From the NCBI GenBank assembly GCA_948144175.1, contig CANXME010002064.1:62001-126000 (forward strand): DNA of 64,000 bases, read 5' to 3'. The DNA is from Closterium sp. NIES-65 (taxonomy: Eukaryota > Streptophyta > Zygnematophyceae > Desmidiales > Closteriaceae). The translations under genes were made by a program, and so were the position numbers. Positions 1-64,000 of the stretch are shown here, piece after piece. Within the stretch, counting starts at the first letter, position 1. Every line of letters starts with the position of its first letter. Under the pieces are notes generated by a model. That model had not been told where the DNA came from and did no database searches. It saw only the letters and a list, made by a program, of their open reading frames with translations.

Positions 1-2
1 TG

Positions 3-2368
3 CCTGCCGCTGGCGGTCCGACTGACAGTGCTCCTGGTGCTGCTGCTGGAGGTTCTGGTGCTGCTGGAGGTGCTACTGTAGTGGGTGCTCCTGCTGGGGG
101 TACTGGTGCTGTTCCTGCTGTTTCTGGCGTCGCCGCGCGGCCCCGACCGTACTTCGTTCCGCTCCTGCAGCAGGTTCTTGGTCTTACACCTCCTCCTCCC
201 TTAGAGGGTCCGCAGCCTGTCCGGTCACAGCCACAGCTACAGCCTGCCTCCCCTTTGCCTGCTCCTTCTCCCTACGCTGGTCCGACTGGAGGTCTTACTG
301 AGCGTCGTGAGCCTGCGTCTCGTCCTGCGTCGCCTGTTCGTACTGAGCGCGCTAGTGGTCGCGGGTCGCGTCAGCGTCCTCCTCCTGTCCCTGGCACGCA
401 CCGGATGTCACTGCGTCCGTCCACTGCTCCTCTACGTGCCCCTTTGCCTTCTCCTCCTGCTTCCTCTCTTCCTGCTCTTGCCGACCCGGAGTCGGACTCT
501 CTTCGTGCTGCCAGTCCTACTGTCACGCGTCTTCTTGCTACTGCTGTCACTGACCCTTCCTTCGAGTCGTCTGCTGCGTCTGCCCTTGTCACTGAGCTTG
601 TCGACTTTGCTGCGCGCTGTCGTCTAGACTACGCTGCCAGTCTTGTCGCTGAGTCTGAGTCTGCCTGTCCTCCGTCCGTCGGGGGTGAGTGTGCCCTCGG
701 CACGGACGTCCTTGAGGACAGGCAGGAGGAGTTCCAGTGTCTGGCAGCCGCTTCACCTCATCTCGCGTCTGTACTGCTAGCCCCTGAGGGAGACCCGGAT
801 GCACCAGACATCCCGACTCCGCGCTCTTACGCGGAGGCGATAGAGGGTCCCTACTCCTCTCAGTGGCAGGCAGCTATGGATGCAGAGATGGCTTCCTGGA
901 AGTCCACAGGCACCTACGTCGACGCTGTTCCCCCTCCTGGGGCGTGTGGATTTTCAGGGTGAAGCGGCCGCCGGGTTCACCGCCTGTCTTCAAGGCGCGT
1001 TACGTGGCTCGTGGCTTCAGTCAGCGGCAGGGGGTTGACTACTTTCAGACCTTCTCCCCCACCCCGAAGATGACTACTCTTTGGGTTCTGCTGCACGTTG
1101 CTGCTCACCGTGACTACGAGCTGCACTCTCTCAACTTCAGCACAGCTTTCTTGCAGGGCAGTCTGCACGAGGAGATCTGGCTGCGTCGCCCACCTGGCTT
1201 CACTGGGTCTTTCCCTCCTGGTACCCAGTGGAGTCTCCGGCGTCCAGTCTACGGTCTCCGCCAGGCGCCTCGTGAGTGGCACAACACACTGAGGACTACG
1301 CTCACGGCACTTGGGTTTGCTCCGTCTACTGCCGACCCGTCGCTGTTTCTGCGCACCGACACCTCTCTGCCGCCGTTCTACATCCTCGTGTACGTCGACG
1401 ACTTGGTCTTTGCCACAGCTGACACTGCTGGACTCGCCTACGTGAAGTCCGAGCTGCAGAAGAGACACACGTGCACTGACCTGGGTGAACTGCGTAGCTA
1501 CCTTGGCTTGCAGATCACCCGGGACAGAGCGCGCTGCACCATTACCCTGACTCAGTCACACATGGTGCAGCAGGTCCTTCAGCGCTTCGGCTTCACGTAC
1601 TCCTCGCCTCAGGCCACTCCTCTGCCTACTCGCCACTCACTCTCAGCTCTGCCTTCAGATGAGTCCGTAGAGTCGAGTGGCCCGTTTGCAGAGCTTGTTG
1701 GCTGCCTCATGTACCTGATGACCTGCACACGTCCTGACCTTGCATACCCTCTTAGCATTCTCGCACGCTATGTTGCTCCTGGGAGACACCGACCAGAGCA
1801 CATGGCTGCAGCGAAGAGGGTGTTGCGCTACTTGTGCAGCACGTCGGGCATGGGGCTAGTGCTTGGAGGGCGCAGTCCAGTGGTCCTCACTGGGCACGCA
1901 GACGCTTCTTGGGACCAGGCTACGCAGCGGTCGTCACAGGGTTACACCTTCAGCCTTGGTTCCGGCTCTGTTTCGTGGCGGGCTACCCGCTCGTCTTCTG
2001 TTCTCGGCTCCAGTTGTGAGGCTGAGATCTACGCTGGGGCTATGGCTGCGCAGGAGTTACGTTGGCTCACCTACCTGCTGACCGACCTTGGAGAGCAGCC
2101 TCGTTCTCCTCCAGTCCTGTACGTAGACAACAAGGCCATGCTGGCCTTGTGTCGAGAGCAGCGACTGGAGCACAGAACGAAGCACATTGCTCTCCGCTAC
2201 TTTCTTGCTCGTGAGCTACAGCAGCGTGGACAGTTGCGACTTGCGTACGTGGCCTCTGAGGCCAACACTGCTGATGTCTTCACCAAGGCACTTGCGCCTT
2301 GTGATCATCAGCGTTGTTGCACGCAGTTGGGTCTTGTGCCCGTCTTGCCTCACTTGCTCTCCTCTTGA
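3..2368 (+). pseudogene. copia Pol fragment: linker, reverse transcriptase, RNase H (frameshifted)
   Basis: Reading from base 3, the Gly/Ala/Pro-rich linker runs into the start of reverse transcriptase, then the frame is lost. Against the copies at 23388 and 55600, 16 bases are missing after base 944 (the segment coding ANIVSGMW). The second frame (863-2368) carries the rest: RT with the catalytic YVDD at about 1390-1401, then RNase H with Asp in GHADASW, Glu in SCEAEIYA and Asp in YVDNKA, ending at TGA 2366-2368. Two residues (AD) are also missing after GHADASW, an in-frame loss shared with copia A. Pol of this class copies element RNA into DNA in the cytoplasm; this copy cannot make the full polyprotein. 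Confidence 0.9.
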
Positions 2369-2580
2369 CCTTGCTTGTACCTTCGCCTATATATACTCTT
2401 GTTCTTGCTTGTTTGCCTCTTGTATATCTCTATATATGATCTTGCATGTGAACTGGCCTTCTGGCCTTTGAACTTGTGCTCGGAATGCGTGGTGACTTTG
2501 TGATCCACCCTGAGCTTTGCTTTGCTTTGCTTGACTGGTCTTGTGACCCCTTGTTCTCCCCCACTTTGCCTATGGGGGTG

Positions 2581-2711
2581 TGTCAGAACATATAGCTTAC
2601 TTGTTTCTGTAGGCTATAGTGGGGTATCCCATAAGGGGTACAACCCAATCAGGGTTTCCTATTTGTACTCACTTCGTTCATAGTCATTTCATTCTCGTTC
2701 ACTTCTTCTCA
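2581..2711 (+). repeat. 3' LTR of copia P1
   Basis: The repeat starts TGTCAGAACA directly after the polypurine tract and ends TTCTCA. It carries the block shared by all copia LTRs in this window: GTAGGCTATAGTGGGGTA, then GGGTACAACCC and AGGGTTTC. It is very similar to the LTRs at 17892-18024 and 25115-25247. Confidence 0.88.
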
Positions 2712-2997
2712 GTCACTTCTTCCAAGCTCGGCCAAAACACAGCGCCGGAAAAAGCTGCAACAGAAGTGCACGAAAGAGTCAGTGGGGACGCCGTCAAGAA
2801 ACCAGTAACCTGGTAAAGAGCCTTCCCAATTTAAGCATGCCTACCTCAGCACGGCGAGCGCCTCAGACGAATGCAGCCGGTTTGTAGTCTTCGGGTTCAG
2901 GTGGCGGAACGAGGTCTCGCTGTCGACGTCGACGGCCTTCAGCAAGTCGCCGGGCCGAAGAACCACGACGACGCTGCAGTGGACCCCGGGAAGCGGC
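2712..2997. other. short flank between copia P1 and copia A
   Basis: This is pre-insertion sequence left of copia A. The last five bases (GCGGC, 2993-2997) are repeated at 28777-28781, so this flank was once continuous with 28777 onward. I see no recognisable gene in it. Weak reading frames on the minus strand continue across the empty site but match nothing I know. Confidence 0.6.
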
Positions 2998-3126
2998 TGT
3001 CAGAGCATTATAGCTTATGCTTTTGTGTAGGCTATAGTGGGGTAGCCTATATTGGGTACAACCCAATTAGGGTTAGCACTTGTACCCAACTCTTTCATAG
3101 TGCATTCATTCTCGTTCACTTTCACA
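2998..3126 (+). repeat. 5' LTR of copia A
   Basis: TGTCAGAGCATTATAGC at the start and TTTCACA at the end give the usual TG...CA ends. It matches 28648-28776 except for about two substitutions. The preceding five bases GCGGC are the target-site duplication. Confidence 0.92.
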
Positions 3127-3215
3127 TGGTATCAGAGCACATATGCTCCTGGCCTGTGGGCCCTACTACTGCTTCCGCTGCTACTCGATCTGTCGCACGC
3201 CCCGTGGCGTGCGAC
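3127..3215 (+). promoter_or_regulatory. primer-binding site and leader hairpin of copia A
   Basis: TGGTATCAGAGCA directly after the LTR is the classic plant copia primer site, complementary to the 3' end of initiator Met tRNA. At 3192-3215 lies a perfect hairpin: a 10-base stem arm GTCGCACGCC, loop CCGT, and the complementary arm GGCGTGCGAC. Related hairpins sit in the same place in copia B, copia E and element N. A role in packaging or dimerisation is inference. Confidence 0.7.
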
Positions 3216-3516
3216 CTAATTTACATCTCTGGCGCGCGCCCAGAGGCGCGTGACCCCGTTCCTTCTAGGCGCGCCACTCCCCGCTACCCCGTCGCGGCGC
3301 CCAAGGGAGGCGCGTGCGACCCCTCGCTGCCCCGTCGCGGCCCCATCTCGTCGCGCCGCCCTAGCGGCCGCGTCTCGCCGCCCTCGCGGCCCCAATCCGC
3401 CGCCCTAGCGGCCCTGTCACCTACCCCTGCGGCCCCGGCGCCGCCCATCCCGGCCCCAGCTCCGCCCTTCCTGGCCCCGGCGCCACCTCGGCTGACCCCG
3501 TCGCCTACCCCGGCGA

Positions 3517-3895
3517 TGTGAGAGTACGACGGCTTATGCCAGCTATGCTTGCTTGCCTTTAATTTATCATGCTATTTCTAGCATAGGATAATTATATGCA
3601 TGCATGAATTGCTTGATTTCCTAGGCTAGGTGCTTTCCTATATTTTATTATAGTTATAGCACCGAGCTAGGTTGCGTGCACCGAATTCTGGCTTTTCGGT
3701 TGCCACCGAATTGCCTTCTACCGAATTCGGTAAGGATCCGTTCGGGACGCTACACGGCCTGCGGAACCTTCGCGTAACACCTGGTTACGGGGCCTTGTGT
3801 CGAGCCTATATATGGGCCTCGTGTTGTACCCAGGTGAACATTCAATTCGACTCAATTCTCATTCTCTTTTCTGAACTCGATCCTAGATCCTCACA
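3517..3895 (+). repeat. 5' LTR of gypsy G1
   Basis: A 379-base LTR containing a TATATA stretch near 3810 that could be the core promoter, and the AATTCGGT-type repeats seen in all four gypsy LTRs here. It is nearly identical to 10351-10728. Confidence 0.92.
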
Positions 3896-4022
3896 CTTGG
3901 TAATCAGAGCCCGTTTACACGCGAATTTCTTTCGACCGCAAAAAAACCAGTCTTCAAAAACCGCGGGGGCGACGCAGTCAAACATCGATTTCGGGTACGT
4001 AAAACCGGTTCCGTGTTTTTCG

Positions 4023-4150
4023 TGTCAGAATGTTATCTTATGCTCTAGCCTGTAGTGGGGTGCTCTATAGCGAGTACAACCCTTCTAGGGTTTCCTATTT
4101 GTATCCCCATTCTTGCTAGTGCAGTCCTCTTCTCTCTTCTAAATTTCACA
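4023..4150 (+). repeat. 5' LTR of element N
   Basis: Starts TGTCAGAATGTTATC and ends AAATTTCACA. It is identical by eye to 5224-5351 and inserted 127 bases into the leader of gypsy G1. Confidence 0.9.
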
Positions 4151-5223
4151 TGCTATCAAAGCAGGTCGATCCCCTTGGATCGATCCTGTCGGTGGACTTA
4201 CCACCTCGTTGCTTCCGCTGCAACTCCTACTGCTACTGCTATCACTACTCTCTGTGCCGCAAGCCCCGTGGCGTGCGGCAGTTTTTCATCCCGCCGTGCG
4301 CCCCGAGGCGCGCGGCGGTTTTCTGCCCGCCGTGCGCCCCGAGGCGCGCGGTGGTTCTCTTCCCGCCGTGCGCCCCGAGGCGCGCGGCGGGTTACTGCCC
4401 CGTCACGCCGCACGCCGCTCCCGGGAGGCGCTGCGACGGGCGACGGGGACCTCCGCGTCGCCCCCCGTCGCCCGTTGTGGCCTGCGCGCGGCCCGTACAG
4501 CCTGCGCGCGGCACGTACGGGCCGCGCCAGACCCGTCCGCGGCCCGTACGGGCCGCGCCAGGCCTATGCGCGACCCGTACGGGCGGCGCCAGGCCCGCGC
4601 GCAGCTCGGGCGACCTGGGGGGTGGTGGGTGTGTAGTCTCCCCTGCTCCTCCTCCTCCTCTGTCTCCCACTGCTGCAGCTACCGCTGAGGGGGGTGGGTG
4701 TGTGGGGTTCGACGGAGTGGTGCTAGGGGGTGGGGTGAGAGTGGAGCTAGGGGTGTAGCAGCGGGTGTGTGTCAGGGGGAGTGGGATCGTTTGGGGAAGC
4801 TGAATGGAGGTTGCCGTCGTGTCGCCAGCAGCACCTGTATTCCGGGGACTTCGTCCGGTAGCCCAGTCGTAGCCAGCTGTGCCAGCCGCCCGTGGGTCCG
4901 TTGCTCGTCTGCCGCTACTTTAGCCGCGGGGCCAGTTACTCCAGTATTCTGGAGCGTTGCTCCGGTAGCCGCTGTGCCAGTGTGCCTCCTGTTGCCCGTG
5001 TGTCTGCAGCTTCATCCGTCGCCTCCTATCTCCTCTCCTCTCACTCTCTCTCCTCCTCCTCACTTGCCCGTTGTGACTACCACTAGCTTTGCTCATAATT
5101 GTGAACTTTAAACTATTGCTTCTTGAACTTGTGCTCAGAATGTGTGGTGACATTGTGATCTACCCTGAGCTTGTACTGCTTTGCTTGCTCTGCTGATTAC
5201 ACCCCACTTTGGCTATGGGGGTG

Positions 5224-5351
5224 TGTCAGAATGTTATCTTATGCTCTAGCCTGTAGTGGGGTGCTCTATAGCGAGTACAACCCTTCTAGGGTTTCCTATT
5301 TGTATCCCCATTCTTGCTAGTGCAGTCCTCTTCTCTCTTCTAAATTTCACA
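5224..5351 (+). repeat. 3' LTR of element N
   Basis: Identical by eye to the left LTR. It follows the polypurine tract CTATGGGGGTG and is followed by the duplicated target TTTCG. Confidence 0.9.
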
Positions 5352-5397
5352 TTTCGCTCCCCCTCGATTCGGTTTTTCGGACGCGTTGATGTCAGGC

Positions 5398-6375
5398 ATG
5401 GAGGGCCAAGGCGACAACTACGCGACTACGAGCGACATCGCGAGCCTCCGCACCGACATGGAGCAGACGCAGGCGACGCTTCGTCGACTCGAGGCTTTTC
5501 TGACAAGCCAACCAGGGTTCGCCACCGCAGCAGCAGCGACCATAGCGACTGCAGCACCGACAACTCCAGCAGCAGTGGCGACACCGACATTTCACGGACC
5601 AATGGCACCACTGTCGCCGAACCTCGAAGCAGCACGACCGAGGCTCCCGGAGGCGTTCGATCCAAGCGCGAAGGGATCCGACGTCCGGCGATTCGTGGCC
5701 ACCCTCGAAATTTACTTCGAGGCCATTGGCTGTTCGACCCCGCAACACGACGTAGCAAGGATTCGGCTCGCAGCGACACTGTTACGTGGACCGGCTCTCG
5801 AATGGATTTACTACACCGACGTAGCCCGCGGGGAGAAAACGTGGCAGCAGTTTCGAGCAGATTTAATCGAGCGTTTCGAACCAATTAATACAACCTACAT
5901 GGCGCGGCAGCAGATACACCGACACAAGCAATACAGTAGTGTAACACAGTACACGCAGCAGATGGAGTTACTGTTCAACCGCATCACCGACCTGACCGAA
6001 GGCGAAAAAATCCAGGCGTACACCGAAGGATTAAAAATGGAGATTCGGCGGCAGGTGATTGCGGGGAATTACAACAGCTACAGAGACATCGTGCGTGCTG
6101 CCGAGCGATACGACGCGCTGATTCGAAGTCAACCCGAAACACGACGCTTCACGCCGAACCGTACATTCGGCACGGAGCGATCGGCACCCCCCACGTTCGC
6201 CGAACCGATGGATATCGACAAATACGACGCGAAGCAGCAGCCGACAAAATGCGAATTTTGCGGCGCAGCAGGACATCAGTTTTTGTCGTGCTACAAAACG
6301 AAGAAAGCACGTGCGGCACTCCGGGACGGATACAGTGGAGCACCCCCGAAGGCAAAAAACGGGAATCGCCAGTAG
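5398..6375 (+). CDS. gag: gypsy G1 Gag
   Basis: An open frame of about 325 codons. The start at 5398 is chosen because the G2 Gag begins with the same MEG. A capsid-like region follows (RRFVATLEIYFEAIGC, then LAATLLRGPALEWI). Near the end is a retroviral zinc knuckle, CEFCGAAGHQFLSC, which fits C-X2-C-X4-H-X4-C. Gag of this family forms the particle and binds element RNA. The frame closes at TAG 6373-6375. Homology to the G2 Gag-protease continues in the -1 frame directly after an A-AAA-AAC heptamer at about 6354-6360, so this may be a frameshift junction or an indel. Confidence 0.85.
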   Translation: MEGQGDNYATTSDIASLRTDMEQTQATLRRLEAFLTSQPGFATAAAATIATAAPTTPAAVATPTFHGPMAPLSPNLEAARPRLPEAFDPSAKGSDVRRFVATLEIYFEAIGCSTPQHDVARIRLAATLLRGPALEWIYYTDVARGEKTWQQFRADLIERFEPINTTYMARQQIHRHKQYSSVTQYTQQMELLFNRITDLTEGEKIQAYTEGLKMEIRRQVIAGNYNSYRDIVRAAERYDALIRSQPETRRFTPNRTFGTERSAPPTFAEPMDIDKYDAKQQPTKCEFCGAAGHQFLSCYKTKKARAALRDGYSGAPPKAKNGNRQ

Positions 6376-9300
6376 CCGCGGATCGACCTGGCGATCGCGT
6401 AAAGATCCGAAAAGCAGGAAAAGGCGATGACGTGGCGACTTCGGAACGGGTGAAAAAAGGAGAAAAAGATGGCGCGAATTTAAAACGTCACGACCGATCG
6501 GCATCAGGGGAAATCGCCGAGGCGAATGGAGGCTCCGCCATTCGTTAAACTCCAGCCGAACACCCACGAAAGTAAGAATTCGTTAAAAGTATCCTATAAA
6601 GATGCTCCAACGAAGAATATTGCTTCTCGTGGTTAACAAGCCTTCAAAAAATTCAGGGGAGGTCTAGAGGCCAAGAAAAATCCTTTAGAAATTATTCAGG
6701 TACCTGAGAAGTTGGGCAAAGTACTACGGAGCGTAGAAAGGGGTCGTGCGTTCCGTGGAGTTAATATTCTCTCCCCGCAGCACAGTGTTAAGGCTCCCCG
6801 TCGCCCACAGGTGAAGCCTACACAACTGCCAAGGCTTAGAGGAGACATCCAGGCTCAGGAGAAATTATACAAGCCTCGGAAAAATCCTCCTACCCCCCAG
6901 GTGAAGTTGGAAAGCGCTGAGTCAGGAATAGGAAAAAGGGAAGGTATTAAGTTTGATGTACCCTATGATCCTATTAAAGAGACCCTCTTTCGCTACTCAG
7001 CGCAGCAGAAACCACTACTCCTCGAGGTGTTATGCAATGGGCGACGCCTCCAGGCACTGGTGGACAGCGGTGCATCTCACTTGGTGTGTGACCACGGAAC
7101 ATTGGAGAAAATTGGAGAGAAGGCGGAAGAGACCCAGTTTTCAGCAACCATGGTGGACGGTACGAAGCTTCCTATCCACGGCGAAGCATCACTGCAACTG
7201 CATATAGGTGCGTTGAGGTGGAAGCCGAAGCTATCAGTCACCAACATCAAAGGATTAGATTTTATCTTGGGGCGAGATTTCCTGAAGCGATTCAACCCCA
7301 AGATCGATTGGGTCAACAGCAAGGTGTGCATCTACAACAATGGGAAGCGGATAGCACTGCGAAGCTGGACGGATACAGGGGACGTACCTGAAACGACACT
7401 GGCACGGTTCGAACAGACGGTGAACGAGAGTAACACGGGTTACCTAGCACTGGTTATGGCAGCAGCAGAGGAGGAGAAGCCGAGTTCCGAGCTACCTACA
7501 GCAGTGAAGGAGGTCTTGGAGCAGTACAAGGATATAATGCCCGACGACCTACCGGCAGGCGTACCTCCAGCACGCACCCACGAGCACGAGATCGTGGAGG
7601 AACCAAGTGCGAAACCCGTCTCACGTGCACCATACCGACTGAGTCCAACTGAACTGACAGACATGAAAAAACAGATAGAGTATCTACTGGACAGACAACT
7701 GATCCGCCCATCCACCTCTCCCTACGGTGCACCAGTCCTCTTCACTCCAAAACCAGACGCCAGTCTACGGATGTGCATCGACTACCACGCACTGAACAAA
7801 CAGACAGTCAAAAACAAATATCCCATACCGAGCATAGACGACCTACTCGATCAACTGCGTGGAGCAACAGTATTTTCGAAGCTGGACCTACGATCGGGCT
7901 ACTGGCAGATCAAGATGGCAGAAAACTCCGTCCACAAGACAGCGTTCCGGACCCGATACGGCTCCTACGAATACTTGGTGATGCCGTTCGGACTCTGCAA
8001 CGCACCAGCAACGTTTCAGGCGGAGATGAATCACATCTTACGACCCCTGCTGGACGAGTGCGTGGTGGTGTACCTGGACGACATTCTCATCTACTCCAAG
8101 AACATGAAGGAGCACGTGGAGCATCTACGGAAGGTGTTCGAGATCCTGCGGAAAAACAAGTTCTACGTGAAGCTGTCGAAGAGCGACTTCGCCCTGAAAA
8201 AGGTGCACTTTCTCGGGCACATGGTGAGTGCCGAGGGCGTACACGTGGACCCACGGAAGATCGAAGCCGTCAAGAAGTGGAAAGTACTAGAGAACGTGAA
8301 GGAGTTACAGCAGTTCCTAGGCTTCGCCAACTACTACAACAGGTTCGTGCCGCAGTACGCTAAGATAGCAGCGCCACTGACCGACCTACTGAAAAAGGAT
8401 ACGCCCTACAAATGGGATACCCCTCATCAGCAAGCCATGGAGCAGCTACAGACAGCACTGACTACAGCGCCAGTACTCATCTTGCCGGATCAAGACAAGG
8501 ACTAGGTGGTGGAAGCAGACGCTAGTGACCAAGCAGTCGGAGCAGTACTGATGCAGGATCACGGACGCGGTTTGCAGCCCATCGCCTACCTCAGTAAGAA
8601 GCTACACAGAGTAGAACTAAACTACCCCATTCACGACAAGGAAGCCTTAGCGATAGTCATAGCCTTCAAGGCGTGGAGGTGTTACCTAGAGGGAGCCAAG
8701 GCTACAGTCTATACTGATCACTGCAGTCTCAAATACCTGAAGTCACAGCCGACACTCTCACGACGACAGGTGCGGTGGGTGGACTTCCTGGAAACTCACT
8801 TCCACTACGACATCGTCTACAAGCCCGGGCTACACAACAAGGCAGACGCGTTGAGCCGCCCCGGACATGTAGCAGGCATCCAGCTCGACGGGATGAACCC
8901 TCTCCTCAAGGGTCTATTCCAACATGGGTACTCCGTGGACGCATAGATTGCTACAGCACAGACCAAGAAGCTATTACAGTGGGAGAAAGACTTAGCTGTA
9001 AGGAAGGGTTCGGGAAAGATTTGGTACCGAATTACGCCCCGCTACGGCAGATCCTATTGGAGGAGTTTCACGACGTACCATACGCGGGACATTTCGGGAG
9101 CAACAAGACGTTAGCAGGGATAGCGAAGTATTACTACTGGCCCGGGATGGCAGCAGACGTGCAGCAGTTCGTCACCTCATGCGACACGTGCCAGCGGATG
9201 AAGAGCAGCAAGCAGAAAAAAGCAGGGTTACTTCAGCCTCTACCCGTACCGGAGCAGCCATGGCAGGTCGTTAGCCTCGACTTCATCACCGGACTTCCTT

Positions 9301-10340
9301 CGACCTCACAGGGGCACGATTGCATCCTCGTAGTCATCGATCAGTTCTCCAAAATGGGTCACTTCATACCGACCAACGCCACGGCTACAGCTAAAGCAAC
9401 TGCTCGCCTCTTCTTCGACCGCATCATCACCATCCACGGCATCCCCGCTACACTCATCTCAGACAGAGACCCAAAATTCACCAGTAAGTTCTGGAAGGAG
9501 CTCATGGGACTGTTGGGGACAAAGCTTGCAATGTCTTCAGTATACCACCCCCAGACTGACGGACAGACAGAGCGACTCAATCAAGTGGTTGAACAGTTAC
9601 TGCGCATAGCTTGCAAGGACGGCGTCAGCCACTGGGACACACCGTTACCGACCCTAGAGTTCGCTTACAACAACGCATCACATGCGGCCACAGGGAAAAC
9701 TCCTTTCTTCCTGTGTTACGGACGGGAACCACTCACACAACAGCAGCCAACTACACCGGCACACGTCCAAGCCGCACATGACTTCGTCACCACCATGCAG
9801 CAGCTATGGGAGAAGACTCAGCGACGACTCACCACGATGCAGACCTCCCAGAAGCAGTATGCCGATCGTCAGCGACGTGATCACTCAGTAGCAGTCGGAG
9901 ATCAGGTGCTTCTTGACACGCGCAACTTGAACTTGTCTTACCTCCCATCCAAACTCCGGCCTCGCTTCTGTGGTCCTTTTCTCGTTGAGGCACAGGTGAC
10001 ACCAGTTACATTCCGCTTGCGCTTACCAGATACGTGGAAGCTTCAGAATGCTTTCCATGTGCAGCTACTGAAACCCTACAAGGACCCCAACCAACAGTTC
10101 AAGGGACGGCAGCTACCGCCACCTCCACCTGTTCTTGTACAGGATGAACCCGAGTACGAGATCGAGCACGTTCTCTCTCATCGGTGCCGCGGCGGCAAGA
10201 CCCTCGAGTTCCTGATACGCTGGAAGGGATACGACCACACTGAGGACAGTTGGGTTGCAGAAGCTGATATGGGCAACGCACGCCGTGCTCTCAAGGACTA
10301 TCTTGTCAAGCAGGGTGTATCTCACGCCACCCAGCTTTGA
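6376..10340 (+). pseudogene. pol: gypsy G1 Pol: protease, RT, RNase H, integrase, chromodomain (broken)
   Basis: Order seen: aspartic protease with VDSGAS (about 7060), RT with [12 protein letters not shown] and YLDD at about 8071, RNase H from about 8506, integrase with a His/His/Cys/Cys zinc region and Asp-Asp-Glu core (about 9060-9600), and a chromodomain with FLIRWKGY near 10220, ending TGA 10338-10340. Damage read against G2: a TAA after IASRG near 6640, TAG at 8503-8505 where G2 has Tyr, TAG at about 8945 where G2 has Glu, and one missing G near 9022 that shifts the frame. The chromodomain in this family is thought to steer integration toward marked chromatin. This copy cannot make a full Pol. 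Confidence 0.9.
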
Positions 10341-10350
10341 GGGGGGGACG

Positions 10351-10728
10351 TGTGAGAGTACGACGGCTTATGCCAGCTATGCTTGCTTGCCTTTACTTTA
10401 TCATGCTATTTCTAGCATAGGATAATTATATGCATGCATGAATTGCTTGATTTCCTAGGCTAGGTGCTTTCCTATATTTTATTATAGTTATAGCATCGAG
10501 CTAGGTTGCGTGCACCGAATTCTGGCTTTTCGGTTTCCACCGAATTGCCTTCTACCGAATTCGGTAAGGATCCGTTCGGGACGCTACACGGCCTGCGGAA
10601 CCTTCGCGTAACACCTGGTTACGGGGCCTTGTGTCGAGCCTATATATAGCCTCGTGTTGTACCCAGGTGAACATTCAATTCGACTCAATTCTCATTCTCT
10701 TTTCTGAACTCGATCCTAGATCCTCACA
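10351..10728 (+). repeat. 3' LTR of gypsy G1
   Basis: Begins TGTGAGAG after the purine run GAGGGGGGGACG and ends CTCACA, followed by the duplicated GGCGA. Nearly identical to 3517-3895. Confidence 0.92.
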
Positions 10729-10733
10729 GGCGA

Positions 10734-10823
10734 CCCTAACGCCGTCCTTCCTGACCCGGCCCCGCCTCCGCTGGCCCCGTCGCCTACCCCTGCGGCCCCG
10801 GCGCTGCCCTTCCCGACCCCGGC
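10734..10823 (+). other. remnant of the copia A leader
   Basis: A GC-rich stretch of CCCCGG/CCCCTG units that continues the copia A leader after gypsy G1 (compare 3420-3516). It ends abruptly at the LTR of minus-strand copia D. Confidence 0.6.
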
Positions 10824-10955
10824 TGTTGGAAACACTGAATAGGAATGAATGAACTAGCAGTGAAATGAGTACAAGTACCTAACCCTAGAATTGTGTACCC
10901 CCTATAGGCTAACCCACTGTAGCCTAAACTAACACAACATATATAATGTTTGACA
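10824..10955 (-). repeat. 3' LTR of copia D
   Basis: On the minus strand it starts TGTCAAACATT and ends GTTTCCAACA. It contains the conserved TAGGCTACAGTGGGTTAGCC block. I find no partner LTR, in keeping with loss of the element's 5' end. Confidence 0.85.
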
Positions 10956-11188
10956 CACCCCCATAGACGAAGTGGGGGAGAACTAGGGGTCACAAGACCA
11001 GTCAAGGCAAAGCAAGGCAAAACAAGCTCAGAGTGGATCTCAAGGATACCACACAAATTCCGAGCACAAGCAAGTGGTCACAAGACCAGTTCACATGCAG
11101 GTTTATAATAGAGCAAAAGGTACAATGATCACAACCTAACAAGAGTAAACATGCAGGTATATATATAGAGATCACAGTACAAACAGAC

Positions 11189-14100
11189 TCAAGAAGTAAG
11201 CAAGTGAGGTCCAGTAGGCACAAGGCCTAGAAGAGTGCAAAAGCGCTGATGGTCACAAGGCTGAAGCGCCTTGGTGAACACATCAGCAGTGTTGGCCTCA
11301 GAGGCCACGTAACGCAGGCGAAGCTGATCAGGCTGCTGCAGCTCTCGAGCAAGGAAGTAACGCAGAGCAATGTGCTTCGTTCTGTGCTCCAGTCTGTGCT
11401 CCTCACACAAGGCAATGGCTACCTTGTTGTCGACGTACAGCACTGGAGGAGAACGAGGCTGCTCTCCAAGGTCGGTCAGCAAGTAGGTGAGCCAGCGTAG
11501 CTCCTGGGCCGCCATGGCTGTGGCGTAGATCTCAGCCTCACAACTGGAGCTGAGAACAGAAGAAGAGTGAGTAGAACGCCAAGAAACAGAACCAGAGCCA
11601 AGACTGAAGGAGTAACCCTGAGACGACCGCTGATTAGCCTGGTCGTCTGCCCAAGAAGCGTCTGCGTGCCCAGTGAGAACAACTGGGACTCGCCCTCCAA
11701 GCACTAGCCCCATGCCCGACGTACTGCACAAGTAGCGCAACACCCTCTTAGCTGCATCCATGTGCTCCTTCCGGTGACGGCCGGGAGCGACATAGCGTGC
11801 AAGAATGCTGAGAGGGTATGCAAGGTCTGGTCGAGTGCAGGTCATCAGGTACATGAGGTAACCCACAAGCTCTGGATACGGGCCACTCGGCTCTACGGAC
11901 TCATCCGAAAGCAGAGCTGAGAGCGAGTGACCGGTAGGCAGAGGAGTGGGCTGAGGCGAGGAGTACATGAAGCGGAAGCGCTGAAGGACCTGCTGCACCA
12001 TGTGTGACTGAGTCAAGGTGATGGTGCGGCGTGCTTTGTCCCGGGTGATCCGCAAGCCAAGATAGCTTGTCAGTTCACCCAGGTCTGTGCACGTGTGTCT
12101 CTTCTGTAGCTCCGACTTCACGTGAGCGAGTGCCACAGTGTCAGCAGTAGCAAAGACCAAGTCGTCGACGTACACAAAGACGTAGAACGGCGGCAGTGAG
12201 GTGTCGGTGCGTAGAAACAGCGACGGGTCAGCAGTAGAAGGCGCGAACCCAAGAGCCGCAAGCGTAGTCCTCAGTGTGTCGTGCCACTCACGAGGCGCCT
12301 CGCGAAGACCGTAGACTGGCCGTCGGAGGCTCCACTGGGTACCAGGAGGGAACGACCCAGTGAAGCCAGGTGGACGGCGCAGCCAGATCTCCTCGTGCAG
12401 GCTGCCCTGCAGGAAAGCAGTGCTGAAGTCAAGCGAGTGGAGCTCGTAGTCACGCTGAGCGGCGACGTGCAGCAGAACCCGAAGAGTGGTCATCTTCGGG
12501 GTCGGGGAGAAGGTCTGGAAGAAGTCAACTCCCTCTCGCTGACTGAAGCCTCGTGCAACGTAACGCGCCTTGAAGACAGGCGGAGAGCCCGGCGGCCGCT
12601 TCACCCTGAAAATCCACATGCCACTGACGATGTTCGCCCCAGGTGGGGGAACCTCGTCGACGTAGGTGCCTGTGGACTTCCAGGAAGCCATCTCTGTGTC
12701 CATGGCTGACTGCCACTGAGAGGAGTAGGGACCGGCCATCGCCTCTGCGTAAGAGCGTGGGGTCGGGATGTCTAGTGCATCCGGGTCTCCCTCAGGGGCA
12801 ACAAGCATGGACACGAGATGGGGCAAAGCGGCAGCAAAGCACTCAAACTCCTCCTGCCTGTCCTCAAGGACGTCAGTGCCAAGAGCACACTCACCCCCGA
12901 CGGACGGAGGACAGACAGACTCAGACTCAGCACCTAGGCTAGCAGCGTAGTCTAGACGACAGCGAGCAGCAAAGTCAACAAGCTCAGCAACTAAGGCAGA
13001 CGCAGCAGCAGACTCAAAGGAAGGGTCAGTGACAACAGTAGCCAGGAGACGCGTGACAGTAGGACTGGTAGCACGAATAGAGTCTGACCCAGGGTCAGCA
13101 AGAGCAGGAAGAGAGGAAGCAGGAGGAGACGGCAGTGGGACATGCTGTGGAGCAGTGGACGGACGAAGTGACATGCGGTGAGTGCCTGGGACAGCAGGAA
13201 GACGCTGACGCTGGACTCGACTACTAGAGAGAGCAGTGCGGACAGGCGACTCAGGACGAGACTCAGGCGACGCAGGACGAGACGCAGGCTCACGCCGCTC
13301 AGTAAGCCCTCCAGTCGGACCAGTGTAAGGAGCAGCACCAGGGAGAGAGGAGGCAGACGGTAACGCCGACTGCAGCTGGACAGGCGGAGGACACGCTAAG
13401 GAGGGAGGAGGAAAAGGAGGAGGAAGCTGACCAAGAACCTGCTGAAGGAGCGGAACAAAGTACGGCCGAGACCGAGCAGCGACACCAGAGCCAGCAGGGA
13501 CACCCGCACCAGGGTCCGCAGCACCAGCAGCAGCTCCAGCGCCCACGTCCTCAGCACCAGCGGCAGCTCCAACGCCCGGGTCCTCAGCACCAGTAGCAGC
13601 TCCAACGCCCGGGTCCTCAGCACCAGCAGCAGCTCCAACGCCCGGGTCCTCAGCACCAGCAGCAGCTCCAACGCCCGGGTCCTCAGCACCAGCAGCAGCT
13701 CCAACAGCAGCGGGGTCCGTATCACGAGGCACGCCACTCCGAAGAGTGCAGTGCCGCTTGTACCACTCACGGATCCGCTCGCGGGAGGGGAGCTCCCGAA
13801 CGGGAGAAGAAGCACTAGCACCAGTCCCAGTAGTACGTTCGGCTCGAGCGGTACCTCTCCCGAGGCTGCAGTAACCTAAGTACCACGCACGCAGCTGCTC
13901 TGAGGAGAGGGCTCCTCCAGGTGCAGGACTCCCAGGCCTAGTACCTCCAGACTCAGAACCCCCAGACTCCGGACTCCGCAGCTCAGCACCACGAGGCTCC
14001 ACACCCCCAAGCTCAGCACCCTCAAGCTCCACACCCCCAGGCTCCACACCCCCAGGTTCCACACCCCCAGGCTCCACACCCCCAGGCTCAGCACCCCCAG

Positions 14101-15256
14101 GCTCAGCACCCCCAGCAGGACGAGAGTCGACAGCTACCTCAACAGGCTCAACCGGGTCTACCTGAGACACACCTGAGGGAGCGGCACCCTGAGGGGGGAG
14201 GGGGTCTGCAACAGCAGCACCTGGCGCGAGGAAGAGAGGCGGGGGGGGGAGCGGGGCAGTGCGGTAGAGGAAGAGGCGGTAGTAGGGGACGGACTCGTCA
14301 AAAGTGACGTCCTGGGAGGGCAAGACTCGGCGCGAGGTGGCGTGGTAAAACTGCCAACCAGACGCGTCCGGGACAAAGCCGAGGAAGACGCAGGGAACAG
14401 CACGGGAGGAGAGCTTGTCCGCAGACGAATCGCGGACAAAAGCTCGAGACCCCCAGACCTGGAAACGCGACGCATCGCCAACCTCCCCCGTCCACAGCAG
14501 CGTGGGCGAGGTCTCCGGCAAGGAGACACGGGGCCAGAGGTTGAGCTGATGCGCAGCGTACCGGACCGCAAACGGCCACAGAAAGTGGGGGGCAGCCGCA
14601 TGGATCAAGGAGGTACGGGCGACCTCCATGACCAGGCCAATGCGGCGCTCCGCAACCCCATTCTGGTGTGGAGAAGCCGGAAGCGTGAACGACTGCTCAA
14701 TGCCGTGCTCAGCACAGTAGGCTGCCAAGAGGTCGGAGGAGAACTCACCACCTCTGTCAGAGTGCAAGCGCAGGACAGGAAAGTCCGAGTGAAAACGCTC
14801 GCTGAGCTGGAGACGGGCTCTGCGGATCCAAGGGATCAAGACATCAGGGACCTCACCCTTGGTGCGCAAGGGGAAGACCGAGGTGTAGCGCGAGTAGTCG
14901 TCAACAACTATCAGGAAGTACCTCTCCTGACCCTGACCACGGACGCGGGCTCGGCCCCACACGTCCATGTGGAGTGTCTGCAAGGGAGCAGTCATCGGGG
15001 GGAACGAGGAGGAGTGAGGAGCGGCGCGCTGCCGTCCCTCGACACAGGGGAGACAGGTAGGAGCAGGCGAGGGTGGGAGGGCAGGAAGGACCCTGGGCAG
15101 GCAAGAGACAAGGTACCGGGAGTGCATGGCACGAAGCCGCTGCACAGACGGGTGGCCAAGGCGGTGGTGCCAGAGGACAGTCTCGTGTGCCAAAGAGCGA
15201 CACGAGCAGGGGGCGGACAGCTGGCCTGACGCGGACGCGGACGCAGTCGCAGCAAC
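11189..15256 (-). CDS. copia D Pol: integrase, linker, reverse transcriptase, RNase H
   Basis: An open frame of about 1350 codons. It begins with the pre-integrase zinc region (LWHHRLGHPS ... CLPCVEG) and the integrase core (MDVWG, HSDRGGEF, NGVAERR). A long low-complexity linker follows, with PGGVE and GAAAGAEDPGV repeats and two REWY/RAWY-type motifs. RT has the intact VYVDDLVFATAD, and RNase H keeps GHADASW, SCEAEIYA and YVDNK. All catalytic residues I can check are present. It is separated from the upstream protease by a single in-frame TAG (15257-15259), so it probably arose from a once-continuous polyprotein. There is no promoter for this piece alone. Confidence 0.88.
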   Translation of the reverse strand, partial: VAATASASASGQLSAPCSCRSLAHETVLWHHRLGHPSVQRLRAMHSRYLVSCLPRVLPALPPSPAPTCLPCVEGRQRAAPHSSSFPPMTAPLQTLHMDVWGRARVRGQGQERYFLIVVDDYSRYTSVFPLRTKGEVPDVLIPWIRRARLQLSERFHSDFPVLRLHSDRGGEFSSDLLAAYCAEHGIEQSFTLPASPHQNGVAERRIGLVMEVARTSLIHAAAPHFLWPFAVRYAAHQLNLWPRVSLPETSPTLLWTGEVGDASRFQVWGSRAFVRDSSADKLSSRAVPCVFLGFVPDASGWQFYHATSRRVLPSQDVTFDESVPYYRLFLYRTAPLPPPPLFLAPGAAVADPLPPQGAAPSGVSQVDPVEPVEVAVDSRPAGGAEPGGAEPGGVEPGGVEPGGVEPGGVELEGAELGGVEPRGAELRSPESGGSESGGTRPGSPAPGGALSSEQLRAWYLGYCSLGRGTARAERTTGTGASASSPVRELPSRERIREWYKRHCTLRSGVPRDTDPAAVGAAAGAEDPGVGAAAGAEDPGVGAAAGAEDPGVGAATGAEDPGVGAAAGAEDVGAGAAAGAADPGAGVPAGSGVAARSRPYFVPLLQQVLGQLPPPFPPPSLACPPPVQLQSALPSASSLPGAAPYTGPTGGLTERREPASRPASPESRPESPVRTALSSSRVQRQRLPAVPGTHRMSLRPSTAPQHVPLPSPPASSLPALADPGSDSIRATSPTVTRLLATVVTDPSFESAAASALVAELVDFAARCRLDYAASLGAESESVCPPSVGGECALGTDVLEDRQEEFECFAAALPHLVSMLVAPEGDPDALDIPTPRSYAEAMAGPYSSQWQSAMDTEMASWKSTGTYVDEVPPPGANIVSGMWIFRVKRPPGSPPVFKARYVARGFSQREGVDFFQTFSPTPKMTTLRVLLHVAAQRDYELHSLDFSTAFLQGSLHEEIWLRRPPGFTGSFPPGTQWSLRRPVYGLREAPREWHDTLRTTLAALGFAPSTADPSLFLRTDTSLPPFYVFVYVDDLVFATADTVALAHVKSELQKRHTCTDLGELTSYLGLRITRDKARRTITLTQSHMVQQVLQRFRFMYSSPQPTPLPTGHSLSALLSDESVEPSGPYPELVGYLMYLMTCTRPDLAYPLSILARYVAPGRHRKEHMDAAKRVLRYLCSTSGMGLVLGGRVPVVLTGHADASWADDQANQRSSQGYSFSLGSGSVSWRSTHSSSVLSSSCEAEIYATAMAAQELRWLTYLLTDLGEQPRSPPVLYVDNKVAIALCEEHRLEHRTKHIALRYFLARELQQPDQLRLRYVASEANTADVFTKALQPCDHQRFCTLLGLVPTGPHLLTS

Positions 15257-16335
15257 CTAAGGGGACTCAGTAGTCAGTGTGTACAGGTCCGACCCCGGCT
15301 GCCGAGTGAAGGTAGCCAAGTGACGGCCCGTACGAGCACACGTGCAGTGTGTCACGCGCTCGTAGGCAGGGGTGAACTGGTGAACACCCCCGTCCTGGAG
15401 TGCACATCCTGCCACCAAGTTCGTAGAGAACGAGGGGAGGTGGAGACCTGACAGTGTGCCCGACGGGACCGCAGGGCAGGGAAGGACAGTGGAAGAGGTC
15501 GCAATGACCGGACCCCCAGAGGGGTCAGCAAGGGAGACAGCAACTGGCCGAGCAAGCGGCTCAAGGGCAGTGCGGTCACGAAAGAAGCAGCGAGAAGCAC
15601 CTGAGTCCAGTGTGAAGGTGTGCAGTGCGGCAGTCGACGTAGTACCAAGGGGGGGAGACACACGAGCACCTAGAGCAGCAGCCTCACCAGCACCTGGGGT
15701 AGCCGACACGCGAGTACCTGGAGCGGCAGACGCACTGGCCCTAATGCCCAGGTCGGGCGGCACACACAAGTACTCAGCACCCTCTCCACTAGTAGACATC
15801 ACATACATGGCAGATAGAATAGCATCAAAGTCTAGAGCTTAGATACAATCCCCTTCTTCAGGAGATCAAGCCAGCGGGGCAGCTCAGTGGCGTGAGGGAA
15901 CTGAACACGCCAAGCGTCGTCGAGACGAGAGAAGCAGCGCTGTGTGGCGTGCGGTCGTCCACACTGCTGACCAGTGCGGTCACTAGTGCGAATGACGTAC
16001 GTGCAGCTAAGACCACCCCCACCCCCGTGCTGAGAGTACCACTCACGGACCTCCTGGGGCGAGGGAGTGTGCTGCTGGCCCTGGCCACCGCCAGTGCCTC
16101 CACGGCCACCACCACCGCTGCCACCTCCTCGACCACCCCAACCCCTGCCGCCGCCTCGTCCACCGCCACCCCAACCGCCGCCTCCACTCCTGCCACCTCC
16201 CCCGCCGCTGCCGCCACCACCCCCACCGCTACCACTCGCCCCTCCAGCCGAGCCACCACCCCCACTGCCTCCACCGCCCCCACAGCCGCCTCCCCCGCCG
16301 TCACCGCCACCACCCTTGCCCCCTTTGCCCTTGCT
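15257..16335 (-). pseudogene. copia D Gag C-terminus and protease (broken)
   Basis: On the minus strand from about 16335: a Gly-rich tract, PSPQEVREWYSQ, a C-X13-C-X3-H-X4-C motif (CTYVIR ... CGRPHATQRC), then DAWRVQF. Near 15840 the frame shifts against other copies (the segment coding for LDFDAI is out of frame). Protease with TLDSGASRCFFRDR follows in 15257-15808 and closes at the TAG. The Gag N-terminus is gone. The C-X13-C knuckle is unlike the usual retroviral C-X2-C form. Confidence 0.82.
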
Positions 16336-17891
16336 GAGCGACACTTGGCGTACCGAGTTTGGCGACGAGGCTGAGCTCCCCGACTGGGTGGAGTTGCTTA
16401 GGCAGAGGGTAGATATATTTGCTCTTGACTATGATGCTATTCTCACTGCCATGTATGCATTGCCTACTAGTGCTGACCGTGCCGGTCACCTGTGCGTACC
16501 GCCTGACCCGGGTATCGAGCCTGCTGCTCTAGCTGCTGGTGAGGCTGCTGCTCTGGGTGCTAGTGGGTTTCCTGCTCCAGGTACAGGTGCGGCTGCTGCT
16601 CTAGGTGCTAGTGAGTCTGCTTCCTCAGGTGCGGGTGAGTCTGCTCTCTCAGGTACCGCGTCGGCTCCGGCCTCTCACACCTTCACTCTTGACTCGGGGG
16701 CTTCCCGCTCCTTCTTTCGAGACCGCACCACACTCACGCCGCTTGGTCGGCCAGTTGCAGTCTCTCTGGCAGACCCCTCTGGGGGTCGTGTCCTTGCTCA
16801 CTTCTCCACTGTCCTCCCGTGTCCGGCGGCCCCCTCTGGCACCCTGTCTGGTCTTTACCTCCCCTCGTTCTCCACGAACTTGGTGAGTGGTGCTGACCTA
16901 CAGGATGCGAGGGTTCACCAGTTCACTCCTGCGAGTCAGCGGGTGACCCACTGCACGGACGCTTGGACAGGCCGACACCTGGCCACGTTTATACGTCGGC
17001 CGGGGTCGAGCCTGTACACGCTGACCGCTGCGTCTCCTCCCGTCACTGCGTCTCGTCAGGTAGCTGCGTCGGGTCAGGTGTTTGCTGCAGCGTCCAGGTC
17101 CGGTCCTGAGTCTGCCCCCTGCTCGTGTCGTCTCCTGTCTCACGAGACTCTCCTCTGGCACCACCGCCTTGGTCACCCCTCCCTGCTTCGTCTCCGAAGC
17201 ATGGCCTCCCGTGTCCTTGTCTCTGGTCTTCCCCGATCCCTCCCTCCCCTTCCTCTGGGGCCTGGCCCTACCTGCGTCCCCTGTGTCGAGGGGCGGCAGC
17301 GGGCTGCCCCTCACTCCTCTCAGTTTCCTCCGACAGAGGCCCCGCTGCAAAGACTTCACATGGACGTGTGGGGCCCGGCCCGCGTCCGTGGACAGGGTCA
17401 CGAGCGCTACTTCATGCTGGTGGTTGACGACTACTCGCGTTACACCACAGTCTTCCCCTTGCGCAGCAAGGGTGATGTCACTGAGGTGTTGATCGACTGG
17501 ATCCGCGCAGCTCGTCTCCAGCTCAGGCGGAGCTTCGGCTCTGACTTTCCTGTTCTGCGTCTGCACTCTGACAGATGCGGAGAGTTCTCTTCTGGCCATC
17601 TGCGAGCCTACTGTCGTGCACGAGGCATCCGCCAGACCTTCACGCTTCTGGACTCTCCACTGCAAAATGGGATTGCTGAGCGCCGCATTGGCATGGTCAT
17701 GGACGTCGCCCGTACGTCCATGATGCATGCGGCTGCCCCCCATTTTCTGTGGCCGTTTGCGGTCCGGTACGCGGCGCATCAGATCAACCTTCAGCCCAGG
17801 GTCTCCATGCCGGAGACCTCCCCAGCTTTGCTGTGGACGGGGAAGGTTGGCGATGCGTCTGCGTTCCGTGTCTGGGGATCTCGGGCGTTTG
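16336..17891 (+). pseudogene. copia A protease and integrase, cut by copia B
   Basis: Plus-strand coding starts in the Gag tail (SDTWRTEF, equivalent to TDAWRQQF in copia B). It runs through protease (TLDSGASRSFFRDR at about 16690) and integrase (LWHHRLGHPS, CVPCVEG, MDVWGP, HSDRCGEF, NGIAERR) to GSRAFV. There copia B is inserted at the codons for AFV; the frame then runs into the B LTR and stops at 17923. The rest resumes at 25253. One integrase-core residue reads Cys in DRCGEF where other copies have Gly. Confidence 0.88.
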
Positions 17892-18024
17892 TGTCAGAAC
17901 ATATAGCTTACTTGTTTCTGTAGGCTATAGTGGGGTATCCCATAGGGGGTACAACCCAAATTAGGGTTTCCTATTTGTACTCACTTCGTTCATAGTCATT
18001 TCATTTCTCGTTCATATCTTCTCA
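17892..18024 (+). repeat. 5' LTR of copia B
   Basis: TGTCAGAACATATAGC at the start and TCTTCTCA at the end. It has one apparent difference from 25115-25247 (CTGTAGG against CTATAGG). Confidence 0.93.
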
Positions 18025-19002
18025 TGGAATCAGAGCAGGTCCCTTCCTAGGGACTGTTCCTAGGGCCCACCGAAGCGCGCCCCGAGGCGCGCGTTTTTTT
18101 TAGCGACCCTCCGTGTCGCCCTTACCGTCGTGCTCTCGCTTAGGCCCCTCGTCGGCCCCGCTTAGGCCCCTCGTCGGCCCCGCTTAGGCCCCTCGTCGGC
18201 CCCACTTAGGCCCCTATTCGGCCCCGCTTAGGCCTCGTCGGCCCCACTTAGGCCCTGTCGGCCCCGCTTAGGCCTCGTCGGCCCCGCTTAGGCCTCGCTA
18301 CGGCCCCGCGTCGGCCCCGCTTAGGCCCCGTCGGCCCGCCTAGGCACCGCTACGGCCCCTCGTTGGCCCCGCCTAGACCCCGTCGGCCCGCCGTAGGCCC
18401 CGCTCCAGCCCGCCGTCGGCCCCGCTATAGCCCGCCGTCGGCCCCGCTACAGCCCGCCGTCGGCCCCGCTACAGCCCGCTGCCGGCCCCGCTACAGCCCG
18501 CTGTCGGCCCCGCCCCAACCCGCCGCCGGTCCCGCTACAGCCCGCCGTCGGCCCCACTACAGCCCGCCGCCGGCCCCGCTACAGCCCGCCGTCGGCCCCG
18601 CTACAGCCTCGCTACAGCCCCGCTACAGCCCGCCGCCGGCCCCGCTACAGCCCCGCTACGGCCCACCGTCGGCCCCGCCGCCCGTGCTGCAGCCCGCCGC
18701 GCCACCGTGCAGCCGCCCGTGCAGCCGCCCACCGTGCCGCCCGTGAGCCGCCCCAGCCGCCCATGAGCCGCCCGTGCAGCCGCCCGCGCCGCCCGTGAGC
18801 CCCTGCGTCACCCGAGCCGCGCGAGCCGCCCGAGCCGCCCGAGCCGCCCGAGCCGCCCGAGCCGCCCTAGCCGCCCGAGCCGCCCGAGCCGCCAGTGGAG
18901 CCGCACTCCTGCTCCTGTGGGGCCACTGCTGCTCCTGGGCTGTGTTACGGTGCCGCTGACCTACCCGACTTTTCCTACCCGGTGAGACTGTCAGCTGCTG
19001 TC
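18025..19002 (+). promoter_or_regulatory. copia B leader: primer site, hairpin, GC-rich tandem repeats
   Basis: The primer site is at 18025-18039. At 18075-18092 lies a perfect hairpin with arms GCGCGCC and GGCGCGC and loop CCGA, preceded by TAGGGCCCACCGAA, which copia E shares. Then come three tandem arrays: units like CTTAGGCCCCTCGTCGGCCC (about 18140-18360), CCGCTACAGCCCGCCGTCGG (about 18400-18690) and GAGCCGCCC (about 18815-18895). The Gag ATG follows at 19003. Confidence 0.7.
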
Positions 19003-22000
19003 ATGGCCACCCCCACTGTCCTAGCTTTTGACGCTGAGGGTAGAGCCATTGACTTTGCAGTCTGGATTGAAGACCTGCAGCTGTACTTACTGTGTGATGC
19101 GATAGATGAGGTCTCTCTCTTTGACTTTGTCTCTGGAGCTGTCCCTGCCCCTCCTGCTGATGCTGACCCCACCGTTCGCTCCAAGTGGGCGACCCGCGAT
19201 GCTGCTGCACGTCTTGCTGTGCGTCGCCACCTCCCTTCCTCCGAGCGTGCCCACTTTAGTCAGTGCAAGACCGCTCAGGCCTTGTACGACGCTGTAGTTG
19301 CACGCTACTCCTCCCCTTCCTCCGCTACGCTTAGCCGCCTCATGCTACCGTTTCTCTTCCCTGACCTCGCTGCCTTTCCCACTGTTGCTGACCTCGTTAC
19401 CCACCTCCGCGCTAGTGACGCTCGCTACCGCGCTGCCCTTCCTGCTGAGTTCCGCGCCGCAAACCCTCCTCCCATGTACATCACTCTCTACTTTCTCGTC
19501 ACTCGTCTCCCTGAGTCCCTTCGTGTAGTTAGGGACCAGTTTCTCTCTGTCTGTCCCACCACCCTCACTGTCGACCTCCTTGAGGAGTCCCTGCTAGCGG
19601 CTGAGAAGAGCATCGTCGCTGTAGGGGCCTCTCGGGGTGACCCTCGCAACCCCATTTTTGAGGGGTGTTCTCCTTCCCCCCTGCTGCCCTCTGTCGCCTC
19701 TGCCGCTGCAGCCGACCTCGCTGGTTTTGAGTCGGTCGGTGCGGCGTCTGCCCCCAGCAGTAGACGCCGCAATGGCAAGGGCAAAGGGGGCAAGGGAGCG
19801 GGTGGAGCTAGAGGGGGCGGTGGCGGGGGAGGTGGGGGTGGCGGGGGGAGTGGGGGTGGCGGTGGAGGTGGTGGCGGGAGTGGAGGTACTAGTGGAGGCG
19901 GTGGAGGCGAAGGTGGCGGCGGAGGAGGTAGCGGAGGAGGCGGGGGTGAGGGTGCCGGTGGGGGCGGTGGCGGTGGAGACGGGGGTGGCGGTGGAGGCGG
20001 GGGTGGCGGTGGCGGCGGGGGTCGGGGGGGCTTGTCTCAGCGGAGCAGCTCTGGGGGTGGTCAGCGCCAGCAGCAGCAGCAGCAGCAGCCACAGCAGCAG
20101 CAGCGCTCTCGCACCGTCCCCGCCCCTCAGCAGCTCCGTGAGTGGTACTTGCAGCGTCAGCGTGGTGGTGCGTTTGGTCCCTGCCCCTACGTTCTTCGCA
20201 CCGGCGACCGTGCGGGGGAGAGGTGTGGAGGCACCCACACAGCCCACCGCTTCTTTGGCCGCCTGACCGACGCCTGGCGTCAGCAGTTTTCGGAGGCCGC
20301 TGAGATCCCCCGCTGGGGGGAGCTGTCTAGGGCTGGTGTAGCTATTTATGATCTTGACTTTGATGCTATTATTTCTGCTATGTATGCTGTGACTGGTAGT
20401 GATGAGGATGACTGTTACCGGTGTTTCCCGCCCGACCCGGGCATTGGTACTACTGCGTCAGGTACTCGTGAGGCTGCTGCTCTAGGTGCCAGTGCGTCTG
20501 TGCTCTCAGGTACTGGTGAGTCTGCCCTCTCAGGTACTGTGTCGGCTTCGGCCTCTCACACCTTCACCCTTGACTCTGGAGCGTCTCGCTCCTTCTTTCG
20601 GGACCGCACCACTCTCACGCCGCTGAGTCGGCCGGTTGCGGTGTCCCTGGCTGACCCCTCTGGGGGGCCTGTCCTGTCTCGCTTCTCCACGGTCCTTCCG
20701 TGTCCGGCGGCCCCCTCTGGCACCCTGTCTGGTCTCTACCTCCCCTCGTTCTCGACGAACCTGGTGAGTGGTGCTGACCTACAGGATGTGGGTGTCCACC
20801 AGTTCACTCCTGCTCGTAAGCGGGTGACACACTGCACGGAGGCTAGCACAGGTCGCCACCTGGCTACGTTTACACGTCGGCCGGGGTCGAGCCTGTACAC
20901 ACTGACCACTGCTTCTCCTCCAGGTACTGAGTCTGGTCGGGTCCCTTCGTCTGGTCAGGTGTTTGCTGCAGCGTCCAGGTCTGGTCCTGAGTCTGCCCCC
21001 TGTTCGTGTCGTCGTCTGTCTCACGAGACCCTCCTCTGGCACCACCGCCTTGGCCACCCCTCTCTGCTTCAGCTCAGAGGTATGGCCTCCCGTCTTCTTG
21101 TGTCTGGTCTTCCCCGGTCCCTCCCTCCCCTTCCTCAGGGCCCTGGCCCTGCCTGTGTCCCCTGTGTCGAGGGGCGCCAGCGTGCTGCCCCTCACTCCTC
21201 CCAGTTTCCTCCGACAGAGGCCCCGTTGCAGACGCTTCACATGGACGTGTGGGGCCCAGCCCACGTCCTTGGACAGGGTCAGGAGCGCTACTTCCTGCTC
21301 GTTGTTGACGACTACTCGCGTTACACCACAGTCTTCCCCTTGCGCAGCAAGGGTGAGGTCAGTGAGGTGCTGATCGACTGGATCCGCGCAGCTCGTCTTC
21401 AGCTCAGGCAGAGCTTTGGCTCCGACTTTCCTGTGTTGCGTCTGCACTCGGACAGAGGCGGAGAGTTCTCCTCTGCCCTTCTACGTACCTACTGTCGTGC
21501 GCGAGGCATCCGCCAGTCCTTCACGCTTCCGGACTCTCCGCAGCAAAATGGGATTGCTGAGCGCCGCATTTGCATGGTCATGGACGTCGCCCGTACGTCC
21601 ATGATGCATGCGGCTGCCCCCCATTTTCTGTGGCCGTTTGCGGTCAGGTACGCAGCGCATCAGATCAACCTCCACCCCAGGGTCTCCAGGCCGGAGACCT
21701 CCCCAGCCCTGCTGTGGACGGGGAAGGTTGGCGATGCGTCGGCGTTCCGGGTCTGGGGATCTCGGGCGTTTGTCCGCGACCTGTCTGCGGACAAGCTGTC
21801 CCCTCGCGCTTCTCCCTACGTCTTCCTGGGGTTCCCCCCCGACGCCCCTGGGTGGCAGTTCTACCACCCCACCTCTCGACGTGTTCTGTCCTCCCAGGAC
21901 GTCACGTTCGACGAGTCGGTACCCTACTACCGCCTCTTCCCCTACCGCACTCCTTCCCTCCCCCTGCCCCCGCTCTTCTTGGTACCAGGTCCCCCCCCGG

Positions 22001-24902
22001 TAGACCCCCTCCCCCCTCAGGGTCCTGCCCCTTCAGGTGTGTCCCAGGTAGACGCGGTCGAGCCTGTCGAGGTCACTGGTGACTCTGGTGCTGCTGGGGG
22101 TGCTGAGCCTGGGGGTGCTGAGCCTGGGGGTGCGGAGTCTGGGGGTGCTGAGCCTGGGGGTGCTGAGCCTGGGGGTGCTGAGCCTGGGGGTGCGGAGTCT
22201 GGGGGTGGTGAGCCTGGGGGTGCTGAGCCTGGGGGTGCTGAGCCTGGGGGTGCTGTGCCTGGGGGTGCTGTGCCTGGAGGTGCTTCGTCTCGCCGTGAGC
22301 CACTCTCCCCACAGGAGTTGCATGAGTGGTTTGCCAGGCGCTGGAGGTGTGCTGCTGGTGCTGGAGGTTCTTCGCCTGCGGAGGGTGCCACTGCCGCGGG
22401 TCCCGGAGGTGCTCGTCTTGGGAGTACTGGAGCTGCTGGGTCTGAGGTTTCTCCTGGAGCTGGTGCTGCTGAGGGTGTTGGCACTGGGACTGCCGCTGGC
22501 GGTCCGCCTGACAGTGCTCCTGGTGGTGCTGCTGGAGGTTCTGGAGCTACTGGAGGTGCTGCTGGAGGTGCTGCTGGAGCGGGTACTCCTGCTGGGGGTA
22601 CTAGTACTGTCCCTGCTGTTTCTGGCGTCGCCGCGCGGCCCCGACCGTACTTCGTTCCGCTCCTGCAACAGGTTCTTGGTCTTACACCTTCTCCTGGTCC
22701 TCCTCCTCCTCCCTTAGAGGGTCCGCGGCCTGTCCAGTCACAGCCACCGCTACAGCCTGCCTCCCCTTTGCCTGCTCCTTCTCCCTACGCTGGTCCGACT
22801 GGAGGTCTTACTGAGCGTCGTGAGCCTGCGTCTCGTCCTGCGTCGCCTGTTCGTACTGCGCGCGCTAGTGGTCGCGGGTCGCGTCAGCGTCCTCCTCCTG
22901 TCCCTGGCACGCACCGGATGTCACTGCGTCCGTCCACTGCTCCTCTACGTCCCCTTTGCCTTCTCCTCCTGCTTCCTCTCTTCCTGCTCTTGCCGACCCG
23001 GAGTCGGACTCTCTTCGTGCTGCGAGTCCTACTGTCACGCGTCTCCTTGCTACTGCTGTCACTGACCCTTCCTTCGAGTCGTCTGCTGCGTCTGCCCTTG
23101 TCACTGAGCTTGTCGACTTTGCTGCGCGCTGTCGTCTAGACTACGCTGCCAGTCTTGTCGCTGAGTCTGAGTCTGCCTGTCCTCCGTCCGTCGGGGGTGA
23201 GTGTGCCCTTGGCACGGACGTCCTTGAGGACAGGCAGGAGGAGTTCCAGTGTCTGGCCGCCGCTTCACCTCATCTCGCGTCTGTACTGCTAGCCCCTGAG
23301 GGAGACCCGGATGCACCAGACATCCCGACTCCGCGCTCTTACGCGGAGGCGATAGAGGGTCCCTACTCCTCTCAGTAGCAGGCAGCTATGGATGCAGAGA
23401 TGGCTTCCTGGAAGTCCACAGGCACCTACGTTGCCGCTTTTCCCCCTCCTGGGGCGAACATAGTCAGTGGCATGTGGATTTTCAGGGTGAAGCGGCCGCC
23501 GGGTTCTCCGCCTGTCTTCAAGGCGCGTTACGTGGCTCGTGGCTTCAGTCAGCGGCAGGGGGTTGACTACTTTCAGACCTTCTCCCCCACCCCGAAGATG
23601 ACCACTCTTCGGGTTCTACTGCACGTTGCTGCTCACCGTGACTACGAGCTCCACTCTCTCGACTTCAGCACCGCTTTCTTGCAGGGCAGCCTGCACGAGG
23701 AGATCTGGCTGCGTCGCCCACCTGGCTTCACTGGGTCTTTCCCTCCTGGTACCCAGTGGAGTCTCCGGCGTCCAGTCTACGGTCTCCGCCAGGCGCCACG
23801 TGAGTGGCACGACACACTGAGGACTACGCTCGCGGCACTTGGGTTTGCTCCTTCTACTGCCGACCCGTCGCTGTTTCTGCGCACCGACACCTCGCTGCCG
23901 CCGTTCTACATCCTCGTGTACGTCGACAACTTGGTCTTTGCCACAGCTGACACTGCTGGACTCGCCTATGTGAAGTCCGAGCTGCAGAAGAGACACACGT
24001 GCACTGACCTGGGTGAACTGCGTAGCTACCTTGGCTTGCAGATCACCCGGGACAGAGCACGCCGCACCATTACCCTGACTCAGTCACACATGGTGCAGCA
24101 GGTCCTTCAGCGCTTCGGCTTCACGTACTCCTCGCCTCAGGCCACTCCTCTGCCTACTCGCCACTCGCTCTCAGCTCTGCCTTCGGATGAGTCCGTAGAG
24201 TCGAGTGGCCCGTTTGCAGAGCTTGTTGGCTGCCTCATGTACCTGATGACCTGCACACGACCTGACCTTGCATACCCTCTTAGCATTCTTGCACGCTATG
24301 TTGCTCCTGGGAGACACCGACCAGAGCACATGGCTGCAGCGAAGAGGGTGTTGCGCTACTTGTGCAGTACATCGGGCATGGGGCTAGTGCTTGGAGGGCG
24401 CAGTCCAGTGGTCCTCACTGGGCACGCAGACGCTTCTTGGGCTGACGACCAGGCTACGCAGCGGTCGTCACAGGGTTACACCTTCAGCCTTGGTTCCGGC
24501 TCTGTTTCGTGGCGGGCTACCCGCTCGTCTTCTGTTCTCGGCTCCAGTTGTGAGGCTGAGATCTACGCTGGGGCTATGGCTGCACAGGAGCTTCGCAAGC
24601 TCACCTACCTGCTGACCGACCTTGGAGAGCAGCCTCGTTCTCCTCCAGTCCTGTACGTAGACAACAAGGCCATGCTGGCCTTGTGTCGAGAGCAGCGACT
24701 GGAGCACAGAACGAAGCACATTGCTCTCCGCTACTTTCTTGCTCGTGAGCTACAGCAGCGTGGACAGTTGCGACTTGCGTACGTGGCCTCTGAGGCCAAC
24801 ACTGCTGATGTCTTCACCAAGGCACTTGCGCCTTGTGATCATCAGCGTTGTTGCACGCAGTTGGGTCTTGTGCCTGTCTTGCCTCACTTGCTCTCCTCTT
24901 GA
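19003..24902 (+). pseudogene. copia B Gag-Pol polyprotein (one frameshift, one stop, mutated RT)
   Basis: Start chosen at ATG 19003 (MATPTVLAFDAEGRAIDF), matching copia E at 51211. Order: Gag, Gly-rich tract (about 19790-20030), a Gln run, LREWYLQR, a C-X13-C-X3-H knuckle whose last Cys is Phe, protease (TLDSGASRSFF, about 20570), integrase (MDVWGP, HSDRGGEF, NGIAERR), a PGGAE-repeat linker (about 22090-22280), RT and RNase H. Damage: one G missing after 22950; TAG at 23376-23378 in place of Trp; and the RT catalytic YVDD reads YVDN (AAC at 23928-23930). The RT would be expected to be inactive even without the breaks. Confidence 0.92.
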
Positions 24903-25114
24903 CCTTGCTTGTACCTTCGCCTATATATACTCTTGCTCTTGCTTACTTGACTCTTGTATATCTCTATATATGATCTTGCATGTGAACTGGCCTTCTGGCC
25001 TTTGAACTTGTGCTCGGAATGCGTGGTGACTTTGTGATCCACCCTGAGCTTTGCTTTGCTTTGCTTGACTGGTCTTGTGACCCCTTGTTCTCCCCCACTT
25101 TGCCTATGGGGGTG

Positions 25115-25247
25115 TGTCAGAACATATAGCTTACTTGTTTCTATAGGCTATAGTGGGGTATCCCATAGGGGGTACAACCCAAATTAGGGTTTCCTATTTG
25201 TACTCACTTCGTTCATAGTCATTTCATTTCTCGTTCATATCTTCTCA
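25115..25247 (+). repeat. 3' LTR of copia B
   Basis: Follows CTATGGGGGTG, ends TCTTCTCA, and is followed by the second GTTTG copy and the resumed copia A integrase frame. Confidence 0.93.
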
Positions 25248-25252
25248 GTTTG

Positions 25253-28200
25253 TCCGCGACTTGTCTGCGGACAAGCTGTCCCCTCGTGCTGCTCCCTGCG
25301 TCTTCCTGGGTTTCCCCCCTGACGCGCCAGGGTGGCAGTTCTACCACCCCACCTCTCGCCGTGTTCTGTCCTCCCAGGACGTCACATTCGACGAGTCGGT
25401 CCCCTATTACCGTCTCTTCCCCTACCGCACTCCGTCCCTCCCCCCGCCACCGCTCTTCCTTGTGCCAGGTCCCCCCCCCGTAGCCCCCTCCCCCCTCAGG
25501 GTCCTGCCCCTTCAGGTGTGTCCCAGGTAGACGGTGTTGAGCCTGTCGAGGTCGTTGGTGACTCTGGTGCTGTTGAGGGTGCTAAGCCTGGGGGTGCTGA
25601 CTCTGGGGGTGCGGAGCGTGTGGGTGCTACGCCTGGGGGTGCTGAGCCTGGGGGTGCTGAGCCTGGGGGTGCTGAGCCTGGGAGTGCTGAGCCTGGGGGT
25701 GCTGAGCCTAGGGGTGCTACGCCTGGGGGTGCTACGCTTGGAGGTGCTGAGCCTGGAGGTGCTGAGCCTGAGGGAGCTGGGCATGCTCGTGTGGCGTTTG
25801 GCGGTGCTGTGCCTGGCAGTTCTCCGGGTGCTTCGTCTCGCCGGGAGCCACTCCCTCCACAGGAGCTGCGTGAGTGGTTTGCCCGGCGCTGGAGGCGAGC
25901 TGCTGGAGCTGGAGGTGCTGCGGGTACTGGAGGTTCTGCTGCTGCTAGGGGTGCTGGTGCCGCGGGTCCCGGAGGTGCTCGTACTGGGAGTACTGGAGCA
26001 GCTGGGCCTGCGGGTACTTCTGGAGTTGGAGCTGCTGCGGGTGTTGGTGCGGAGGCTACTCCTGTCGGTCCTAGAGGCGGTCCTGCTGGGGGTGCTACTG
26101 GTGCTGCTGCAGGTAGTGGAGCTGGAGGTGCTGCTGGTACTGGTGCTGTCCCTGCTGTGTCTGGAGTCGTCGCGCGGCCTCGGCTGTACTTCGTTCCGCT
26201 CCTTCAGCAGGTTCTTGGTCTCCCGCCTTCTACTGGCCCTCCTCCTCCCTTAGAGTGTCCACAGCCTGTCCCGTCACAGTTACAGTTCCAGCTGGCCTCC
26301 CCACTGCCTGCTCCTTCTCCCTACACTGGTCCTACTGGAGGTCTTGCTGAGCGTCGTGAGCCTGCGTCTCGCCCTGCATCGCCTGTCCGTGCTGCTCGCA
26401 CTAGTGGTCGCGGTTCGCGTCAGCGTCCTCCTCCTGTCCCTGGCACGCACCGGATGTCTCTGCGTCCGTCCACTGCTCCTCTGCGTGCCCCTTTACCTTC
26501 TCCTCCTGAGTCTTCTCTTCCTGCTCTTGCCGAACCAGAGTCGGACTCTCTTCGTGCTGCCAGTCCTACTGTCACGCGTCTCCTTGCGACTGTTGTCACT
26601 GACCCTTCCTTTGAGTCCACTGCTGCGTCTGCCCTAGTTGCTGAGCTCGTCGACTTTGCTGCTCGCTGTCGCCTAGACTACGCCGCCAGTCTTGTTGCTG
26701 AGTCTGAGTCTGTCTGTCCTCCGTCCGTCGGGGGTGAGTGTGCCCTTGGCACGGACGTCCTTGAGGACAGGCAGGAGGAGTTCCAGTGTCTGGCTGCTGC
26801 TTCACCTCATCTCGTGTCCGTACTGCTTACCCCTGAGGGAGACCCGGATGCACTTGACATCCCGACTCCGCGCTCTTACGCGGAGGCGATAGAGGGTCCC
26901 TACTCCTCTCAGTGGCAGGCAGCTATGGACGCAGAGATGGCTTCGTGGAAGTCCACAGGCACCTACGTTGACGAGGTTCCCCTGCCTGGGGCGAACATCG
27001 TCAGTGGCATGTGGATTTTCAGGGTGAAGCGGCCGCCGGGTTCTCCGCCTGTCTTCAAGGCGCGTTACGTGGCTCGTGGCTTCAGTCAACGGCAGGGAGT
27101 TGACTACTTTCAGACCTTCTCTCCCACCCCGAAGATGACCACTCTTCGGGTACTGCTGCACATAGTTGCTCACCGTGACTACGAGCTTCACTCTCTTGAC
27201 TTCAGCACAGCTTTCTTGCAAGGCAGCCTGCACGAGGAGATCTGGCTGCGCCGCCCACCAGGCTTCACTGGGTCTTTTGCTCCTGGCACCCAGTGGAGCC
27301 TCCGGCGGCCAGTCTACGGTCTACGCCAGACACCGCGTGAGTGGCACGACACACTGAGGACTACATTTGCGGCTCTTTGGTTTTCTCCCTCTACTGCCGA
27401 CCCGTCGCTGTTTCTACGCACCGACACTTCTTTGCCGCCGTTCTACATCCTCGTGTACGTCGACGACTTGGTCTTTGCCACTGCTGACACTGCTGGACTC
27501 GCCCACGTGAAGTCCGAGCTGCAGAAGAGACACACGTGCACAGACCTGGGTGAACTGTGCAGCTACCTTGGCTTGCAGATCACCCGGGACAGAGCACGCT
27601 GCACCATTACCCTGACTCAGTCACACATGGTGCAGCAGGTCCTTCAGCGCTTCGGCTTCACGTACTCCTCGCCTCAGGCCACTCCTCTGCCTACTCGCCA
27701 CTCGCTCTCAGCTCTGCCTTCGGATGAGTCCGTAGAGTCGAGTGGCCCGTACCCAGAGCTTGTTGGCTGCCTCATGTACCTGATGACCTGCACTCGACCT
27801 GACCTTGCATACCCTCTTAGCATTCTCGCTCGCTATGTTGCTCCTGGGAGACACAGACCGGAGCACATGGCTGCAGCGAAGAGGGTGTTGCGCTACTTGT
27901 GCAGTACGTCAGGCATGGGGCTTATGCTTGGAGGGCAGAGTCCAGTGGTCCTCACTGGGCACGCAGACGCTTCTTGGGACCAGGCTACGCAGCGGTCGTC
28001 ACAGGGTTACACCTTCAGCCTTGGTTCCGGCTCTGTTTCGTGGCGGGCTACCCGCTCGTCTTCTGTTCTCGGCTCCAGTTGTGAGGCTGAGATCTACGCC
28101 GGGGCCATGGCTGCACACGAGCTTTGCTGGCTCACCTACCTGCTGACTGACCTCGGAGAGCCGCCTCGTTCTCCTCCAGTGTTGTACGTAGACAACAAGG

Positions 28201-28433
28201 CCATGCTGGCCTTGTGTCGAGAGCAGAGACTGGAGCACAAAACGAAGCACATTGCTCTCCGCTACTTCCTTGCTCGTGAGCTGCAGCAGCGTGGTCAGCT
28301 GCGCCTTGCGTACGTGGCCTCTGAGGCCAACACTGCTGATATCTTCACCAAGGCGCTTGCGCCTTGTGATCATCAGCGCTTCTGTACTCAGCTGGGTCTT
28401 GTGCCTGCCTTGCCTCACTTGCTCACCTCTTGA
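25253..28433 (+). pseudogene. copia A integrase end, linker, RT and RNase H
   Basis: Resumes the integrase C-terminal region (LSADKLSPRAAPCVFLGF) cut at 17891. A one-base loss near 25485 (an A missing after GTAG compared with copia B) shifts the frame. The long frame to 28433 then carries the PGGAE-type linker, RT with intact VYVDDLVFATAD (about 27455) and RNase H (GHADASW, lacking AD as in copia P1; SCEAEIYA; YVDNK), ending TGA 28431-28433. A T-rich tail and polypurine tract lead to the 3' LTR. Confidence 0.9.
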
Positions 28434-28647
28434 CCTTGCTTGTACTGTTACATATATATATACACCTGCTCTTGCTTGTCTAGCCTTTTATATATATATG
28501 TACTCCTGCATGTGAACTAGCCTTGTGGCCTTGACCTTGTGCTCGGAATGTGTGGTAACTTTGTGATCCACCTTGAGCTTGCTTTGCTTTGCTTTGCTTG
28601 ACTGGTCTTGTGACCCCTTGTACTCCCCCACTTTGCCTATGGGAGTG

Positions 28648-28776
28648 TGTCAGAGCATTATAGCTTATGCTTTTGTGTAGGCTGTAGTGGGGTAGCCTAT
28701 ATGGGGTACAACCCAATTAGGGTTAGCACTTGTACCCAACTCTTTCATAGTGCATTCATTCTCGTTCACTTTCACA
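28648..28776 (+). repeat. 3' LTR of copia A
   Basis: Starts TGTCAGAGCATTATAGC after GGGAGTG, ends TTTCACA, and is followed by the duplicated GCGGC (28777-28781). Confidence 0.92.
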
Positions 28777-28866
28777 GCGGCCCGATCCTGCACATGAACC
28801 ATGTGACGCCGATATAAAACATCGAAGTCCAACATGACGTCAACGACAACGCAGCATCGCACTTTC

Positions 28867-29798
28867 TCAAGTCGTGATTATAGGTAGCACGGCGATGTCG
28901 GCGTCGAACACCGACTCAAAACAGGTGAGGTCGTTCTTCTTAATCGCCTCGCGAAGACGGCTGCACCCTATGATCCACGGCTTCAAGTCCATCGGAGCTT
29001 CGCGAATCCACATGTACCTGCAGTCAACGAACTCGTGGGGACATGTGGCATCGGTTCAGGATTGCGAACTCGATGCCGGCGAAAGTAGATAGGATAGCGG
29101 CCTTGAACGCCGACATGGACGCTCTCACGACAAATCTAGGCGTGAAAACCTTTCGTTGACCGAAATCCTATCGACCGGTAGTAACTAATTCTGCAACGTT
29201 GAGTCGGCCTGTAGTTACTAAATCGGCGGAACAATGAGGTTACTAGGTCGGCGGGAAAAAGAGACACGGACGCCGTCGCTTACTCGCACGCCGAATTAGT
29301 AACGCGCTCCAAATAATATCCTATAGGTCGTCGGGATAAAAAATGACCGCTGGTTCTATGCGGCGAAAATGGCCGGGGGAATTCGTCGGCTGAGCTATAT
29401 CATGCTGTACTAAGTCCGCGGAACAGTGAAGTTACTAGGTCGGCAGGAAATGGACATGGACACCGTCGCTAACTCGCACACCGGATTAGTAACTCGTTCT
29501 AACGAATAACATCATCTAGGTCGGCGGGGCGGCGGGTTAAAAAAGAGCTACTAAGTTGACGGAAAGCAAAAGTGGACAAGGGTTCCGCCTTGACTGAAGG
29601 AGGGACTCACTTGAGCGCAAGTGCGAAGCAAGGCTCGTTGAAGTATTTTTTCGTGGCGCGCAGCACGGCGAAGTCCTTCTCGTCAAAAGAGAAGGTGAGG
29701 CCACGGCCCATGTTGAAGTACAAGGGGAAGTCCGCCGAGGACGGCGTCGGCGTTGCGGCGCCCGGCGTCGGGTGAGCGGCGCCACTATCCAACTCCAT
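28867..29798 (-). CDS. possible two-exon gene of unknown function (112 aa)
   Basis: Not recognised. Exon 1 (29798-29611) begins with ATG and encodes MELDSGAAHPTPG through a segment with FSFDEKDFAVLRATKKYF. It ends at a good donor, CTCAA|GTGAGT. Exon 2 (29017-28867) follows an acceptor TTGACTGCAG and codes for YMWIREAPMDLKPWIIG, SRLREAIKKNDL and a TGA at 28869-28867. The split codon phases agree (AA + G gives Lys) and the joined text has even, charged, protein-like composition with no stops. LREAIKKNDL vaguely recalls an ankyrin-type helix, but I do not claim it. Copia A sits about 90 bases past the stop codon. It could also be an old element relic. Confidence 0.4.
29215..29500. repeat. diverged tandem duplication, about 195-bp spacing
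   Basis: The text GTTACTAGGTCGGCGGG, then a short spacer and CACCGTCGCT-like text followed by CTCGCACRCCG and ATTAGTAAC, occurs near 29237 and again, altered, near 29432. It lies inside the proposed intron of the minus-strand gene. I see no coding signal. Confidence 0.55.
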
Positions 29799-30841
29799 GA
29801 TTGCAAAGGCACGACACTACCGGCGACCAAAAGGCACGACACTACAGGCTATCTAGCAGCAGCAGGACGGAGGAAGGCGAAGAGGTGAGAAATGTGAAAG
29901 GCGAAATGAGAAGAGCAAAATGAGGCGTCGGTCACTCCGTCCACAAAGATAAGGCACGACGGACGCAGACCAAGGCGGTGGCCAAAACCGGCTCGGAGGC
30001 CGAAGTGGCTCGGCACGATGAGCAGCAACCTCGTTCAATCGCACGCTCGTCGGACGCAGGGCCACATCGGCCCCATCACGTCCGCTCGCGTGGGTAGGCG
30101 TGGGGTCTGGTGGCATGCAGCGTCGTCCCTGGGCAGACACGTGTCCACACTGCCAGCGGGTCGCGAATTGGCCGAGGGTCCCGAGGGGAGCATCAGTATT
30201 TCACCGGGCCCTCGCCTGCCCGTAGGGGCAGCGCGAGAGGGTTACTAGGTCGTCGAGGGCAGGGCCACGGCGAGGGCTGCCTTCGCCCTAGGGTTACTTC
30301 CCCTCGCGCGAGGTGGAGCGAGTTCGCCGCCCCCACCCGGTAACGTGGGGTGCTGTTCAATTACGCAGGGGGGTTGAGGGGCGGCGGGCGTGCGCTCGGC
30401 CCAGCCCTGGGCCAGCCTGGCGAGCAGGCACGCGCGGCAGTTTCCCGCCTCGGCGGTGCTGGGCCCGTCGACCTCGTACGTCGTCCCTGGCAAACTGGGC
30501 CGCCGGAACTCTGTCGGATGAGCTATTCAGTATTGGTGCTTGGTCGCGGTTCCCCGAGTTGCACTATAGATTAGCATGGTTGCAGTGCGGTGACAACGAG
30601 TCGATCACAGCAATTGGCTGCTGCCACCCCAACCTCCCCCCCCTTCCCCCCACAGATGTCGGCGCACCAACACGCTGTGTGGCAGAGCAACTGGACTGGA
30701 CCTTTCTCCAAGGCATACAGTACAGTACAGTAAGGGAAGGGGCTGGCTGGCAAGTTGCAACGTGAAACACCTTTCATCGTATGTAATAATTAGTACCCAC
30801 CACCCGCTTGTCCATGCCTAACTAAACGACCTTTTTAAAGA
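29799..30841. other. GC-rich intergenic stretch, no recognised gene
   Basis: Rich in CpG from about 29980 to 30500, then more mixed. Open frames of up to 150 codons exist (for example 30313-30765 on the plus strand), but their composition follows the GC content and no motif is recognisable. It could hold the promoter of the minus-strand candidate at 29798. Confidence 0.4.
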
Positions 30842-31133
30842 GTACACCTTTTTTTGCGCTACACTGACAATGAGATTCACAGGCTATAGTGTGTACTGTT
30901 GCTTGGAACGTAGCGGTCTCGTGCTTGCAGCCGAACTGCAGGTAGTGACGGGCAAATGGACTCCTGGTGAACGGTACACAACGGTTTTTAAAAAACAACT
31001 TGCTTTTGGGTACGGTTGAGTGCGGGCAAACGAGCTTACATCATATGTGCATGGACCATCCTGGACGCATTGATGTGTGTACATCCGATCAGTTAGTATA
31101 GCCATTGACAGTGTAGCGCGAAACAGGGTGTAC
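30842..31133. mobile_element. MITE-like element with terminal inverted repeats
   Basis: The left end (GTACACC, then TTTGCGCTACACTGACAATG at about 30853) matches the reverse complement of the right end (CATTGACAGTGTAGCGCGAA at about 31103, then GGGTGTAC to 31133), with a few mismatches over about 30 bases. AAGA stands on both sides, a possible 4-bp target duplication. The 292-bp unit has no open frame, as expected for a non-autonomous DNA transposon. It lies about 190 bases upstream of the lectin/LysM gene start. Confidence 0.55.
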
Positions 31134-31325
31134 AAGATGTGGCGATCGCCATTCTAGTAGCTTCTCGCTGGGCAGTCCCAATACGCGCGCCGCGACAGGC
31201 CAACTCGGAATGGCGACGTGTCAGTCCGGGATTTGCTCGGAAACGTCCGATGCCTCTTTCACATGCAACCGATCGCAGCGCGTAGTTTTGTCGGAAAAGT
31301 TTAATTCCGAGACCGTGTCCAGCAG

Positions 31326-31488
31326 ATGAATCGCTTCCGCATCTGTCGCCGCAGATTGCGTGTTCACGCAGGGGCCACGAGCCTTCACTGTGTCGCGAAA
31401 TTCCGACGGGTTACGTTTCTCCTCTATTTCGTAGCCTTTGTTCGTGTCGCTCGCGGTCTCGTCGACTGCTATAACCTAACGAATCCAA
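31326..31488 (+). CDS. exon 1: putative signal segment
   Basis: Encodes about 54 residues. A basic start is followed by VTFLLYFVAFVRVA, a hydrophobic stretch fitting a signal peptide or anchor, then NLTNPS with a possible N-glycosylation site. The exon ends at CCAA|GTAAGAG, phase 1, which matches the acceptor at 31880. The basic n-region is long, so the true start could be elsewhere. Confidence 0.5.
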
Positions 31489-32803
31489 GTAAGAGGCTCC
31501 GCTTCTCCCGTTCTCGGTATCACCGCCAATTAAGGTTTCGTCTCTATCATGCTAAGTACTTGTCGAGTCGTAAGCACGCCTTTAATAGAGACGAGCCACT
31601 ATGTAGCAGCCGTCCTTCTCCAGGCGTAGTTATAATTCCACATTTTACTCGTTCCTTTTGCCTCCACCCCCTTCTTCCTCCTCGCAATATAAGCCACTTT
31701 TCGGTCGTTTGCCGGTGTGCATTCCGTTCCGCTCCTCCCGATTATTCGTTCGTGCGTAGATGTTGCCGCAACGATCAGCTGAGCTGGCAAAGCTGTATCT
31801 CTAGAAGTTTCGTTTCTATCCGCTGAGCCCTGTAAATCTCCAAATATTTCATTATACCCCCACTTCTTTGGCCGTCACAGGTGAATCTTTGAATTTCCTC
31901 TCGAACCCAAGCTTCGATACAAGCTGTCTCGATACAGGATGGCGTCGCAAGAAGCTGAACGCGTCATGCGATCCGTGGCCATATTTATTCCCGTGGCGCG
32001 CGCTGGAACCTGGGGAATCGTTTTTCAGCGACGAGGTCTTCGCCACCGCAACTGGCGGCGGAAACCGCGGAACAATGCGCGCGCCAGCGGGTGCGACACT
32101 GGTAGAAGCGGTCGCGACAGCAGGAGGGGCGGCGGCGTCGCCTGCTGACATGTCAATTAAGAACGGGGTCACGGGAGTCACGGACACCCTACTGGCAGCC
32201 GACGGGTCCCGCTTTTTACCGCTGACTTCCGCTTTTTCCGCGTCGCCTAGTAGCAACGACACTTCTGATGGTAGCAATAGCAGTAGTAATGATAGTACTA
32301 GTAGCAGCGCGTTTGGCGGCCCAGGCGTGGCGCAAGCGCTGTGCGAACTCAAACCCGCGGCGCCGACCAGCAACGAGTCGCAGCAGGCGCAGCAGCAGCA
32401 GTCCCCGCGCCAGCTGTCGCTCTCGTTCTTTGCGCGCGCCAGCCTGTGCGCGGAGGGGGAGGGGGCCGGGGAAGGGGAGGCAGTGCGGCTGTTGAAGGTG
32501 CTGCTGCTGGTAGTTCCGCTGAACGCTTCTGCCGCAGCAGCAGGGGGAGGGGGAGCAGCTGGAGGAGAGGCGGGGGAGCAGGTGTGGGGGGAGTGGCGGG
32601 TGGGTGTGCCGTGTGGGGCGAGCAGTGCGAGTTTGTCCGGCGCCTTGCCTTGGTTCCAAGTGGGACCCCTCCTCTTCCCCCTCCCTGACCCCCCGAAATC
32701 CCCCTCCTCTTCTTCCTCCTCCGCCTCTTCCCCTTCCTCGTTGGTTGTGCCTCCCGGGGGAGTGGCGCTGCATTTGGTGATTCGAGGTGTGCAAGACAGC
32801 AGT

Positions 32804-32834
<31 letters not shown>

Positions 32835-35800
32835 CTGCCACCGTCGCCACCTCCAGCCGTACTGCCGACGCCACTAGCAGCGTATTTGCCAGCAGCAGCA
32901 GTGACAGTGGTAGCATCGGCGCCAGCAGCACCAGCACAACCAGCAGCAGCAGCGGCGGCGGCAGCGGCGGCGGCGGCAGCAGCAGCAGCAGCAGCAGCAG
33001 CAGGGCCGTTGTTGACAGCAGGGGGGGCAGCGGCTTCACCATTTCCTCCTCCATGGGCCTCCTAATCCGATCCGCACTACACCCCCACCTTACCCGCGCT
33101 GCATCCGCCCTGGAAAGGCTTCTCCGCTTCCCCACGCTACCCTTCCCCTCACTCAGGCGGGTCTGGGGGCCACAACAGTTCCGGAGCTCTGGGCTGAAGA
33201 GAGCAGCAGATGCAGGGGCAGCAGCAGCAGTAGCAGCAGCAGCGGCGGCAGCAGCAGCAGCGCCCGCAGTGCAAGCAGCTGGTGCGGAGACTGTATCTCA
33301 CAATGCGGCAGCGGAGGAGGGGGTGGGGGAATCACGGGTTGCAGCAGCGCGGACAGTGCAAGCAGCTAGTTTCGTAGCCCACGCTGCGGCAGCGGCAGCG
33401 GAGGGTGTGGGAACAAGACCGGGAGCAGCCGAATTCGCTGTTGCTGCGAGTACGGGAGGGGGAGCAGGAGCGGGAGCGAAGGTGGGGGTGAAGAGAGAGG
33501 GAGTGGCTTCGGAAGCGGGGACCACTGCTATCGACCTTGCGTCTGTCATGCCCACTCGCAGTGAGTGAGAGAGGAACAGGTGGATGCAGGACGGGCGAGG
33601 TGGGGAGGGATAGAGCCCCAGGTGAGTGAGAGGGGGGGGTAGGTGCAGACAGACGGTTGGTGAGACGGTGCGGACGGGCGGATGGCCCAGTTGAGTGAGT
33701 GGGTGTGGCGTTGGAAGTGGGGCGGGGACCACTGCTATCGACCTTGCGTCTGTCATGCCCACTCGCAGTGAAGCAGAAAGTCAGGAATGGTTGACAGGGT
33801 AACTGGAGTGGCACAGGCACGATGGTAGAATGCATGCGTTGCGCTGCGCATTGACATCGTTTGTTTATCGATCAACATCGTTTGTTTATCGATCAACATT
33901 GTTTGTTGCACACATGATGCTCAACGTCCAAGTTTCAACCTCCGACTCATGTGCTCTGTTCATCGATCCCTGATTTCACGGCTGCGCCCACTCTTCCTCC
34001 CCCTTCCACTCCCCATCACTGCCGCCGCCCTGCAGCCGACCCCTTCCCTCTCAAGTACTTCTCCCACTCCCTCCCGCCCCCCCCTCCCCTCCTTCCCCTC
34101 CCCCACGCCTTCCCCACTTCCCTGCCCTGCAGCCGACCCCTCCCCTCTCAAGTCCTTCTCCCACTGGCCGCTCTCCAGTGCCCACCCGCTCCTCACAGCC
34201 GGCTCAACCCGTCGCAACCGCTCCTCCCTCTCCCTCACCACGCTCTCCGACCTCAACGCTGCCGCCCTGGCGCTGCACCCCACCCCCTTCGCCCTGCTCG
34301 CCCCCGCCACGCCCTCCTCCCCCTGCCGCCCCTTCTCCTTCTCCACCTCCTTCACCTTCCGCATCTCCTCCCCCAATGCCGCCGGGCTGGGCGGCGAGGG
34401 CTTGGCGTTTGTGATGCTGCCGACGCCCACTCTTGGCTTGCCGGGGCCCTCCCTGGGGTACGGCCGACTGCTGCTGCCCCCGGGGAGCACGACTGGTGCT
34501 GATGACTCACAGGTACGCGCATCTCATCAGCACCAGCAGTGTTCCATTTCAGGTACGTGTCATCTCAGGTACGTGTCATATCAGGTACGTGTCATTTCAG
34601 GTACGTGTCATCTCAGGTACGTGCCATCTCAGGTCCATGTCATCTCAAGTACATGTCATCTCAGGAACGTGTCATCTCAGGAACATGTCATCTCAGGTAC
34701 GTGTCATCTCAGGTACGTGTCATATCCGGTACGTGTCATCTCGGATACATGTCATCTCAGATACATGTCAAATCAGGTACGTGTCATATCAGGTACGTGT
34801 CGTCTCAGGTACATCTCATCTCAGGTACGTGTCATCTCAGGTACGTGTCATCTCAGGTACAGTTCCTTTGCGTTCCGCATCCGCACACCCAATGGGGCGG
34901 GGCGGGGATCTTAGTTGGAATATACGCGTTTCGCGTTTCATACGCTAGCGTTTATCCGCTAGCGTATAAACGCTGAACGCTTCTTGGGAGGCTTCCTGTA
35001 CGCAGTGAATACGCAGGGCCGGGCACCTAAAATTTTTTCCCGGGCAGTTGTTAGGTCTTTAGCGGGGGATGGGCGAGGTGCAAAGCACGAAGTTGGTGCC
35101 CGCAGTCTAGTCATACTCGTTGAGAAGTATGAAGTCGGCGAGATCGAGATGAAACGAAATGTAGAAATGTCGAGATTAGGGCTGACTGGCTGGTAAGCAG
35201 CGTGGGGTTTGTTGGGGGGGTGGTTCTGGACAGGTTGGAGTTCGTAGATGTTATGGGTTCCAGTGCGGTACTAATATGAGATTCAACATTTCGATTCCCA
35301 GACATGCCTCCCAACTTCGAAGTCACATTTCCGCTTGCCTAGACCACCGATTAGCATTTCGACTTTCGCGAAATGCTCACGAAGAAATTCCGCACCTATT
35401 CCGCGATTTTTTTTTTTCGAGCAGCCCTAAAACTTTTCTGACTGCGTATTGCGTATTCCCTAGCGTTTTGCGTATAGCGTTAAAACGCAAGCGTATAAAC
35501 GCGATACGCTTGAGGCTCTGAGCGTATACTCCAACTTAGGCGGGGATAGGCAGCAATGGGATGGCGTTTGTTGTGGATTTGCTGTTCGTCTTTCCGCTTC
35601 GTCGTCCCTGTTTATTGTCTGCTGGTCTTACTCTTCCTGCCTTGCTCTCCTGCTCTCCTGCTCTCCTGCTCTCCTTGCTCTCCTTGCTCTCCTGCTCTCC
35701 TTGCTCTCCTGCTCTCCTGCTCTCCTTGCTCTCCTTGCTCTCCTGCTCTCCTTGCTCTCCTTGCTCTCCTGCTCTCCTTGCTCTCCTTGCTCTCCTGCTC

Positions 35801-38800
35801 TCCTTGCTCTCCTTGCTCTCCTGCTCTCCTTGCTCTCCTTGCTCTCCTGCTCTCCTTGCTCTCCTGCTCTTCTGCCCACTACCCTGCTCCCCCTCCTGCT
35901 TCCCCCACACACAGCTACAGCAGCAGCGGAGCCTGGCAGTGGAGTTTGACACGGCCTCTTCCCCCGAGTTTTGGGACCGCCCCGACCACCACGTGGGGGT
36001 GAACCTGCACGGCAGCATGCTCTCTCTCGCCTCTGCTCCCGTGCACCCCCTCGGCATTCCGTCCCTCAACGCCGGCCAGACCCTCCTCGCCACCATCCAC
36101 TACAACGCCTCCTCCTCCCTCCTCACCGTCTGGCTCTCCCCTGCCCCCTCCTCCTCCCCTCCCCTCCCCACCCCTCGCTCCTCCTGTCGCTTTCCTTGCT
36201 TCCCTGGTTTCCCCCGGTTCTCTCGCTCTCCCTCCCCCTCCTCCTCCTCCTTTCGTTCCTCTTCCTCCTCCTCCCCCTCCGCCCCCCCTCTCCCGCGCTC
36301 GGCCGTGCTGAGCACATTCCTGGACACGTGCGAGTGGCTGGGGGGGAACGACCCGGAGGCGGCAGCGCCCCCCCCACCGCTGTTTGTGGGATTCACAGCG
36401 GCCACGGGCAAGGGGGCGGAGCAGGCTCAGGCACATGAGGTGCTGGGGTGGACGTTCCAAGTGGGGGAGGGTGAGTTGCTTGGTGACCTTAAGTGGTGCT
36501 GGGGTGGACGTTCCAAGTGGGGGAGGGTGAGTGGAGTGTCTTTAACCTGCTACTCACACCGCTCAATCACATAACCACAATCAGTTTTTGAGGCTTCTAG
36601 TTTTGAGGCGCCTGATATTTTGAGACGACTTTTGAGGCGCCTCGAATGCACTGTTCCTCAAGATTTCGTTGGTTCTGTATATTCAAGGCGGCTCAGAAAT
36701 TGCCTGTGCTGAACCGACCATAGTATTTCCCTTCCATCCCCTCGGTTCCTTCACCATCACACTTCCAGTGTTCATCTTCCAGTGTTCCTTGATATGAAGA
36801 GGAGGCGTGAAGCTCATGGAATCTGCCTATCATGGCCCATAGTCCACACCCTACCTAGGATTAAAGCTCCTTGGCGTGATTTCCTCCGAAACCCCCACAC
36901 CCCCCACCTTTTTCACCCCCCCTCCACCCACCCACCCCACTCTCCCCATCCCCCCCTTCCTCTGTATCATGCCACTCCATCAGCGGAGGATCCGCTTCTG
37001 TTTTGGGCGGCAGACTCGTTCTCCTTCCCCTACATCACGCCAGCCACTCCCCTGCTGACACATGGCAGCACACGGAAGCGTTTCTTCGCTGCCGACCTCT
37101 CCGTCGCTGCTGACGTGGCATCCACCAGCCAATCAAACGAACCCGCACCTGGAGCCCTCTTCTTCCCCCGCCGTCTCCCTCTCCTCTACTCCTCCTCCTC
37201 CCCTCCCTTCCCTCCTCCTCCCTTTGCTCGTCCTCGCAGCTCCCCCCGTTCCTCTCCTTCCTCCTCCTCCCCACCTTCCCAAACTACAGCCACCGAGCCT
37301 CCTGTCTGCAAGGCTCGCTCCTTCACCTTCACATACGGCTTTTCCATGAATACATCCGCTTCCCATGGGCTCGCGTTCGTTATAAGCACTCATGCGACCG
37401 TAGGTCAAGGTGGGGCTTATATGGGGTACGGCCGGGACCCATCCTCGCGACTCGCTAATGGCAGCTGGCCGGACGGCGCGCGGAGTGTAGCTGTGGAATG
37501 GGACACTGTAGCAAACCCAGAAATGGGCGATGTAAATAGTATACATGTTGGCGTTAACACTGATTTTAACATGACCTCGATTTTCGCAAAGAAAGTGGTT
37601 TATCCGATGGAGCCGGATGACGTGTGGCAGATGAGGGTTGACTATAACGGGAGCAGCAAGGAGATGCTGATTCGGTGGTACAAACCCCCTGTTGTGAAGG
37701 GCAGCACGAGGCTCAGTTTTGACCTGTGTGCTGCTCTGACCAATGTGACACAGACCACTCAAAGCAGCAGTGGCAGCGGCAGCGGCAGCAACAGCAGTAG
37801 CAGCGGCAGCAGCAGCCCCACGGACCTATGGTCGCCATCCTTTGGGCAGCTGGTCGTTGGGTTCACCAGCGCTGCTCTCCCTCCCCCCCCTGGCCGCATG
37901 CCTTCCCCCGTTGCCCTCTCCTCCTGGACCTTCCGATTCACAGGTAGGAGGGGGGGGGGGGGGGGGTGGTGAGGGGGAAGAGTGGGAGGGGGGAGGCATA
38001 GCAAGCCACGAGCCCTGCCCCCGTCGCCCTCGCCTCCACGACTGGAAAGGGGAGAGAAAAGAGGAAGGTAAATATATATATACATATATTTATACATATA
38101 TATATGTATATATATATACATATGTATATTCCAGCCCCCGCTTTATCCCCTTGCTTCTCACTTGACCCCCTCGCTTCTCACTTGACCCCCTCGCTTCTCA
38201 CTTTATCCCCTCGCTTCCCCGCACACCCGCCCTCACCCCCCTTGATAGACACTGACTTCTGCAACCACTCTCCCGTGCTCCCCTGCGGCATGGGCACATG
38301 CTCTAAGGCGCGGTCCCCATGGGACGCCTCTGTCCTGCTGCCCTCCTGCAAGTGCGCCTTGAAGCTCCCCTCCTTCGAGCCCACTCACCTCACTGGCCTG
38401 CCCTCCTGCTTCCCTGGTGAGACATGGAGTGCAAGAGGTGAGGTGTGGAGTGCGTGTGGTAGGCAAATGGTGGAGTGCGGTAGGCAAGTGGCCCTCACGT
38501 CCCCCACTCACCTCACTGGCCTGCCCTCCTGCTTCCCTGGTCAGTCCTGCCTTGTGAAACTGAAGGGTGTGTTCTTTTTTTGTGTTGTTTTGTTCTTTGT
38601 ATTGTTTTGTTCTTTGTATTGTGCTTCCTTTGCCTTCCTGGAATGTCAGCCCATTGTTCCCATCATGTCTACTCCGCTCCTACATCCCCCACTGCTGAGG
38701 TGGATGAGACTTACCCAATCCCCTTCCATTGTATCTCCCCAACCCTCTGCCCCTCCCTCGCTCTCTTCCTCCTCCCCCTCCCTCTTGCTCTTTCCTCCCC

Positions 38801-41800
38801 CTCCTCCCCCATCCTCTCTTTTCTACTCTCCCTCTCCCCACCCCGCCTTCCCCCCTTCCCCTCACCAGAGGCCTACTCGTGTCGTCAGCTCTCCAGCAAC
38901 CCATGCGCCCCGGGGTGTGCATCGACAGTGTGCCGATGTGCTGCTCACTCACTCACTCCTCTCTCCCCTCTCTGCCCCCCCCCCCCCCCCCCCCCCCCCC
39001 ATTCTCTTTCCCCTCCCCCCACGTCCCCTCACCAGAGGCCTACACGTGTTGCCAGCTCTACAGCAACCCATGCGCCCCAGGAGTGTGTATAGATGATGTG
39101 GATGGCTCCTACTCCTGCCTCTGCCCCTCGCCCTACTTCCCCTTCGCCTTTTCTCCCAAGGGCACTGCCAGTTGCTCCCTGGGTAAGTAATATACCTTGT
39201 GTTGATTTCTTGCTTACAACCCTTTATTTCCTGAGGGGAGAGAGAAGTGTGGTTTCATTAGCAGTAGGAGAATGCATGACAAGTTCAATTCAGCTAATGC
39301 AAACTGGCTAAGCAGGCCAACAAAGTCAGGGGTTTGGAAAGAGAAGGGGCACACTGCTAAGTTGAAGCGCATGGCATGTGAGGCTGACACATTTTGCAAC
39401 GCAGCCCATGTAGCCTCCCACGCACATCTTTGACGCGCCTAAAAAAACGCCTAAGTTGAAGCGCATGGCATGTGAGGCTGGCACATTTTGCAATGCAGCC
39501 CATGTAGCCTCCCACGCACATCTTTGACGCGCCTAAAAAAACGCCTAAGTTGAAGCGCATGGCATGTGAGGCTGGCACATTTTGCAATGCAGCCCATGTA
39601 GCCTCCCACGCACATCTTTGAGGCGCCTAAAAAAACGCCTTAGTTGAAGGGCATGGCATGTGGGGCTGACATCTTTTGCACCACAACCCGTGTAGCCTCC
39701 CACACACATCCTCCCATCACGCCACTTGCCTAGGAAGGTGTTTTCCGCCCGAATGCCACGGGCAGGCTCCGTTCTGGGCTTAAACGCAAAAACCCTGATC
39801 TTGCCCCAACTATGTGACCATAAGAGGGTACCAACGACGGACCGACTACCTCTTTACAACTTCTGTAACACTTTATTTGCTTTTGAGGTTCTTCCCCCCC
39901 TTTCCCTCCCCCTCCCCCCCCCCTCCCTTTCCCCAACATGTCTACAGTTCAAGCGGGTGGCACTCGAATGCCAACCTTCCTGTCCCAGTTTGGTCTCACA
40001 TGCCCCCTAATACTAAACACTTTCGGTTTGACACAGACCCAGTTTTTTAGTGAAAACAAGGTGAGGAAGGCGATCTCACATTGCATGTCACATATTACAT
40101 ATCGCATCACAACACATCACGGCACAGCATGGGACAGCACAGCACAGCGCCGTTTTTACGGTACCGTTTTTTATGGTAAATTTCCAAAAATACGTTCTCT
40201 TTTTTTTTTTACCCTGCTCTCAACTGCCCATGCCCTGATACCATGCTCTGATACCATTCTCTGATACCATGCTCTGATACCAGGGCTTCCAATGTCGAGC
40301 TCCCATTCCTGCCGACACCCTGGTCAACGTCACCAGTCGTGCTTTCTCCAAATGTACAGCAATGTACACTGTTAATTATGTAAGTGGCATTGCAATCACA
40401 GAAATGTACAGCAATGTACACTGTTAATCATGTAAGTGACATTGCAATCACAGAAATGTACAGCAATGTACACTGTTAATTAAGTAAGTGGCATTGTAAT
40501 CACAGAAATGTACAGCAATGTACTGTTAATTATGTAGGTGGCATTTTTTAATGTAACTGGCGTCGGATTTTGTAAGCGGCATTGGATTATACGAAGGTGG
40601 CATTGTGTTATGTAAGTGGAATTGCAACTAGGCTAACCACCGGTATGGATCGATCCGGCTCGTCTTGAACCGGTCCGCTGTTTGGTAATTTGCTTATGCA
40701 TAGCATGTGACCTGCATTTAAGCTGCATGCCCCCTCCTCCGTCTCCCAATGCCCATGCAGCACCAGGCGGTGCAGTGCAGTGCAGTGCAAGCCAGTCGAT
40801 GAGCATTTAACCAGTAGAGTATTGATCGACTCATTCTGGCTTGCGTCGATCAAGTAGAAAGAACCGAGTCGAGCTTGTTCTCGACTCGTTTTCCCATGCC
40901 TAGTGCAGGTCTGTTGACCAGACCACATGTGCTACCACTCACTCTCCCTTTACAGGTGATTCTCACTCCACCCGCCCCGTCAATCCCATCTTATCCGTTC
41001 GCTCCTGGCCAAATCCTTACCTCACCTCACCTCACCTCACCTCACCTCACCTCACCTCACCTCACCTCGCGTCACCTCACCTCACCTCGCCTCACCTCAT
41101 CGCTCCCCCCGTGTGCGTGTGAAACCAGGGCGACACCTGTGACTCCATCAACGCGCTCTTCGCCACGCAGATAGAACCGTGCAACCCCATTCTCCCATTA
41201 TCCTCGCTCTCACTTCCACTTCTCCCTGTATCTGACACGTGTGCCTGCAGGGCGACACCTGTGACTCCATCAACGCGCTCTTCAACACGCAGATAGAGCC
41301 GCTCAACCCCGCGCTCAGCTGCTCCGATGGGCCGAGGCACGGGCAGGTGAGATCACTTTTGAGTAGGTGAGATCACTTTTGAGTAGGTCAGATCACTTTT
41401 GAGTAGGTGAGATCACTTTTGAGCAGGTGAGATCACTTTTGAGTAGGTGAGATCACTTTTGAGTAGGTGAGATCACTTTTGAGTAGGTGAGATCACTTTT
41501 GAGTAGGTGAGATCACTTTTGAGTAGGTGAGATCACTTTTGAGTAGGTGAGATCACTTTTGAGTAGGTGAGATCACTTTTGAGTAGGTGAGATCACTTTT
41601 GAGTAGGTGAGATCACTTTTGAGTAGGTGAGATCACTTTTGAGTAGGTGAGATCACTTTTGAGTAGGTGAGATCACTTTTGAGTAGGTGAGATCACTTTT
41701 GAGTAGGTGAGATCACTTTTGAGTAGGTGAGATCACTTTTGAGTAGGTGAGATCACTTTTGAGTAGGTGAGATCACTTTTGAGTAGGTGAGATCACTTTT

Positions 41801-43673
41801 GAGTAGGTGAGATCACTTTTGAGTAGGTGAGATCACTTTTGAGTAGGTGAGATCACTTTTGAGTAGGTGAGATCAGTGGGTTGAAGGAACTTTAGAAGGT
41901 CACAAGTGCAGCATGGGGTTGTGGTCACAAGTGCAGCATGGGGTTGTGGTCACAAGTGCAGCATGGGGTTGTGGTCACAAGTGCAGCATGGGGTTGTGGT
42001 TACAAGTGCAGCATGGGGTTGTGGTTACAAGTGCAGCATGGGGTTGTGGTCACAAGTGCAACATGCACACCAATGTACACCAATGTACACCAATGTACAC
42101 CAATGTACAGCAATGTACAGCAATGTACACCAATGTACACCAATGTACACCACCAATGTACACCAATGTACACCAATGTACACCAATGTACACCAATGTA
42201 CAGCAATGTACACCACCAATGTACACCAATGTACAGCAATGTACACCACCAATGTACACCAATGTACACCACCAATGTACACCAATGTACACCAATCTAC
42301 AGCAATTTACCCCAATACACCACCCCTGTTCGGACAACTACCATCTCTTTCCTCTCCCCCCTTTCCTCCCCTCCCCACAGTTACTCTGCGTGGCGTTTGA
42401 CCAAGAGTGGTACGACCAAGGAAACACTAACGTAAAGTGCAACCACTACGCACGCATCACTCCAGCCACACCCTCCAGCAGCCTGCAGCAGACAGCCCCA
42501 TACACAGTCGAGAGCGTGCTCATAAGCGAGCTTGAGAGCGCACAGACCTGCCAGGGGCTGTGGCAGGCCTTCAGCCTCGCCTCTCCCGCACGCTTCTTCC
42601 AGCTCAACCCCGGCCTTCCGTGCGACTCGCTGCTGCCTGACAGCCCGCTTCAAGGGAACTTTGTGACTGAGGTGAGTGCGAAGAGTGGACCAGGGTGTGT
42701 GGGAGTGACTTGTGAGTTGGTGTAACGAGGTGACTTTTGAGTCGACTCAAGTCACCCCTCCCACGCGCTTCTTTCAGCTGAACCCCGCCTTTCCGTGCGA
42801 CTCGCTGCTGCCCGACAGCCCGCTGCAGGGCAACACTGTGACTCAGGTGGGTGGGAAGCTGTTACCAGGTGGGTGGGAGTGATCTTTGAGGCCTAAAAAA
42901 TCACTTCTGTGTGATTCTCTGCTGCCAGACAGCCCCCTGCAGGGCAACACTGTGGCTCAGGTGGGTGGGAAGACTGTTACCAGGTAGGTGGGAAAGCTGT
43001 TACCAGGTGTATGGGGCCAGGTGTATGGGGCCAGGTGTATGGAATTGAACCTAGGCTTCCTCTAAATTTCCTTTCTGCACTGCAGTAGGAAGAGTGTGGA
43101 TATGACTGCGAGGTAAGTGCGTGGCAGTGTGCAGTGGTGTGTGAGTGGTTGTATGAGTGAAAGGGATTGAATATGAGCATCACGGAAACCTCGCAGCCAG
43201 AATGGTGCGAGTGTGGGGGATATTGGGGCTTCGCTTTCGATGATGCCAGGGGCCAGGGTAAGTGGTAGAGCTGGGGAGTGGAAGGGTGTGAGTGCGATGA
43301 TCCAGGTCGAATCTCTTTTCTCCTGTGACAAGGTCAAGAAGGCTGTTGCTGGCAGTAGCGTGAAGTTTTGAGATGCCACGAGTGGTCGAAAGCTAGCTTC
43401 ATATTTGATGCTTCCTTTTTAGTTTGTCTCACGCAAACCCTGTTTTCACGGAAACACAATTGGCAGGTTTGTGTGGCCGGCTTTGACTCTCGTCCTCTCT
43501 CAGGCGTGCCCTGTTCAACCAAGAGATTGTACAGTGTGAAGCGTGGCGATACGTGCGGCATGCTGGTCACTAAGAAATACAGCCGCAGCATTGAATTGTT
43601 TAGAAACCTTAATAACGGTTATGATTGTGCAGTGAGTAGATTTTGGACTGGCATGTTGCTTTGTTTGCCTTGA
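31326..43673 (+). CDS. 12-exon gene: L-type lectin x2, EGF-like x2, LysM x4 extracellular protein
   Basis: Exons proposed: 31326-31488, 31881-33560, 34133-34512, 35915-36470, 36984-37943, 38249-38416, 39036-39182, 39948-40060, 40284-40379, 41251-41346, 42381-42671, 43467-43673. All introns are GT-AG and the phases chain without conflict (phase 1 or 0), giving 1618 aa. Order: hydrophobic N-terminal segment (about residues 29-45), a Ser/Ala-rich region with beta-rich segments (55-614), two legume-lectin-type domains (615-926 and 927-1246), two Cys-rich EGF-like exons (1247-1351), and four LysM-type units (1352-1618). I see no transmembrane helix or kinase, so a secreted or wall-associated glycan binder is inferred. 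LysM binds N-acetylglucosamine polymers and L-type lectins bind sugars in known proteins. The start Met and exon 2 borders are the least certain parts. Confidence 0.75.
31881..33560 (+). CDS. exon 2: Cys/Trp-containing N-terminal region with Ser and Ala runs
   Basis: A 560-residue exon after acceptor GCCGTCACAG. It begins ESLNFLSNPSFDTSCLDTGW, like the NPSF...GW opening of plant galactose-binding jelly-roll (DUF642-like) domains, which I offer only as a possibility. A segment LSLSFFARASLC ... WGEWRVGVPC ... VALHLVIRGV looks like beta strands. Long Ser runs (AGC repeats, about 32790-33005) and Ala runs (GCA repeats, about 33210-33265) follow. It ends at CTCGCA|GTGAGT, phase 1. Low complexity limits confidence in the second half. 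Confidence 0.65.
33519..33771 (+). repeat. duplicated end of exon 2 with its splice donor
   Basis: The last 40 or so bases of exon 2 including the donor (GGACCACTGCTATCGACC ... CACTCGCAGTGA) occur at 33519-33564 and again at about 33726-33771, roughly 207 bases downstream in intron 2. The second copy has GTGAAG in place of GTGAGT. Confidence 0.88.
33853..33905. repeat. short tandem repeat, about 24-bp unit
   Basis: ACATCGTTTGTTTATCGATC is repeated twice and followed by a partial third copy in intron 2. Confidence 0.8.
34133..36470 (+). CDS. exons 3 and 4: first L-type lectin domain
   Basis: Exon 3 (34133-34512) has the front strands (FSFSTSFTFRI, GGEGLAFVMLP, LGYGRLLLP). Exon 4 (35915-36470) has SLAVEFDT, a WDRPDHHVGVNLHGS metal-loop equivalent, and the closing VGFTAATG ... 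EVLGWTFQ. These are the standard landmarks of legume lectins. The metal-binding Glu, Asp and His are present. The sugar-binding Asp that usually precedes GLAF is Glu here, and the usual Asn of the metal loop is not obvious. The intron (34513-35914) holds a donor-anchored repeat, a TIR element and a pyrimidine-rich array. The acceptor of exon 4 could be 35914, 35920 or 35923, all in frame. Confidence 0.82.
34513..34862 (+). repeat. 15-16 bp tandem array starting at the exon 3 donor
   Basis: About 20 units of the type GTACGTGTCATCTCAG start within 40 bases of the exon 3 donor (CACAG|GTACGCGCATCTC). Nearly every unit boundary reads CAG|GTACGT, so it is both acceptor-like and donor-like. Confidence 0.9.
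34911..35538. mobile_element. TIR element in intron 3 (MULE-like, non-autonomous)
   Basis: The 628-bp segment is flanked on both sides by the 9-bp direct repeat GGCGGGGAT (34901-34909 and 35539-35547); one extra C stands at 34910. Ends are TTAGTTGGAATATACGC and the reverse complement of TAAGTTGGAGTATACGC. Both subterminal regions are rich in ATACGC/AAACGC words. A 9-bp duplication is typical of Mutator-like elements. No transposase frame is present. Confidence 0.65.
35641..35875. repeat. pyrimidine minisatellite upstream of exon 4
   Basis: Units of CTCCTGCTCTCCTTG and shorter variants run for about 235 bases and end about 40 bases before the exon 4 acceptor, forming a very long polypyrimidine tract on the coding strand. 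Confidence 0.9.
36439..36533 (+). repeat. duplicated end of exon 4 with its donor
   Basis: GGTGCTGGGGTGGACGTTCC through AAGTGGGGGAGGGTGAGT occurs at about 36439 and again 56 bases later. Both copies carry the donor GG|GTGAGT. Confidence 0.9.
36984..37943 (+). CDS. exon 5: second L-type lectin domain
   Basis: A single 320-residue exon covers the whole domain: PLLTHGSTRKRFFAADL aligns with domain 1, then SFTFTYGFSMN, SHGLAFVISTH, GAYMGYGR, SVAVEWDT, NPEMGDVNSIHVGVN, MRVDYNGSSKEMLIRW, and VVGFTSA ... LSSWTFRFT. The metal-binding Glu, Asp, Asn, Asp and His are all in place. The residue before GLAF is His, not Asp, so the classical sugar site is changed. Several NXS/T sites suggest secretion. The exon starts and ends in phase 1, as domain 1 does, which fits domain duplication; domain 2 lacks the internal intron. 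Confidence 0.85.
38069..38129. repeat. AT/ACAT microsatellite
   Basis: ATATATAC-type simple sequence in intron 5. Confidence 0.85.
38249..38416 (+). CDS. exon 6: EGF-like Cys-rich module
   Basis: A 56-residue phase 1-1 exon after acceptor CCTTGATAG: DTDFCNHSPVLPCGMGTC, then CKC and a final Cys in SCFPG. The spacing suits a calcium-type EGF module, although the fold is not certain. The donor is CCCTG|GTGAGA. The last part of the exon is repeated about 123 bases downstream. Confidence 0.65.
38381..38541 (+). repeat. duplicated end of exon 6
   Basis: CCACTCACCTCACTGGCCTG to CTTCCCTGGT occurs at 38381 and 38504. The second copy reads GGTCAG, losing the consensus donor. Confidence 0.88.
38869..38930 (+). 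pseudogene. decayed upstream copy of EGF exon 7
   Basis: After an acceptor CTCACCAG the sequence matches exon 7 (AGGCCTACTCGTGTCGTCAG and on to AACCCATGCGCCCC), then loses one base (CCCCGGGGTGTG against CCCCAGGAGTGTG), which throws the EGF frame out. Offset to exon 7 is 167 bases. Confidence 0.75.
39036..39182 (+). CDS. exon 7: EGF-like module
   Basis: A phase 1-1 exon: EAYTCCQLYSNPCAPGVC, then IDDVDGSYSCLCPSPYF and a last Cys in SCSLG. The pattern C-x-x-NPC-x-x-GVC-x(n)-GSYSCxC is typical of plant EGF repeats. Donor GTAAGT at 39183. A decayed upstream copy starts at 38869. Confidence 0.8.
39361..39715. repeat. 94-bp tandem repeat, four copies
   Basis: Units start GTTGAAGCGCATGGCATGTG and end with GCGCCTAAAAAAACGCC, at about 39361, 39455, 39549 and 39643, in intron 7. 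The last copy is the most diverged. Confidence 0.9.
39948..40379 (+). CDS. exons 8 and 9: first LysM and start of the second
   Basis: Exon 8 (39948-40060) follows a long pyrimidine tract and encodes LTCPLILNTFGLTQTQFF and SENK. Exon 9 (40284-40379) gives GFQCRAPIPADTLVNV, completing a LysM with the expected TC, FGLT, N and Cys landmarks. It then opens the next unit with KCTAMYTVNY before the donor GTAAGT. Phase 0 joins both exons. The last 30 bases of exon 9 with its donor are repeated three more times at a 52-base period. Confidence 0.75.
40237..40283 (+). repeat. CTGATACCATGCT repeat abutting the exon 9 acceptor
   Basis: Four copies of CTGATACCATGCT-like text run directly into the acceptor CTGATACCAG|GG of exon 9, so the acceptor region itself has been duplicated. 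Confidence 0.8.
40350..40540 (+). repeat. 52-bp repeat of the exon 9 end with its donor, four copies
   Basis: AAATGTACAGCAATGTACAC then TGTTAATTATGTAAGTGG starts at 40350 (exon 9), 40402, 40454 and 40506. Each unit has an acceptor-like AATCACAG at its left and a GTAAGT-type donor (GTAGGT in the last), so each could act as a micro-exon. Confidence 0.92.
41011..41099. repeat. CTCAC pentamer array
   Basis: CTCACCTCAC repeats, close to perfect, lie about 30 bases before the partial copy of exon 10. Confidence 0.88.
41129..41200 (+). pseudogene. partial upstream copy of LysM exon 10
   Basis: After acceptor GTGAAACCAG the text repeats exon 10 (GGCGACACCTGTGACTCC on to AACCCCATTCTC), then diverges before any donor. 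Offset 122 bases. It cannot be spliced as a full exon. Confidence 0.75.
41251..41346 (+). CDS. exon 10: second LysM core
   Basis: A phase-0 exon of 32 codons after acceptor GTGCCTGCAG: GDTCDSINALFNTQIEPLNP, then ALSCSDGPRHGQ. With exon 9 (YTVNY) and exon 11 (LLCVAFD) it makes a full LysM, with the GDTC start and a C-V ending. Donor GGGCAG|GTGAGA opens the 20-base minisatellite. A partial copy lies upstream at 41129. Confidence 0.82.
41347..41876 (+). repeat. 20-bp minisatellite starting at the exon 10 donor, about 26 copies
   Basis: GTGAGATCACTTTTGAGTAG is repeated with almost no variation from the first base of intron 10. Every junction reads TAG|GTGAGA. Confidence 0.96.
41899..42060. repeat. 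25-bp minisatellite, about 6.5 copies
   Basis: GTCACAAGTGCAGCATGGGG followed by TTGTG, tandem, directly after the 20-bp array in intron 10. Confidence 0.93.
42061..42312. repeat. 10-bp minisatellite ACCAATGTAC, about 24 copies
   Basis: Tandem CAATGTACAC and CAATGTACAG units in intron 10. The same words make up the end of exon 9 (40350-40370). Confidence 0.93.
42381..42671 (+). CDS. exon 11: third LysM
   Basis: A 97-codon phase-0 exon after CTCCCCACAG. It finishes LysM 2 (LLCVAFD), has a Pro/Ser linker, then YTVESVLISELESAQTC, FSLASPARFFQLNPGLPC and a closing strand FVTE, continued by VCVAGF in exon 12. The YTV...QTC...LNPGLPC order is LysM-like, with an insertion between YTV and TC. Two partial copies of its end follow in the intron. 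Confidence 0.78.
42759..42960 (+). repeat. two partial copies of the exon 11 end with donors
   Basis: Copy 1 (about 42759-42847) has an acceptor-like TTCTTTCAG and keeps an open frame (LNPAFPCDSLLPDSPLQGN) up to CAG|GTGGGT. Copy 2 (about 42902-42960) is shorter and also ends CAG|GTGGGT. Confidence 0.85.
43467..43673 (+). CDS. exon 12: fourth LysM and stop
   Basis: After acceptor CAATTGGCAG it reads VCVAGFD, then LYSVKRGDTCGMLVTKKYSR and LFRNLNNGYDC, a clear LysM core, and ends at TGA 43671-43673. The unit lacks the usual closing strand. A donor-like GCA|GTGAGT at 43631 is in phase 0, so an extra exon is possible, but an AATAAA follows 62 bases past the stop, which favours this as the last exon. 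Confidence 0.68.
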   Translation, partial: VCVAGFDSRPLSGVPCSTKRLYSVKRGDTCGMLVTKKYSRSIELFRNLNNGYDCAVSRFWTGMLLCLP

Positions 43674-43734
43674 CTAGATTTGTTCTGTACAAAGCCATTG
43701 CACATTGCACATTGAATCCTACAGCAATCCCGCG

Positions 43735-43740
43735 AATAAA
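43735..43740 (+). terminator. possible poly(A) signal AATAAA
   Basis: AATAAA 62 bases past the proposed stop of the lectin/LysM gene. The motif is short and could be chance. Confidence 0.4.
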
Positions 43741-44205
43741 AGACGCACTAAAAAGAATGTCCCATCCATGTGACCTGTACATAGTGTTACAAAGCTGTTG
43801 ATGACAGCCTTTTGAACGAGTTCAAGAGATCAAAAGGGTGCATGCGAATTGCGCCCTTTGAACAGTGCGGTAGCGGCATTCGCGGCGACAGCGCACATTG
43901 TAGGACCCTCATTCGTCCCACGAGCCCGGTGTCTCCAGTTGTAGTAGTACCCTGTTCTCGGTCGGCAGAGAAAATCGAAAATTTCTGCCATGGCGGCAGG
44001 CCCCTAGATTCGTTTTGGACCAGGCTGATCCATCAGTCCTGGTACGGAAAAAAAAACGGTGACAGTCAGCGTTACCTAGGGAAAAAAACTCTGAAAGAAT
44101 CAGTGTTCATAAAAAAATTACGCTAATTGTGTAAAGCTTTGATTCTAAGCAGAATTACGAATTACATATACTTTGTGTAACATTTTTATGGTTGGTTTGG
44201 GAGTG
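43741..44205. other. 3' flank, nothing recognised
   Basis: Mixed-composition sequence. An open frame at 43812-44126 has no recognisable motif and A-rich codons at its end. Confidence 0.4.
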
Positions 44206-44600
44206 GCGAGGGAGGCAGGCGGGCTTTGGGGAGGGGCGAGGTGGGCTGGGGGAAGGGGTGAGAGAGCGACCTGGGCTAAGGGGAGAAACGGGGTGGGCTG
44301 GAGGAGAGTTGAAAGGGGGGTTTATTAGAGTGGACGAAGTGGGCTGGGGGGAGATTTGGGTGAAACACGTGGGCTGGTGGGGAAATTCGAGTGGAACACG
44401 GGGGCTGGGGGGGAAATTCGAGTGGAACACGGGGGCTGGGGGGGGGATTCGAGTGGAACACGGGGGCCGGGGGGGAAATTCGAGTGGAAAATGGGGGCGG
44501 GGGGGGGGGGGGGGGTGGGGGGTGGAAATTCGAGTGGAACACGGGGGCTGGGGGGGGAAGTTCGTGTGGAAGTGGTGTGCTGGCGGAAATCACTGTTTTA
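44206..44600. repeat. G-rich minisatellite, about 30-bp unit
   Basis: Units of GGGGCTGGGGGG plus AAATTCGAGTGGAACACG, six or more copies from about 44345, with a looser GGGGCTGGGG-type lead-in. Includes a G run near 44500. Many G4 tracts are within quadruplex distance. Confidence 0.9.
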
Positions 44601-44655
44601 CGGTTTCAGTGTTTACCCACTACAAGGCTGAGTGCTGAGCCTACAACCATACAAA

Positions 44656-44730
44656 CAGGCTGAAAAATCAGCCAAGGTATAGAAAAAAACACTGAAAAAT
44701 CAACACTGAAAAATCAGCCAAGGTACATAA
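44656..44730. repeat. short direct repeat CTGAAAAATCAGCCAAGGTA
   Basis: Two copies about 46 bases apart with an additional partial copy between them. Confidence 0.75.
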
Positions 44731-44789
44731 CAAAAAACTTTGGATTCAGCCTAACCCCTAAAAAAAAGCCTGATCTAACGCTGAATCAG

Positions 44790-45049
44790 CGTAACAAGGC
44801 TGATATCTATGGCACTGCATGGCGGGAATTTTGTTGAAGTCTGTGACACCGCTGAGCATGATTTCTTGCGCGATTTCATATCTTAGGCCTGAGGCATAGC
44901 GATCGATGTGCTCTCTCACTTGTATTGTCCTGGACGGAAACATTGCCTCGAATCTCCCATGCAGAATCGCGCACCGCGCGTCCCACGTGCGATGGGCGAC
45001 CTCGACAAAATACGATAGTACCTATGATCTGGATGGTCCCCCCCCTGCA
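44790..45049 (-). pseudogene. relic of an old gypsy-type Gag, downstream part
   Basis: The minus strand reads AHRTWDARCAILHGRFEAMF, then REHIDRYASGLRYEIAQEIM and TDFNKIPAM, with the look of a Ty3/gypsy capsid (glycine-leucine-arginine motif followed by a hydrophobic helix). It is cut at 45049 by gypsy G2 and continues on the far side at 58152. Stops and frame changes show it is dead. Confidence 0.5.
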
Positions 45050-45422
45050 TGTGAGGATCTGGGATCGAGCTCAGAAAAGATGATTCAAATTGAATTGAAT
45101 GATCACCTGGGTACAACACGAGGCTATATATAGGCTCGACAGAAGGCCTCGTAACCAGGTGTTACGCGAAGGTTCCGCGGGTCGCGAAGCGTCCCGAACA
45201 GATCCTTACCGAATTCGGTAGAAGGCAATTCGGTGGCAACCGAAAAGCCAGAATTCGGTGCACGCAACCTAGCTCGGTGCTATAACTATAATAAAATATA
45301 GGAAAACACCTAGCCTAGGAAATCAAGCAATTCATGCATGCATATGATTATCCTATGCTAGAAATAGCATGATAAAGTAGAGGCAAGCAAGCATAGCTGG
45401 CATAAGCCGTCGTACTCTCACA
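45050..45422 (-). repeat. 3' LTR of gypsy G2
   Basis: On the minus strand it begins TGTGAGAGTACGACGG after the purine run GGGGGGGACG and ends GATCCTCACA at 45050. Confidence 0.92.
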
Positions 45423-45432
45423 CGTCCCCCCC

Positions 45433-48400
45433 TCAAAGCTGGGTGGCGTGAGATACACCCTGCTTGACAAGATAGTCCTTGAGAGCACGGCGTGCGTTGC
45501 CCATATCAGCTTCTGCAACCCAACTGTCCTCAGTGGGGTCGTATCCCTTCCAGCGTATCAGGAACTCGAGGGTCTTGCCACCGCGGTGCCGATGGGTGAG
45601 AACGCGCTCGATCTCGTACTCGGGTTCATCCTGTATGAGAACAGGTGGTGGTGGCGGTAGTTGCCGTCCCTGGAACTGTTGGTTGGGGTCCTTGTAGGGC
45701 TTTAGTAGCTGGACATGGAAATCGTTGTGAAGCTTCCATGTATCTGGTAAGCGCAAGCGGAATGTAACTGGTGTCACCTGTGCCTCAACGAGAAAATGAC
45801 CACAGAAGCGAGGCCGGAGTTTGGATGGGAGGTGAGACAGGTTCAAGTTGCGCGTGTCAAGAAGCACCTGATCTCCGACTGCTACAGAGTGATCACGTCG
45901 CTGACGATCGGCATACTGCTTCTGGGAGTTCTGCATCGTGGTGAGACGTCGCTGAGTCTTCTCCCATAGCTGCCGCATGGTGGTGACGAAGTCATGTGCG
46001 GCTTGGACGTATGCCGGTGTGGTTGGCTGCTGTGGTGTGAGTGGTTCCCGTCCGTAACACAGGAAGAAAGGAGTTTTTCCTGTGGCCGCATGTGATGCGT
46101 TGTTGTAAGCGAACTCTAGGGTTGGTAACGGTGTGTCCCAGTGGCTGACGTCGTCCTTGCAAGCTGTGCGCAGTAACTGTTCAACCACTTGATTGAGTCG
46201 CTCTGTCTGTCCGTCAGTCTGGGGGTGGTATGCTGAAGACATTGTAAGGTTTGTCCCCAACAGTCCCATGAGCTCCTTCCAGAACTTACTCGTGAATTTG
46301 GGGTCTCTGTCTGAGATGAGTGTAGCGGGGATGCCGTGGATGGTGATGATGCGGTCGAAGAAGAGTCGAGCAGTTGCTTCAGCTGTAGCTGTGGCGTTGG
46401 TCGGTATGAAGTGACCCATTTTGGAGAACTTATCGATCACCACGAGGATGGAATCATGTCCCCGTGAGGTCGAAGGAAGTGCTGTGATGAAGTCGAGGCT
46501 AACGACCTGCCATGGCTGCTCCGGTACGGGTAGAGGCTGAAGTAACCCTGCTTTTTTGTGCTTGCTGCTCTTCATCCGCTGGCACGTGTCGCATGAGGTG
46601 ACGAACTGCTGCACGTCTGCTGCCATCCCGGGCCAGTAGTAATACTTCGCTATCCCTGCTAATGTCTTGTTGCTCCCGAAATGTCCCGCATAAGGTACGT
46701 CGTGAAACTCCTCCAATAGGATCTGCCGTAGCGGGGCGTAATTCGGTACCCAAATCTTTCCTGAACCCTTCCTTACAGCTAAGTCTTTCTCCCACTGTAA
46801 TAGCTTCTTGGTCTGTGCTGTAGCAATCTCTGCGTCCACGGAGTACCCATGTTGGAATAGACCCTTGAGCAGAGGGTTCATCCCGTCAAGCTGGATGCTT
46901 GCTACATGTCCGGGGCGGCTCAACGCGTCTGCCGTGTTGTGTAGCCCGGGCTTGTAGACGATGTCGTAGTGGAAGTGAGTTTCCACGGAGTCCACCCACC
47001 GCACCTGTCGTCGTGAGAGTGTCGGCTGTGACTTCAGGTATTTGAGACTGCAGTGATCGGTTTAGACTGTAGTCTTGGCTCCCTCTAGGTAACACCTCCA
47101 CGCCTTGAAGGCTATGACTATCGCTAAGGCTTCCTTGTCGTGAATGGGGTAGTTTAGTTCTGCTCCGTGTAGCTTCTTACTGAGGTAGGCGATGGGCTGC
47201 AAACCGCGTCCGTGATCCTGCATCAGTACTGCTCCGACTGCTTGGTCACTAGCGTCTGCTTCCACCACGTAGTCCTTGTCTGGATCCGGCAAGATGAGTA
47301 CTGGCGCTGTAGTCAGTGCTATCTGTAGCTGCTCCATGGCTTGCTGATGAAGGGTATCCCATTTGTAGGGCGTATCCTTTTTCAGTAGGTCGGTTAGGGG
47401 CGCTGCTATCTTAGCGTACTGCGGCACGGACCTGTTGTAGTAGTTGGCGAAGCCTAGGAACTGCTGTAACTCCTTCACGTTCTCTGGTACTTTCCACTTC
47501 TTGACGGCTTCGATCTTCCGTGGGTCCACGTGTACGCCCTCGGCACTCACCATGTGCCCGAGAAACTGCACCTTCTTCAGGGCGAAGTCGCTCTTTGACA
47601 GCTTCACGTAGAACTTGTTTTTCCGCAGGATCTCGAACACCTTCCGCAGATGCTCCACGTGCTCCTTCATGTTCTTGGAGTAGATGAGAATGTCGTCCAG
47701 GTACACCACCACGCACTCGTCCAGCAGGGGTCGTAAGATGTGATTCATCTTCGCCTGAAACGTTGCTGGTGCGTTGCAGAGTCCGAACGGCATCACCAAG
47801 TATTCGTAGGAGCCGTATCTGGTACGGAACGCTGTCTTGTGGACGGAGTTGTCTGCCATCTTGATCTGCCAGTACCTCGATCGTAGGTCCAGCTTCGAAA
47901 ATACTGTTGCTCCACGCAGTTGATCGAGTAGGTCCTCTATGCGCGGTATGGGATATTTGTTTTTGACTGTCTGTTTGTTCAGTGCGCGGTAGTCCATGCA
48001 CATCCGTAAACTACCGTCTGGCTTTGGAGTGAAGAGAACTGGTGCGCCGTAGGGAGAGGTGGATGGGCGGATCAGTTGTGTGTCCAGTAGATACTCTATC
48101 TGTTTTGTCATTTCTGTCAGTTCAGTTGGACTCAGTCGGTATGGTGCACGTGAGACGGGTTTCGCACCTGGTTCCTCCACGATCTCGTGCTCGTGGGTGC
48201 GTGCTGGAGATACGCCTGTGGGTAGGTCGTCGGGCATTATATCCTTGTACTGCTCCAAGACCTCCTCCTCTGCTGCTGCTATAACCAGTGCTAAGTAACC
48301 CGTGTTACTCTCGTTCACTGTCCGTTCGAACCGTGCCAGTGTCGTTTCAGGAACGCTCCGTGTATCCGTCAAGCTTCGCAGCTCCACTCGTTTCCCGTTG

Positions 48401-48612
48401 TTGTAGATGCACACCTTGCTGTTGACCCAATCGATCTCGGGGTTGAACTGCTTCAGGAAATCTCGCCCCAAGATAAAATCTAATCCCTTGATGTTCGTGA
48501 TCGGCAATGTCGGCTTCCACCTCAACGCCCCTATCTGCAGCTGCAGTGTTGACTTTCCGTGGATGGGAAGGTTCGTACCGTCCACCATCGTTGCTGTAAA
48601 CTGGGTTTCTTC
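45433..48612 (-). pseudogene. pol: gypsy G2 Pol: RT, RNase H, integrase, chromodomain
   Basis: Minus strand, one frame with only single stops. After the protease stop (TAA at about 48613) come the rest of protease, RT ([16 protein letters not shown] near 47700), RNase H ([14 protein letters not shown]), a TAA at about 47061 where G1 has Tyr, then integrase with the zinc region and Asp-Asp-Glu core, and a C-terminal chromodomain (FLIRWKGYDPTEDSW), ending 45433. Compared with G1 it has no frameshift. Gly-to-Arg in LRSRYW departs from the usual LRSGYW of RT. Confidence 0.9.
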
Positions 48613-49977
48613 TTAGGATTCTCCAATTTTCTCCAACGTCCCGCGGTCGCACACCGAGTGGGACGCACCACTATCCACCAGGGCCTGGAGGCGACGCCCG
48701 TTGCAGATCACCTCGAGTACTAGTGGTTGCTGCTGCTCCGAGTATCCGTAGATGGTATCGCTTATAGGATCGTAGGGTACGTCGAATATGTTATCCCTAG
48801 GTCCTGCGCTCAAAGATGCAGCTTCAGTATCAGTTTTCAACTGAGAAAGGTTAGAAGGATTTATCCGAGGCCGATTCGCCTTCTCTTGGGCCTGGAACCT
48901 TCCACTAAGCCTTTGCAGCTGTGTAGGCTTCATCTGTGGGGAACAGGGAGCCTTGAAACAGTGCTGCTGGGAGAGAATATTAACTCCTCGGAATGCTCGA
49001 CCCGTATTAGCGCTTTTGAGTAGGGTCCCCATAATACCCGGTACCGGTTTAATTTCTGACTCTCCCTTAATAAAGGCTTGAAACCCACGAGAAGTAATAT
49101 TCTTACTTGTCGGGGTATACGGCTGGAGTTTCCCGGTCGGTGCAGGGTCTTGTTTCGCGGATCCTCCATTAGTCTCGGCGATTTCCCCTGGTGCCGGCTG
49201 GTCGTGACGTTTTAAATTTGCGCCACCATATTCTCCTTTTTTCGCCCTCTCCGAAGTTGCCACGTTGTCCGTTTTCTGCTTCGGTGGTGCCTCACTGTTC
49301 TTGTCCTTCAGCTCCGCACACCTTCTCTTCATTTTCCAACACGCCAAGATACGATGTCCTGTAGCGCCGCAAAATTTGCACGTCTCATTATTTGCTAGCC
49401 GCTGCTCCACATCGCCCTCGTCGTTCTCCATTGGGTCGGCAGTCGTGGGTGGTGCCAATCGCCCCATGCCACTAGTTGGCTTGTTGCGTCGTGTTCCATA
49501 GTAGCTACTGTTCAACGTGTCGAACTGTTCGATCAGTGCTGCCGGAAACTGCGCCCACGTCCCCTCGCCTTGGACTATTCTGTTGTTGATCCACTCTAGA
49601 GCTGGGCCTCGTAACAGTGTTGCTGCGAGCCGTATGCGCATTGCGTCTTTTGTCGGGGTCGTGCATCTAACGGCTTCGAAGTAAATTTCGAGTTCAGCTA
49701 CAAATCGACGAACGTCGTTCCTTTTTACTGTAGGATCGAACGCCTCCGGTAGCCTCAGCTTCACTGCTTTGAGGTTAACTGTAGCTGCTGCCGTTGTCGC
49801 ATGTAGAATTGTCGGTGTAGCCGCTGCTGCTGCTGCTACTGTTGTCGCTGCTGCTGTGGCGGTTGCCGACTGGTTCGCAAGGAGTTTTTCGAGTCGTGGG
49901 AGCGCTGCACGTATTTGCTTATGCTCAGCACGTAACTCGGCGATTTTCTGTACTGAAATATCTCCTTTTCCCTCCAT
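48613..49977 (-). pseudogene. gag: gypsy G2 Gag-protease in one frame (Gag shortened)
   Basis: The minus-strand ATG at 49977 opens MEGKGDISVQKIAELRAEHK. It has the capsid start (EIYFEAVRC, LRGPALEWI), then jumps from the helix after LIEQF to a short segment and the knuckle CKFCGATGHRILAC. Against G1 about 85 residues of the capsid C-terminal part are missing. The frame continues without a shift into protease ([12 protein letters not shown]) and stops at TAA 48613-48615. It shows that Gag and protease can be one frame in this family. Confidence 0.88.
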
Positions 49978-50127
49978 TTGGCGATTTACAGGAAGATGCG
50001 CGACGAAAATAATCGAATTCTAGGTGCTGGTCGACTTACTGCGAGTCAATTTGACTGTAGAATCGACGAGCGCGAATTCTGTAGGTTGCGTAAATCTCCC
50101 TTAGGCGAAATTCGCGTCTGATCTTGG

Positions 50128-50264
50128 TGTCAGAACATATCTATAGCTTATACTATTGTGTAGGCTGTAGTGGGGTATCCCATAGGGGGTACAACCCAGT
50201 TAGGGTTTCATATTTGTACTGCCTTCATTCATAGTCCACACATTCCTGTTCTAAAATTCTCACA
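50128..50264 (+). repeat. 5' LTR of copia E
   Basis: Starts TGTCAGAACATATCTATAGC and ends AATTCTCACA. It differs from the 3' LTR at about two positions (CTGTAGTGG/CTGTGGTGG and CTAAAATT/CTACAATT). Confidence 0.93.
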
Positions 50265-51210
50265 TGGTATAGAGCGGGTTCCCTGTGGGAACTTCGCCTA
50301 GGGCCCACCGAAGCGCGCCCCGAGGCGCGCTAACTTTTTTTTTCCTCCCCCTCGAGCGACCCTCCGTGTCGCCCTTCCCTCGCGGCCCTGCCGCCCCTTC
50401 GGACGCGGCCCCGCCGCCATTTCGATCGCGGCCCCGCCGCCTACTCAGACGCGGCCCCGCCTCCTGCTCAGCCGCGGCCCCGCCGCCCGTTACGACGCGG
50501 CCCCGCCGCCCGCTACGACGCGGCCCCGCCGCCCGCTACGACGCGGCCCCGCGGCCTGCTCAGCCGCGGCCCCGCCGCCTGCTCAGACGCGGCCCCGCCG
50601 CCCGCTACGACGCGGCTCCGCCGCCTGCTCAGACGCGGCCCCGCCGCCCGCTCAGTCGCGGCCCCGCCGCCTGCTCAACCGCGGCCTCGCCGCCCGCTAC
50701 GACGCGGCCCCGCCGCCTGCTCAGCCGCGGCCCCCCCCGCCCGCTCAGACGCGGCCCCGCCGTCCCTTTCTGACGGCCACGCCGTCCTCTTCTGACGGCC
50801 CTGCAGCCGCGCCTGACAGCCCCGCCGTCCCCTCTACCGGCTCCGGCGCTGCACCCGACGGCCCCGCCGTCCCCTCTGCCGGCCCCGCCGCTGCTTCAAC
50901 CGGCCCCGCCGCTACCCCTACCGGCCCCGCTGCTGCACCTGTCGGCCCCGCCGCCCCAGCAGCCGAGCCGCAGTAGCAGCCGAGCCGCCCCAGTAGCCGA
51001 GCCGCCCCTGCAGCCGAGCCGCCCCAACAGCCGAGCCGCCCCCAGCAGCCGTGCCGCCCGAGCCGCCCGAGCCGCCCGAGCCGCCGAGTCGCCCGAGCCG
51101 CCCAGCAGCCGCGCCGCCGAGCCGCCCGAGCCGCCCGAGCCCTCCCTGCACTGCCCTGTCTGGTGAGCACTGAGCTTTACTCTGCGCACTGCCCTCTCTC
51201 TACTGCTGTC
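50265..51210 (+). promoter_or_regulatory. copia E leader: hairpin and GC-rich tandem repeats
   Basis: A perfect hairpin at 50313-50330 (arms GCGCGCC and GGCGCGC, loop CCGA) is followed by tandem CGACGCGGCCCCGCCGCCCG-type units (about 50390-50760) and GAGCCGCCC units (about 50990-51140). Layout is the same as in copia B although the repeat words differ. Confidence 0.65.
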
Positions 51211-54200
51211 ATGGCTACCCCCAGTGTCCTCACCTTTGACGCTGAGGGCAGAGCCATCGACTTTGACGTGTGGGTAGACGACCTACTGCTTTTCCTACAG
51301 TGCGACAGAGCTGACGGCCTCTCTCTCTTTGATCTCACTTCTGGTGCCTCTCCCGCCCCTGCTGCTACTGAGGATGCCACTGTTCGCTCACAGTGGGCCA
51401 CACACGATGCTGCTGCACGTCTTGCTGTGCGTCGCCACCTCCCTCCCGCTGAGCGTGCGCACTTTGGGTCGTACAAGAGTGCTCAGACCTTGTACGACGC
51501 CGTTATTGCACGCTACTCCACCCCTGCCACTGCTGCACTGAGCCGCCTCATGCTACCGTACCTCTTTCCCGACCTTGCTGCTTTTGCCACAGTCGCCGAC
51601 CTCATTACCCACCTGCGCACTAGTGACGCTCGCTTCCGCGCTGCACTTCCTGCTGAGTTCTGCGCCAAGAACCCCCCCCCCAAGTACTTCACTCTCTAAT
51701 ACATTGTCACCCGCCTCCCTGACTCCCTTCGTGGAGTCAGGGACGACCTACTCGCAGTCTGCCCCACCACTCTCACTGTCGAGCTCCTCGAGAAGTCCCT
51801 CCTAGCAGCCGAGAAGAGCATTCTCGCTGTAGGGGCCTCTCGTGGTGACCCACGCACCCCCATCTTTGAGGGGTGTTCCCCCTCCCCCCTCCTGCCCTCT
51901 GTCGCCTCTGCTGCTACGGCCGACCTTGTTGGTTTTGAGTCGGTCGGTGCGGCGTCTGCCCCCAGCGGGAGACGTCGCTCTGGCAAGAGCAAGGGGGGCA
52001 GGGGCGGTGGTGGAGGCGGCGGGGGCGGTGGAGGCGGCGGGAGAGGCAGCGGAGGAGGTGAGGGTGGTAGCGGGAGTGGTAGCGGGAGTGGAGGTGTCGG
52101 CGGAGGCAGTGGAGGCGGGGGCGGCAGCGGCGGTGGTGGTGGGAGTGAAGGCGGAGGCGGCGGTGGCGGCGGCGACAGTGGGAGTGGCGGTGGCAGCGGA
52201 GGTGGTGGCGGCGGCGGCGGAGGAGGCGGCGGAGGTCGTGGCTCGTCGAGGAGGAGTGGCTCCGGTGGTGGTCACCGCCAGCAGCAGCAGCGTGGTCAGG
52301 AGACCCTCTCCCCGCAGCAGCTCCGTGAGTGGTACTCTGCACGTCAGCGGGGTGGGGGTGCTGGTCCGTGCACTTACGTCCTGCGCACTGGCGACCGTGC
52401 GGGTGAGCAGTGTGGTGGTCCACACCCCGCCCAGCGTTGCTTCGGCCGCCTGACTGACGCTTGGCGCCGCCAGTTTCCTGACGCCTCTGAGATCCCTCGC
52501 TGGGACCAGCTGTCTAGGTCAGGAGTAGCTATCTTTGATCTTGACTTTGATGCTATTCTTGCTGCCATGTATGCTGTGACTATTAGTGAGGAGGGTGACT
52601 GTTACCGGTGTTTCCCGCCCGACCCGGGCATTGGTACTGCGGCTCTAGGTGCTGTTGAGGCTACTGCTCCAGGTGCTGGTGAGGCTGTTGCTCTAGGTGC
52701 CAGTGAGTCTGAGTCCTCAGGTGCTGGTGAGTCTGCTCTCTCAGGTACTGCGTCGGCTCCGCCCTCTCTCACTTTCACTCTTGACTCCGGGGCGTCTCGC
52801 TCCTTCTTTCGAGACCGCACCACACTCACGCCGCTTAGTCGGCCAGTGGCGGTCTCCCTGGCAGACCCCTCTGGGGGTCCTGTTCTGGCTCGCTACTCCA
52901 CTGTCCTGCCGTGCCCTGCGGTCCCGTCTGGCGCCCTGTCCGGTCTCTACCTCCCCTCGTTCTCTACGAACTTGGTGGCGGGTGCTGACCTACAGGATGC
53001 AGGGGTTGACCAGTTCACCCCTGCGCGCCGACGGGTCACCCACTGCACGGACGCGGACACGGGTCGACACCTGACCACGTTCACACGTGGGCCGGGGTCG
53101 AGCCTGTACACACTCACTGTTCTGTCTCCTCCTCCTGCGTCTGGTCAGGTAGCTGCGTCGGGTCAGGTGTTTGCTACAGCGCCCAGGTCTGGTCCTGAGT
53201 CTGCCCCCTGCTCGTGTCGCCTCCTGTCCCACGAGACCCTCCTGTGGCACCACAGGATGGGTCACCCCTCCCTGCCTCGTCTCCGGGGCATGGTCTCTCG
53301 CCTTCTCGTCTCTGGCCTTCCCCGGTCCCTACCTCCCCTTTCTCCGGGGCCTGGCCCTCCCTGTGTCCCCTGTGTCGAGGGTCGCCTGCGGGCTACCCCT
53401 CACTCCTCCCCGTTTCCTCCGACGGAGGCCCCGATGCAGACACTTCACATGGACGTGTGGGGCCCAGCCCGCGTCCGTGGACAGGGTCACGAGCGCTACT
53501 TCCTGCTTGTGGTTGACGACTACTCGCGTTACACCACAGTCTTCCCCTTGCGCAGCAAGGGTGAGGTCACTGAGGTGTTGATCGACTGGATCCGCGCAGC
53601 TCGTCTCCAGCTCAGGCGGAGCTTCGGCTCGGACTTTCCTGTTCTGCGTCTGCATTCGGACAGAGGCGGTGAGTTCTCCTCCGGCCTTCTGCGAGCCTAC
53701 TGTCGGGCACGAGGCATCCGCCAGACCTTCACGCTTCCGGACTCTCCACAGCAGAATGGGATTGCTGAGCGCCGCATCGGCATTGTCATGGACGTCGCCC
53801 GTACGTCCATGGTGCATGCGGCTGCCCCCCATTTTCTGTGGCCGTTTGCGGTTCGGTACGCCGCGCATCAGATCAACCTTCAGCCCAGAGTCTCCCGACC
53901 GGAGACCTCCCCAGCTTTGCTGTGGACGGGGAAGGTTGGCGATGCGTCGGCGTTCCGTGTCTGGGGATCTCGGGCGTTTGTCCGCGACTTGTCTGCGGAC
54001 AAGCTGTCCCCTCGTGCTGCTCCCTGTGTCTTCCTTGGCTTCCCCACAGACGCTCCCGGGTGGCAGTTTTACCACCCCTCCTCTCGTCGTGTTCTGTCCT
54101 CCCAGGACGTCACGTTCGACGAGTCAGTCCCCTTCTACCGCCTCTTCCCCAACCGCACTCCTTCCCTCCCCCCTCCGCCGGACTTCCTTGTGCCAGTTCC

Positions 54201-57135
54201 CCCCCCGGTAGACCCCCTCCCCCCTCAGGTTCCTGCCCCCTCAGGTGTGTCCCAGGTAGACGCAGTTGACCCGGTCGAGGTTACTGGTGACTCTGGTGCT
54301 GCTGCGGGTGCTGAGCCTGGGGGTGCTGACTCTGGGGGTGCTGTGCGCGGGGGTGCCGAGCCTGGAGGTGCTGCTACTGGGGGTGCTGGGCCTGGGGGTG
54401 CTGGGCCTGGGAGTGCTACTGCGGAGGGTGCTGAGTCTGGGGGTGCTGAGCCGGGGGGTACGGTGCCTGGAGCTGCTGAGCTAGGGGGTGCTGGGTCTGG
54501 GGGTGCTGGGTCGGGAGCTGCTGAGCCTGGGGGTACTGAGTCTGGAGCTGCTGGGCCTGGGGTTTCTCCTGCTGCTGCGTCTCGCCGGGAGCCCCTCTCT
54601 CCACAGGAGCTGCGCGAGTGGTTTGCTCGCCGCTGGAGGCGTGCTGCTGGAGTTGGAGCTTCTTCGACCGTCGAGGGTGCTGGTGCTGCCGGTCCCGGAG
54701 CTGCTGGGCCTGCGGGTACTCCTGGAGCAGGAGCTCCTGAGGGTGTTGTTGCTGAGACTACTGCTGTCTGTCCCGGCGGTGGTTCTGCTGCTGGTGCTGC
54801 TGGAGGTCCTGCCGCTAGCGGTGTTGATGGCGCTGGTGCTGTTGCTGAGGGTGCTGGTGCTGTCCCTGCGGGGTCTGGAGCTGCCGCGCGGCCTCGACCG
54901 TACTTCGTTCCGCTCCTGCAGCAGGTTCTTGGTCTTTCTCCTCCGGTAGAGTGTTCACAGCCTGTCCAGTCACAGTCACTGTTGGAGCCTTCCTCTCCAC
55001 TGCCTGCTCCCTCTCCTTACACTGGTCCTACTGGAGGTCTTGCTGAGCGTCGTGAGCCTGCGTCTCGTCCTGCGTCGCCTGTTCGTGCTGCTCGCACTAG
55101 TGGTCGCGGTTCGCGTCAGCGTCCTCCTCCTGTCCCTTGCACGCACCGGATGTCTCTGCGTCCGTCCACTGCTCCTCTGCGTGCCCCTTTGCCTTCTCCT
55201 CCTGAGTCCTCTCTTCCTGCGCTTGCCGACCCTGAGTCGGACTCTCTTCGTGCTGCCAGTCCTACTGTCACGCGTCTGCTTGCTACTGTCGTCACTGACC
55301 CCTCTTTTGAGTCCACTGCTGCGTCTGCTCTTGTCGCTGAGCTCATCGACTTTGCTGCTCGCTGTCGTCTAGACTACGCTGCTAGTCTTGTTGCTGAGTC
55401 TGCGTCTGTCTGTCCTCCGTCCGTCGGGGGTGAGTGTGCTCTTGGCACGGACGTCCTAGAGGACAGGCAGGAGGAGTTACAGTGTCTGGCTGCTGCTTCA
55501 CCTCATCTTGCGTCTGTACTGCTTGCTCCTGAGGGAGACCCGGATGCACTAGACATCCCGACTCCGCGCTCTTACGCGGAGGCCGTAGAGGGTCCCTACT
55601 CGTCTCAGTGGCAGGCAGCTATGGATGCAGAGATGGCTTCCTGGAAGTCCACAGGCACCTACGTTGACGCAGTTCCCCCTCCTGGGGCGAACATCGTCAG
55701 TGGCATGTGGATCTTCAGGGTGAAGCGGCCGCCGGGCTCTCCACCTGTCTTCAAGGCGCGGTACGTTGCTCGTGGCTTCAGTCAGCGGCAGGGAGTTGAC
55801 TACTTTCAGACCTTCTCTCCCACCCCGAAGATGACCACTCTTCGGGTGCTGCTGCACATAGCCGCTCAGCGCGACTACGAGCTTCACTCTCTCGACTTCA
55901 GCACTGCGTTCCTGCAGGGTAGCCTGCACGAGGAGATCTGGCTGCGCCGTCCACCTGGCTTCACTGGGACTTTCCCTCCTGGCACCCAGTGGAGCCTCCG
56001 ACGGCCAGTCTACGGTCTCCGCCAGGCACCGCGTGAGTGGCACGACACACTGAGGACTACGCTTGCGGCTCTTGGGTTTGCTCCTTCTACTGCTGACCCG
56101 TCGCTGTTTCTGCGCACCGACACTTCTCTGCCGCCGTTCTACATCCTCGTGTATGTCGACGACTTGGTCTTTGCCACAGCGGACACTGCTGGACTCGCCT
56201 ACGTGAAGTCCGAGCTGCTGAAGAGACACACGTGCACAGACTTGGGTGAACTGCGCAGCTACCTTGGCTTGCAGATCACTCGGGACAGAGCACGCCGCAC
56301 CATTACCTTGACTCAGTCACACATGGTGCAGCAGGTCCTTCAGCGCTTCGGCTTCACGTACTCCTCGCCTCAGGCCACTCCTCTGTCGACTCGCCACTCG
56401 CTCTCAGCTCTGCCTTCGGATGAGTCCGTAGAGTCGAGTGGCCCGTACCCAGAGCTTGTTGGCTGCCTCATGTACCTGATGACCTGCACACGGCCTGACC
56501 TTGCATACCCTCTGAGCATTCTTGCACGCTATGTTGCTCCTGGGAGACACCGACCAGAGCACATGGCTGCAGCGAAGAGGGTATTGCGCTACCTGTGCAG
56601 TACGTCAGGCATGGGGCTAGTGCTTGGAGGGCGGAGTCCAGTGGTCCTTACAGGGCACGCTGACGCTTCTTGGGCTGACGACCAGGCTACGCAGCGGTCG
56701 TCACAGGGTTACACCTTCAGTCTTGGTTCCGGCTCTGTCTCGTGGCGGGCTACTCGTTCGTCTTCGGTTCTCAGCTCCAGTTGTGAGGCTGAGATCTACG
56801 CCGGGGCCATGGCTGCACAAGAGCTTCGCTGGCTCACCTACCTGCTGACTGACCTTGGAGAGCCGCCTCGTTCTCCTCCAGTGCTGTACGTAGACAACAA
56901 GGCCATGCTGGCCTTGTGTCGAGAGCAGCGTCTGGAGCACAGAACGAAGCACATTGCTCTTCGCTACTTCCTTGCTCGTGAGCTACAGCAGCGTGGACAG
57001 TTGCGGCTTGCGTACGTGGCCTCTGAGGCCAACACTGCTGATGTGTTCACCAAGGCACTCGCGCCTTGTGACCATCAGCGCTTCTGCACCCAGCTGGGTC
57101 TTGTGCCTGTCTTGCCTCACTTGCTCTCCTCTTGA
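51211..57135 (+). pseudogene. copia E Gag-Pol polyprotein, one in-frame stop
   Basis: ATG 51211 opens MATPSVLTFDAEGRAIDF. Gag is broken only by TAA at 51697-51699 (copia B has TAC, Tyr). After it the frame is open to TGA 57133-57135. Order: Gag, Gly-rich tract (about 51985-52240), LREWYSAR, knuckle C-X13-C-X3-H-X4-C (about 52370), protease (TLDSGASRSFFRDR, about 52780), integrase (LWHHRMGHPS, CVPCVEG, MDVWGP, HSDRGGEF, NGIAERR), Gly-rich linker with LREWFARR, RT with VYVDDLVFATAD (about 56155) and RNase H (GHADASW, SCEAEIYA, YVDNK). All catalytic residues I can check are intact. Confidence 0.93.
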
Positions 57136-57352
57136 CTTTACTTGTACTGTGACATATATATATACCTGCTCTTGCTTGTCTAGTTTTATATATATATATA
57201 TGTCTGTACTCCTGCATGTGAACTGGCCTCTGGCCCTGCTCTTGTGCTCGGACTGTGTGGTGACTTTGTGATCCACCCCGAGCTTGCTTTGCTTTGCTTT
57301 GCTTGACTGGTCTTGTGACCCCTTGTTCTCCCCCACTTTGCCTATGGGGGTG

Positions 57353-57489
57353 TGTCAGAACATATCTATAGCTTATACTATTGTGTAGGCTGTGGTGGGG
57401 TATCCCATAGGGGGTACAACCCAGTTAGGGTTTCATATTTGTACTGCCTTCATTCATAGTCCACACATTCCTGTTCTACAATTCTCACA
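57353..57489 (+). repeat. 3' LTR of copia E
   Basis: Follows CCTATGGGGGTG and precedes the second CTTGG copy, after which the gypsy G2 leader continues to 57773. Confidence 0.93.
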
Positions 57490-57773
57490 CTTGGCCGTTG
57501 AGGAGAAAATCGATCCGACGCTCCAAATTCCAACTTTTTTGGGCGAAATTCTCTGGGCCGTTGAGATGAAACTCGATCGAACGGTCGAAACTCCAACCTT
57601 TCCACAAGTTAATCTGAGGGGTGTTCGAAAACCGAATCGAGGGGGACTTAGAAAAATTGCGCGGAACTGGTTTTACATACCCGTATCGGCGCTTTCGTCG
57701 TCGCCCCCGCGGTTTTTAAAGGCCGGAACTAAGCGGTTGAAGACCTCGCGTGTAAACCCGCTCTGATACCAAG

Positions 57774-58146
57774 TGTGAGGATCTGGGATCGAGCTCAGAA
57801 AAGATGATTCAAATTGAATTGAATGATCACCTGGGTACAACACGAGGCTATATATAGGCTCGACACAAGGCCCCGTAACCAGGTGTTACGCGAAGGTTCC
57901 GCGGGTCGCGAAGCGTCCCGAACAGATCCTTACCGAATTCGGTAGAAGGCAATTATGTGGCAACCGAAAAGCCAGAATTCGGTGCACGCAACCTAGCTCG
58001 GTGCTATAACTATAATAAAATATAGGAAAGCACCTAGCCTAGGAAATCAAGCAATTCATGCATGCATATGATTATCCTATGCTAGAAATAGCATGATAAA
58101 GTAGAGGCAAGCAAGCATAGCTGGCATAAGCCGTCGTACTCTCACA
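57774..58146 (-). repeat. 5' LTR of gypsy G2
   Basis: Minus-strand LTR. Its inner side carries the primer site (GCTCTGATACCA on the plus strand, 57760-57771), and its outer side the CTGCA duplication at 58147. Confidence 0.92.
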
Positions 58147-58151
58147 CTGCA

Positions 58152-58656
58152 GAAGTGGCTCGTAATCGCTCGGCTTCGTAATGATGGTGCGCCACCAATC
58201 CATGCTGGGACTTTACAATAACAATATTGCGTATCGAATCTTAGTCGCATCAGACGAGCCATAGTTAATATAAAAAAACACGTTCATGGTGAAAATACAC
58301 TCCTAAGCCGTCGGACCACCCTAATGACTCAGGTTAAAGCATGGCGGATGCTGCGGCTTGAGTGGCATCGGCAAAAAAAGGGTCGACTCATCGTTCTATG
58401 CCGTGGCAATAACGCGCTGTTGGGTCTCCGGCACACTCGTCGCTCCGGGGTGTGTCGTCTTGTGGTCGTCGCGCACTTTGATGCATACGACGCCATCATC
58501 ACTAGCGCTCAAGCATTGTTCTATGCTCTTGTGTTGAAATGTTGATGGTGCTGCCATTGCTGTTGTTGCTTGTGTCTGTGATTGCGTCTGGCTTACAGTG
58601 CGCTGGAGGTTTTCTCGCTCTTGCGTGAGATCGGCGAGATTAATGCAATCTGCCAT
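58152..58656 (-). pseudogene. relic of an old gypsy-type Gag, upstream part
   Basis: The minus strand opens MADCINLADLTQERENLQRT, a coiled-coil-like start with a Gln/Thr-rich stretch. Further down (about 58250-58152) it reads DATKIRYAILLL, then a stop and SPSMDWWRTIITKPSD, which is the typical gypsy capsid text before a Trp-Trp pair. It was continuous with 45049-44790 before G2 inserted. Several stops are present. Confidence 0.5.
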
Positions 58657-59060
58657 TCTGAAAGGACGTCGGCCAGATTAGGTGCTAGGTGCAATCGTCG
58701 CTACACATGCTTGCAAGAGAGCACAAGGACAATGGCTCCTAGTATGATGAGAGGAAGTTGGTCATTTCGAGGAAATATTGCACTAAAGAGTCAAATGAGC
58801 ACAATGTGACCGAACATTTATAACGAAAACATGTAAACAATAACGTGGTGCGTGCGAGCTAATTAGTGCGATACTGGCAGCGAGGTTCGGGCTAGTCTTG
58901 AAGCGTAGACTGACTCGGCCAAGTCCAGTAGTGCATTGGAAAAATGTGATGTGCAAGAGCGGCAAGACACCGTTAGTAGCGACGGGCGAAGAAATTGTTG
59001 GTCTTGTACGCGTTGCTGAGGTGGCGGTAAGGAATGCTGAAAGAAATCTTTACATGCATG
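58657..59060. other. unassigned flank
   Basis: Mixed-composition DNA between the gag relic and the broken end of copia F. I see no gene or repeat in it. Confidence 0.4.
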
Positions 59061-59068
59061 GCACAAGG

Positions 59069-60430
59069 TCAGTGTGCATGCGTCTCTTCGGCGATTTGGC
59101 GACGCTCAGCAATCCCATTCTGCTGAGGAGAGGCCGGAAGCATGAACGTATGGCGGATGCCTTCGTTCCGACAAAACTCCTCAAGGAGGCCAAAAGAGAA
59201 CTCACCTCCCCTGTCAGAGTGCAGACGCAGGACTGGCAAGTCCTGACGAAACCGCTCGCGCAGCTGGCGACGAGTAGCACGGATCCAGGGGATCAAAACA
59301 CCGCTGACGTCCGCCTTGCGCCACAAAGGGAAGATAGTGGTGTAGCGTCTGTAGTCGTCAACAACCAGCAAGAAGTAGCGTTCCTGGTCCGTTCCACCGA
59401 CAGGGGACGGGCCCCAAACGTCCATGTGGAGAGTTTGTAGAGGAGCAGTGGTCGGAGGAAACTCAGAGGAAACTCGGAGGAGTGAGGAGCGGCGCGCTGC
59501 CGCCCCTCGACGCAGGGAAGGCACGGCGGCGCAGGCGAGCACGGTAGGGAGGGCAGGGACCTCGGAAGGCCTGAGACAAGGAGACGGGAGTGCATGCTGC
59601 GGAGACGCGGTAGCGAGGGGTGACCTAGGCGGTGGTGCCAGAGGAGAGTCTGGTGAGAGAGTACCCGTCACGAGCAAGACACTGCAAGCTGACCAGACGC
59701 AGACACCCGACTCGACACAGTCACCTGACCCGACTCAGCCACGTATGCAGACGTAGTGATCAGTGTGTATAGGCCGGACCCAGGCTGACGAGTGAACGTT
59801 GCAAGGTGACGGCCAGCCCGTGAGCACGTACAGATCGCCACACGCTGTCCTCCAGGAATGAAGGCTTCAACCCATTCATCCTGGAGAACCGCGTTGCTCA
59901 ACAAGTTCGTTGAGAACGCGGGGAGGTGTAGATCAGAGAGAGACATAGGGGACTGCCGGACACGGGAGGACAGTAGAGGCTCGCGCAACTACTGGGTCCC
60001 CAGTGGGGTTAGCCAGTGAGACTGGGACAAGTGCTGCGAGTGGTGTGGTTGTTGTGGAATTACGAAAGAAGCAACGTGATGCACCTGAGTCAAGCGTAAA
60101 AGTGTGCAAGGCCTCAGCTAAGGCAGGACATGTGGCAATAGACGCACTAGCACCTAGAGCATCGGCAGACTCATGAGCACCTAGAGTTGCAGGAGACTCA
60201 CCAACACCTGGAGCGGCAGCAGACTCACTAGCACCTAGAGCAGCAGACTCTACACAACCAGAGACGCACTGCTGAGAAAACACAGTCGCGAGGCCGCTGC
60301 AGGGAGAAGGTGCTCTGCGGACGCTGCTGCCGCCGCTGTGCAGTACCCATAAAACCTAAACCTCCACCACCAGGTTTGCATCGCTGAAAAACCCACTCAC
60401 GAAGCTGCTGAGGGGTGGGGTTGTCTGGGA
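59069..60430 (-). pseudogene. copia F Gag tail, protease and partial integrase
   Basis: The minus strand from about 60425 has PTPQQLREWVFQRC; protease follows with TLDSGASRCFFRNS (about 60090), and integrase with CLPCVEG, MDVWGPSPV, VVDDYRRYT, HSDRGGEF and NGIAERR. Frames change at least near 59930 and 59450, and several stops occur. It is clearly dead. Confidence 0.83.
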
Positions 60431-60779
60431 GAGGAAGTGATAACTACTGTCCACCCCTAGCCGCTGCAACTACCATGATAATAGCCATGACAGGCATTGA
60501 CATTCAATAGCAGGTCCAGCACCTCCAGCACTAGCAGCACCTCCAGCACTCTCAGCAGCACCTCCAGCACCTCCAGCAGCAGCAGTAGCACAAGCAGCAG
60601 CAGCAGTAGTAGCAGGAGGGCGGCTCGAGCTGGGCGGCGTGACTCGGCCTGGGAAATGCTGCTCGGCAAGGCACAGCGCAACAGTAGCAGCGTGTGCAGT
60701 AGCAGCGCGCTGGGCAGCAGTGCGTGCTAGCGCTATTTTTTTTTTTTAAGAAAAAAAAATTTATTATCATTATTTATTT

Positions 60780-61290
60780 AGGGTTGCGAGGCGCGCTGGG
60801 CTACGGGGCGCGCTAGCGCTTAGCAGCGGAGCGCGCTAGCGCACTGGGCTGCGGGACGCGCTGGCGCGAAGGGCAGCGGGGCGTGCTGGCGCGCTGGGCT
60901 GCGGGGCGCACAGGCGCGCTAGGCTGCGGGGCGCGCTGGCGTGCTTAGCAGCAGGGAGCGCTGGGCTATGGGGCGCGCTGGCGCATTTAGGGCTGTGAGG
61001 CGCGCTGGGCTGCGGGGCTGCTCGCGGCCAGAAGGGGCGCGCAGGGAAGGGGCTGCTCGCGGGCAGCAGGGGCGCTCGGGGCAGGGGCTGCTTGCAGGCA
61101 GCAGTGGCGCGCGGGGCAGGGGCTGCTCGTGGGCGGCAGGGGCGCGCAAGGCAGGGGATGCTCGCGGGCAGCAGGGACGCGCGGGGCACGAGCTGCTCGC
61201 GGGCAGCAGGGGCGCGCGTGACAGCAGGGCAGCGCGCTAGGGCGGATAGTGCGAGTAGCTGCAGGGCAGCGTGACACTGTGCAAGACGGC
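60780..61290. repeat. GC-rich tandem repeats of the copia F leader
   Basis: Units of GCGCTGGGCTGCGGGGCGCG type (60790-61010), then about six copies of a roughly 34-bp unit containing GGGCTGCTCGCGGGCAGCAG (about 61015-61215). Same position as the repeat leaders of copias B and E. Confidence 0.8.
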
Positions 61291-61377
61291 TGGACAGCGC
61301 AAGGGTGCTTCAGACAGGAACTAGCGGAACGATCGGTGGGCCCTAAAAACCTAACAGGTTTCCTGCTCTGAATACCA

Positions 61378-61507
61378 TGTCAGAATCAACTGTGCAAGAA
61401 TGGATGAATTATGAATGAGTTGGGTACAAGTACTAACCCTTAAGTGTTGTACCCCTTGTAGGCTAACCCACTATAGCCTAGAGAGAACACAAACATGCAG
61501 TCTGACA
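61378..61507 (-). repeat. 5' LTR of copia F
   Basis: On the minus strand it starts TGTCAGACTGCATG and ends GATTCTGACA. It contains the shared TAGGCTATAGTGGG and GGGTACAAC words. Confidence 0.83.
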
Positions 61508-62643
61508 GACGCGACCAGGTATGTTTGGGATTTATGGTCTCAGCGGCCAACACTAAGGATCTCTTCACCAAGGCACTTCCGTTTGGTGACCACTACATGT
61601 TTTGTTTGCTGCTTTGCCTTGTTCAGACAGGCTCTCGGTTGCTGTAGGCTTGTCTCTTGCTTCTTGCTCTGCTTGTCATGCCTTCTATATACATCCATAT
61701 GTTTACATATGTACATACATGTGTGTGTGTATGCATGTGCGTGCGTGTGTGTATATGTATTTATGTATGTGTATCTATGCATGTGTGTGTGAGGGGGGGG
61801 TGCGTATGCGTGTGTGTGTGCGCGCGCATGCGCGCGTACGTGCGTGCGTGTGGTGTGTGTGTGTATGTCTGTGTATGTGTGTGTGTGTGCGTGTGTGTGT
61901 GTACGCACGCGCGTGTGTGTATGTATGTATGTGTGTGTGTATGTATATGTGTGTATGTGTGTGTGTATGTGTATGTGTATGTGTGTGTGTATGTGTGTGT
62001 ATGTATGTGTGTGTGTGTGTGTGTGTGAACTCTTCAACTGCCCTTGAGGACCCATGCTTGCTCTCAGACTGTGTGATGGCTTCGTGATCCACCCTGAGCT
62101 TTGTGTTGTTACTTCTCTTGACCGTTCTAATTACCAATTGTCTCTCTTGCTAGTTTTGATGCCCTTCACTTAAAGTTGTCGTCTACATACCTGGTGGGAG
62201 GGCCTCTGGTTTATCACTTGAAAACTAGGTAGCCCTCTGCTTCGATGGCGAGGTGTGTTTCACAGTTTTTGACAACACAACCCCCGCCTGAAATTTCCTT
62301 GCTCTTGATTGGCTATACAAATTCACCAATCCCCTCCTCAACCCAACCTCACGAAATTATCGCAGAGTCGCTGAGGGTTGTTTCTCAACCGAAAATCTTC
62401 ACAAAACTGGTGGATTTCGCCAGTTCCGTTTGACGAGCTCGCACCTACTGATTCTGGAAGAGGGTTTTTCGTAAGCGAATCAGTGTGCGTCGTTGGGTTT
62501 GCATCCTAAATAACCCCAAAAAATACCGCGAAGTATGTATACCGCCGCTTTAAGGCAATGGGGGTGTGTCAAATTATAAACATATTTACTTGTCTATAGT
62601 TAGGTTCATGTTAGGGGGTACCAAATATCTCCCAACTCTCACA
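61508..62643 (+). mobile_element. copia tail P2, plus strand (RNase H end, tail, worn LTR)
   Basis: [20 protein letters not shown] (about 61538-61600) is the C-terminal end of copia RNase H (compare ASEANTADVFTKAL). A tail like those of the other copias continues (GTGATCCACCCTGAGCTTTG at about 62080) but is expanded by a GT-rich microsatellite. A polypurine tract GGGGGTG at about 62560 is followed by TGTCAAATTATAAAC ... CTCTCACA (62567-62643), which looks like a shrunken LTR. The upstream body is missing at the copia F border. Confidence 0.7.
61709..62028. repeat. GT/GTAT-rich microsatellite
   Basis: About 320 bases of GTGTGT with TATG and GCGC interruptions, inside the tail of copia P2. It produces long but meaningless open frames on both strands. 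Confidence 0.95.
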
Positions 62644-62746
62644 CTTGTGCCCCCCCGTGCATCACATTCTCGCAAGAGATAGCAATGAGTAGATTTCATG
62701 GTGATGTGCCCATGCCCCTTGAGAATTGTATGTGCGCATTATGACG

Positions 62747-62883
62747 TGTTAGAATAGGTAGCTAGGAATGAGTAGATTACGAGAGTGTTTGGGTACAAAA
62801 GAAAGCCCTAAGGGGTTGTACCCCATATTGGCTACCCCACTAAAGCCTACATATTCTATCATAACATACATATAGTTTGGACA
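62747..62883 (-). repeat. 3' LTR of copia H
   Basis: A 137-base repeat with the shared TAGGCTTTAGTGGGGTAGCC and GGGTACAACCC words. No partner in the window. Confidence 0.8.
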
Positions 62884-63107
62884 CACCCCCATAGGCAAAG
62901 TGGGAGAGAACAAGAGTTCACAAGACCAGTCACGAGAAGCAATGCAAGCTCAGGGTGGATCACAACGTCACCACATCATCTGAGCACAAGCAAGAGGGCC
63001 ACAAGGCCAGTTCACAGGCAGAGGTATATATGCAACAACAACAACAACAATGCATTGATCACTACCTAGCAAGAGTATAAATATATAGATCACTGTACAA
63101 TCAAAGT

Positions 63108-63534
63108 CTACAGCAAGTGAGGAAACGTCGTCACCAAGCCTAGAGCAGTGCAGAAGTGCTGATGATCACCAGCCGGAAGGGCCTTGGTGAACACATCAAC
63201 CGTGTTGGCCCGGGTGGGCACGTGAGCAACACGAAGCTGACCACGCTGCTGCAACTATCGAGCAAGGAAGTAACGCAGAGCGATGTGCTTCATTCTGTGC
63301 TCCAGTCTGTGGTCCTGACACAAGGCAATGGCAGCCTTGTTGTCGACGTACAGAACTGGAGTAGAACGAGGCCTCTCCCCCAAGTCGGTCAGCAGGTAGG
63401 TGAGCCAGCATAACTCCTGTGCAGCCATGGCTATGGCGTAGATCTCAGCCTCACAACAGGAACTGAGAACAGAAGACGAGCGTGTAGACCGCCAAGAAAT
63501 AGAGCCAGAGCCAAGGCTGAACGTGTAACCCTGT
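63108..63534 (-). pseudogene. copia H RNase H fragment
   Basis: The minus strand reads FSLGSGSISWRSTRSSSVLS, SCCEAEIYAIAMAAQELCW, VLYVDNKAAIALC, HIALRYFLAR, a TAG, then LQQRGQLRVAHV, ANTVDVFTKAL and a TAG at 63108-63110. The acidic residues of RNase H are kept apart from the lost N-terminal part. One internal stop (in place of Glu). Confidence 0.85.
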
Positions 63535-64000
63535 TACTGTGGAGATTCACTCTACAACGGTAGTGAGCTAGACTACGGGGTTGGCACGAAATACTAGAGG
63601 TGATCGTAGCTTTGCTTGGTTCCTTCGTGCTTGCACATTCACAGGAGAAATTGGCAAGAGTTTCCAATAGCAAAGTTGGAATTAAAGAATGATCAAACAA
63701 GAATTCACAACAATGACTACATCAGGCACCTAGCAACCATGCAGCTAGCCTGGTCGACCGCCAGTACAGCTCGGTCGACCACCTGCTAGCATTGCGGAGA
63801 TAAGCCGCGCCAGCTCTGCAGAAGGGCGACCTGCCAACAGAGCAGGTCGACGGCGTGACAACGCTGCAGCTGAGCGGCTGTCCAGCGTTGCCCCGTAGAA
63901 CACAGCAGTGCGCACGCTCGCATGTGCGTGCAGACGACTGGCCCGACTTGCCTCGTTGGGCATCTGTTGGCTGTTGTCTGCGCCTGACGAGCCACATCGA
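63535..64000. other. unassigned sequence at the window edge
   Basis: Starts near TGTGGAGATTCACTCTACAA, which could be the first bases of another LTR inserted into copia H, but no partner is in view. I recognise no coding motif on either strand. Confidence 0.35.

Follow-up and report, generated by a model that had tools for sequence, protein, structure and literature searches.

A predicted Closterium protein family with paired legume-type lectin domains, paired EGF-like modules and a LysM tail

L-type lectin and LysM ectodomains are two main modules by which land-plant receptors sense sugars or patterns. The ectodomain of the L-type lectin receptor-like kinases is of the Lectin_legB type. LysM receptor kinases and LYM proteins (CERK1/LYM type) have three LysM units separated by CxC and a membrane or GPI anchor. 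In a 2024 receptor survey, L-lectin and LysM are handled as separate ectodomain classes (PMC10834447). A 2019 plant lectin survey includes Chara and Klebsormidium, with no zygnematophyte among the 14 species that it lists; it describes Chlamydomonas proteins in which LysM occurs together with a C-type lectin or a fucolectin-tachylectin-pentraxin domain (PMC6362431). For Lectin_legB, the 2024 Zygnema genome paper counts 26 architectures of combined domains, which are often specific to a lineage, and the word LysM has zero occurrences in its main text; a lectin-LysM architecture could figure in the supplement (PMC11096116). In the passages of the literature considered, we met no description of a protein with both Lectin_legB and LysM. 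The combination and the shared tail described below appear to be new; both modules and domain shuffling were already known.

The window analysed here is the whole stretch of 64,000 nucleotides from Closterium sp. NIES-65 (Zygnematophyceae), and our protein searches likewise assign it to Closterium. It contains a gene whose predicted protein has the Lectin_legB type of domain, as in the L-type lectin receptor-like kinases, and several LysM units, which are extracellular in the CERK1/LYM type. In contrast to the L-type lectin receptor kinases, neither a transmembrane segment nor a kinase was found. From the CERK1/LYM type the protein differs by its added lectins and EGFs and by a LysM tail that has no CxC linkers, and we found in it neither a kinase nor a membrane segment at the C-terminus. 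The Chlamydomonas proteins resemble it in that LysM is accompanied by another type of lectin within a single algal protein, but this lectin type is a different one, and the alga is a chlorophyte. Both main modules are present in one probably secreted protein in several strains of an algal group that is sister to the land plants, and the Closterium family is a testable case of module combination outside receptor kinases.

Gene model and N-terminal region

The gene occupies 31326-43673 on the plus strand. Its 12 exons were joined by their splice borders, from DNA only (Table 1), and the joined reading frame of 1618 codons contains a single stop, which closes it. GT-AG borders are present in all 11 introns, and the phases match at every join. 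The original prediction had given exactly this start, end and number of exons, and the splice borders and consistent phases that it described were borne out at every intron.

We found an end-to-end match in CLOM_g17742, a hypothetical protein of Closterium sp. NIES-68 (P0001 in our searches); the two proteins are identical at 71.8% of 1524 aligned residues. The alignment is continuous at each of the 11 exon junctions, with a four-residue gap one residue past the junction of exons 3 and 4. Exons 3 and 5-12 are gapless, and the gaps amount to 6 columns in exon 1, 180 in exon 2 and 43 in exon 4. The whole domain architecture is the same; CLOM_g17742 differs from the window protein in that its exon 2 region contains a stretch rich in repeats and its lectin 1 linker is shorter. 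Since P0001 is itself a prediction, it supports the gene model and does not replace RNA. As drawn from the DNA, the model is that of one intact Closterium gene.

Other readings of the region were dropped. Two separate genes do not agree with open frames, joining phases and a homologue, CLOM_g17742, that spans the region as one protein. Open frames and the same end-to-end homologue also speak against a pseudogene. A kinase exon past 43673 was rejected as well: by eye, the long open frames there (at least 130 amino acids) resemble retroelement genes. A comparison with plasmid records for similar DNA and a scan for promoters and terminators of bacterial type behind the gene both came out empty; neither suits a gene of an algal nucleus.

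Table 1. Features of the gene and of its introns (positions in the window)
Feature	Position	Strand	Content	Basis
Exon 1	31326-31488	+	Start codon, proposed signal peptide (residues 1-44), first mature residues	
Exon 2	31881-33560	+	N-terminal region: roughly the first 300 residues conserved but lacking a Pfam match, the rest of low complexity and rich in Ser/Ala	
Exon 3	34133-34512	+	First part of legume-type lectin domain 1	Pfam Lectin_legB, exons 3-4
Exon 4	35915-36470	+	Second part of legume-type lectin domain 1; metal-loop region AVEFDTASSPEFWDRPDHHVG	
Exon 5	36984-37943	+	Legume-type lectin domain 2	Pfam Lectin_legB
Exon 6	38249-38416	+	EGF-like module 1, six Cys	Cys columns; alone without Pfam match
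Exon 7	39036-39182	+	EGF-like module 2	Pfam EGF below cut-off; Cys columns kept
Exon 8	39948-40060	+	First part of LysM 1, degenerate, without GDT	Family profile
Exon 9	40284-40379	+	Rest of LysM 1, beginning of LysM 2	
Exon 10	41251-41346	+	LysM 2 core, GDTC...NPALSC	Pfam LysM
Exon 11	42381-42671	+	End of LysM 2, linker, LysM 3 (degenerate)	Family profile
Exon 12	43467-43673	+	Last residues of LysM 3, LysM 4 (GDTC), stop; C-terminus ...GMLLCLP	
AATAAA	43735-43740	+	Possible polyadenylation signal, 61 bases past the stop	Inferred
Exon 3 donor array	34545-34860		16-base repeat with CAGGTACGTG	
Exon 4 end	36439-36476		Repeated unchanged at 36495-36532	
Exon 7 start	39012-39093		Repeated at 38846-38925	
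Exon 10 donor array	41345-41875		20-base unit, 26.5 times	
Exon 11 end	42577-42716		Repeated at 42752-42890	

The hydropathy of the predicted protein peaks at residues 29-47. A cleavage site is proposed in exon 1 between A-R-G and LVDC, and such a site after the hydrophobic N-terminus is common to the window protein, P0001 and P0004 (A-x-G before LVDCYNLTNPS). Scanning 19-residue stretches for a mean hydropathy above 1.5 revealed only three: the signal region, residues 255-261 and an Ala run at 496-503. The stretch at 255-261 is hydrophobic and lies in the N-terminal region, so it casts a small doubt on the topology. The scan found no hydrophobic stretch above 1.5 in or after the lectins, and the Pfam-A scan of the whole predicted protein gave no match to a kinase domain. 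The absence of a kinase and a membrane anchor from the original prediction therefore holds. The protein stops straight after LysM4, as do P0001 (GMLLCLP) and P0013 (GMQLCLP). By these features, the predicted protein is probably secreted.

Exon 2 encodes 560 amino acids, a region absent from the original description. Its first 300 residues or so are conserved in P0001, P0004 and P0007, and more weakly in P0013. The pieces of this conserved region that were tried had no Pfam match, and NCBIfam, run on P0001, P0013 and P0029, named nothing for the N-terminal region. A profile of the exon 2 region had one match among PDB sequences, with an E value of 0.77, which is not credible. By its motifs the region gives us the impression of a galactose-binding or DUF642-type beta-sandwich, but we do not claim it.

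Lectin domains, EGF-like modules and LysM units

On the whole predicted protein, Pfam-A Lectin_legB scored 155.5 bits at a cut-off of 26.3. When the halves were scored alone, lectin 1 (exons 3-4) reached 108.2 bits and lectin 2 (exon 5) reached 55.9 bits. Both exceed the PF00139 cut-off, which confirms the two legume-type lectin domains that had been called from visible motifs. The best PDB matches of lectin 2 were FRIL lectins (E 2.4e-6). Compared with solved lectins, lectin 1 has Glu at the loop-A Asp and Ser at the loop-C Asn, and the E, D, D and H of its metal loop are retained. Lectin 2 has His at the loop-A Asp, and the E/D/N/D/H row of FRIL is retained. We take the loop-A Asp, the loop-C Asn and the metal-loop Glu/Asp/Asp/His to be the classical metal and sugar residues of legume lectins; neither lectin 1 nor lectin 2 has the full set. 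In the homologues of the window type (see below), the loop-A residue of lectin 1 is Glu in 10 of the 11 proteins where the loop was located, and His in P0001. For lectin 2 the loop was located in just two other proteins, P0001 and P0002, and in both this residue is Gln. In a second subfamily, lectin 1 keeps the loop-A Asp in all three proteins where the pattern was found, and lectin 2 contains AVMFDA in 7 of 7 pattern-matched proteins (of 8), that is, the metal-loop Glu is changed to Met. Because loop residues are lost in both lectins, it is doubtful whether either domain acts as a classical lectin.

For the EGF piece, Pfam EGF (PF00008) gave 17.5 bits in module 2, below the cut-off of 21.5, and module 1 alone had no Pfam match. 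The six-cysteine pattern is present in each module. Among 10 family members, eleven of the 12 Cys columns of the pair hold Cys in 9 or all of them, and the remaining column in 6 to 8. The two EGF modules of the original prediction stand as a conserved cysteine pattern, but their Pfam score does not reach the cut-off. In module 2 of the window protein, Cys-Cys is found at the place of Cys-Arg in P0001, P0003 and P0004, which gives a seventh cysteine.

Pfam LysM (PF01476) recognized one unit, LysM2 (residues 1417-1457), with 30.9 bits at a cut-off of 20.9. LysM4 alone scored 14.5 bits, under this cut-off, and LysM1 and LysM3 alone had no Pfam LysM match. In P0001 and P0004, LysM4 is the best LysM stretch, and the whole-protein LysM scores are 38.7 and 42.1 bits, respectively. 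We took up to 11 papain-headed relatives, not including P0015, made a family LysM profile of their units 2-4, and scored it on the units of 8 lectin-type tails (some of which lack a unit) and on 50 shuffles of each. Units 1, 2, 3 and 4 of the window protein scored 21.5, 38.5, 17.3 and 39.6 bits, and the shuffle maxima for these units were 5.4, 7.8, 4.6 and 9.8 bits (400, 300, 400 and 350 shuffles). The only row under the best shuffle of its unit (4.6) was unit 3 of P0021, at 3.7 bits. Single-unit profile-profile comparisons were mixed. LysM1 matched units 2, 3 and 4 of the relatives with a probability of 93.6%, 17% and 4%, and LysM3 with 73.6%, 44% and 11%. The GDT motif is missing in LysM1 and LysM3; GDTC is intact in LysM2 and LysM4. 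Taken together, the four LysM units first predicted are supported, and two of them are degenerate. Within exons 8-12, to which these units had been assigned, Pfam found LysM in exons 9-11. The solved LysM nearest by sequence were two chains named 'Chitinase A', both of them weak matches (5bum, E 0.0025; 4pxv, E 0.32).

The Closterium family and the shared tail

Three protein searches yielded 16, 8 and 16 rows with 37 distinct proteins. The first one scored only the 8000 candidates sharing most words, and the length rule excludes short relatives. Closterium is named for 36 of the 37 matches listed; P0029 is a transcript-derived protein of EukProt whose organism is not shown. No relative named outside Closterium is among the matches listed, which is weak evidence of absence elsewhere, and the protein database may lack other zygnematophyte genomes.

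P0001-P0012 are homologues of the window type. Eleven of these 12 match both lectins, EGFs and LysM, and P0005 is without lectin 1. Most of their models are fragmentary, and among all homologous models examined, only P0001 and P0013 are neither fragmentary nor rearranged, so the complete domain order is visible in few proteins. P0003 (Closterium sp. NIES-64) resembles the window protein closely, with about 96-100% identity in pieces lying within an exon and 91.8% in exon 7; pieces running past an exon or lying on an intronic copy score 62-86%. By this measure the window is NIES-64 or closely related to it. Unlike the window protein, P0003 has 902 amino acids, is without most of lectin 2 and the LysM4 end, and seemingly includes a copied exon 7 piece. 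P0003 and P0008, P0006 and P0010, and P0005 and P0011 are same-strain pairs of the window type; within each pair the listed length of the longest contig is equal, which suggests copies on one contig.

The second subfamily is represented by P0013, also from NIES-64. It has lectin-lectin-EGF-EGF-LysM4 in the same order as the window protein, with 35% identity over the searched region and other substitutions in the lectin loops. Its listed model, unlike the window protein, has no hydrophobic N-terminus. Four strains, NIES-64, NIES-65, Naga37s-1 and Yama58-4, have listed proteins of the window type as well as of the P0013 type. The window protein is homologous over its full length, and in order, to the Closterium lectin-lectin-EGF-EGF-LysM4 proteins (CLOM_g17742). 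Judged from these alignments, the architecture is that of a Closterium family with two subfamilies. In a tree of 14 chosen lectin domains, all 7 first lectins and all 6 second lectins lie on opposite sides, with support of 100/99 each. P0015 has just one lectin, whose branch is very long and which groups with the first lectins. The tree has a midpoint root only, 6 of its 11 inner branches are open, and the tool warns that long branches meet. With these reservations, the tree is most simply read as showing a tandem lectin pair that predates the split of the window type and the P0013 type.

The tail also occurs in proteins with other heads. The LRR-papain-EGF-EGF-LysM proteins (P0016, P0025, which is CLOM_g12756, and others) have a collinear LysM4 tail like the window protein. 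Their head consists of LRR and a C1 papain domain with an intact-looking active-site Cys, whereas the window protein has lectins, and its Pfam scan gave no match to LRR or papain. When the LysM tails of the lectin proteins (8 rows) were compared by hhalign with those of the papain-headed proteins and P0015 (12 rows), they formed one collinear block of 215 columns, with a probability of 99.9% and an E value of 1.1e-31. The EGF pair that precedes the LysM tail also aligns with the papain-headed proteins, in the same Cys columns. P0015 (NIES-53) contains LRR, one lectin, a papain domain and EGF-EGF-LysM. The presumed active-site motif at its residues 901-917 has Ser, and 15 other pattern-matched proteins (16 sites) have Cys, presumably the catalytic residue; the pattern did not match P0028. 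P0015 is probably an inactive protease that bears the shared tail.

On this comparison, the LysM4 tail looks like a module placed under different heads. Tentatively, and at somewhat less than even odds, the EGF-EGF-LysM4 tail of Closterium may be an exchangeable docking cassette that serves under no fewer than three heads, namely the lectin pair, LRR-papain, and LRR-lectin followed by a Cys-to-Ser papain. If this is true, the sister lineage of land plants would have a modular extracellular recognition by L-type lectin, LRR and LysM without a kinase, and the ectodomains of plant receptors would have been combined before receptor kinases or beside them. The combination that the original prediction called unusual holds as such, but it is not a one-off: it belongs to a Closterium family, and its tail is common to LRR-papain proteins.

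Proposed function and the repeats of the gene

We suggest, with a probability of about one half, that the gene encodes a secreted multimodular lectin-lectin-EGF-EGF-LysM4 protein, without a kinase or an anchor, which would bridge or array extracellular glycans. The LysM tail, chiefly LysM2 and LysM4 with their intact motifs, would dock on GlcNAc-type polymers of the wall, the mucilage or attached microbes. The disulphide-rich EGF pair would be a rigid spacer. The lectin head would engage a second ligand, and in this way the protein would bridge or array the glycans. Secretion, every ligand and the bridging role are what we infer here. Since lectin loop residues are missing and two LysM units are without GDT, the proposal that the protein holds several sugar-binding module types stays at the level of conjecture. 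CRISPR knockouts and stable nuclear transformation are reported for the Closterium psl complex, so that localisation and knockout of the gene look practical.

The replaced loop residues bear on another explanation, in which the LysM tail is the sole carbohydrate anchor, the lectin folds are beta-sandwiches for protein or hydrophobic ligands, and the whole protein is a scaffold. Loss of sugar binding in the lectin folds has been proposed for many L-type lectin receptor kinases. Replacement of the loop-A Asp in lectins 1 and 2, Ser for the loop-C Asn in lectin 1 of the window, and the second subfamily's AVMFDA in lectin 2, with Met at the place of the metal-loop Glu, are all consistent with a scaffold. 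However, lectin 2 of the window retains the FRIL row, lectin 1 of the second subfamily retains the loop-A Asp (3 of 3 found), and both lectin domains score above the Pfam cut-off; we consider a scaffold rather unlikely. The nearest LysM by sequence, those of chitinase chains, weakly favor a soluble sensor or trap of microbes in the mucilage, with LysM on chytrid or bacterial chitin or peptidoglycan and lectins on surface glycans, which would give protection without a kinase. Relatives with LRR and papain heads on the shared tail and the several proteins per strain (at least four each in Naga37s-1 and NIES-65) point in the same direction. The architecture alone, however, cannot separate binding of self from that of non-self, and a microbe trap seems to us less probable again than a scaffold.

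A role in mating, with the protein secreted with the mucilage or at the conjugation papilla and binding glycans of the gamete surface, is very improbable. Concanavalin A is a legume lectin, and the evidence from added ConA points to mannose/glucose glycans. Yet it speaks for these glycans and not for an endogenous lectin, and the gene has no tie to mating. It is hardly conceivable that the model is an artefact of neighboring genes joined by eye, or a decayed pseudogene. The copies of exon ends with splice sites in 5 of the 11 introns, and the donor-based repeats in two more, could mislead gene models. Against this, the frames are open and the phases match throughout, each of the 12 exons is matched in a homologue that was predicted from another strain, and the lectin pair occurs in both subfamilies. 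A bridging protein is the reading that we prefer.

The introns with copies of a flanking exon end, including the splice site, are introns 2, 4, 6, 9 and 11. In introns 3 and 10, the repeat arrays are built on the donor site; the features of all seven introns lie within 33492-42890. In this gene, the only one examined in this respect, duplicated splice junctions may have enlarged the introns. Four of the 12 homologues of the window type (P0002, P0005, P0006 and P0011) also have doubled pieces, at differing places, in their predicted proteins, so the copying of exon ends may be a recurrent event in the genus or a source of annotation errors. The gene is flanked, at 1-29000 and 45400-60400, by long frames on both strands, which by eye resemble copia- and gypsy-type retroelements.
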